Shown here: in pieces, positions 1 through 35,108 of the stretch
Position numbering within the stretch: position 1 is the stretch's first letter
Layout of the letters: every line of letters begins with the position of its first letter
Virus record (IMG/VR): IMGVR_UViG_3300028198_000279
Location: 1-35,108 of that record
DNA from: a virus
Strand: one strand, 5' to 3'
Length of the DNA stretch: 35,108 nucleotides
Made by a program: the position numbers and the translations under genes
The notes under the pieces: generated by a model
What the model was told of the DNA's origin: nothing
Seen by the model: the letters and a program-made list of their open reading frames with translations, nothing else
Database searches by the model: none

Positions 1-276
1 AATATTATGTGAAACATTCTGTAGGTTCACCACAGATGAATCTGGGTGGTCTAATTCCCCCATAGCCCGACGTTCTTTAATATAGGTGGTTGTATACTTC
101 TTAGCCTCTCTTACTAAAACTTCACGCGGATAAACTCTACCATTTTGGTTTTTAGCCTCTGCTCGTTGAAGTACACCTTTAACAATTAATTTACCATCAT
201 TTTCTTTTAATGATTCATTTATCTGTTCCGATTTTACTTCAAATGGTAGATAATCTACTAATAGTTCCTTGTTCAT
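1..276 (-). CDS. 21: Prohead core protease, gp21-like (N-terminal 92 residues, runs off the window)
   Basis: The ATG at 276-274 opens a frame (MNKELLVDYLPFEV...) that stays open to base 1, giving 92 codons of a truncated gene. Residues from about 32 read IVKGVLQRAEAKNQNGRVYP, then REVL, and later ERRAMGELDHPDSS. This VxxGxxxxAexxNxNGRxYP and GELDHP pattern is what I associate with the T4-type prohead serine protease gp21 of marine myoviruses; the His of GELDHP is a likely catalytic residue. The enzyme sits in the prohead core and cuts head and internal proteins after Glu in I/L-x-E contexts (family knowledge). The fragment itself contains QINE/S at residues 18-22, a possible self-cleavage site. 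It is two bases downstream of the 85-residue gene, and the order portal, small core genes, protease matches T4. The catalytic Ser lies outside the window. Confidence 0.85.
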   Translation of the reverse strand, partial: MNKELLVDYLPFEVKSEQINESLKENDGKLIVKGVLQRAEAKNQNGRVYPREVLVREAKKYTTTYIKERRAMGELDHPDSSVVNLQNVSHNI

Positions 277-278
277 AA

Positions 279-536
279 TTATTTTATCCTCTTAGTGAGT
301 GCCATAAATTCTCTCATAAATTTAGTTATATTCTGTTGATATGACCTTATTATTTTATTAGCCGTGGGTTTTTCACCACCACTACTTAAATCTTGTGCTA
401 ACTCATACATCGTATGACGTAAACGACTTTCTGCCTTACGTAAAGTCTTTATCTGTTTTTGTAATTTTTTATCACTAACAGGTGCCTCTATTAAAAGTTC
501 AGAAGCCTCAAGAAAATCTTTTAATCCTACAGACAT
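279..536 (-). CDS. Small charged helical protein of the head-gene cluster
   Basis: 85 residues, start ATG overlapping the stop of the upstream gene (TAATG). The sequence is rich in Lys, Arg, Glu and Gln and looks almost wholly helical; residues 23-50 (KKLQKQIKTLRKAESRLRH...) could form a coiled coil. No known catalytic motif. In T4 the slot between portal gp20 and protease gp21 holds the small prohead-core proteins gp67 (about 80 residues) and gp68 (about 141 residues). By place and size this protein and its 145-residue neighbour could be their counterparts, although T4 has the shorter one first and I see no convincing sequence match. Role in the prohead core is therefore a positional inference. 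Confidence 0.7.
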   Translation of the reverse strand: MSVGLKDFLEASELLIEAPVSDKKLQKQIKTLRKAESRLRHTMYELAQDLSSGGEKPTANKIIRSYQQNITKFMREFMALTKRIK

Positions 537-973
537 TAGTATAATTTACCAACTTTATTAGCTAATTTAACTAATCTCTCACTAATTTTACCTAATGCCT
601 TATGAGTAGTTTTCCAATAATCTCTTGAATCTATGTTCAATTCATTTTTCAGTCTAACATTATATTGAACAGTTCTTTCTAATTCTTGTAAGGAATCACG
701 AGTTTCTCTCATTGCTAAACCAATTTTTTGTTTAGGTGTTAAAGTCTCATCATTTCTATATTGATGATATCTGCCTTCTTTAACAACTTCATATCCAGTT
801 GAATTGGTTGCCACTTCTTCTTCCTTATCCTTATCTTTCTTTTTCTTCGAACTAAATGCAAACGGTGTATTATATCCTGCAATATCACCAGTTTGTGTAA
901 TTTCATTAGTGCTTAATAATTCTCTAACAAATGCCCTAATATATTGTCTTAACTTATTTTCTGTCAAGGACAT
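536..973 (-). CDS. Head-region protein with an IIREEL-type N-terminal helix
   Basis: 145 residues; GGAG sits 7 bases before the ATG at 973, inside the end of the upstream gene (20-base overlap). The N-terminus, residues 1-23, is a charged amphipathic helix (KLRQYIRAFVRELL) followed by STNE, like the leaders found on many other proteins in this window (KLRQYIR compared with QLREIIR and KLRRVIR). A low-complexity Lys/Glu stretch follows at about 43-53 (KKKKDKDKEEE), then a helical C-terminal half. Length and position recall T4 gp68, a prohead-core protein, but homology cannot be shown by eye. The leader suggests targeting to the prohead core and removal by gp21 after STNE-24 (inference). Confidence 0.72.
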   Translation of the reverse strand: MSLTENKLRQYIRAFVRELLSTNEITQTGDIAGYNTPFAFSSKKKKDKDKEEEVATNSTGYEVVKEGRYHQYRNDETLTPKQKIGLAMRETRDSLQELERTVQYNVRLKNELNIDSRDYWKTTHKALGKISERLVKLANKVGKLY

Positions 974-1811
974 CTTCTAACTCCGTTATCAAATCATAAT
1001 ATCTTAATAAAGTTGTTAATTTCTTCTCAGTATTTTTATTTTCACTAATAGTATCTACAAAGTTAATCGCCTCTGTTAACTTAATTTTAGTAATATCATC
1101 ATCTATAGCAGGTACAAGTTTTTTCAGATAACTTTTTATTTTACCCACCTCTACTTGTACAAATTCTCTTAATGAAGTAGCATTAGAAACATTATTAATA
1201 TATTTTCTCAATACTTCTTTTTGTTCTGTAGATAATTTAGAATACTTTTTATTAAACTTTTCTACCATTAACTCATAAGCAAGTAATCTAACATCCTTTT
1301 CTTCAGTAGTTACTGGAGATTCACTAACCTTTTTATTAGGATTAGAGGAAATTAAATTTTCAACAATAGTATATCTTGAATCTACTTCTTCTTTTGGACT
1401 ATAACTTTCGTTTGAAGTCTCAATAGAAAATAGTTTCCAAATGGAAGCCAATTGTTTAAAATTAGGGATTTTTGAAGTAAATAATGTTTTTACATCATAA
1501 TCTTCTTTAATTTCTTTTATTAAATTAAATTTTTCCCTTCTAAGAGAGGCATTTGTAATTTGTGCCCGTTCTTTTAAGACGGCATCTACCAATCTGTTTG
1601 CACGTTCTTCAGAATTATATCGTTCTTTTGTTAAAATTTCATATAATTCTAACTCTTTACCTAATGCAGTATTTTTATTAAAATACTTTTTGACTAAATT
1701 TACAGATTTTGATTCTTTATTGCTCAGTATATCTGATGTTATTTGTCGAGTCAAAACTTCAAATAACACACCAGTATTTTTAATTTTACTGTGCTTCAAC
1801 TTTTTAGACAT
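954..1811 (-). CDS. Conserved-looking head-cluster protein of unknown function
   Basis: 285 residues. GGAG lies 7 bases before the ATG at 1811 (ATTGGAGTGATATATG). The protein is Lys/Glu-rich and mostly helical with no transmembrane segment; the N-terminus reads KLKHSKIKNTGVLFEVLTRQ. It follows the portal gene after a 65-base gap that holds a possible promoter element. It contains LTE/A near residue 246, which fits gp21 cleavage, but one such tripeptide is expected by chance in a protein this acidic. Position between portal and protease argues for a role in prohead assembly, perhaps core or scaffold. I do not recognise a named family, so no function is claimed. Confidence 0.75.
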   Translation of the reverse strand: MSKKLKHSKIKNTGVLFEVLTRQITSDILSNKESKSVNLVKKYFNKNTALGKELELYEILTKERYNSEERANRLVDAVLKERAQITNASLRREKFNLIKEIKEDYDVKTLFTSKIPNFKQLASIWKLFSIETSNESYSPKEEVDSRYTIVENLISSNPNKKVSESPVTTEEKDVRLLAYELMVEKFNKKYSKLSTEQKEVLRKYINNVSNATSLREFVQVEVGKIKSYLKKLVPAIDDDITKIKLTEAINFVDTISENKNTEKKLTTLLRYYDLITELEDVLDRK

Positions 1812-1844
1812 ATATCACTCCAATGATAATTATATTCACTCTAT

Positions 1845-1852
1845 TATAAATA
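1845..1852. promoter_or_regulatory. TATAAATA element in the portal / 285-residue gene gap
   Basis: The plus strand reads TATAAATA, identical to the T4 late-promoter core, so on the coding (minus) strand it reads TATTTATA. It lies about 34-41 bases upstream of the ATG at 1811. The same element occurs at nearly the same distance before the starts at 6529 and 17664. The coding strand also has TATATAAATT about 20 bases further upstream, which could be a degenerate late promoter in the right orientation. AT richness makes chance matches common, so this is tentative. Confidence 0.35.
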
Positions 1853-1876
1853 TTAAACTTCTAAAATTTATATATA

Positions 1877-3688
1877 TTACGATTTAGAATTTATTTCCTT
1901 ATCATATTCCTCTTTTACTTCCTCAGACTCAGTTAATATCTTTGTATGAGGTTTAATTAATGTTCCCTTTAGTTTATCAACGTGGGCTAAAGCTAATGAC
2001 TTACCATATTTAGGTGCTCCACTCCCACCTTTTCTTTTATCGTGTTTTCCTAATGGATCTCTTCCTCTTGCACTACCATCTTTTCCATAGTGAGGGCCTT
2101 CTTTAGGTCTACCTGCTCCCGGCTGTCCACCTTCTGGAGCTCCACCCTCATCTTCTAACTCATGACCAGTTCTTCCCATAGCTAAATCACTCGGTGTTCC
2201 TTGTGATTCACCAGATTTTGCTGGATCATTTCCTTCCGTTTCTATTTGTCCTCTTCTAAATTTTTGCTTAAAATCGAAAACAATACCTTCATCTTCTTTT
2301 TTAATTTCTTCTTCGGTGAATCCAAATATGTTTCTATAAATCCAATCTGTAGAAACTATACCATCTTGTAACATTGAAGATGCAAGTGAAGTTTTACTCG
2401 TCCACAACTCAATTTTTTCTTGTTCATATATTGTAGATGGATTTGTTAAACCTAAATCAAAATTAACTAAATCTGCGTCTGTATATCCTTGTACGTATAA
2501 ATGTACAATAGCAATCTTTGTTAATTCACTAACAATAATTCTTTGTATTCTTTCAATCGTTCTTGCAAATCTAACATCTTCTGCTGCTAAAGTTGCCTTT
2601 GAACCAACTTGTTCTTCGTATCCAAGAAACGCCTTTGGAATCTTTAATGCTGCCATCAACTTATTTCTTAGATACTCAATATCTTCAACTGCTTCATAAG
2701 TTAATCCAGGTAATGAATCTATTTGTGTTCCACTATCTCCACCACGAACAGGTACAAAGAAATCTTCTGTTATGTTTTGCATATTATATCGTAAATTATA
2801 ATCACCAGATTCTTTTTCTACTACGGGTGCCTTTTTCATTTTATTGATAATTTGTTGCATATAATTATCAACTTCGTTTGGTGGAATATTACCTATATCA
2901 ATTTTAAATACTCTCTTTTCTGGAGCTCTCATAATTCTGTGAATCAACATAGCATCTTCCATAAGTGAAAGTTGTTTCCAAGTCTTTCTACCACCTTCAA
3001 CCATAGCCTTACCATACGGTAAATAATTTGAATCTCCCAATAATCTAAAATGTGCAATTTCGAAATTTTCAAATTCTTGTTGAGTATGAGTTACTTTTGT
3101 CTGATTTGGATCTGCTGATTCTAATACAAACTTAACATATTCTGGATTTTCTGGATCAATTCCTTCTAATCTCACTACATCATAGCTTGATAACGGAACT
3201 ACATTTTTAACTCCATATTTATCATCTATTTCTAAATGTAAAAAGAAATCTCCATACTTACACATATTACGAACCCAAGACCATAAATTAAATTCTACAT
3301 TCAAAATATCATAAAATAAATTATGTAATATTTGTTTTATTTGATCATTATCACTATTGATTGTTAAAACATCACCATACTCGGATTTCATTGTTGATTC
3401 ATCTGAATAAACATCCAATGCTGATGATATAATAGAATCACTATCCATTGATTCATAATCTCTAAATAACCCTAACCGCATTGAGCGTACCATCGCGGTA
3501 TCTGAATATCCAGATAATCCTTTACCCGTTGAAAACAATCGTTGATATCTATCCACCAATTGTTTTTGTGGTAAATATTGTACTTTACTCGTATCTGCTA
3601 CTTTTAATTTTCTTCCACCAACGTTTCTAACAATAACGTTACCTGAAAATAATCTAAACAGTCGAGCTCTTATTGATGTATCTGCCAT
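1877..3688 (-). CDS. 20: Portal (head-tail connector) protein, gp20-like
   Basis: 603 residues, AGAGGA 4 bases before the ATG. T4 gp20-type portals form the dodecameric ring at the head vertex through which DNA is packed and ejected and around which the prohead starts. Residues from about 90 to 480 have the expected pattern, e.g. SDSIISSALDVYSDEST, EFNLWSWVRNMCKYGDFFL, and KIPKAFLGYEEQVGSKATLA before the long terminal helix. T4 gp20 is about 524 residues; the excess is mostly a Gly/Pro/Asp-rich, probably disordered tail from about 490 onward. The tail ends with KTKILTESEEV-like sequence (KILTE/S), a plausible gp21 site. The gene starts only 8 bases after the terminase stop, with no sheath or tube gene between them, unlike T4. 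Confidence 0.9.
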   Translation of the reverse strand: MADTSIRARLFRLFSGNVIVRNVGGRKLKVADTSKVQYLPQKQLVDRYQRLFSTGKGLSGYSDTAMVRSMRLGLFRDYESMDSDSIISSALDVYSDESTMKSEYGDVLTINSDNDQIKQILHNLFYDILNVEFNLWSWVRNMCKYGDFFLHLEIDDKYGVKNVVPLSSYDVVRLEGIDPENPEYVKFVLESADPNQTKVTHTQQEFENFEIAHFRLLGDSNYLPYGKAMVEGGRKTWKQLSLMEDAMLIHRIMRAPEKRVFKIDIGNIPPNEVDNYMQQIINKMKKAPVVEKESGDYNLRYNMQNITEDFFVPVRGGDSGTQIDSLPGLTYEAVEDIEYLRNKLMAALKIPKAFLGYEEQVGSKATLAAEDVRFARTIERIQRIIVSELTKIAIVHLYVQGYTDADLVNFDLGLTNPSTIYEQEKIELWTSKTSLASSMLQDGIVSTDWIYRNIFGFTEEEIKKEDEGIVFDFKQKFRRGQIETEGNDPAKSGESQGTPSDLAMGRTGHELEDEGGAPEGGQPGAGRPKEGPHYGKDGSARGRDPLGKHDKRKGGSGAPKYGKSLALAHVDKLKGTLIKPHTKILTESEEVKEEYDKEINSKS

Positions 3689-3696
3689 ACTTTCCT

Positions 3697-5286
3697 CTAA
3701 TTAATTAACCATTCCAATGATTCTTTTTCTTTATTTCTATTTCCTACATCCCATTGCCAGGCATCCTGACCAGGGTTTTCATCTGTTACATATATACCAG
3801 GATTCATATCAATCCCCGCCAAACTTTTCTTCTGTAATTCTATTCCTTCGGCCCTCAATCTTAATGCTGTTTCTCTTATCCACAATCCAATACCAAATGA
3901 CATTACTAAGTCATCATTGTATCCTTGCATAGCTTCAGCTTTAGTTCCGTTATATATAAATACGAATAATTCATCAATTAATCTCTGGGAATAAACTTTA
4001 ACTGATTTTTCTCTAAAAAATTCTTCTAATTTAGAAATAACCAAAGGTCTTGTTTTTGTAGACATTGTAAACCCAGGAATCATTTGTTTTTCTTGTCTAT
4101 AAAGTTTATTAGACATTTGTTTTTGTGTATCCACATATTGTAAATCTTTACTCATATAAAATAAGTTATCATATTCTCTATCTATTACTTGTTGAATTGC
4201 TGCCCACCCAATTGTGGCGTTCTCAATTACCAATAATGCGTTATTATATTCCTTAGATATATTTACAAGTAAGTTACCATAATCCCTTGTAGAAATCTTA
4301 CCTTTATATTCCGCTACTTGTTTACAATCTTCTACTTCCATAACATGAAATGCCGAGTAGTCGGTCGCATCCCCCCTACTAACATCTGCACTCACAACAT
4401 AATCTTTTGTATAATTTGGTTGTTCCCATATCCAAACATTATTATCAACTCCACGTTTTTCCATAGGGTCTTTTACCATAGTGGTTCTATATTCTTCTAA
4501 AATAACACCATCAACTACAGATTGACCAGAAGTGATAAAGTCACAATCACATTCTTGAGCGGCCATTGAAGGCCCCAATAATTTATCTTGTTCATCTCTC
4601 CAAGGTTGTTCTCTATCTGGATGTATAGTCCAATGAAGTTTAATCATATTCCAATTATTAGCACCATCTTCAGCATCTACCCAAGTTCTATGAAACCAAT
4701 TACCAACACCATTTGGTGTAGAAAGTGCAATACATCTACCACCTAATGCCAATGTTTGAGATGCAGCAGTCCATATTGAATCTATTTTAGGAATAAATGC
4801 CGCCTCATCTAACACCAATAAAGATAGTGCCTCTGAACGACCTGCTTCATCTGAACTTGCGATTGCCTTGATTTGAGAACCATTTCTATATCTTAATGAT
4901 AATTTATTATCTTCCACACAATTGGCCTTTAACCAACTTGGAAGATTTGCGTGCATTACACGAACTTTTGTTACTAAATTTTTAGCAGTATCTTGTTTGG
5001 TGGCAATTACTAATATGTTCTTATCTTGATGAAATGTCATCATCCATAATGCATATCCCGCAGTTAATGTACTGATACCTAACTGTCTTGCCTTTAAAAT
5101 AACATTATATTCATTTTTTAATAAATCTTCAATTGTTCTTTCTTGAAAATCATACAAATTAAATGGTATTTTCCCTTTAAGTGGATGTTGAATTACGCAA
5201 TACTTTCTTAAAAAATATACAGGAGATTCTGCACATTTTAAAAATTCTCGTTTTATTGCATTTTTTATATTTTTCTTATTATCCAT
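3697..5286 (-). CDS. 17: Large terminase subunit, gp17-like packaging ATPase/nuclease
   Basis: 529 residues. It pumps DNA into the prohead and cuts the concatemer. The N-terminal ATPase shows an adenine-binding YDFQ at 45-48, a variant Walker A KARQLGIST at 65-73, Walker B LLVLDEAAF at 157-165, and a coupling motif LSTPNG at 188-193. The C-terminal RNase H-type nuclease begins with VVSADVSRGD at 297-306 (Asp301 as metal ligand), followed by LVIENATIGW and NDDLVMS, which supply further acidic residues. Length is somewhat below T4 gp17 (610). Its start ATG overlaps the stop of the upstream 124-residue gene and its stop is 8 bases before the portal gene, so the two packaging-vertex genes are probably translated together. 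No small terminase is recognised in the window. Confidence 0.93.
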   Translation of the reverse strand: MDNKKNIKNAIKREFLKCAESPVYFLRKYCVIQHPLKGKIPFNLYDFQERTIEDLLKNEYNVILKARQLGISTLTAGYALWMMTFHQDKNILVIATKQDTAKNLVTKVRVMHANLPSWLKANCVEDNKLSLRYRNGSQIKAIASSDEAGRSEALSLLVLDEAAFIPKIDSIWTAASQTLALGGRCIALSTPNGVGNWFHRTWVDAEDGANNWNMIKLHWTIHPDREQPWRDEQDKLLGPSMAAQECDCDFITSGQSVVDGVILEEYRTTMVKDPMEKRGVDNNVWIWEQPNYTKDYVVSADVSRGDATDYSAFHVMEVEDCKQVAEYKGKISTRDYGNLLVNISKEYNNALLVIENATIGWAAIQQVIDREYDNLFYMSKDLQYVDTQKQMSNKLYRQEKQMIPGFTMSTKTRPLVISKLEEFFREKSVKVYSQRLIDELFVFIYNGTKAEAMQGYNDDLVMSFGIGLWIRETALRLRAEGIELQKKSLAGIDMNPGIYVTDENPGQDAWQWDVGNRNKEKESLEWLIN

Positions 5287-5660
5287 TATTTAAACCAGTT
5301 GATACCTTTACCTATATTATATGCCGGTATTCCGACTATTCCTGCTCCATAGACAAAATATAACCATTTATTTTCATACCAAGATGGTTTTACTAATTTT
5401 ACCTTCTTTTCTAATAACTTAATTTGTTCATCAGATAATTTAATTTGAGATTCATATAAAACTTTTAAAGAATCATCTTCTACTGACTTTCCCTTATAAA
5501 TATCAAATAAACTGTCCTGATACGAAACTATTTTTGATAAACTTTCTACTTCAAATTGTAACTGTTTTATATTATTAGTTAAACTTATAGCATCCTCTTC
5601 GGTCAGAGTCATTTGTCCGAAAAGTGAACCAATTAGGAATAAGTGTATTATCCATTTCAT
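5286..5660 (-). CDS. Small membrane protein with signal-like N-terminus and coiled coil
   Basis: 124 residues. The N-terminus MKWIIHLFLIGSLFGQ looks like a signal peptide or a membrane anchor. Residues 20-90 are helical and charged (KQLQFEVESLSKIV..., KLSDEQIKLLEKKVKLV), suggesting a coiled coil. Near the C-terminus KWLYFVYGAGIVGIPAYNIG could be a second membrane segment. The anchor plus coiled coil layout is reminiscent of spanins that disrupt the outer membrane, but no lipobox or partner gene is seen, so this is only one possibility. No clear Shine-Dalgarno is visible before the ATG. The gene overlaps the terminase start by one base. Confidence 0.65.
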   Translation of the reverse strand: MKWIIHLFLIGSLFGQMTLTEEDAISLTNNIKQLQFEVESLSKIVSYQDSLFDIYKGKSVEDDSLKVLYESQIKLSDEQIKLLEKKVKLVKPSWYENKWLYFVYGAGIVGIPAYNIGKGINWFK

Positions 5661-5678
5661 TAGTCAAGATTATTTTAA

Positions 5679-5933
5679 TTATCTATGTAGGACGTGAACT
5701 ACACCAGTTGAACCAATTACTACTTTCCTTACACCAATTGGATAAAGTGTTTTAGTGGTAATTTGATCCGTATCTAATGTTCCACCACTAGCACAATGTA
5801 TTACTACATTAGTAGCATTTTCAACAATAAATCCCGCACCAGAATTTGAACCTGTGGCATGAAAGGTAGTACTTGACGCCACCTCTGTTACCTTATTATA
5901 ATCACCCAGTGCTAAATTGTCTGGTATTGCCAT
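5679..5933 (-). CDS. Small beta-rich protein, possibly a virion decoration protein
   Basis: 84 residues with AGGAG 6 bases before the ATG. The composition is rich in Thr, Val, Ser and Gly with few Lys, quite unlike the basic, helical proteins around it, and the alternating pattern (FIVENATNVVIHCASG, RKVVIGSTGVVHVLH) predicts beta strands. No signal peptide or catalytic motif. Small proteins of this type often decorate capsids or tails, but I do not recognise this one. It lies between two putative membrane proteins upstream of the terminase. Confidence 0.68.
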   Translation of the reverse strand: MAIPDNLALGDYNKVTEVASSTTFHATGSNSGAGFIVENATNVVIHCASGGTLDTDQITTKTLYPIGVRKVVIGSTGVVHVLHR

Positions 5934-5945
5934 TTTAATCTCCTA

Positions 5946-6275
5946 TTATTTTTTCTTAGCAAATTCTCTTAAAAAATCTTCAGCCTCAGAAATATCTTTT
6001 ACTTTCTTTGTCTTAGAAGAACCTTTTTTTACTTCTTCTATTTCTTTTTCAAGTTTTTCTGCCTTTGTTTTTAATTTATCACTCTTTTTAGAAACAGATT
6101 TAGTGGCAGACTTAATTTGTTTCTTTTTTTTCTTTATATCTTTAATTTTTTTGTCTATCTTTACTATTTTCTTCTTTTTTATCTTAGATAATAGTTGAGA
6201 TAATCCCAGAAAAAAAGTAAATATCCAAACAGGATTAATTTTTTTAAAGAATTTCCTGATTGAGTCCCTACTCAT
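5946..6275 (-). CDS. Very basic coiled-coil protein with one membrane segment
   Basis: 109 residues. Residues 15-28 (PVWIFTFFLGLSQLL) form a short hydrophobic segment. It is followed by a strikingly Lys-rich run (KIKKKKIVKIDKKIKDIKK and on) and then a heptad-like helix (KLKTKAEKLEKEIEEVKKG). The pattern suggests a membrane- or DNA-contacting rod. The start ATG overlaps the stop of the upstream 84-residue gene. T-rich sequence on the opposite strand produces a long plus-strand frame here, which I regard as a shadow. No family recognised. Confidence 0.65.
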   Translation of the reverse strand: MSRDSIRKFFKKINPVWIFTFFLGLSQLLSKIKKKKIVKIDKKIKDIKKKKKQIKSATKSVSKKSDKLKTKAEKLEKEIEEVKKGSSKTKKVKDISEAEDFLREFAKKK

Positions 6276-6529
6276 TAAAGACCACGTTTAATTTTAGCAA
6301 AGTATCTAATTAAATCACTTTTATCCAAATTTAACGCCTTAACTATTCTTGCCAGTGCTGCTACTTGTCTTTTTCGATTAAGATTAGCACCTTTAATAGC
6401 ATCAACTGCTTTATTTAAATATCTTTCGGCTTGAGCGGGAAGTTTATAATCTTCTAAACCTTTACCGTCTTCCGTCATCACTTCCTTAATCTCTGTACGA
6501 ATTATATTACGCAATTCATCTTGTGTCAT
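6275..6529 (-). CDS. Leader-bearing small protein, candidate head-packaged cargo
   Basis: 84 residues; AGGAG 7 bases before the ATG. The N-terminal 20 residues, MTQDELRNIIRTEIKEVMTE, form an amphipathic helix ending in MTE before DGKG. This resembles the leaders on the proteins at 13.1-17.7 kb (LRNIIRTEIKEV compared with LREIIREEL and IKEIIKEEIQSV). The rest is a small helical domain (AERYLNKAVDAIKGANLNRK, later IVKALNLDKSDLIRYFAKI). In T4, short N-terminal capsid-targeting sequences direct internal proteins into the prohead core and gp21 removes them; the same role is inferred here. A possible promoter element lies about 40 bases upstream of the start. Confidence 0.7.
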   Translation of the reverse strand: MTQDELRNIIRTEIKEVMTEDGKGLEDYKLPAQAERYLNKAVDAIKGANLNRKRQVAALARIVKALNLDKSDLIRYFAKIKRGL

Positions 6530-6563
6530 AGTAAAATCTCCTAATTATCTATGTTAACATACA

Positions 6564-6571
6564 TATAAATA
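6564..6571. promoter_or_regulatory. TATAAATA element upstream of the 84-residue leader gene
   Basis: The plus strand has TATAAATA; the coding strand reads GATATTTATATG, 35-42 bases before the ATG at 6529. It lies in the 46-base gap after the zinc-ribbon gene and repeats the arrangement seen before 1811 and 17664. Orientation relative to a T4 late promoter is reversed for the minus-strand gene. Confidence 0.35.
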
Positions 6572-6575
6572 TCAA

Positions 6576-7121
6576 TTAAATTGTTTCTTCTAAGTTTTTT
6601 AAATAATCTTCAGCTTCCACTAAAAGTTTTTTCATTTCTTCTCCATCATCTCCACCCCACTTTTCTTCATCTACCGAATAACCATCCGCTCTTACCTGAT
6701 TCAAAAATGTGACCGCATCTGGAGAATTTTTCCACTCTTCTATGGTTTGTTTTAAATCTTTGATATAAGACCGTTTATTTTCTCTAACTTTTGTTTTTTC
6801 ATATTCTTCATAAGTACCATTTATTCTCATTTTGGTTTCTTCGTTTACCACACAATCATGACACCTACTTTGTAAATAATAAAATTTAGTATCTAACCGA
6901 CTTTTCATTATTTTCTTACATTCTGGACAAAACCACGGCATTCTTGCTTCTTTTAATACATCTGCCTTTTCTGAAGAAATTTTTCGTTCTTCTTTCTCTG
7001 TTTCAGTAAGTCCTATTTTATCTCCTTGATATCCTACCATTATACGTTTTTCTGGAGACTTACCATCAAGAATTGATTGTAATGCTTCGTTTTGTCTTTG
7101 ATTTTCTCTACTATATCCCAT
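6576..7121 (-). CDS. Zinc-ribbon protein of unknown function
   Basis: 181 residues, start supported by AGG about 5 bases upstream of the ATG. Cys65-x2-Cys68 (FCPEC) and Cys87-x2-Cys90 (RCHDC) form a four-Cys zinc ribbon separated by 18 residues. The N-terminal 60 residues are charged (IMVGYQGDKIGLTETEKEER), and the C-terminal half is a long acidic helix (RSYIKDLKQTIEEWKN...). Such ribbons bind nucleic acid or protein partners. It sits directly after the GIY-YIG gene. A terminase-associated or virion role is possible from position only, and nothing in the sequence decides it. Confidence 0.75.
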   Translation of the reverse strand: MGYSRENQRQNEALQSILDGKSPEKRIMVGYQGDKIGLTETEKEERKISSEKADVLKEARMPWFCPECKKIMKSRLDTKFYYLQSRCHDCVVNEETKMRINGTYEEYEKTKVRENKRSYIKDLKQTIEEWKNSPDAVTFLNQVRADGYSVDEEKWGGDDGEEMKKLLVEAEDYLKNLEETI

Positions 7122-7127
7122 AATAAC

Positions 7128-7745
7128 CTATACTCCGTATTGCCTTTTATATTTGTAATATGTCGGAATACTTACACCTAATTCATAGATGATTTCTGTT
7201 ACTGACTTATTACTTTCTAATACTTTTATTAAATCTTCTTTTTTCACTTTCGGGTTTTCCTCATAATATCTTTTGTGAGCCAATCTCTGTTTCTCTCTAT
7301 ACTCATCACTTTTCCAAAGTTCTTTACTAACTTTAGAAACTCCTCTTGAAATTTTTTCTCTTACTTCTTTACTTCTCATTACTTCCTTATGTATCTTTGA
7401 GTTTCTTTGTGCTAAACTCATTTTCTTTTTTTGTTCTTTCGTTCTCCTTAAACCCAATGTTGCTTTACCACCTGCAACTGCATCATTAGTTAAACCACCT
7501 GGTGAAATATTGTATTCTGGTTTTAATTTACTAATCCAATATTTCTCTCTTTCATCTAATTTATCAATACTATCTACTACTTCTAATGTTTCAACAATAA
7601 AGTTTTCACCACCATACTTTTTGATAGCATTACTCAATATAATTCCACTACCTTTATAATAGCGATTATTATTTTGTCTGGTCTGTCCTATGTAGAACTT
7701 TCCATTCAATAAATTGGTTGTTTTATATATTCTATAATATCCCAT
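7128..7745 (-). CDS. GIY-YIG homing endonuclease (Seg-like)
   Basis: From the ATG at 7745 the protein is 205 residues and begins MGYYRIYKTTNLLNGKFYIG, the GIY and YIG elements being RIY and YIG. It continues with the family Arg and Glu regions (YYKGSGIILSNAIKKYGG, ENFIVETLE) and EREKYWISKLKPEYNISPGG. The C-terminal part has basic DNA-binding repeats (RTKEQKKKMSLAQRNSK) and ends in a helix-turn-helix-like segment (SVTEIIYELGVSIPTYYKYK). A TTG start at 7772 would add nine residues (MYPIYLYKG) that do not belong to the fold. The only purine-rich run, AAAGG, lies immediately before the ATG, so translation may be weak. It sits as a free-standing gene between a giant cargo gene and the zinc-ribbon gene, as mobile endonucleases often do in T4-like genomes. 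Confidence 0.88.
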   Translation of the reverse strand: MGYYRIYKTTNLLNGKFYIGQTRQNNNRYYKGSGIILSNAIKKYGGENFIVETLEVVDSIDKLDEREKYWISKLKPEYNISPGGLTNDAVAGGKATLGLRRTKEQKKKMSLAQRNSKIHKEVMRSKEVREKISRGVSKVSKELWKSDEYREKQRLAHKRYYEENPKVKKEDLIKVLESNKSVTEIIYELGVSIPTYYKYKRQYGV

Positions 7746-7752
7746 ACCTTTA

Positions 7753-7760
7753 TATAAATA
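7753..7760. promoter_or_regulatory. TATAAATA element at the start of the endonuclease gene
   Basis: Plus strand TATAAATA; coding strand TATATATTTATATAAAGG just before the ATG at 7745. It shares the ATATTTAT core with the other intergenic gaps but is much closer to the start codon, so a message starting here would have almost no leader. It may be chance in an AT-rich spot. Confidence 0.25.
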
Positions 7761-7781
7761 TATAGGATACAAAAAAATGTA

Positions 7782-10700
7782 TTAAAAGTTCACCAATCCC
7801 AAAATCTGGTTAATCGGAGCAAAACTTCCTGTAAACTTATAAGTATTACCTTTATACTTAAATACTATTCCTTCTGATGGAACTATTGAAGATAGTCCAC
7901 CAATTGCTTCTAATTTTTCAAGTTGGTGTTTTAACGTAGCCAACTTTTTAACATCTTTACCTCGTTTTACCTGTTTTATTGCCGCAATTACATCTCTTCT
8001 TATCTTTTGTACCGTACTATCTCCCGAAACTGCTAAATATCCACTAATATTCTTCAATATTTGTGCACCTACATCAAAAAATAAAACTTCAAAGGGTTTC
8101 ATATTCTGTTTTACCGTTTCTTGATGGTCATTCTTATCAAATGATAATACCCAGTCTAAAAAATCAGGAAATTTCTTCAAATCTTTTTTAATCGTTGGTA
8201 TCTTATATGACTTATCAAAAAACGCCCATCTTTTAGTTAAATTAATCAAAACTTTATTCGATATTTTTGCACTATGTTGTTTTGTTGCGTTAAAGATAAA
8301 TTCTTCCCAAAATGATTGATGATACATAGATAAAGTATCATTATCTTTTAATGCATATTCTTTTTGTAATTTATTTAATCTACTGATAAACCCAGCCTTC
8401 TTTTTTCCAAAATCTTGTACTTTAGATACTGTTAAAAATTGAGGTTTACCAATTTTATAATGTTTTTGTACGTGTTGATTAACTTGTTTAATCATACCTG
8501 CCAACATTCGTCCAGAACCTTTAAGTTCTCCAATTGCCTTCCCGCTATCATCATATTCTAATGCTCCGTGAAATACAATCTCTGCTTTATCATAATTGAT
8601 TACATTTGATGATGCTGGATACATGACTTCAAGATTCATCCAATTCTTACCATTACCAAAAATCTTTTCTTTTTGTGCATCGGATAATCTACCGATAGAT
8701 TTTCCCAAATCTTTCATTGCAAATACAAAGGCATCTCTAATATCACCTCTACCTGCAAACTTAGATGCTACTCCACTCGTATCCATCGAATTTGCTCCAA
8801 AATTCTTTAGTTGACCTTTATTTCTGGCCGTGACTAATTTTCCATCTTTCCAACTAACCATTAAATTTTGACCATCAAGTTTCTCTGTAACATTATCTTC
8901 ACGACTAAGATTTCCACCCAATCCTAAAGTAATAATGTTTTTTAAATCACCAAATGTCAAATTTTTATCATCAAAGGGATGATTCATGTGTCCATAGGCT
9001 CCACCCATTAATAATAACTCCTTTCCATTATCTTGTTTATCTGTAACTAATAAATTTACATATTCTTTTAAATCAAAAATATTATCACTATGAAATTTAT
9101 CCATTGGTGATAATTTAAGCTTTTTTGCTCTTTTTGTATTTTGTCCAACTGAGTCTATATCAACTCCGGCCGATACGGGTGCCTCAACTGCCACTCCTGT
9201 ATAATCTTTACCATCGGGAGTAATTCCGTTCCAATTAAGAACTTCCCAACCCAAACTACTCATTATAAATTTTATTCTATCTTTATATGCCTCTATTGGA
9301 TTTGTCTTACCAAATCTTTCACCGTAGGCTCCAGCTCCTTTTTTACCATATGCCACTGCCGGAACTATGTTTTTTGAAGTTGTATAATCAAGTCCTGGAT
9401 CTTTTGCAGAATCACTTATAATATAACTCAATAAATCCCAACCCGTATCATTGATTTGTTCATGAGAATACATATTTTCAATCCAAGACTTTGTAACTCG
9501 TTTGTAATCCTCAAATCCATCATAAAATGTTGGTGGGCCGTCATCCGTAGGAAACATACCACTATTAGCAACTTCTTTTAATAATTTTGGTATAATATTT
9601 GGATTATTAACTAAAAACCCATCATATACTTCAAATAATTTTTTAAATTTATTAGTCATCATTTGGAATACCCCTTTATCAAAGTATCCGAATGCCTTTT
9701 TAAATAATTTTTCTCTATTCTTTTCAAATTCAGGTGAACCAAGTAGTTGTCTTATAGTAGTTCCACTTACTTCCTTTCCACCAACTCTAACTGAAACGTG
9801 TGGTGCTGTATGAATGTATCCGTGTTCCTCGTATCCACTCATGTTATTTTTATTCTTTTTATAATCTTGATAATAAGTTTTTCCACCACTTTTCTTTGTT
9901 CCACCCGTTAATCTATCGGCGTCCTTTTCACCAAATATGTAAATTACTGCAGTTGTTTCTTCATCAAATTTATTTAATGTGTTTTTAGCAACATAAGGTG
10001 TTCTTTCTTTTATAATACGATTAGATGGTATACCCATTTTTTTCATATGACGAACTTTTTCCTTAAAGTTCATTGGATGTCTTGGTGGTTGTTTTATATC
10101 AGATGTAGTGATATATGCTACATCAACTTGTTTTTCTAACCATTTATAGGTTTTCAAATGGTGGGGCCCAAACGGTTGAAACCGTCCACCGTATACACCT
10201 ACGACTTTTTTAATTTTTGATTTTTCTTCTATCACATTAGTTGTGGCTTCACTTTTCTCACTAATGGAATATACAACATTTTTAGTATATAAGTCAAGCG
10301 TTTTATTAAGTTTTTCAACAGTCACTCCAGTATCTTTAATTGCACTTTTCTTCTCTGCCTTATCTGTAGTAACGTATGTGTCGTATTTATCACCTGGAGA
10401 ATGTTCATATTGACGAACTTTTAATTTAATTTTTGATTCATAATCGCTTGGTAAAGTATTCTCAATTCCTAAAAATTTAACCGCTCCTGGTATCAAATAT
10501 AAAGTCACTTCTTTTTTATTTAAATTCATCATTAACTGACTTGATGTCCAGAGTTTATTTTGTGCCCTAACTAAATCATATTTGGGGCCTTCATTTTGTT
10601 TATGATTATAAAACGATGGAAATACCTTCTTGTAATCTTTTTCTTTAGTTAATATCTCTAAAGAATTATTCAATCTCACTACAGAAGAATGTCTATCTGT

Positions 10701-12563
10701 TCCACTAGTATATCCTTGTTCTGGATGATAAATCCCGTGATTTGACTTAACTACTGGTTGTTTTAAATCTTGTATTTTCACATAAGGACTAACTCTACTT
10801 GTATTTTCTATTTCAACTAATTTATTTCCATCACTAATTAATGTATGTCCCTTAATACCACCATGATATGTTATAAGTGATTCAACTGCATCTTTTAAAG
10901 TCGTTTTAGAAAGTGCCTCTCTGATTCTTACACCATCTTTAGACATAGCCTTCTTTTTCTTTGCTTTATCAAAATCTTTCTCATCTCGTTTTACAAATAG
11001 TGCTGAATTTACAATTCCTATTCCATGAGAATTCATTCCTTCTGACCAATCTGTATCTTGGTCTATCATATAACATAACTCCACACCATAACCAGTTAGT
11101 TCCCTAACTACTTTTAGATTTGGATTATAATTTCTATCTCGGTTTTTACCTATTACAATATCATCACCAAATTTTTTGGCTATTGCAATACATTCATCTA
11201 CTTTACGATATTCATCATCTTTTCGTTGTTTATCTAATTGTTTTTTTACTTTATTAACTTTCTTTACACTTGGTGCACCACCAATAGATTCTTTTCTAAA
11301 AGTTCCAAATTTTGGTTGACCTGATTTTTTTGTTCTTTTTCCACGACTAACTAAATTTTCATCATCTGGTGAATTAACGGGTGTGGGTGCCTGATTATCA
11401 AGATAATTTGGTGGATTTAACATCTCGGTTGTAATCTTTTGTTTATCTAACCACTTTTTAGCCTGTTTACTTTTTATTGGTTTTTTAATAAATTTACTAA
11501 TTCCCTTTCTAACCAACATATTGAATTTTCTCTGTGCTTGTTTTGGATTCAAGGTAGCATTATTATCTACTAACATAAAGTTAGACCCACCAAATAATCC
11601 TTGAAAGTATGCCATATTTTTTTGAACATTATTCCAATACTTTTCTACAAGTTCAGATGGTAAAACTCTATCTCTTAATTTATTTCTCATTTGTGCAACT
11701 TCTAATGAAGTATTAACAAATACCATATAGGTATCATAACCTAAATCAATCAATTTTTGTCGTTCTTTTTTTACATCTGAAAATTTATGACCAGTACCAT
11801 CAATAATAACACCAAGTCTACCTTTTGAATATAACTTTAATCTTTGTTTACTCAATGCTTTAGCGTGTGTTCTCACTCCCATATGTGCACTATAACTTGG
11901 GTCTGTAATCTGTCTAAATAAATCATTTGACATATTATCTAAATCTGTTGTACCAAAATACTTTTTCAAAAACATTTCTAATTCTGTATCTTGATTAACA
12001 AGTTTTAATCCGTATGCTGAAGTGGTTAATTTATCGGGTATTCCAAACAATCCACCAGCAACATATGACTTTCCACTACCTGGCCCACCTGCAAGAAATA
12101 CTGCTTTGAATATTCCTGGATCATTTTTTCCTTCAAATAAATCATCTGCTTTCCAAATATCTTTTGGGTCTTGTGCCATATCTAAAACTTGTATTCGAGC
12201 TTTCGTAACTCCGTGTTTCTTAGTTAATATTTTTATTATCTTTTTAGCTTCGGAATGTGATTTAGCCTTTGTATAAAGTATATCTTCGTGTTTCTTACCT
12301 GGAGGAATACCCCAAATTACAAATTCTTTTTTACTTTCATCTATAGTATCTTCGTCAAATATATTAACTGTTTTATGTATTCTGAATGTGGCAGCTTTTC
12401 TACCATTGATAGTTGGCATGCCGTGGTCATCTTTACCAATATCTTTGATTTTCATTTTCTTGTTTTTAAATTTACCAACAAGAATAGTATCACCAATATT
12501 AACTGGTATATTTATATCTTCTTCTATCAGGGGTTTAGTTAACCATTCAGTTAATTTATTCAC
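7782..12563 (-). CDS. 1593-residue multi-enzyme protein: P-loop kinase, Ntn-hydrolase, HIGH nucleotidyltransferase, RNA-ligase-like domain
   Basis: Starts with GTG (GGA 8 bases upstream). Domains seen in order: a short leader MNKLTEWLTKPLIEE; a small SH3-like segment at 20-65; a zeta-toxin/polynucleotide-kinase-like P-loop at about 150-350 (Walker A GGPGSGKS 159-166, IIDGTG 253-258); an acyltransferase/choloylglycine-hydrolase type Ntn fold at about 458-700 (Cys458, NRD 474-476, EGMNSHGIGIVNS 508-520, NH 608-609); a HIGH-superfamily nucleotidyltransferase at about 785-970 (GRFQPFGPHH 793-802, VSGTTIR 932-938); an unassigned part at 980-1150; and a covalent nucleotidyltransferase at about 1150-1593 (EKLDG 1227-1231 with Lys1228, NLEVMYP 1310-1316, EGIVFKYKG 1564-1572, YKFTG 1575-1579). 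Domain joints coincide with IDE/S, LFE/G, VDE/C, IEE/K and LFE/V. Kinase plus ligase suggests RNA end repair; packaging in the head is inferred. Confidence 0.85.
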   Translation of the reverse strand: MNKLTEWLTKPLIEEDINIPVNIGDTILVGKFKNKKMKIKDIGKDDHGMPTINGRKAATFRIHKTVNIFDEDTIDESKKEFVIWGIPPGKKHEDILYTKAKSHSEAKKIIKILTKKHGVTKARIQVLDMAQDPKDIWKADDLFEGKNDPGIFKAVFLAGGPGSGKSYVAGGLFGIPDKLTTSAYGLKLVNQDTELEMFLKKYFGTTDLDNMSNDLFRQITDPSYSAHMGVRTHAKALSKQRLKLYSKGRLGVIIDGTGHKFSDVKKERQKLIDLGYDTYMVFVNTSLEVAQMRNKLRDRVLPSELVEKYWNNVQKNMAYFQGLFGGSNFMLVDNNATLNPKQAQRKFNMLVRKGISKFIKKPIKSKQAKKWLDKQKITTEMLNPPNYLDNQAPTPVNSPDDENLVSRGKRTKKSGQPKFGTFRKESIGGAPSVKKVNKVKKQLDKQRKDDEYRKVDECIAIAKKFGDDIVIGKNRDRNYNPNLKVVRELTGYGVELCYMIDQDTDWSEGMNSHGIGIVNSALFVKRDEKDFDKAKKKKAMSKDGVRIREALSKTTLKDAVESLITYHGGIKGHTLISDGNKLVEIENTSRVSPYVKIQDLKQPVVKSNHGIYHPEQGYTSGTDRHSSVVRLNNSLEILTKEKDYKKVFPSFYNHKQNEGPKYDLVRAQNKLWTSSQLMMNLNKKEVTLYLIPGAVKFLGIENTLPSDYESKIKLKVRQYEHSPGDKYDTYVTTDKAEKKSAIKDTGVTVEKLNKTLDLYTKNVVYSISEKSEATTNVIEEKSKIKKVVGVYGGRFQPFGPHHLKTYKWLEKQVDVAYITTSDIKQPPRHPMNFKEKVRHMKKMGIPSNRIIKERTPYVAKNTLNKFDEETTAVIYIFGEKDADRLTGGTKKSGGKTYYQDYKKNKNNMSGYEEHGYIHTAPHVSVRVGGKEVSGTTIRQLLGSPEFEKNREKLFKKAFGYFDKGVFQMMTNKFKKLFEVYDGFLVNNPNIIPKLLKEVANSGMFPTDDGPPTFYDGFEDYKRVTKSWIENMYSHEQINDTGWDLLSYIISDSAKDPGLDYTTSKNIVPAVAYGKKGAGAYGERFGKTNPIEAYKDRIKFIMSSLGWEVLNWNGITPDGKDYTGVAVEAPVSAGVDIDSVGQNTKRAKKLKLSPMDKFHSDNIFDLKEYVNLLVTDKQDNGKELLLMGGAYGHMNHPFDDKNLTFGDLKNIITLGLGGNLSREDNVTEKLDGQNLMVSWKDGKLVTARNKGQLKNFGANSMDTSGVASKFAGRGDIRDAFVFAMKDLGKSIGRLSDAQKEKIFGNGKNWMNLEVMYPASSNVINYDKAEIVFHGALEYDDSGKAIGELKGSGRMLAGMIKQVNQHVQKHYKIGKPQFLTVSKVQDFGKKKAGFISRLNKLQKEYALKDNDTLSMYHQSFWEEFIFNATKQHSAKISNKVLINLTKRWAFFDKSYKIPTIKKDLKKFPDFLDWVLSFDKNDHQETVKQNMKPFEVLFFDVGAQILKNISGYLAVSGDSTVQKIRRDVIAAIKQVKRGKDVKKLATLKHQLEKLEAIGGLSSIVPSEGIVFKYKGNTYKFTGSFAPINQILGLVNF

Positions 12564-12580
12564 TTGTATTTTCCGTTAAG

Positions 12581-13078
12581 TTATACTGAAAGTGCTCTCT
12601 TATACCATCCAAATATAAATCTCTCTTGTTCTGGTTTTCTATTCACTAAATCATAATAGTGTTTTAGACGATAACAACGAACTCTATCTACAGATGGATT
12701 ATATTTTGACAATGCTGCCTTAGTACCTGGCCCAAATCCTCCATCGACTGATATTTTACCACCCTTACCATTGATTGCACTTTGTAAAATCTTTACTGCT
12801 GTTCTTCTACCTTGATTTACACACATATCAAAATAAATATGTTTTAAATTATCAGATACATCATCTATTTTATTCTTATCCCAATAATCTTTTTTATAGA
12901 TTTCTTTAGCACCTTCTTTAGTAAGGTTCTTGATATCTACATCAGGATAAAATCTCTTTGCTATACCAAAATTGGTTTCGCCCCCTAAATCACTCGGATC
13001 GTGAACATATCCACCCTCGTGTTCTAAAGTTAAATCAATTATTTCATCAAATGTAGTTAGTGTTTCATTATTTGCCAT
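12581..13078 (-). CDS. GH108-type lysozyme (N-acetylmuramidase) with peptidoglycan-binding domain
   Basis: 165 residues from the ATG at 13078. A perfect GGAGG lies 6 bases upstream, so I reject the longer frame from 13132, which would overlap the neighbouring gene. The enzyme cuts the MurNAc-GlcNAc bond of peptidoglycan. Residues 16-24 read LTLEHEGGY, the family's E-G-G-Y active-site motif (Glu21), followed by DLGGETNFGI, and KDYWDKNKID in the middle. The C-terminal half (about 95-160) has VDGGFGPGTKAAL, the pattern of the second domain of the family. There is no signal peptide, so it needs a holin or acts at another stage. Its place among leader-bearing cargo genes is unusual for an endolysin and leaves open a virion role, although it carries no obvious leader itself. 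Confidence 0.9.
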   Translation of the reverse strand: MANNETLTTFDEIIDLTLEHEGGYVHDPSDLGGETNFGIAKRFYPDVDIKNLTKEGAKEIYKKDYWDKNKIDDVSDNLKHIYFDMCVNQGRRTAVKILQSAINGKGGKISVDGGFGPGTKAALSKYNPSVDRVRCYRLKHYYDLVNRKPEQERFIFGWYKRALSV

Positions 13079-13084
13079 AAATAA

Positions 13085-13089
13085 CCTCC
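13085..13089 (-). promoter_or_regulatory. Shine-Dalgarno deciding the lysozyme start
   Basis: Coding strand TACGGAGGTTATTTATG: a full GGAGG six bases before the ATG at 13078. It is the strongest ribosome site I see in the window and selects the 165-residue lysozyme over an 18-residue longer frame. Confidence 0.85.
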
Positions 13090-13097
13090 GTATTAAA

Positions 13098-13331
13098 TTA
13101 AATAGCTTTTTTAATATGTTTAGATTTTCCATTCGTTAATTTTTCTTCTTGTTTTAATTTTACATCAGGTTTCCCTGTCAATTTATATCCAAGAACTTCT
13201 GCATTACTCATTCGAACCTTTTCAAATTCAGCTCTGTCCTTCTCATTCAACTCTCCACCAAACCCCTCATGTATCACTCGTTCAAGTTCTTCACCAATCA
13301 TTCTATGTATAGCTGCTTTTGTTATTTTCAT
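13098..13331 (-). CDS. Small leader-bearing basic protein, candidate head cargo
   Basis: 77 residues. The leader MKITKAAIHRMIGEELERVI is followed by HE/GFGGELNE/KDRAE, giving two candidate gp21 sites: VIHE at 19-22 and ELNE at 26-29. The remaining 48 residues are charged and Lys-rich (PDVKLKQEEKLTNGKSKHIKK) without a recognised fold. It starts one base after the stop of the next leader-bearing gene and shares the MKITK start with it. T4 internal proteins are likewise small and basic, and have a short targeting leader removed by gp21; equivalence is inferred from the pattern. Confidence 0.7.
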   Translation of the reverse strand: MKITKAAIHRMIGEELERVIHEGFGGELNEKDRAEFEKVRMSNAEVLGYKLTGKPDVKLKQEEKLTNGKSKHIKKAI

Positions 13332-13332
13332 T

Positions 13333-13572
13333 TTAATCCCACCCTGAATGATTTTTTTCTAAGTGTCTATAAATCATAGTAACTATTTTTTTGAGAGTCT
13401 GTGCATGTTTTTTTAATTTTGCATCTTTTCTAGTATCAGTATTTCTTCCAACAAACCACTCAAAATTTTCAACTGCATCACCAAGTTCATAATATGCACT
13501 TTTAAGATTCATTTGTTCCTTTAACAATTCTTCTCTAATGATTTCTCTTAGTTGTGTTTTAGTTATTTTCAT
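13333..13572 (-). CDS. Small leader-bearing helical protein, candidate head cargo
   Basis: 79 residues; the ATG overlaps the end of the 728-residue gene by four bases (ATGA type). The N-terminus MKITKTQLREIIREELLKE is the clearest example of the leader type: Lys-rich start, amphipathic LREIIREEL helix, ending in LKE/Q. The mature part (about 60 residues) appears to be two helices (SAYYELGDAVENFEWFVG and LKKHAQTLKKIVTMIYRHLE). No catalytic motif. Likely translated by coupling with the polyprotein upstream. Confidence 0.72.
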   Translation of the reverse strand: MKITKTQLREIIREELLKEQMNLKSAYYELGDAVENFEWFVGRNTDTRKDAKLKKHAQTLKKIVTMIYRHLEKNHSGWD

Positions 13573-15755
13573 TTTACTTTATTTCCTAACAATTTTACCC
13601 ATTCGTCATATTTTAATGAGACTGAACCTGTCCTTATGTTTCCATAATTAATGTTATCCATATCTCTAGCTCTACCACCACCGATTACTTTCAATGCCCT
13701 TTTTCTAAAATCATTTGGTATTACATCTTTTCCGGATCTTGCTACTCTTACGTCAATCCAGGGATTGTGGTTTGCCTGTTTTATAACTCTAACCTTTACA
13801 GGTATTTTAAGAAGTCTTCTCATATATGGTTTTAATTTTCTTGCGTATTTCGGATATTCTGACCATTCTTCTTTTGAAATTTTTTCATTTACGGATTCTT
13901 TAAGTGGTTTTCCATTTCTCAAAACCCTCTTAATAAATTTTACTCTTATTTGACTATCAAAATTTGATTTAGATAATTTTGCATCAGATGCAAACATTCC
14001 ACCAGTTGCTTTCTTTTTAGCAACTAAACCCATATGAATATTTTTACCATCATTTTTCGCAACATAATACTGAGCATAACCATAATCTATGGTATCTTTT
14101 GGTTGAATACTATCAAATTTTACGGCTTCATTTACGGATTCGTCAATCGGAGTCATATATCCACCAATCTTTTTCTTCTTTATCATAGTCATTGGTATGG
14201 TGTATCTCCAATTATCATTTGGATTATAAACTTTCATTCCTTTAGAGTCTATACTCACTACTTTAACGGTGTCTTTCCATTTTCCATAATTAAGTAAATA
14301 CCATTTCCCTACTTCTACATATCCACCTTTACTATGTGCTATTTTTGCTTCATTTACTGATTCCATTACACCAAATGCAATATCACCAACAACTCTATCT
14401 GGTTTAGATACATTTTTCTTATTTAAAATACCATATCTTTTACCATTCAACTTAAATGTATATCGTGGTAATCCCATACTTGTTTGGAAATCAGATTTAA
14501 TTCTAACCTTTTTTAACGCTCTACCAACATCCATAAAGTTTTTTGCAGATTTCACTATTTTTTCTATTGTGTCTAATTCTTTTGATTCATTTACTGATTC
14601 TTTTAACTTAACAATCTTATAATTTCCTCTGAATTGCCAATCCAATCCATTTAATTGATTTTTTGCGTCCTTTTCAGATTTAAATTGTAATGCGTCTTTT
14701 ACTTTTTTAACATCTCTGGATTTATTACTTAAATATCTATTTTTATCCTTCTTATATTGAATTACATATTTTAAGTTTCCTTCATTTACGGATTCATTTG
14801 CGTTTCGAAGTGCCACTTTTACTGTAGAATTTAAAGATAAACCTTTTTTAATTTTTTCAATTTTCTTAACAGCCCCTGTCATATTACCACTCATCTTTTT
14901 AGCTATATCTACTGCTTTCTTAATTAATATAGTAGAAACTCCTTCTTTCACAGATTCAAGTGATAACCATCCTTTTTTATTAGCTAAATCCCAAGTTTTT
15001 GGTGTAAAATGTTCTTTTCTATTACCTGGTGCAGCAAACATATAACTTGTTCCCCCAACACGACCAGTTTTAACACTTTTCAAAGTATATACTCTACGAG
15101 GGTCACTCTTAAATCTTACTTTCATTTTATTAATATCTTTTTTTTGTGGGCGAAGTGTTGTTTTGAATGAACCTTCATTTGCCGTTTCTTTTTTCAAACG
15201 ACTTTTTTCTGCTCTACCTCTATTTGTAGATTCTTTTTCAAATCCCATAATTTTTCCTCCCTTATGTGATGCGTCCTTACCATCACCATTACCGTAAGTT
15301 CCTTTTTTTCTGTTATACTGATTTAATTCTGCTCTATATTTTTTTGCTTTCGGAGATGAACCATATTTCTTGTATTCTGCTTTATAATCTCGTTCTTCTT
15401 TTATACCAAGAACTTTAGTTAAATTTAACAATACATCTATTATTTCATCAGATCTAAAACCATCAAGTTTACGATGAAATGGTTTAATCTTTGGATGATT
15501 GTAAACTTTCATTATTGTTTTAGCTGTTTTACCGTTCAAACGCATACCATCAACTTCACCATACTTGTTAGCTTTAGCCAATTTTTCAATTTTTTGAATT
15601 GGTGTCATTTTCTTTAGTTCATTTACGGATTTTATTTCTTGTCTTATAACACGGCGTAACTTTTCCCTTATAGCTTCTTCCTTTGCCCATTTCTTAGCCA
15701 TTTCTGGATCGTTTGCGTACATCCATTTTCTCTGTTTATCTGATTTGAAGGGCAT
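13569..15755 (-). CDS. 728-residue putative head-cargo polyprotein with repeated ESVNE linkers
   Basis: The first 28 residues, MPFKSDKQRKWMYANDPEMA and on, match an F-x-S-x-K-Q-R-x-x-x-x-A-N-x-P motif common at the start of small phage proteins. An IREKLRRVIRQEIKSVNE helix ends at Glu46. After this, nearly identical linkers recur: TANE194, SVKE271, SVNE325, SVNE390, SVNE469, SVNE543 and SVNE624. They divide the chain into a 46-residue leader and blocks of 148, 77, 54, 65, 79, 74, 81 and 104 residues. The blocks are strongly basic, differ in sequence, and several look like small beta folds (GYVEVGKWYLLNYGKWKDTV; YTFKLNGKRYGILNK). T4-type gp21 cuts after Glu in I/L-x-E; V-x-E is close. I infer that the chain is cut into small basic proteins inside the prohead. 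I recognise no enzyme domain. Confidence 0.82.
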   Translation of the reverse strand: MPFKSDKQRKWMYANDPEMAKKWAKEEAIREKLRRVIRQEIKSVNELKKMTPIQKIEKLAKANKYGEVDGMRLNGKTAKTIMKVYNHPKIKPFHRKLDGFRSDEIIDVLLNLTKVLGIKEERDYKAEYKKYGSSPKAKKYRAELNQYNRKKGTYGNGDGKDASHKGGKIMGFEKESTNRGRAEKSRLKKETANEGSFKTTLRPQKKDINKMKVRFKSDPRRVYTLKSVKTGRVGGTSYMFAAPGNRKEHFTPKTWDLANKKGWLSLESVKEGVSTILIKKAVDIAKKMSGNMTGAVKKIEKIKKGLSLNSTVKVALRNANESVNEGNLKYVIQYKKDKNRYLSNKSRDVKKVKDALQFKSEKDAKNQLNGLDWQFRGNYKIVKLKESVNESKELDTIEKIVKSAKNFMDVGRALKKVRIKSDFQTSMGLPRYTFKLNGKRYGILNKKNVSKPDRVVGDIAFGVMESVNEAKIAHSKGGYVEVGKWYLLNYGKWKDTVKVVSIDSKGMKVYNPNDNWRYTIPMTMIKKKKIGGYMTPIDESVNEAVKFDSIQPKDTIDYGYAQYYVAKNDGKNIHMGLVAKKKATGGMFASDAKLSKSNFDSQIRVKFIKRVLRNGKPLKESVNEKISKEEWSEYPKYARKLKPYMRRLLKIPVKVRVIKQANHNPWIDVRVARSGKDVIPNDFRKRALKVIGGGRARDMDNINYGNIRTGSVSLKYDEWVKLLGNKVK

Positions 15756-15760
15756 TTTAA

Positions 15761-16048
15761 TTAAAATGCTCTCTCTATAGAATCATAATCACTAAATTTC
15801 TTTTTAGCATATGCGAATAATTTTTTGTCTAATGCGTTTCGAGCAATATTTGTTTCATTTGCTCGTCTTAAATAATCTTGAACTATATTAAGTCCTTTAT
15901 ATGCTTGTTCTAATTTTTTATCTACTTCTTTTGCCAAAATTATTCTAGCTTCTGTATGATTATTTACATCAGTAAGTCGCTCTATTTTATTAATAAGAGC
16001 TCCACCAAGTTCTTTCTTTTCTGTTAATATTTCTTTTAATTTTATCAT
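15761..16048 (-). CDS. Small leader-bearing helical protein, candidate head cargo
   Basis: 95 residues beginning MIKLKEILTE/KKELGG, the shorter of the two leader types in this block (MIKLKE followed by I/L and ending in TE or KE). The remainder is helical and basic (GGALINKIERLTDVNNHTEA, later KKLEQAYKGLNIVQDYLRRA), with no catalytic motif. Five bases separate it from the polyprotein gene and its ATG overlaps the stop of the next gene upstream. The DNA just inside the start is shared with the two leader genes upstream. Confidence 0.7.
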   Translation of the reverse strand: MIKLKEILTEKKELGGALINKIERLTDVNNHTEARIILAKEVDKKLEQAYKGLNIVQDYLRRANETNIARNALDKKLFAYAKKKFSDYDSIERAF

Positions 16049-16326
16049 TATTTAAATTCCTTATATCCCATTTTACTTAACATACTATGTAAACCTACCA
16101 TAAAAGTAGTTAAGGCCTTATCTGTATCTGCCATTTTCTCATACTTTTTCACGAGATTACCTACATCAGTTCCAATTTTTCCTAACTTTTTATATAATTC
16201 AGCATCTGGATTTCTTTCATTTATAGTAGCCTCATGTTTCTTAGTAGAGGATTCTAATGTTGGTAAAGGTTCTCCAAATTTTCTTTTCCAAGAGTGTTCT
16301 TTTATTAATTCTTTTAATTTTATCAT
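16048..16326 (-). CDS. Leader-bearing cargo candidate, tandem paralogue A
   Basis: 92 residues; GGAG 8 bases before the ATG. Residues 1-25 are almost the same as in the next gene upstream: MIKLKELIKEHSWKRKFGEP, then LPTLE. This is followed by STKKHEATINE/R. After INE at about residue 38 the two proteins are unrelated, this one reading NPDAELYKKLGKIGTDVGNL and on, a small helical domain. The sharp change from identity to no similarity at the x-N-E motif supports a removable leader of about 38 residues, perhaps with an earlier cut after LIKE10. Confidence 0.75.
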   Translation of the reverse strand: MIKLKELIKEHSWKRKFGEPLPTLESSTKKHEATINERNPDAELYKKLGKIGTDVGNLVKKYEKMADTDKALTTFMVGLHSMLSKMGYKEFK

Positions 16327-16327
16327 T
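16243..16327 (-). repeat. 85-base direct repeat, copy 1 (leader module)
   Basis: Covers codons for the leader of paralogue A up to its start. It differs from copy 2 (16574-16658) at only three of 85 positions, while sequence downstream of the leader in the two genes is unrelated. This marks a duplicated targeting-leader cassette fused to different cargo. Confidence 0.88.
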
Positions 16328-16330
16328 ACT

Positions 16331-16657
16331 TTAACTCCTATTTTCCATTGGATGACTTTTCATATATTTAACGAATTGTCTTGCACCATCAATATATCCT
16401 AATAATTCTTTTTTATCAACTCCCTTAAAAAATCCACTTTTTAATGCAACATTTAAAATAGCCTTTGTATTTTTATTTTTATTTCTCATTACTATACCCT
16501 GTAATACATCGGCTTGGTCGGAAGATAATATACCCATACCACCCTCATTTACTTTTTTAACTTTATGCTTTTCAGTAGAGGTTTCTAATGTTGGTAAAGG
16601 TTCTCCAAATTTTCTTTTCCATGCGTGTTCTTTTATTAATTCTTTTAATTTTATCAT
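16331..16657 (-). CDS. Leader-bearing cargo candidate, tandem paralogue B
   Basis: 108 residues from the ATG at 16657, which overlaps the stop of the upstream gene (TAATG) and has GGAG 8 bases before it. A TTG six codons earlier is rejected because the Shine-Dalgarno then falls inside the frame and the paralogue begins at MIKLKE. The leader MIKLKELIKEHAWKRKFGEP with LPTLE is nearly that of paralogue A, and ends KHKVKKVNE/GGMGIL. The mature part, about 70 residues (SSDQADVLQGIVMRNKNKNT, later LLGYIDGARQFVKYMKSH), is helical and unlike paralogue A. Confidence 0.75.
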   Translation of the reverse strand: MIKLKELIKEHAWKRKFGEPLPTLETSTEKHKVKKVNEGGMGILSSDQADVLQGIVMRNKNKNTKAILNVALKSGFFKGVDKKELLGYIDGARQFVKYMKSHPMENRS

Positions 16658-16658
16658 T
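16574..16658 (-). repeat. 85-base direct repeat, copy 2 (leader module)
   Basis: Second copy of the leader cassette at the start of paralogue B, about 330 bases from copy 1. Mismatches are one near the LPTLE(S/T)ST codons and two in the H-S/A-W codon region. Confidence 0.88.
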
Positions 16659-17664
16659 ATTTTAACTCCGTCCAATCTTGTGGATTACTGTATCGTGATT
16701 TATAATACCATTTTTTATCTTTTACAGACCAAATATATGCGAATTCATCACCACTATTAAATTTTAATTTATCTCTATTTCTCCATGTGCTCGACATACT
16801 ACTTTTTGAACCTCTATCACGACCATAAAATACTGTTTCACCTTTTTTTGGGTGTCCAAATGAATGGTCATCACCACCCTTAATACTTTTATCAATAGTA
16901 GAAATACCTTGTTTGCCAAGTTTCATTAATTGTTTAACTTTACCAGTATTGGAATAATACCGTTTTAACATTTTACCTGCATATTCTGGGTAACCATCAT
17001 AATGTCCATAGGTAGATGCTATTTTACCACTCGGTGCTTCAATACCAACCGACCAACGAGTTCCCTCTGTTAATACTGACTGAATTTCTTCTTTAATTAT
17101 TTCTTTAATTCTCGTTTTAGTTATTTTCATTGTTTTTTTCTCAGTTACGGAACAACAAGTATGTCCTTCTTTACAATTATCACAACACTCTTTATTTGTA
17201 AGTTTTCCTTCTTTAATGGATTCAAGAGATGGATATCCTCTTTGTACATTTATAACACTCGAAATAGCACGCTTTATACTTTTTTTACCTTGTCTATAAT
17301 TATAAAACTCATTTGCTATCATAGCAGATAAATAACTTAATCCTGGGTATTTTCTGGGATTGTATATTGGATATTTAGATGCTAAATAATCTGTTATTTT
17401 TTTTAGTTGGCTTCGAGGAGCTTTCTTTGGAAATTTTTTATCTAAATCTTTAAATGTAGATGTAATATTCTTTCTTAAAGCTGAATTTACTATTTTTTTT
17501 TCATTTACGGATTCCATTTTTTCAGTACTATGTGGTTCATCAAAATCTGAATCTTCTTCTGGTGCATAATCTCTAAATCCACTTGGATGTATATTTACAC
17601 CATCTATTATATTCTTATATTCTTCACGCACTATGCGTTTTAAAACTTCCAAAGCATCTGACAT
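16657..17664 (-). CDS. 335-residue composite cargo protein with internal leader and Cys-rich segment
   Basis: GGAG lies 7 bases before the ATG at 17664. The N-terminus ALEVLKRIVREEYKNII resembles the other leaders. Candidate cut sites are SVNE55, SIKE152, SVTE175 and VLTE200. Between 153 and 175 lies a short Cys-rich peptide (KECCDNCKEGHTCC, five Cys). At 179 a complete second leader appears inside the chain, MKITKTRIKEIIKEEIQSVL with TE/G, followed by a domain (about 201-335) of the type SxIGxxxPSGxIxSxYxHxDGYPExxGxxL (here SVGIEAPSGKIASTYGHYDG), a phage hypothetical family I recognise as recurrent. The internal Met has only weak GAG upstream, so this looks like a fusion of two formerly separate leader genes into a polyprotein rather than two genes. 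First gene of the cargo block after the 69-base gap. Confidence 0.78.
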   Translation of the reverse strand: MSDALEVLKRIVREEYKNIIDGVNIHPSGFRDYAPEEDSDFDEPHSTEKMESVNEKKIVNSALRKNITSTFKDLDKKFPKKAPRSQLKKITDYLASKYPIYNPRKYPGLSYLSAMIANEFYNYRQGKKSIKRAISSVINVQRGYPSLESIKEGKLTNKECCDNCKEGHTCCSVTEKKTMKITKTRIKEIIKEEIQSVLTEGTRWSVGIEAPSGKIASTYGHYDGYPEYAGKMLKRYYSNTGKVKQLMKLGKQGISTIDKSIKGGDDHSFGHPKKGETVFYGRDRGSKSSMSSTWRNRDKLKFNSGDEFAYIWSVKDKKWYYKSRYSNPQDWTELK

Positions 17665-17695
17665 TTATTTACTCCAATGATTGCAGTTATTCAGT

Positions 17696-17703
17696 AATAA
17701 ATA
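17696..17703. promoter_or_regulatory. AATAAATA element upstream of the cargo block
   Basis: Plus strand AATAAATAT, 7/8 to TATAAATA; coding strand AGTTAATATTTATTACTG, ending about 33 bases before the ATG at 17664. The coding-strand stretch from here to the start (AATATTTAT..., then ATCATTGGAGT) resembles the leader before the gene at 1811 (AATATTTAT..., ATCATTGGAGT). The 69-base gap between accessory operon and cargo block is the longest strictly non-coding gap in the window, so a promoter here is reasonable. Confidence 0.4.
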
Positions 17704-17733
17704 TTAACTTACAAAAATATACATACTTTTACA

Positions 17734-19224
17734 TCAAGAAAAGACCTTTACTCCATATTTTTTAGAAAATGCAGTCGCATCTATGTAAGAATTCACAATT
17801 GGTTGTCCTTTTATGTTTAAACTTGTGTTTAATACCATAGGACACCCCGTTTTTTTGTAAAATTCCTTAATTAACTTGTAAAATCCAAGATTATCTTCCT
17901 TAGAAACAGTTTGAACTCTCGAAGTACCATCTATATGACATATAGCTGGATATTTCTTTGGATATTTACACTTTGCTACAAATTGCATAAATTGACTCTT
18001 CTTAACGGGCATATCAAATAGTTCATGAGCGTGTTCTTCCAATACTGCAGGTGCAAATGGTCTAAATTCTTGTCTATGTTTGATTTTATTCACTTTATCT
18101 TTAATTTTCTTACCACGAGGATCAGCCAACAGCGATCGATTGCCCAATGCGCGCGGCCCAAACTCAGCTCTACCATTTGCAACTCCAACTATGTTAGTTA
18201 GAAGTAATTCATCTAATACTTTCTTTCTTGGATAACGGCCACCTATATCATAACCTGTAAATGGTGTTTTCCAATTCACGTGCTCTCCGAAAGCATATGC
18301 CGCACATCCTAACGAACTACCTGCATCTCCTGGGTTTGGTAATATCCATAAATTAGGATATAACTCTTCTGCAATAATACTATTGGCTACACAGTTCAAT
18401 GCAACTCCACCACCATATACACAATTATCTGTTTCGGGAACTAATCTTTGGGCCAATTCAAATACACTATATATCTCATCTTCACAAATACTCTGTACAT
18501 TGGCGGCTATATCAAATTTCCATTGTTCACTATCATCATCTGGGTAGTATGTTGGATTCCAATCTAAACATCCTCTATGTAGATTTTGTGTTAATCTAAT
18601 AGGTAATGGTGTCTCTTTGAAAAAATCATTCCGTATATTCTGTTTTAATTCTTTATCAACCGTTCCCCAACCTGCCATTCCCATAAGAATGTATTCATCT
18701 TCTTGTGGTTTCAATCCTAATCGTTGAGTCATTGCACTATACCACAATCCTAATGAGTTTGGATATCTTATCGAGTATCGTTTTTCTAAATGTCCCCCAT
18801 ACGCATACCAAATAGAACAAGTTTCCCATTCTCCCATAGCATCTATAACCACAATTGCAGATTCTTCATAAGGTGATGTAAAATAACCTGCTGCTGCGTG
18901 AGATGTGTGATGTTGTACATATTCTATTGGTGTATTTCCAACAAAATCTCTTAAATAATAAGATGGTAAATTTTTACGAGATAATACTTCACCGTATTGA
19001 CCTGCTCTTAATTGTCTTAACTTTTTTAGATATGGTCTTTCATAATATACTACCTTATCTGGTCTACCATATTTAAAACAATCACTAAATAGTGGTTGAT
19101 TCAAATCAGGGTCGTTTTTAATACCACTATAACGTTCACTATGTGCAGCAAATAATATCTCACCATCTTCTATCATAGTTATGGCTGCATCGTGGTTTAA
19201 AGCGTTTATTCCTAATATTTTCAT
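17734..19224 (-). CDS. Carbamoyltransferase, NodU/CmcH type
   Basis: 496 residues. Family members transfer a carbamoyl group from carbamoyl phosphate, via carbamoyl-adenylate, to a hydroxyl on a sugar or other small molecule. The N-terminal Kae1/TsaD-like ATP-grasping fold starts MKILGINALNHDAAITMI; metal-binding HHTSHA at 105-110; VVIDAMGEW at 125-133; GGGVALNC at 271-278. The C-terminal carbamoyltransferase domain carries NGRAEFGPRALGNRSLLADP at 350-369 and VLNTSLNIKGQPIV near the end. It is somewhat shorter than the usual 550-600 residues, having lost the very C-terminus. GAGGA precedes the ATG, which overlaps the stop of the SGNH gene. As last gene of the accessory operon it probably decorates the sugar made by the genes upstream. 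Confidence 0.92.
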   Translation of the reverse strand: MKILGINALNHDAAITMIEDGEILFAAHSERYSGIKNDPDLNQPLFSDCFKYGRPDKVVYYERPYLKKLRQLRAGQYGEVLSRKNLPSYYLRDFVGNTPIEYVQHHTSHAAAGYFTSPYEESAIVVIDAMGEWETCSIWYAYGGHLEKRYSIRYPNSLGLWYSAMTQRLGLKPQEDEYILMGMAGWGTVDKELKQNIRNDFFKETPLPIRLTQNLHRGCLDWNPTYYPDDDSEQWKFDIAANVQSICEDEIYSVFELAQRLVPETDNCVYGGGVALNCVANSIIAEELYPNLWILPNPGDAGSSLGCAAYAFGEHVNWKTPFTGYDIGGRYPRKKVLDELLLTNIVGVANGRAEFGPRALGNRSLLADPRGKKIKDKVNKIKHRQEFRPFAPAVLEEHAHELFDMPVKKSQFMQFVAKCKYPKKYPAICHIDGTSRVQTVSKEDNLGFYKLIKEFYKKTGCPMVLNTSLNIKGQPIVNSYIDATAFSKKYGVKVFS

Positions 19225-20003
19225 TTAAAGTATTCCTCTACTTTTGGTGTAATAACATCTGCACAAAATGCTTCGTGTCCTTCTCGTGTAGAATGTATTG
19301 TATGATCGAATGGGATATTATTTTCTATATTATGTTCATATATACCTTTTGTTCCATCATATAAACAAAACTTATCCATATCAATTAAATCATATAAATG
19401 TTTTGGTTCTTCGTATTTGGATAACCCTTCTGTAAATAAATCATTTAAGCTTGTCATAAAATATGGTATATTATATTTTTCTAAAAACCATTGTGTTCTC
19501 AATATATTTTCTAATGTTTCCCAAAACATTCCTTCAAAGGTATAATAATCTGTATACCAAGTTTTCCAAAATTCTGTATCCGCTTCTACCCAATTATGCA
19601 TCCCACTTTTCATCCATAAACTATTGATATCTTTTGATTTTTTATAAGCCTCTCCACTCATCGTCACAGTTGGATATGTTAATTTATCATCAATAACTTG
19701 ATCTAACCATAACTTACTGGGTTGTTTTTTAATCTCTCCCCATTTTAATGTTTCTTTTCTACTAATCAAAATATCTTTTCTACTAACATCAGTCCACATC
19801 ACCCCAACCACTAAATCTTTTTCATCCATATAATGATGGGATATTGTATTTATTAACTGTTTTGCTATAAAGGAATTTCCACTCATACCAGAACCAAGAT
19901 TAACTAATTTTGTATTCATTTGTTTAGATATGAGATTTGGCCAAGAAAATCCACCTGGTCTATCTTCAGTAAAACTACAACCACTTGTTAATAGGGTTTT
20001 CAT
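19221..20003 (-). CDS. SGNH-fold hydrolase-like protein (GCSFT type)
   Basis: 260 residues. MKTLLTSGCSFTEDRPGGFS at the N-terminus has the block-I pattern of SGNH esterases with Ser as nucleophile (GCSFT, Ser10), then LVNLGSGMSGNSFI (block II Gly, block III GxN-like). The C-terminus FDHTIHSTREGHEAFCADVI supplies the block-V His in H-S-T-x-x-G-H. Such proteins remove or transfer acyl groups on sugars. It overlaps the carbamoyltransferase start and the stop of another SGNH gene upstream, making a tandem pair. Substrate unknown. Confidence 0.75.
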   Translation of the reverse strand: MKTLLTSGCSFTEDRPGGFSWPNLISKQMNTKLVNLGSGMSGNSFIAKQLINTISHHYMDEKDLVVGVMWTDVSRKDILISRKETLKWGEIKKQPSKLWLDQVIDDKLTYPTVTMSGEAYKKSKDINSLWMKSGMHNWVEADTEFWKTWYTDYYTFEGMFWETLENILRTQWFLEKYNIPYFMTSLNDLFTEGLSKYEEPKHLYDLIDMDKFCLYDGTKGIYEHNIENNIPFDHTIHSTREGHEAFCADVITPKVEEYFK

Positions 20004-20698
20004 TCGAAATATTTCTCCATCTTTATTTCTCTCGGTGTGAAATCGTCTCTGTCTATAATATCTTTTAAAAACAAATACATATTATAATTATTTTTATCAT
20101 TTAAATGATTTTTCCTATCATCCTTTGATATAGTGTTCGAATCAAAATTAGGTTCTTTCATAGAAATATCTTCATACAAATATAAATTTCCCCAAACAAC
20201 ATTTTCTGGTATATAATCGGGAAAACTTTCTGAAAAACATTTTAAAAATATACATTTTTTATTATATTTCTTCACTACACTCTCTATTTCTCTCAATAAC
20301 CCTCTATGTGTTGTTTCCATATGTGAATCATCATATAACATTTTATAATAATACTTTACTGCAGTTTGTAATTCCTTATAATTAAATACTGACGGTAATA
20401 TTCCATGACTGTGAGAATATCGCTTATCATCTTGTATTTCAATAAATGCATTTTTATCCATCCCTTGATTAATTGTAATTGGTAATTTAAATGGATTAGA
20501 TAACCTACTTGGATCTGTGATACAAAATATTATTAAATCGGCCTCCTTAATATTTTCAATCATTCTCTCGTAGGCATGAAATAAAGATAACCCAGATGTT
20601 CCCTTACATAAAATTTCTGCATTATATTTTTTAACTATTCTCGACGGCCAACTCAGGGGACTAAAATCTACTACAAAACTGTCACCACAGAAAGCTAT
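20000..20698 (-). CDS. SGNH-fold hydrolase lacking a normal start codon (possible -1 frameshift product)
   Basis: The first ATG in frame is at 20563, but the frame is open upstream and encodes IAFCGDSFVVDFSPLSWPSR and on. It contains the GDS nucleophile motif that the shorter ORF lacks, while the matching block-V residues (DRKNHLNDKNN) are in the C-terminal part. A functional enzyme therefore needs the upstream 45 codons. Between the in-frame TAA near 20734 and the GDS codons there is no ATG, GTG or TTG; only ATC or ATA codons. The end of the 69-residue gene just upstream is GGA AAA AAA TAG; a -1 slip on A-AAA-AAA continues directly as ATA GCT TTC (I-A-F). I annotate from that ATA at 20698. 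Alternatives are AUA initiation with AGGA upstream, or a one-base error or mutation. Confidence 0.7.
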   Translation of the reverse strand: MAFCGDSFVVDFSPLSWPSRIVKKYNAEILCKGTSGLSLFHAYERMIENIKEADLIIFCITDPSRLSNPFKLPITINQGMDKNAFIEIQDDKRYSHSHGILPSVFNYKELQTAVKYYYKMLYDDSHMETTHRGLLREIESVVKKYNKKCIFLKCFSESFPDYIPENVVWGNLYLYEDISMKEPNFDSNTISKDDRKNHLNDKNNYNMYLFLKDIIDRDDFTPREIKMEKYFE

Positions 20699-20904
20699 TT
20701 TTTTCCTTGATATGATACTATCCCCGCATTAGCTATTATTTGTTCAAACGTATATGTTTCTAATTCATCCATATGTTCAATCGGATGTAACGTTTCAAAA
20801 AAATCTAAAATCCAATCATAGTCCTGATTGTTATATGCTATAAGAATATCACAAATATCTCTTTCTGTTATAACATATTTATTATTTGGTAATTCTATTT
20901 TCAT
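20695..20904 (-). CDS. Small acidic protein, possibly the N-terminal part of a frameshift fusion
   Basis: 69 residues; GAGGA four bases before the ATG. The sequence MKIELPNNKYVITERDICDI and on is acidic with WILDFFETLHPIEHMDELET in the middle, compatible with a small helical domain; no family recognised. It ends ...SYQGKK, with a seven-A run directly before the TAG. If ribosomes slip -1 there, the product continues into the SGNH hydrolase, giving about 301 residues. If not, it is a free small protein whose stop overlaps the hydrolase coding region. Confidence 0.65.
   Translation of the reverse strand: MKIELPNNKYVITERDICDILIAYNNQDYDWILDFFETLHPIEHMDELETYTFEQIIANAGIVSYQGKK
20698..20704 (-). promoter_or_regulatory. 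A-AAA-AAA slippery heptamer
   Basis: Coding strand GGA AAA AAA TAG. The heptamer fits X-XXY-YYZ and lies directly before the stop of the 69-residue frame; slipping back one base enters the SGNH frame exactly at its conserved N-terminal strand. No obvious downstream hairpin was identified by eye. The run could also cause polymerase slippage or a sequencing error. Confidence 0.5.
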
Positions 20905-22019
20905 TTTTCCTCTGTTATATTTTTTTCTAAATTCTCGGTTAAATGTTTCATACTACCTCGTTCAACTATCAAATCATAGTTATATTTTAATGTAGGAATC
21001 ATATCAATATATAACTTATGTAATTCTTCAATAGGCATTTTATCAAATTTCATCAATAAGTTAAAAACTTTTTCAAATCTCTTATCGTTATTTTCTTCTT
21101 CATCATAACTCTCGTCCCAAAAATCTCCAAATGTTTTAAATCCTATACTTCTCATATGTTTTAAAGTATATGGACTACCTAAAACTATAAATGGATGATA
21201 ATGTATAATAGGTTTATAAACTTTTTCTGTTATAATATAATCAGCCTCATAAAAAAACGTCTCAGTAACTAAACTGATATAACTACTCTTATAAATATCA
21301 ACCGTCTCATCTCTAACAGTAAAAATATATCCAGGACTCTCATGAGAAAAAGATTCATATACATTTTTTTTATTTTTTACTAACTTATCCATCTCTGAAT
21401 ATAATTCTTTTTGTGATATTAAATTATAACTTCCTTTTGGTTGAGCGGTTAAATTTATCAATTCATTTAATGGTGGTACTTCTGAATCAAACTCTGGGTC
21501 TAAATTATAGGTGATATAATTAGTTTCAAATAAGTTATGTTTACTTGATAATGCTAATAACAATACTCTATGCCAACAATTATTCAATCGTCTATTTAAC
21601 GATAAAATTTTCTTTTCTCTTTTATCAGTTAAAAAACTTAAATCTTTATAAAACCTCTTAATATTATCTTGTCTATTAAAATGTAATCCTACCTTATACA
21701 TTAAATAATCAGTACTTACAAACTTTATTTCAGTTTGTGGTAATGAAAGATTTCTATTAATTAAAACCATAACTTTATCTTTTTTTATTCCTCGTAAATC
21801 TATAACTTTTTCTAAATCAGAAATAAATCTCTTTACATCTGAATCGGTTATCCAATCTATTAATAAATAATAATTTGATTCGTTATTAACTCTATGTACT
21901 ATATCATCGGTTAAATTTGAAATTATATTTGAATCATTTAAAAGATCCCATGTATCTCTTATATCATTACCTATTAATTTACCAAACTTTTTACAAACCT
22001 CTCGTATTTCATTTTTCAT
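20901..22019 (-). CDS. Glycosyltransferase-like protein (GT10-like C-terminus), paralogue 1
   Basis: 372 residues. The C-terminal third has SLVTETFFYEADYIITEKVY, KPIIHYHPFIVLGSPYTLKH, then GFKTFGDFWDESYDE. The T/S-E-K-x-x-K-P ... PFI-x-x-G ... L ... GF-K-T-F pattern is like the nucleotide-sugar-binding part of fucosyltransferase-type (GT10) enzymes, where Y-x-T-E-K is followed by a hydrophobic P-x-x-x-G. The N-terminal part is not recognisable. The protein at 23897-24985 repeats the same C-terminal pattern, so the two are paralogues flanking the radical SAM gene. Likely sugar transfer to a host or virion glycan; acceptor unknown. Confidence 0.65.
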   Translation of the reverse strand: MKNEIREVCKKFGKLIGNDIRDTWDLLNDSNIISNLTDDIVHRVNNESNYYLLIDWITDSDVKRFISDLEKVIDLRGIKKDKVMVLINRNLSLPQTEIKFVSTDYLMYKVGLHFNRQDNIKRFYKDLSFLTDKREKKILSLNRRLNNCWHRVLLLALSSKHNLFETNYITYNLDPEFDSEVPPLNELINLTAQPKGSYNLISQKELYSEMDKLVKNKKNVYESFSHESPGYIFTVRDETVDIYKSSYISLVTETFFYEADYIITEKVYKPIIHYHPFIVLGSPYTLKHMRSIGFKTFGDFWDESYDEEENNDKRFEKVFNLLMKFDKMPIEELHKLYIDMIPTLKYNYDLIVERGSMKHLTENLEKNITEEK

Positions 22020-23922
22020 AAACTACTGTCTCAAAACCTTTATTTCTTCTTCCCCACCATATAGCCTTTGTACCCCATTCTCTAACATCATTTTTATAAT
22101 TTTCAGAATCAAACTGATAATTATAACCACTATTTGTTAATTTTTTATTGTTGAATAGAACATCTTTTATATTATAATCAAACCTTTTCATCATAGGATA
22201 TTTTTCAAGTGGATTCTTTATTATCGAAGATTGAAATTCTATTATATCATTTTCAACTTTCTCATTTAAATTAAATTGATTTAAAAACTCTCTAACACTA
22301 TCAAAAAACTCATCTCTATTTAATGCAACCTCTAAAGCGGTGGCTTCTTCAAAATTCCAATAAAAATTTCCAGTTAAATCTACAGCTCTTCCCCATAAAG
22401 TTTCTTTTCTTAAAACTTTACCTAAAGTATTTTTTGTTATCAAATATTGTTTTCCCATAAAACTATTAGGATTATCAACCATATATGTATAAAATTTTTC
22501 ATAAAATTCTTTATAAGATACTTTCTTAACAGTTTTTATAAATCTTGATATATACTTTAAATGCCCTAAACTATAACCAAACATAAATAACCACTTCCAT
22601 ACACTAGCCTCAATATATTGTTCTCTTGTCATTGTCTTACTACCAACTACCATATATTCACTTTCATTTTTCAATAAATCTGCATTTTCATGATGATAAA
22701 ATGCTGGAGTAGTTTCCACAATATCAATATCATATTCCTTAATATATTCGGCGTCAAAAAATGGTGTGTTGGGTAATGCCGTCAATGGATGAATATCAAC
22801 ATAATCATTATATCCCAAATCTAATAACTGAAAAATTCCATCTTTAAATGATTCAACAGTTTCCATAGGTAATCCAAGAATTATTTCAACATAACTAACC
22901 AAATTTTCATCTTTATATAAATCAAAAAATTCTTTTAATTTACCATCATCTACATTTTTTCTTTTTACTGCCTTTAACACTTCAGGATTCCTGGACTGTA
23001 ATGCAATCGTTATCCCTTTCATCATTTTAGCCTTAGTCAATAATTTAGCCAATTCAACAACTTTATCTGCTCTAGATTTTGCCCAATCTATTCTAATATT
23101 ATCTGGATAACCTGTTTTCTTCTTTAAATCTGTCATATATCTAACTTGGTCAAGATGTTCAGGAAATAATCCAAAATTAGAATCTGCGTTATAAAAAAAT
23201 AATAATTTATTTTTAGATATCCAATCTAATTCTTTAAATATTTTTTCGTTTGATTGTTTTGTGAGTTTCTGAAAATATTTATCTCCTATTTCACAAAATG
23301 TGCATTGATACGGACAACCACGAACACTTTCAATACATGCTTCAAAGTCATAATTATGGTCTTTAATTTTAATTAAACTATCAAATAACCCATCTAAATA
23401 TGGACTTGGCATTGAATCTATATCTTTAATTCTTGGTCTTGATGATGTAGTGATAAATTTATCACCATTAATAGTAATTCCGGGAATATTTTTAAAATTT
23501 GAGGTATCTTTTAAATTCTCAAGTAATATTTCTTTAAATGAAATCTCTCCTTCACCGTGAACTGTTATATCCACATACGGGTGTTCTATAAAAAAATTAA
23601 AAACTTTATCTGACTTAGGTGTGCCCTGCCCACCAAAAACTATAAGACAATTTGGATACTTTTCTTTTATTTTTTTGGCTAATTTATAATTTATATGAGT
23701 ATTCCAAACAAAATTTGAAAATCCAACGACTGAAGGATTATCTATTTTATTCATAATTTTATCTATTACATCTCTATAATAAATCCAACCACCTAACTCA
23801 TAATTTGATTTAATAGTATTATCTAATATACATTGTCCCCAAATTAAACCAGTGCTATACGGTAATTTAACTTGGTTTTCAGTAATATCACTTATTTCAA
23901 ACAGATATACTTGTTTTTTCAT
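22009..23922 (-). CDS. B12-binding-type radical SAM enzyme
   Basis: 637 residues. Residues 1-150 look like a cobalamin-binding-type Rossmann domain (VVGFSNFVWNTHINYKLAKK, LIVFGGQGTPKS, ITVHGEGEISFKEIL), although the classic D-x-H-x-x-G is absent, as in many members. The radical SAM core has the cluster motif C203-x3-C207-x2-C210 within ESVRGCPYQCTFCEIG, a later MKGITIALQSRNPEVLKAVK, and YVEIILGLPMETVESFKDGI. A helical C-terminal region of about 200 residues follows. Members methylate or rearrange unactivated carbons and often act in sugar or natural-product pathways. It overlaps both flanking glycosyltransferase-like genes by 11-26 bases, implying one functional unit. Confidence 0.88.
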   Translation of the reverse strand: MKKQVYLFEISDITENQVKLPYSTGLIWGQCILDNTIKSNYELGGWIYYRDVIDKIMNKIDNPSVVGFSNFVWNTHINYKLAKKIKEKYPNCLIVFGGQGTPKSDKVFNFFIEHPYVDITVHGEGEISFKEILLENLKDTSNFKNIPGITINGDKFITTSSRPRIKDIDSMPSPYLDGLFDSLIKIKDHNYDFEACIESVRGCPYQCTFCEIGDKYFQKLTKQSNEKIFKELDWISKNKLLFFYNADSNFGLFPEHLDQVRYMTDLKKKTGYPDNIRIDWAKSRADKVVELAKLLTKAKMMKGITIALQSRNPEVLKAVKRKNVDDGKLKEFFDLYKDENLVSYVEIILGLPMETVESFKDGIFQLLDLGYNDYVDIHPLTALPNTPFFDAEYIKEYDIDIVETTPAFYHHENADLLKNESEYMVVGSKTMTREQYIEASVWKWLFMFGYSLGHLKYISRFIKTVKKVSYKEFYEKFYTYMVDNPNSFMGKQYLITKNTLGKVLRKETLWGRAVDLTGNFYWNFEEATALEVALNRDEFFDSVREFLNQFNLNEKVENDIIEFQSSIIKNPLEKYPMMKRFDYNIKDVLFNNKKLTNSGYNYQFDSENYKNDVREWGTKAIWWGRRNKGFETVVYEK

Positions 23923-24985
23923 AAATTTTCATCAATTTAGTTATAAGGTCATCTACATATCCATCATGAGCAAAAAATCTCTTCTGATTATAAATAACCT
24001 TTTCTTGCACTTTATCTAATTTTTCATAAAATTCTTTATCTGGTAAAGTCAACACTCTTTCTATTTCTTTCCAAACTGCCCTTGTTCTTTCTTCCCAAGT
24101 TTCCATTTCATCGTAAGATTCATCAAATATATCATTATAAGTTTTGAATCCCATCTCGTTTAAAAACTTCAAAGAATTTTTAAAACCAATTAGAATAAAC
24201 GGTTGACCATAATATAATGGTTTAGTGAATTTTTCAGTAAAATATGCACTTATTTTATCTTGGTCAAATGCTTCCCACCCACCACTAGATTCTTGTACGA
24301 TACTAAAATAAGAATCATTATGAAAAAAATCCAATACATTTTTATTGGGGTCTAAAAAACGAGCGTTCCCACCTGCCAAATTTTCTAAAAGTTCTTTTTG
24401 AGTTAAAGATACATCTAAAGTAATTCCTTTTGATAAATCACTAATATATCCAAGATTTTTGAATCTCTCCAACTTATCTAAAATATATTCTCTTGGTTTA
24501 GTATGATTTCCATTTAAATTTATAAATTTTTTACTTGGTAATACTTCTCTATCCTCATATTTTACAAATTTATATGGATTATATCCTATATTTTTTATCA
24601 AATTTTCTTTATCATGTAAAAAATACCAAGGAAACCCAATACAATTAAATTTTGTATCATAATTTTTATCTAAATCTAAATCACCATTAATAAAAACAAC
24701 CTTACTTTCATCTAATTTCAATTCTTCACATACTGTATGTAATTCTCTAATTTCATTTGGTGCATGTGATTCAGTTTTCATCCAAAATATCCATAAATCA
24801 TTATCTTTAACATAACCACCATCTATTAAACTTTTATAATAATCTATATCATATTCTTGAAATCCACCCCCATTTACAAGAAATATAGAATTTTTACATA
24901 CCTTTTCAAAAACTACGTTTAACTTACCAGTAACCCAATTAACTTCATTATAAGCAAGTCGTTGTGGGTGTAATTGGTCAATCAT
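23897..24985 (-). CDS. Glycosyltransferase-like protein (GT10-like C-terminus), paralogue 2
   Basis: 362 residues. The C-terminal part reads SIVQESSGGWEAFDQDKISA, YFTEKFTKPLYYGQPFILIG, then LKFLNEMGFKTYNDIFDESYDE. This shares T-E-K-x-x-K-P, Q/H-PFI-L-x-G and GFKT(F/Y)...DESYDE with paralogue 1. Midway, KKFINLNGNHTKPREYILDK may be part of the acceptor or nucleotide site. It begins eight bases inside the end of the dehydrogenase gene. Like paralogue 1 it is probably a sugar transferase; the two may add successive residues or act as a pair. Confidence 0.66.
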   Translation of the reverse strand: MIDQLHPQRLAYNEVNWVTGKLNVVFEKVCKNSIFLVNGGGFQEYDIDYYKSLIDGGYVKDNDLWIFWMKTESHAPNEIRELHTVCEELKLDESKVVFINGDLDLDKNYDTKFNCIGFPWYFLHDKENLIKNIGYNPYKFVKYEDREVLPSKKFINLNGNHTKPREYILDKLERFKNLGYISDLSKGITLDVSLTQKELLENLAGGNARFLDPNKNVLDFFHNDSYFSIVQESSGGWEAFDQDKISAYFTEKFTKPLYYGQPFILIGFKNSLKFLNEMGFKTYNDIFDESYDEMETWEERTRAVWKEIERVLTLPDKEFYEKLDKVQEKVIYNQKRFFAHDGYVDDLITKLMKIYEKTSISV

Positions 24986-26225
24986 TTATATTATCACCAT
25001 ATCGAATAACTGTACAACCATCTATATCTGAAATATATCTCCAAGGGTCAATAATCACCGAACCCTTTTCATATGGGAAACTTATAAACTCTGGATGTTT
25101 AGTTCCTATAAAATAACAACAAGGTTTTTCATCTAAAACTATATCCCAATCATCTACGTGAGGATCCCAGTTAAAAACCTCATGTCCTCTATCTTCTAAT
25201 ATGTTTTTTAAAAGTATTGCTGGACTTCCTACCGTGAGATTAGTTTCAGGTTTAAATGACTTTCCAAGAATACAAATTTTCTTATCTTCATAATGTTCTT
25301 CTATCAAATCTGCAAACATTTCAGTTTGAACTTCTCTTTGTTTCATTATATTATCAAACCAATTAAAACTCACACCCAACTTATCACTCAACCAACTCAA
25401 AGCTATATTATCTCGTGGATGACAACCACCACCATCTCCCATACCACCACTCAAGTATTTATCTGAAATAATCCTAACGTCACACATTTTTAAGGCGTTC
25501 ATCACATCATCTACATTTGTATTTGGTAAATGTTCACACATTTCCATTACGTTATTTACAAATGCTATCTTAGTTCCAATATAAGTGTTATAAGTAACTT
25601 TAATCAATTCTGCATTCTCAATAGTTGTTTCATAAAATGGAGCGTGATTTATTGTTCTATAAAATTTCTTTGCCTTTTCTGCGGCCTTTTTATCATCAAC
25701 ACCAAATAAAATAATTTCTGGTCTTAAAAAATCTTCAATGGTTGTTCCCATAGCAATAAAGAATGGATTGTAACATAATTTAATATAAGTACTTAAATTT
25801 GGTAAAATTTCTCTACGAATTGTTCCAGGTAGAACTGTAGAAATCACTATAACTACCATTTCCTTATTTTGTTTTATTAACTCCTCATCTAAATCCATAA
25901 GGCCTTGTTTTAAATAAGTGTAATCAAAATCTTCTCTCTCATCTGGTATTTTAGTTGTTCCTTCAAACTTTTCACCGTGTGGTGTTTGTATTGGAACAAA
26001 AATAATTTCTGAATGTTTTACTACTTCTTCTACACTCTTTATTTCTATTTTACTTTTATCTAAAAATCCTTGTGCATTAACTTCTTGATACTTTAATTTT
26101 TTAGTATCAATAATTTCTTTAACTTGGTCTGAAGGATCATAACCTACTACTTTATGACCCCTTGATTCTATTACCAGTGCACATGGTAAACCAAGTTTTC
26201 CCAATCCTATAAATCCTATATTCAT
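24978..26225 (-). CDS. UDP-glucose/GDP-mannose-type 6-dehydrogenase
   Basis: 415 residues. The family oxidises a nucleotide sugar twice at C6 to the uronic acid, with NAD+. N-terminal Rossmann GFIGLGKLGLP at 4-14 followed by VVGYDPS. Central domain: VISTVLPGT at 128-135, YNPFFI at 152-157, NAELIKVTYNTYIGTKIAFV at 204-223 (catalytic Lys region) and GGGCHPRDN at 265-273 with nucleophile Cys268. C-terminal domain: ICILGKSFKPETNLTVGSPA. All catalytic residues are therefore present. The sugar substrate (glucose, mannose or N-acetyl forms) cannot be told from sequence. Start overlaps the stop of the aminotransferase gene. Confidence 0.9.
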   Translation of the reverse strand: MNIGFIGLGKLGLPCALVIESRGHKVVGYDPSDQVKEIIDTKKLKYQEVNAQGFLDKSKIEIKSVEEVVKHSEIIFVPIQTPHGEKFEGTTKIPDEREDFDYTYLKQGLMDLDEELIKQNKEMVVIVISTVLPGTIRREILPNLSTYIKLCYNPFFIAMGTTIEDFLRPEIILFGVDDKKAAEKAKKFYRTINHAPFYETTIENAELIKVTYNTYIGTKIAFVNNVMEMCEHLPNTNVDDVMNALKMCDVRIISDKYLSGGMGDGGGCHPRDNIALSWLSDKLGVSFNWFDNIMKQREVQTEMFADLIEEHYEDKKICILGKSFKPETNLTVGSPAILLKNILEDRGHEVFNWDPHVDDWDIVLDEKPCCYFIGTKHPEFISFPYEKGSVIIDPWRYISDIDGCTVIRYGDNIND

Positions 26226-27115
26226 TTTAATTTATCTCCAATCTGATATGATATACACAAACGATTAACTTCCGTTCCTCTATTTAATTCTTTATATTCA
26301 TCTCCACCGAAAGCAAATATAACACAATCACTTGGTTTCAAATTATTCTCTTTACAAAATTCAAGTTGTTTATTCTTATATTTGTTCACACTAAAATCTG
26401 GAGGAAAGTGTGATAACAATTTAGTACCAAGATGTGCGGATAAATGACTGTATTGATTCCACTCATTCATAATATGTATATTATCATCATAATACTTTTT
26501 CGTATACCTTATACCACCTCGTATTCTATTAGAAAGATGAAAACCTTTACTTAAACTAAATGTTATATCTTCAATGCAGTCGTACTTTGTGAAATCAAAG
26601 TTTATTCCTTCTCCAATCACATAATAAGCACAATCAATCAATACAGGTACTCCCCATCTTTCACACTCATCTAATATTTCTCTCATCTTTGGATGCTCCA
26701 TACCATAATCTGAAAATGGCAAACTAATAACAACTGCATCATCAGGTAGAATATCTTCATCTTCCAAATAACACCATGTGTGAAACTTCTTCCAATTTGC
26801 TTTATGATAAAAGAATTCTCCTTTAAAACATCTAAATCTTCTATCGTGATTTCTCATCCAAAAACTATCAAATGTTTGACTTGTTCCTGCTACAAAAGAC
26901 CTATGTTCATAAGTGTCTAATCCTTTTAAATTATTTAACTTTGATGCTTTAATATATTCATCAAATTTATCTGTAAATAACTTTCCATTTTTAGGGAAAG
27001 AATAATGGTCTGTGATAATCACATCAGTTAAATCCTTCAACGATTCTTTCCAAAATTCTACAACTTCCAAATCTGGAATTGCGTTCCCGCCTCTATATTT
27101 TTCTGTTATATTCAT
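26222..27115 (-). CDS. Short PLP-dependent aminotransferase-like protein
   Basis: 297 residues; AGAGG 4 bases before the ATG, which lies inside the end of the epimerase gene. The pattern is that of fold-type I PLP enzymes: FVAGTSQTFDSFW near 74-86 (phosphate-binding GTSQT), VVISLPFSDYGMEHPKMREI at 128-147, VLIDCAYYVIG at 158-168 (Asp161 to the PLP nitrogen), and FSLSKGFHLSNRIRGGI at 186-202 (Lys190 as Schiff-base residue). The protein is about 80-100 residues shorter than typical aminotransferases and seems to lack most of the C-terminal small domain. It probably makes an amino sugar or acts on a small amine; whether it transaminates is uncertain. Confidence 0.75.
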   Translation of the reverse strand: MNITEKYRGGNAIPDLEVVEFWKESLKDLTDVIITDHYSFPKNGKLFTDKFDEYIKASKLNNLKGLDTYEHRSFVAGTSQTFDSFWMRNHDRRFRCFKGEFFYHKANWKKFHTWCYLEDEDILPDDAVVISLPFSDYGMEHPKMREILDECERWGVPVLIDCAYYVIGEGINFDFTKYDCIEDITFSLSKGFHLSNRIRGGIRYTKKYYDDNIHIMNEWNQYSHLSAHLGTKLLSHFPPDFSVNKYKNKQLEFCKENNLKPSDCVIFAFGGDEYKELNRGTEVNRLCISYQIGDKLK

Positions 27116-27980
27116 ACAACCTCTGTATACCTTCCGTCAATGTTATAAATTCAAAATCAATAGTATTTTCTAAATGAGTAAAGTCTGCTCTATAACTTCT
27201 CGTATCTTCATTATTGGCATAACTAACATATTCAGAAATATTTATATTTAAAGTTTTTGATATTTCATCAACTATATCCTGTTTAGTTAAATTTAATTCA
27301 TCGCAACCCACATTTATTATTCCCTCAAAATCCTTATCTAACAATTGTAACAAAATATCTGCACAATCAGATACATATAAATTTGGTCTCCAAGTATTTT
27401 TCCCATATATTTCAAATTTCTCTTTGTTCATAACACACTTTACAAACTCATTTATCATTAAATCGTTTCTTACCACATCACTAACTCCAAATAATGTTGC
27501 CTGTCGTGCAACTATTGGGCTAACTGGATTAGCAGAATATAAATTATATAAAAATAATTCTGATTTATATTTTAATTCTGCATAATGTGATATCAACTCT
27601 ACACTATCGTGTTCATTCATATCTCCAGTCCTAAATCCATAAACACTACAACTACTTGGAAACACAAACTTTCTAACTTTATTTTTAAGACATAAACCAT
27701 GTAATACTTTTAAATCCTCTAAACCATCTTCTATTTCTTTATCCGAATTAATATCTTGTATTCGTGGGCCCGCTAAGTGAAATACTGCATCCACCCCATC
27801 AAAATGTTTTTCATATTCTTTTATATTCTTTATATCATCTTCTATAAATACAGTATTATCTTCCCATCGTCTTTTAACATTATATATTAGTTTATCAATT
27901 ACAACCAATTCATGACCAGAAAGTTTTTCACACAAATGGTGTCCTAAATATCCTGCTCCTCCTGTTATCAAATACTTCAC
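27093..27980 (-). CDS. NAD-dependent sugar-nucleotide epimerase/dehydratase (extended SDR), copy 1
   Basis: 295 residues. Cofactor motif YLITGGAGYLGHHL at 3-16, acidic strand end VVIDKL, VFHLAGP, and catalytic residues SSCSVYG followed by SHYAELKYKSE (intact Y-x-x-x-K). Substrate-side WRPNLYVSDCADILLQLL and INVGCDELN complete the extended SDR fold. The family interconverts nucleotide sugars or removes water. It overlaps the aminotransferase by 23 bases, suggesting the pair forms a keto sugar and then aminates it. Confidence 0.88.
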   Translation of the reverse strand: MKYLITGGAGYLGHHLCEKLSGHELVVIDKLIYNVKRRWEDNTVFIEDDIKNIKEYEKHFDGVDAVFHLAGPRIQDINSDKEIEDGLEDLKVLHGLCLKNKVRKFVFPSSCSVYGFRTGDMNEHDSVELISHYAELKYKSELFLYNLYSANPVSPIVARQATLFGVSDVVRNDLMINEFVKCVMNKEKFEIYGKNTWRPNLYVSDCADILLQLLDKDFEGIINVGCDELNLTKQDIVDEISKTLNINISEYVSYANNEDTRSYRADFTHLENTIDFEFITLTEGIQRLYEYNRKI

Positions 27981-27982
27981 AA

Positions 27983-28765
27983 TTAGTACTCCTCTCCACC
28001 TTCACCTACATAGTGAGAAGTAGTAACTTCTTCTTCATATAGTTTTTGGTGTGTGTATTCCATACTTGCATAAGTACTTCTATGTGGTAGATTTTTTGGA
28101 TCATACTCACTTGAACTAAGATAATAAAAAAATCTTATTGCACATCTACCCTCAACATCATCAGGACAATTAACAGTACTTACTGAATGCCAATCTCCTT
28201 TTTGCTGTGATTCTTCATACCACATATTTTCCTTAATAACAAATCTATTAAACGTTGGTGCTACCGAACCTAACAGTTTAGCACTTGAATCAACATCTTT
28301 ATTCTTATCCCATACTTGATGGTGACCACCCCATTCATCTTTCCAATCTGGAGTTATGAATAAAAGTGATGTTAAAGTTCTGTGTAATCGTAATCTATCA
28401 TTCCAATTAAAATCATAATGACAACCAAGATTACTTCCATTTCTAAATATAGAAAATCCAGTACCAACTAAATGTGGGTCTGGTATTAATCCTACTACAC
28501 CTGTCAGTTGTTCTAAGTCATACAACATCTCGCCCGAATGCATCAAGTCATATGTAACTTGGTGTGCTGTAGGACACGAGATTAAATCATTAAACTCTTC
28601 CATACGAGAACCAGCCCGTGTGAAAACTGTCCATCCACCTTTCGGTGCACTAATACATTCCTCATATATTTTTAAACAAGTTTCTTCATCTAAAAAATTA
28701 TCAAAAACGGCATGTGGAACTCCTGCCTTTTTATTTTTATCCCACTCTTGTTTTTTATTAATCAT
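27983..28765 (-). CDS. 2OG-Fe(II) oxygenase, prolyl-4-hydroxylase-like
   Basis: 260 residues. Family members couple 2-oxoglutarate decarboxylation to hydroxylation. Iron ligands are visible as CHYDF (His116, Asp118) and WHSV (His193), and Arg211 in the GRCAIRFFYYLS strand is placed to bind 2OG. Around them lie FSIFRNGSNLGCHYDFNWND and LTSLLFITPDWKDEWGGHHQ, where GGxxxxW is typical of the family. The N-terminus VPHAVFDNFLDEETCLKI is a common start for P4H-like phage and bacterial enzymes. It precedes the PhyH-like pair's products in the operon map, so three oxygenase-type genes are clustered. The substrate is unknown. Confidence 0.88.
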   Translation of the reverse strand: MINKKQEWDKNKKAGVPHAVFDNFLDEETCLKIYEECISAPKGGWTVFTRAGSRMEEFNDLISCPTAHQVTYDLMHSGEMLYDLEQLTGVVGLIPDPHLVGTGFSIFRNGSNLGCHYDFNWNDRLRLHRTLTSLLFITPDWKDEWGGHHQVWDKNKDVDSSAKLLGSVAPTFNRFVIKENMWYEESQQKGDWHSVSTVNCPDDVEGRCAIRFFYYLSSSEYDPKNLPHRSTYASMEYTHQKLYEEEVTTSHYVGEGGEEY

Positions 28766-28776
28766 AGTTATCTCCT

Positions 28777-29580
28777 TTAATTATAAACATCTATAAATTC
28801 TCTTTTCATATGAGTTCCAGCACTTCGTATATTACCAATTTTTTGATATTGTATTAAAAAAGACCTTCTCCATCTATCTTTAGATTTATTCTCATCTGAA
28901 CCATGTAATACGTGAGAATTTAATGGTGTTACTGAACCAGCCTTTATTGGAACATATATTTTTGGCCATTTGTCTGTCCATACTCCATCAACCCAAGTAC
29001 CAGGAACATATAAAGGTTTACCTCGTTCATTTGGGTGTTCGTCTGGATTTCCCGCAATTCTTTTTTCATCTCTTGAAGCAAATTCAGTATGTGATGAATC
29101 TGGAATAGGATATACCATTCTATCTTTATGTGAACCAGGATACCAATATAAACACCCATTTTCTTCATCTGCATCATCTATTGCAATACTTACATTAATT
29201 ACTTCTCCATAATTCGCATGAGAATAAAATATATTATGATGCACATCTCTACCGAGTTCTCCTGGTGGTTTAAAATACATCCAAGTTTGAGTTGCCTCTA
29301 TCTTACAATCTGGAATATCCAAATCTTTCCCCATCAGAGTTTCTATCATACTAACAATTCGTTTATCTTTCAATATTTTTGAAAATAATTCTGAATCTTT
29401 ATGTGGGTGTCTATAAAATCTATATTGATTAGCAAATCGTTTTTTCTTCTCCGAATCCCTTTCGTTGAGTAATCTCACAGATTCGCTTCTCATTTCTTCT
29501 ACTTCTTCTGGAGTAAATAATGGATAATTTATAAATCCATTTTCTTGCCAGGTGTTTATTAACTGTTCGCTATTTTTCAT
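28777..29580 (-). CDS. PhyH-family (phytanoyl-CoA dioxygenase-like) protein, copy A, with HxN instead of HxD
   Basis: 267 residues from the ATG at 29580, with GGAG 7 bases upstream; a start eight codons earlier (29604) has no such site. The fold pattern is clear: WQENGFINYPLFTPEEVEEM at the N-terminus, QTWMYFKPPGELGRDVHHNI at 98-117, INVSIAIDDADEENGCLYWY at 128-147, PGSHK, and NSHVLHGSDENKSKDRWRRS at 221-240. In active family members the first ligand pair is H-x-D; here it reads His114-His-Asn116. The distal His226 and the Arg are kept. The paralogue at 29702-30487 has the same substitution. It may be an oxygenase with altered metal site, or a non-enzymatic binder. Confidence 0.85.
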   Translation of the reverse strand: MKNSEQLINTWQENGFINYPLFTPEEVEEMRSESVRLLNERDSEKKKRFANQYRFYRHPHKDSELFSKILKDKRIVSMIETLMGKDLDIPDCKIEATQTWMYFKPPGELGRDVHHNIFYSHANYGEVINVSIAIDDADEENGCLYWYPGSHKDRMVYPIPDSSHTEFASRDEKRIAGNPDEHPNERGKPLYVPGTWVDGVWTDKWPKIYVPIKAGSVTPLNSHVLHGSDENKSKDRWRRSFLIQYQKIGNIRSAGTHMKREFIDVYN

Positions 29581-29689
29581 AGTATTTCTCCTCATACCAC
29601 TCAACTGTTTCTTCTAACCACTCAATTATCTTATTAGTCCAACTTGACGGAACGGGTGAATTATCCCACTCTCTTTTTTTATATATCAT
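29570..29689 (-). CDS. 39-residue ORF between the PhyH-like genes, possible epimerase tail remnant
   Basis: ATG at 29689 with GGAG five bases upstream; encodes MIYKKREWDNSPVPSSWTNK, then IIEWLEETVEWYEEKYYEK. The end resembles the C-terminus of the epimerase at 30481 (EEGIEETVEWYLAK), and EWDNS also occurs there (VEWDNSKP). This suggests a shrunken leftover of an SDR gene, or a short gene borrowing that sequence. Its stop overlaps the start of PhyH-like copy A and could couple translation. Too short to be certain it is made. Confidence 0.5.
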   Translation of the reverse strand: MIYKKREWDNSPVPSSWTNKIIEWLEETVEWYEEKYYEK

Positions 29690-29701
29690 TTTAACTCCAT
29701 T

Positions 29702-30487
29702 TTAATTATAAACATCTATTAATTCTCTTTCCATATGTGCACCAGCAAAAAAGTTTCCACCCTTTTTAGCATATCCTGATAAAAATGCTCCTCTCCACTT
29801 ATCCTTAGAAACATTATCATCTGAACCATGTAATACGTGTGAATGTAAAAATGTTACTGTGCCTTCCTTTGCAGGTAAGTATACTTTTGGATATTTATCC
29901 ACCCACTCACCATTCACATACGTACCAGGAACAAATATCGGTTTACCTCGTTCATTTTCCCAACCACTTGGATTTGTTTTCATTCGTTCTTCATCTTTTA
30001 AATCATCTGGTATTGGATAACATATTTTTTCTTTATGTGAACCTGGATAATAATATAAACACCCATTTTCTTCATCTGAGTCATTAAGTGCTAAACTAAT
30101 ATTAATTATTTCTCCCCAATCAGAATGAGAATAAAATATGTTTTGGTGCACATCTCTACCAAGTTCTCCTGGTGGTTTAAAATACATCCAAGTTTGGTGT
30201 CCATTAACTTTACAATTTGAAATATTTAAATCACTTCCAATTAAAAGCTCTACCACATCAAGTATTCTTTTATCCTTCATCACACTCTCAAATAATTTAG
30301 AATCTTTATGTGGATATTGATATGGTTGGTGTCCATCCATACCGTGTTTTTCCCAATCTGGATCTCTTTCGTTAAGTAATCTCCACGATTCTTTTCTCAA
30401 TTCTGCAACTTCCTCTTTAGAAAAAAGTTGTAAGTTAATTAATCCAGTTAGATTCCACATATCTAATATTTGTTTTCTATCTACCAT
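29702..30487 (-). CDS. PhyH-family (phytanoyl-CoA dioxygenase-like) protein, copy B, with HxN instead of HxD
   Basis: 261 residues, collinear with copy A along the whole length: MWNLTGLINLQLFSKEEVAE, GHQTWMYFKPPGELGRDVHQ followed by NIFYSH, SLALNDSDEENGCLYYYPGS and LHSHVLHGSDDNVSKDKWRG. The first ligand pair is His114-Gln-Asn116, again Asn where Asp is expected. Copies differ mainly around residues 43-58 and 160-185. The ATG lies 7 bases inside the end of the epimerase gene. Two diverged copies kept side by side suggest different substrates or a heteromer. Confidence 0.86.
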   Translation of the reverse strand: MVDRKQILDMWNLTGLINLQLFSKEEVAELRKESWRLLNERDPDWEKHGMDGHQPYQYPHKDSKLFESVMKDKRILDVVELLIGSDLNISNCKVNGHQTWMYFKPPGELGRDVHQNIFYSHSDWGEIINISLALNDSDEENGCLYYYPGSHKEKICYPIPDDLKDEERMKTNPSGWENERGKPIFVPGTYVNGEWVDKYPKVYLPAKEGTVTFLHSHVLHGSDDNVSKDKWRGAFLSGYAKKGGNFFAGAHMERELIDVYN

Positions 30488-31461
30488 CCCAAACTTTTAC
30501 CGATGTTTGCCAAATACCCCGATTTGGCCAAATACCACTCAACTGTTTCTTCTATACCTTCCTCAAAAGTATATTCGGGTTTAAATCCAAGTTCATTTTG
30601 TATTCTCTCTGTACTACACGCCCTAAAAGGAATTGTTGTAGGTTTAGAATTGTCCCATTCAACTTTAGGAGTTTTACCAGTAACTTTAAGTATAGTATCT
30701 ACTATTTCCCCTATGGTGATTGTTGAACCATAACCAAGATTATATGGTCTCATAGATTCACCTTTTTCTAATACTAATAAAGCACCCTTTACAACATCTT
30801 TTACATACAGAAAATCTCTAACCACATCAGGACTTCCCCACACTACAAATGGATCTTCATCCATCAACACTCGTTTAATGAGTGCTGGAATTACATGACA
30901 AGTTTTTAAATCAAAGTTATCGTGGGGCCCGAATATTGCTGTTCCACGTGCAATCCCCATCTTCATATCTGTTAGATGTGAGGTATGTTCTATAAGTTTT
31001 TCTCTATATCTTCTCATCCACCCATAACCATAATAAGAAATATATGGTTCATCATCCCAATACTCATCTTCCGTGATTGGATATCGTCTATCGGGATAAC
31101 CAGTTGAACTATTTAGGTCTAAAAACCCTTCTATACCTGCCTGATAACTAGCATCCAAAACATTTGTAATAACATTTATTTGATTAAGTGTAACTTGAAA
31201 ATCTGTAGGAACACTAGCAGGATGACAAATATTTCCTGCACTATGAATAACATAATCTGCACCCACTATCAAATTTAATGCACCATCTAAAGTTTCTAAA
31301 TCTATATCATCAACAACTTCTATTCTCTCATCTTGAATTTTAAGTGGATTCTTATGTGTATGAGTTATTACTTGTGCTCCTCTTGATAATAATTCCTCTA
31401 TGTAATGTGTAGCTATAAAACCACTCCCACCTGTTATAACTACTTTTTTATCTTTAAACAT
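30481..31461 (-). CDS. NAD-dependent sugar-nucleotide epimerase/dehydratase (extended SDR), copy 2
   Basis: 326 residues, GDP-fucose-synthase-like layout. Cofactor motif VVITGGSGFIATHY at 6-19 has Ala where the third Gly is usual. DLNSSTGYPDRRYPITEDEY supplies the Ser region. The catalytic segment reads YYGYGWMRRYREK; aligned with the common YGWAKRMxE it is Y-x-x-x-R, the Lys replaced by Arg. Later VVWGSPDVVRDFLYVKDVVK and YNLGYGSTITIGEIV are standard. The role is probably sugar-nucleotide conversion, but the Lys change makes activity uncertain. Its stop overlaps the PhyH-like copy B start. Confidence 0.85.
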   Translation of the reverse strand: MFKDKKVVITGGSGFIATHYIEELLSRGAQVITHTHKNPLKIQDERIEVVDDIDLETLDGALNLIVGADYVIHSAGNICHPASVPTDFQVTLNQINVITNVLDASYQAGIEGFLDLNSSTGYPDRRYPITEDEYWDDEPYISYYGYGWMRRYREKLIEHTSHLTDMKMGIARGTAIFGPHDNFDLKTCHVIPALIKRVLMDEDPFVVWGSPDVVRDFLYVKDVVKGALLVLEKGESMRPYNLGYGSTITIGEIVDTILKVTGKTPKVEWDNSKPTTIPFRACSTERIQNELGFKPEYTFEEGIEETVEWYLAKSGYLANIGKSLGW

Positions 31462-32426
31462 TATAATGATGCTCCATATGTTAATGGAAACCCATTTCTA
31501 AAATGACTAACATCATTATTGATAATAATCTGATATGCCATTATCAATTCTTTAATTCCATCATCCAAAGAATATTCTGGTTTCCATCCAGTTTTTTCTA
31601 CTTTTTCATTACTCACAATATAATCCCTTTTATCTGGATCTTTATAATAATCCGAATAAGTTATTGTTAAATCTGGAATATATTCTTTAATTTTTTCTGC
31701 TAATTGTTGTTTATTAATATTCGTATCTGATAACCCCACATTAAAAATTTCTCCCCTACAATCATCATAATTATCAATCATAAAATCAAATACATTTGCC
31801 ACATCTCTAATATGAATATAATTACGAATAAATTCTCTTTCAAATATTGTAATATATTTATCAGTTAGTGCCTTATACACAAATTCATTTACTAATAAAT
31901 CCAATCTCATCTTAGGTGATACTCCAAATACCGTGGCTAATCTAAATACAATTCCGTTACTAAATGATTTAACATAATTTTCTGCATCACATTTAGTGTG
32001 TCCGTAATGTGAAATTGGTGTTAACGTATCCTGTTCTGTAACTTCTCCATCTGTTCTACTCCCATATCCACTATTGGTATTTGGAAATAATAGTAATTGG
32101 TCTGGAGACATATTATCAACAATTTCCGTTACTTGATAATAATTTATTTGAGTTGCTAATTGTTTATCCTTTTCACAGGCAGGAAATCCAACTACTCCAG
32201 CCAACGGTATAATACAATCAGACTTATCAATATAGTTCTTCAATTTTTTATTATCTCTAACATCACCATACACAAATTTAAAATTCTTTTTATAACATAA
32301 ATCAGTTAATGTCAATTGATTATACATTAAATTATCATATACGGTTACATTATGTCCTTTATCTAATAATAAAGGAACAATAACTGATCCGAGATATCCT
32401 GCACCACCTGTAATTAATATTCTCAT
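31461..32426 (-). CDS. NAD-dependent sugar-nucleotide epimerase/dehydratase (extended SDR), copy 3
   Basis: 321 residues. MRILITGGAGYLGSVIVPLL gives the GxxGxxG cofactor loop; VTVYDNL ends the second strand with Asp; PNTNSGYGSRTDGEVTEQDT and ISHYGHTKCDAENYV give Ser/Thr region and intact Y-G-H-T-K. Then FRLATVFGVSPKMRLDLLVN, FIRNYIHIRDVANVFDFMI and IFNVGLSDTNINKQQLAEKI complete the fold. Among the four SDR genes this one and copy 1 keep the full catalytic motif. One-base overlap with copy 2, four-base overlap with the SGNH gene upstream. Confidence 0.88.
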   Translation of the reverse strand: MRILITGGAGYLGSVIVPLLLDKGHNVTVYDNLMYNQLTLTDLCYKKNFKFVYGDVRDNKKLKNYIDKSDCIIPLAGVVGFPACEKDKQLATQINYYQVTEIVDNMSPDQLLLFPNTNSGYGSRTDGEVTEQDTLTPISHYGHTKCDAENYVKSFSNGIVFRLATVFGVSPKMRLDLLVNEFVYKALTDKYITIFEREFIRNYIHIRDVANVFDFMIDNYDDCRGEIFNVGLSDTNINKQQLAEKIKEYIPDLTITYSDYYKDPDKRDYIVSNEKVEKTGWKPEYSLDDGIKELIMAYQIIINNDVSHFRNGFPLTYGASL

Positions 32427-33478
32427 AAATTCAAACTCCCTATTATATATTCTGTAAATATTCTATGTCCTATTAGTGATGGATGATATGCTCCTCTATC
32501 TTCAAAAATATTATTACTATCTTTCATCCAATCCATTGCCTTCTCCCATTTGTCACACTCATCTAAAATACATTGTATACTTTCAGTATCTTTATGAAAA
32601 AATCCACCTAATCCACTTTTAGATATATCTTCCCAATGTGGATTACCACCAACACTAACAGGTAAAGTATCTCCATATTTCTTTTTAAGTGAATTAACTA
32701 TCTTATCACTACCATATTTTAAAGTCAATTCATAAAAATACTCAATCATAACTTTATCAATCGTTTTGATGTTACCAAAATCTCCACCTAACCACCGAGT
32801 AAAATTTCTCCATACTATAAATTCACAATTTGGATATTGTTCTTGTAACTTATTTAACTTATCACTAAACCAATTTTCATAATTTACAAAATAATCATAA
32901 AATGAATTTCCTCGTAACCCTATTAATTCTTCACTATCAGCAGTTTCGTGTTTCCAATCTCGGCCTGTTTCGGTTAATTGTACAACTACATAAACTTTAT
33001 CATATGTGTTTGATAAATACTCAATAGAACTTTCTAATCCCATTAAAATACCAACATTAGATTGTCCTGGTACTGCCTTTAACAAATAATCTGTATCTAA
33101 TAATCTTGAAAAGTGGCCACCTAAATTATTATTCATTCTATATGAAAAATTATCATACCTAAATCTTTGTTCTCCAACCGATTTAATAGTGGTTGCCATA
33201 CTATCACCAAAAGTAAAACTTTCCCCAAAAAATGCACTACATACTTTTTTTCCTCTTTCAACTAACACATCAGTATTAGGATGTGTTATTGAACCAGGAT
33301 CAATCTCCGAACTTACTGGTGGCCACTTAAAAATTAATTCGGAATCAGTTAATATATTATTTTCTCCAGAAAAAATATCAGGTGTAGTTGTAAGATGTAA
33401 AGGAGGATCAGTATGGAGAGGGCCCCATTCGTGTATCAACTTTGGTAAATTTTCTTCCCAATTAATATTATATTTCAT
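32423..33478 (-). CDS. SGNH-fold hydrolase-like protein (GESFTFG type)
   Basis: 351 residues. After an 80-residue N-terminal extension, KKVCSAFFGESFTFGDSM gives block I with Ser in G-E-S-F-T. Then LLKAVPGQSNVGILMGLESS resembles blocks II/III, YDKVYVVVQLTETGRDW the central strand, and AYHPSLIGHRIFTEYI the block-V His motif (H-P-S-x-x-G-H). It is longer than the other two SGNH proteins in the operon. Likely an O-acyl esterase or transferase acting on a glycan or precursor. Substrate unknown. Confidence 0.75.
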   Translation of the reverse strand: MKYNINWEENLPKLIHEWGPLHTDPPLHLTTTPDIFSGENNILTDSELIFKWPPVSSEIDPGSITHPNTDVLVERGKKVCSAFFGESFTFGDSMATTIKSVGEQRFRYDNFSYRMNNNLGGHFSRLLDTDYLLKAVPGQSNVGILMGLESSIEYLSNTYDKVYVVVQLTETGRDWKHETADSEELIGLRGNSFYDYFVNYENWFSDKLNKLQEQYPNCEFIVWRNFTRWLGGDFGNIKTIDKVMIEYFYELTLKYGSDKIVNSLKKKYGDTLPVSVGGNPHWEDISKSGLGGFFHKDTESIQCILDECDKWEKAMDWMKDSNNIFEDRGAYHPSLIGHRIFTEYIIGSLNL

Positions 33479-34388
33479 TTAAATACCAGTCTATTGTTTT
33501 TTCTATACCATCTTTTAACTTTACTCTTGGATTAAATCCTAATTCGTGTGCCCTTCTCATACTCATTAATCTTTTCATATCACCATTTGGTTTTGATTCA
33601 TCATATATTCTCGGTTTTTTAAAATATTCTGATACTATTGTTGCTATGTCTGAGATTGTTACTCCCGTTCCACTACCAAGATTTACAGTATCGTTATGTT
33701 TATTTTTAACCATATGTAACATACCTCGTGCAACATCTTCAGAATAAATAAAATCTCTAATTGGTGTTCCATCACCCCAAACATTTATCTCATCATCTTC
33801 TACTCCCTTTTTAATCAAAGATGGGATCACCATAGAATTTTTTCCAAAATTATCATACGGCCCATAAATGTTTGCAGGTCTCACAATAGATATATTCTCA
33901 TATCCATATGTGGCTCTAATAGAATAACAACTTAACTCACCCATACGTTTTATATAACCAGGAACTTTATCATTATCACTCGGAACTGTATGCCAAACTT
34001 TATCCTCTTCATAAATTTCCATTGGTGGATATACACCTATTGAACTCGTATATAGAAACCACTTTGGTTTATATTTACCAACTGCCTCAATTACATTAGT
34101 GTCAAATTGTAACATTGGTAGATATTCTGCTGGACTATTTTTTGCCGTATCGGGAGAACCTTTCTTCCCTGCCAGATGATACACATGGTCAAAATCTGCA
34201 ACAATACTTGCATTTGATTTAAATGTTAAATCTGCCTGATGATATTTAACTCCCTTTGGTAAATCTTTGGGTGTCTTATAATCTAAATCAAGAACACACA
34301 CCTCATCATATTCTTCAGCACACAACTTTGTTAATTGTCTACCTACCATTCCCATTCCACCAATAATAAGAGCACTCTTATTTTTCAT
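33468..34388 (-). CDS. NAD-dependent sugar-nucleotide epimerase/dehydratase (extended SDR), copy 4
   Basis: 306 residues from the ATG at 34388, with GGGGAG 9 bases upstream inside the end of the TPP-enzyme gene; the longer frame from 34409 is less likely because its extra residues precede the first strand. Cofactor loop ALIIGGMGMVGRQL, VLDLDYK, VYHLAGKKG, and YTSSIGVYPPMEIYEEDKVW. The catalytic segment reads DKVPGYIKRMGELS; aligned with YAWAKRMGE, the Lys is present but the Tyr at -4 is Pro, with a Tyr at -2 instead. WGDGTPIRDFIYSEDVARGM and VNLGSGTGVTISDIA follow. Activity may be altered. Confidence 0.85.
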   Translation of the reverse strand: MKNKSALIIGGMGMVGRQLTKLCAEEYDEVCVLDLDYKTPKDLPKGVKYHQADLTFKSNASIVADFDHVYHLAGKKGSPDTAKNSPAEYLPMLQFDTNVIEAVGKYKPKWFLYTSSIGVYPPMEIYEEDKVWHTVPSDNDKVPGYIKRMGELSCYSIRATYGYENISIVRPANIYGPYDNFGKNSMVIPSLIKKGVEDDEINVWGDGTPIRDFIYSEDVARGMLHMVKNKHNDTVNLGSGTGVTISDIATIVSEYFKKPRIYDESKPNGDMKRLMSMRRAHELGFNPRVKLKDGIEKTIDWYLNEI

Positions 34389-34908
34389 TATAATAATCTC
34401 CCCACTCAATTAATAATGTAGAACAATCTGTATTATATGCTTCCTCAAATTCTGGAAATATTTGTTCTGGTTCATTTAACAACACCACATTAACTTCATG
34501 TAACATTCGCATTATTGGGTCTGTATAATCTTGTGTGTGTTGAATGCCACCATCAAGTGGTTTCTTAGAACCAATAGAAGTTCTCATTATTACTTTTGGT
34601 TTAAACGTCCCTTCAGTCATATGTTGCATTTTATCTAAATGATTTACTAAAGCATCCATACATCTTAATATAAAATCAAATCGTGGAAAACAACAAATAG
34701 GAACTAACCCATCTAACGCCATTCCTGTACTCATTCCCATTTGTATTTCTTCAAATACTGGTAATTCTATTCGTTTTTCTTCAGGTAAAGTTTTTAATGT
34801 ATTGTAAATTGCATTACCACTATACTTTACTGATTGGCCGATGAAAATTGTATCTTCTTTCTCACCCAACCACTCCATACTTCTTATTATTTCATCTTTA
34901 TACTTCAT
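34378..34908 (-). CDS. TPP-enzyme subunit with pyrimidine-binding domain (transketolase / E1-beta-like), short
   Basis: 176 residues from the ATG at 34908, which overlaps the upstream stop as TAATG; a TTG five codons earlier is less likely. The part ELPVFEEIQMGMSTGMALDG followed by LVPICCFPRFDFILRCMDAL matches the E1-beta/transketolase Pyr domain (P-x-x-E-x-x-x-x-G-x-x-x-G-x-A-x-x-G), where a Glu (53 or 54) activates the cofactor. The C-terminal transketolase domain normally following (about 130 residues) is absent. Paired with the partial gene at 34908 it forms a split enzyme with PP and Pyr domains on separate chains. It may make a keto or deoxy sugar precursor, or load an acyl group; the reaction is not identifiable. 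Confidence 0.82.
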   Translation of the reverse strand: MKYKDEIIRSMEWLGEKEDTIFIGQSVKYSGNAIYNTLKTLPEEKRIELPVFEEIQMGMSTGMALDGLVPICCFPRFDFILRCMDALVNHLDKMQHMTEGTFKPKVIMRTSIGSKKPLDGGIQHTQDYTDPIMRMLHEVNVVLLNEPEQIFPEFEEAYNTDCSTLLIEWGDYYNEK

Positions 34909-35108
34909 TAAAATAACACCCAATTTCCTGTTCCGTGATGTGGATACTCACTTTTATATTGATAATAATATACATCTGATGGCACTGTTTGTTTTCCACC
35001 CCAAGTTTCATCAACGGGTGTATTTGTAGAAAGGTTATTATCTTCAATAACAAACTCTAAAGGTAATTCAAAATTTCTACTGTATTTATAAGTTTCATAA
35101 AATATACC
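34908..35108 (-). CDS. TPP-enzyme subunit with diphosphate-binding domain (E1-alpha-like), C-terminal 66 residues
   Basis: The frame is open from the right edge to TAA at 34910-34908. It reads GIFYETYKYSRNFELPLEFV, then IEDNNLSTNTPVDETWGG. This matches the E1-alpha/transketolase PP-domain pattern G-x-F-x-E-x-x-x-x-A-x-x-x-x-L-P-x-x-x-V-x-E-N-N-x-x-x-x-T-P, where the end of the strand binds Mg-diphosphate. The chain ends only about 30 residues later, a compact version lacking the usual C-terminal part. The start lies beyond the window. It is translationally coupled to the Pyr-domain gene, and the two form one enzyme. Confidence 0.75.
   Translation of the reverse strand, partial: GIFYETYKYSRNFELPLEFVIEDNNLSTNTPVDETWGGKQTVPSDVYYYQYKSEYPHHGTGNWVLF

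Follow-up and report, generated by a model that had tools for sequence, protein, structure and literature searches.

The window, the whole stretch of DNA analysed here, is a 35,108-base contig recorded from an uncultured virus, and it contains a long gene whose product repeats the peptide ESVNE between otherwise unlike segments. A first-pass annotation made from the sequence alone proposed that these segments are head-packaged proteins made as one chain and separated by the prohead protease. We asked whether the chain is built of separable units, what the recurrent linkers do, and whether the units are likely to be cut apart and delivered from the phage head.

A chain of small basic blocks and its gene neighbourhood

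The frame at 13569-15755 (minus strand) is a genuine open reading frame of 728 aa with an ATG start. Its linker glutamates fall at SVNE46, TANE194, SVKE271 and SVNE at residues 325, 390, 469, 543 and 624, and all eight positions listed for x-x-x-E linkers in the first-pass annotation match the translation. ESVNE occurs five times, compared to 0.0006 occurrences expected from composition, and the linkers have the form V-x-E save for one A-x-E. Residues 47-194 (148 residues) split into modules 47-120 and 121-194, as homologues of either one are found elsewhere beside different blocks; the chain therefore consists of a leader and nine cargo blocks of 54-104 aa, all nine of them small and basic (pI 9.6-10.6). 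The basic character earlier assigned to most blocks thus extends to every one, but the count of eight blocks of 54-148 residues becomes nine. A simple tandem-repeat protein or origin was rejected: the gene has no tandem repeat, and its blocks are spread over many families. The parts of the gene are as follows, with a slash here and below marking a putative cut.

13569..15755, minus: block polyprotein, 728 aa, ATG to stop (ORF and relatives)
15618..15755, minus: leader, residues 1-46, MPFKSDKQRKWMY...KLRRVIRQEIKSVNE/, helix motif LRRVIRQEI; phrog_1375
15396..15617, minus: block 1, residues 47-120; homologue between two ESVNE linkers in L115 (52% identity, E 4e-20)
15174..15395, minus: block 2, residues 121-194, C-terminal ETANE; phrog_6437 (5.6e-13), >100 homologues among collected loci
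14943..15173, minus: block 3, residues 195-271, C-terminal ESVKE; homologues in L042, L063, L072 and L103, in other neighbourhoods
14781..14942, minus: block 4, residues 272-325, GNMTGAVKKIEK, C-terminal ESVNE; 16 distinct homologous segments in other contexts, and a homologue in phage C48C1
14586..14780, minus: block 5, residues 326-390, C-terminal ESVNE; 98-100% identical block behind other neighbours in L002 and L013
14349..14585, minus: block 6, residues 391-469, C-terminal ESVNE; L002 (100%) and L100 (44%)
14127..14348, minus: block 7, residues 470-543, C-terminal ESVNE; 92-100% identical behind five different left-neighbour families
13884..14126, minus: block 8, residues 544-624, C-terminal ESVNE; homologues
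13572..13883, minus: block 9, residues 625-728; AlphaFold2 domain, homologues at 65-90%

No Pfam family matches the 728-aa protein, and its blocks match unnamed PHROGs only; in ten larger relatives, DUF3008 leaders were the only Pfam matches above cut-off. A fold search of a viral library returned one homologue, an unannotated 668-aa protein (A0A1B1IVH2, 44% identity), and searches of the PDB at E ≤ 0.001 gave no fold relatives for blocks 7-9 or for the GGMGIL block of a neighbouring gene.

Transcription runs from high to low coordinates, with the head region on the minus strand. The gene order is a second polyprotein, three small leader-bearing genes, the 728-aa polyprotein and two more small leader genes, then an endolysin, a 1593-aa multi-enzyme protein, the terminase, a T4 portal, three small genes and the start of gp21.

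16657..17664, minus: second block polyprotein, 335 aa, with MESVNE/, ESIKE/ and an internal start-like leader MKITKTRIKEIIKEEIQSVLTE/
16331..16657, minus: solo leader with VNE/ and GGMGIL block; same cargo in-chain elsewhere (84% identity)
15761..16048, minus: solo gene; homologue is the final block of the L092 polyprotein (70% identity)
13098..13331, minus: solo gene, leader ending ELNE/; cargo in-chain in L007-L010
3697..5286, minus: large terminase gp17; PF03237, phrog_2
1877..3688, minus: T4-like portal gp20; PF07230, 6e-77
536..973, minus: gene between portal and protease; C-terminal domain behind ESVNE/ESINE (alternative linkers) in L040, L109 and L121 (64-76% identity)
279..536, minus: gene between portal and protease; homologue is the final block of the L137 and L049 polyproteins
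1..276, minus: gp21 prohead protease, N-terminal 92 aa, cut by the contig end; PF03420 Peptidase_S77, 6.5e-10, QINE/S precedes the catalytic domain

Other features of the window lie outside these genes. The 1593-aa protein (7782-12563, minus) resembles a P-loop kinase at residues 153-317 (Zeta_toxin/AAA_33) and a cytidylyltransferase/NMNAT at 790-869, and inspection by eye adds a ligase-like EKLDGQN motif; enzymes like these are separate genes in phage Melnitz, with T4-like leaders (MLTLINFSKYITE/D and MKKFSEIIE/A). Inspection by eye also identified a GIY-YIG-type homing endonuclease-like frame (7128-7772, minus; YRIYKTTNLLNGKFYIGQTRQ) between this gene and the terminase and, upstream of the head cluster (17734-34923, minus), sugar-nucleotide epimerase/dehydrogenase, carbamoyltransferase-like, radical SAM-like and 2OG-oxygenase-like genes. 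At 5946-6275 (minus), a 109-aa protein has a hydrophobic segment followed by an extremely Lys-rich tail. We looked for a related locus in GTDB genome contigs as a link to a host, and found none.

Several blocks also occur as stand-alone genes. The gene at 16331-16657 carries a leader ending in KKVNE followed by the GGMGIL block, which stands within chains in L002, L011, L072 and L090 (84% identity to the L072 and L090 copies), and cargo is likewise common to polyproteins elsewhere and to the solo genes at 13098-13331 and 15761-16048 and the two genes between portal and gp21. The 46-aa leader of the long chain ends in SVNE, a V-x-E form, and those of the solo genes end in VNE or LNE. A leader helix LRxxIREEI followed by L/V/I-N-E is found at gene starts and also within chains in L013, L014, L103, L215 and L241; in L014 the MKITK start is still there, suggesting that fused genes keep their leaders. 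The leader is probably a capsid- or core-targeting segment.

In AlphaFold2 models, the linker is predicted with low confidence next to a compact domain. Block 9 was predicted as a compact alpha/beta domain (ten-residue means of ~68-93) preceded by a linker below 50, and blocks 7 and 8, with shallow alignments, were modelled at low confidence. The solo GGMGIL gene gave a helix at residues 4-17, pLDDT below 50 at residues 25-41, which hold KKVNE/GG, and a three-helix domain at 46-101 near 90. A structure check for linkers buried inside compact folds thus found the linker outside both modelled folds.

Block exchange at the linker

Relatives of the 728-aa protein carry the same blocks in different orders. 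In L003, for example, the end of block 2 is joined straight, at KKESVNE, to window residues 465-728 at 100% identity, and further orders are found in L002, L011, L013, L014 and L007-L010. Among the collected loci, at least 116 non-contained ORFs have two or more linkers, reaching a maximum of 1326 aa and nine linkers, and the median linker-to-linker distance is 71 residues. Among the matches listed, 483 blocks form at least 208 families, at least 47 of them with three or more members, and 308 of 366 neighbour pairs are distinct. Together with the solo versions bearing their own leaders and the position of linkers outside the two modelled folds, this shuffling strongly supports the earlier proposal of a polyprotein of separable basic blocks.

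The linker recurs as DNA. Allowing up to two mismatches, the 15-mer GAATCCGTAAATGAA occurs seven times in the window, compared to a mean of 0.17 in shuffled sequence (0/100 shuffles reach seven); six of these matches lie in the 728-aa gene and one in the second polyprotein at 16657-17664.

13884..13898, minus: linker ESVNE624, exact 15-mer
14127..14141, minus: linker ESVNE543, exact 15-mer
14349..14363, minus: linker ESVNE469, one mismatch
14586..14600, minus: linker ESVNE390, one mismatch
14781..14795, minus: linker ESVNE325, exact 15-mer
15618..15632, minus: leader linker KSVNE46, one mismatch
17500-17514, minus: linker of the second polyprotein, exact 15-mer

A 15-mer scan of at least 120 stretches placed 165 of 173 distinct-context matches, among the matches listed, in the ESVNE frame of the longest ORF. 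Codon usage was evaluated on loci found without the 15-mer, as numbers from loci found with it are biased. Ser in ESVNE linkers is encoded by TCC in 55 of 88 cases, versus 6.4% elsewhere in the same genes (p 6e-43), and Val by GTA in 86 of 88, versus 45% (p 3e-27); these p-values are indicative only, because linkers were counted as independent despite shared ancestry. The linker is therefore conserved at the DNA level, beyond its peptide.

Homology between relatives also ends at this sequence. In ungapped DNA alignments, which gave a clear signal where gapped BLASTP at the protein level was blurred, ends coincide with a linker in 70-80% of cases at 97-100% identity, 34-45% at 90-97% and 20-25% at 65-90%, compared to an expected 5-6%, and they concentrate on the first or last base of the 15-mer. 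As alignment ends gather there even at lower identity, the linker is an exchange seam for older exchanges as well. In DNA terms the linker is thus a recombination junction as well, with the blocks as interchangeable cassettes, a point absent from the first-pass annotation.

Differing block orders could in principle be metagenome assembly chimeras: all ESVNE-type polyproteins come from metagenome contigs of uncultured phages, and several of these contigs end inside the gene, as near-identical blocks would cause. This explanation is scarcely credible, given that shuffling is also seen among blocks 65-90% identical and across many samples, and that cultured or single-cell kyanoviruses have the same multi-block architecture with other linkers; moreover, a 15-bp repeat is shorter than the words usually used in assembly. 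The contigs of relatives (n=39, mostly fragments) have a T4 portal in 31 cases and gp23 in 23. Two irregularities were seen among the loci. In L007 (342-350) the frame breaks off right behind an ESVNE linker (KESVNEVK*) and the following block is read in a different frame, reflecting either a failed junction or a sequencing error. In the L103 record (G032:C1:20168-23788) the T4 portal match falls in pieces across ~3.6 kb within a single open frame of 1440 aa, a pattern suggestive of an intein or another in-frame insertion.

The linker as a candidate prohead protease site

The peptide has the features of a protease-type site, with an invariant Glu at P1 and V/I at P3. In loci found without the 15-mer, 84 of 141 residues directly behind it (P1′) are A, G or S, versus 20% expected (p 1e-24), and K/R is depleted (p 3e-4), values again indicative given the shared ancestry. 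Where block-4 ends were collected without requiring a linker, ES[V/I/L][N/K/D]E follows in ~20 of 24.

The candidate enzyme lies in the same head cluster: the gp21 start in the window matches Pfam PF03420 (S77), the T4-type prohead protease. T4 gp21 cuts after L/I-x-E and its own C-terminal processing is expected (PMC9026906), and the head protease of SPN3US is reported to cleave its own C-terminus (PMC5694885). In 61 distinct gp21 of relatives, the first hydrophobic-x-Glu before the catalytic domain is INE/S (26), IDE/S (13), ITE/S (6) or similar, and behind the domain VNE/S (14), VNE/G (11), MNE/S (7) and similar sites are found; gp23 N-termini carry LIDE/A, LIDE/S, LIKE/A or a near variant in 29 of 30. 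Because gp21 flanks and gp23 sites match them, the linkers look like the protease's own sites. The form hydrophobic-x-Glu with a small residue behind the cut is present, but the strict T4 L/I-x-E form is not. The earlier comparison to T4 I/L-x-E therefore stands in part: the linkers of the chain are V-x-E or A-x-E, and V/I/L/M-x-E occurs in gp21 and gp23 of the same phages. From the gp21 in the window, the matching gp21 and gp23 sites and the A/G/S bias at P1′, we infer that the polyprotein may be cut by the prohead protease.

The linker might instead be a recombination seam and nothing else, a short conserved DNA stretch allowing in-frame joining of domains, within an uncut beads-on-a-string core or DNA-binding protein. 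The very strong DNA-level conservation and the coincidence of homology ends with the 15-mer fit this view, as do several junctions that have no cutting site; block 2 often runs without a linker straight into the next block (e.g. SRLKKE-AISKEEW), which could leave certain pairs of blocks fused. A protease preferring small P1′ residues, however, predicts the A/G/S excess behind the 15-mer (60% vs 20%), and DNA recombination alone does not. The V/I/M-N-E sites at both ends of the protease and the solo-block leaders ending in [VIL]xE likewise count against an uncut chain, which we regard as improbable.

Possible head delivery and known phage systems

We consider a head-core polyprotein the probable explanation: a T4-type gp21 would cut the chain at its seams, and the blocks would ride in the head. 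In this model, one chain of a leader and nine small basic proteins would be taken into the prohead core, where activated gp21 would cut behind the Glu of each (S)-V/I-x-E linker. The cuts would release proteins of 54-104 residues that could remain in the head with the DNA and be ejected. A second role of the linker is seen in its near-invariant 15-bp coding sequence, at which phages have joined, lost and traded blocks; a block flanked by it arrives in frame and would, under the cleavage model, also bring a cutting site. That the blocks are packaged, separated at every linker and ejected, and what each one does, is inferred.

Support for packaging in the head is indirect: the genes sit in a T4-like head cluster, and virion mass spectrometry is at hand for the cultured kyanovirus S-SCSM1, where it bears on a homologous leader and neighbour proteins only. 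Five consecutive S-SCSM1 genes (ORF89-93) are annotated as virion proteins; 45 virion proteins were detected by mass spectrometry, including the NMNAT ORF91, and the CsCl-purified proteome may hold carried-over proteins according to its authors (PMC9602691). ORF93 has the DUF3008 leader type that opens many ESVNE polyproteins, and ORF91 begins MKSFLQFLKE/A. A multi-block architecture is seen in ORF89 and ORF92, where segments read EEVENVDE and EEVELDE. Comparable chains that contain block 4 occur in Methylophilales phage Melnitz and in phage C48C1. These kyanovirus-type clusters share with the system described here, in one or another member, the DUF3008 leader, NMNAT or block 4, as well as recurrent Glu-ending segments, and the S-SCSM1 products are virion proteins; they differ in having EEVELDE/EEIEIDE (alternative forms) instead of ESVNE and fewer blocks per chain. 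Kyanoviridae chains L198, L199, L200 and L308 show the other recurrent linker, KEEVELDE/EEIEIDE and variants, in the same multi-block design.

Alternatively, gp21 may chop the chain at its linkers as disposable core or scaffold, with the pieces mostly leaving the head and serving no host function. The polyproteins have blocks in common with the genes that lie between portal and gp21, the place of gp67/68 in T4, consistent with such a role, and T4 core proteins are cut into several fragments that are mostly removed (PMC9026906). We find this unlikely: the block families, over 200 and unrelated, persist as modules and are swapped whole, which resembles selected cargo; at 54-104 aa, the blocks are large for peptides destined for removal; and related neighbour proteins are present in S-SCSM1 virions. 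The gene at 536..973, between portal and protease, has what we take to be the position of T4 gp67/68. Block 2 (RDYKAEYKKYG...) also matches a separate small gene in T7-like cyanophages, e.g. P-SSP2 and S-B28. To our knowledge these phages have no gp21, and head packaging is therefore not the sole setting of this block.

Returning to the reading of the chain as head-delivered cargo, the closest known system is that of the T4 internal proteins, IPI, IPII, IPIII and Alt, which have a gp21-cut capsid targeting sequence and for which each internal protein has a separate gene and a propeptide of 10-19 residues (PMC9026906). Both systems have small basic proteins, a T4-like head gene cluster, an N-terminal leader that ends in Glu, a T4-type prohead protease and unlike cargos behind similar leaders. 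The window system differs in joining many cargos in one chain with a repeated linker and exchange at that linker, in a leader sequence unlike that of T4, and in V-x-E instead of L/I-x-E. T4 gp22, gp67 and gp68 (PMC9026906) also receive several head-protease cuts and occupy the same portal-to-gp21 neighbourhood, but they are scaffold or core chains whose cut peptides mostly leave the head, whereas cuts in our chain would separate compact modules. Polyvalent proteins (Iyer et al. 2017, PMC5512222) likewise string many different domains together in a single phage polypeptide that is believed to reach the host cell, and their authors also draw a polyprotein analogy; in contrast to our chain, which lacks a Pfam domain and would be processed by a separate head protease, they have recognisable enzyme domains and embedded peptidases. 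The head protease of phiKZ and SPN3US cuts after x-x-E, and diverged proteins carry sequence-identical leaders; the available portion of that account describes one propeptide per protein and no cargo arrays or site shuffling (PMC5694885).

The open-licence literature that we searched describes neither ESVNE nor EEVELDE linkers in phages, nor a tandem internal-protein polyprotein, in agreement with the earlier view that the latter is apparently undescribed. The system is best read as a variant of the T4 internal-protein strategy organised as shuffled polyproteins, a form we did not find described in that literature. The chances are even, in our judgement, that one 15-bp sequence acts both as a head-protease site, in its peptide, and as a cargo-exchange seam, in its DNA, and that marine T4-like phages share an open-ended pool of cargo, more than 200 families strong, any of which can join a head-delivered polyprotein with no new regulatory or targeting sequence. 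If so, a panel of small proteins would be delivered from a single gene and freed by the maturation protease, and it would evolve via cassette swaps at the cutting site. The catalogue would then comprise hundreds of uncharacterised cargo families, possibly acting as infection begins, and the cutting site, being defined, would lend itself at once to a gp21 assay. Polyprotein logic, familiar from eukaryotic RNA viruses, would serve head delivery in tailed phages.
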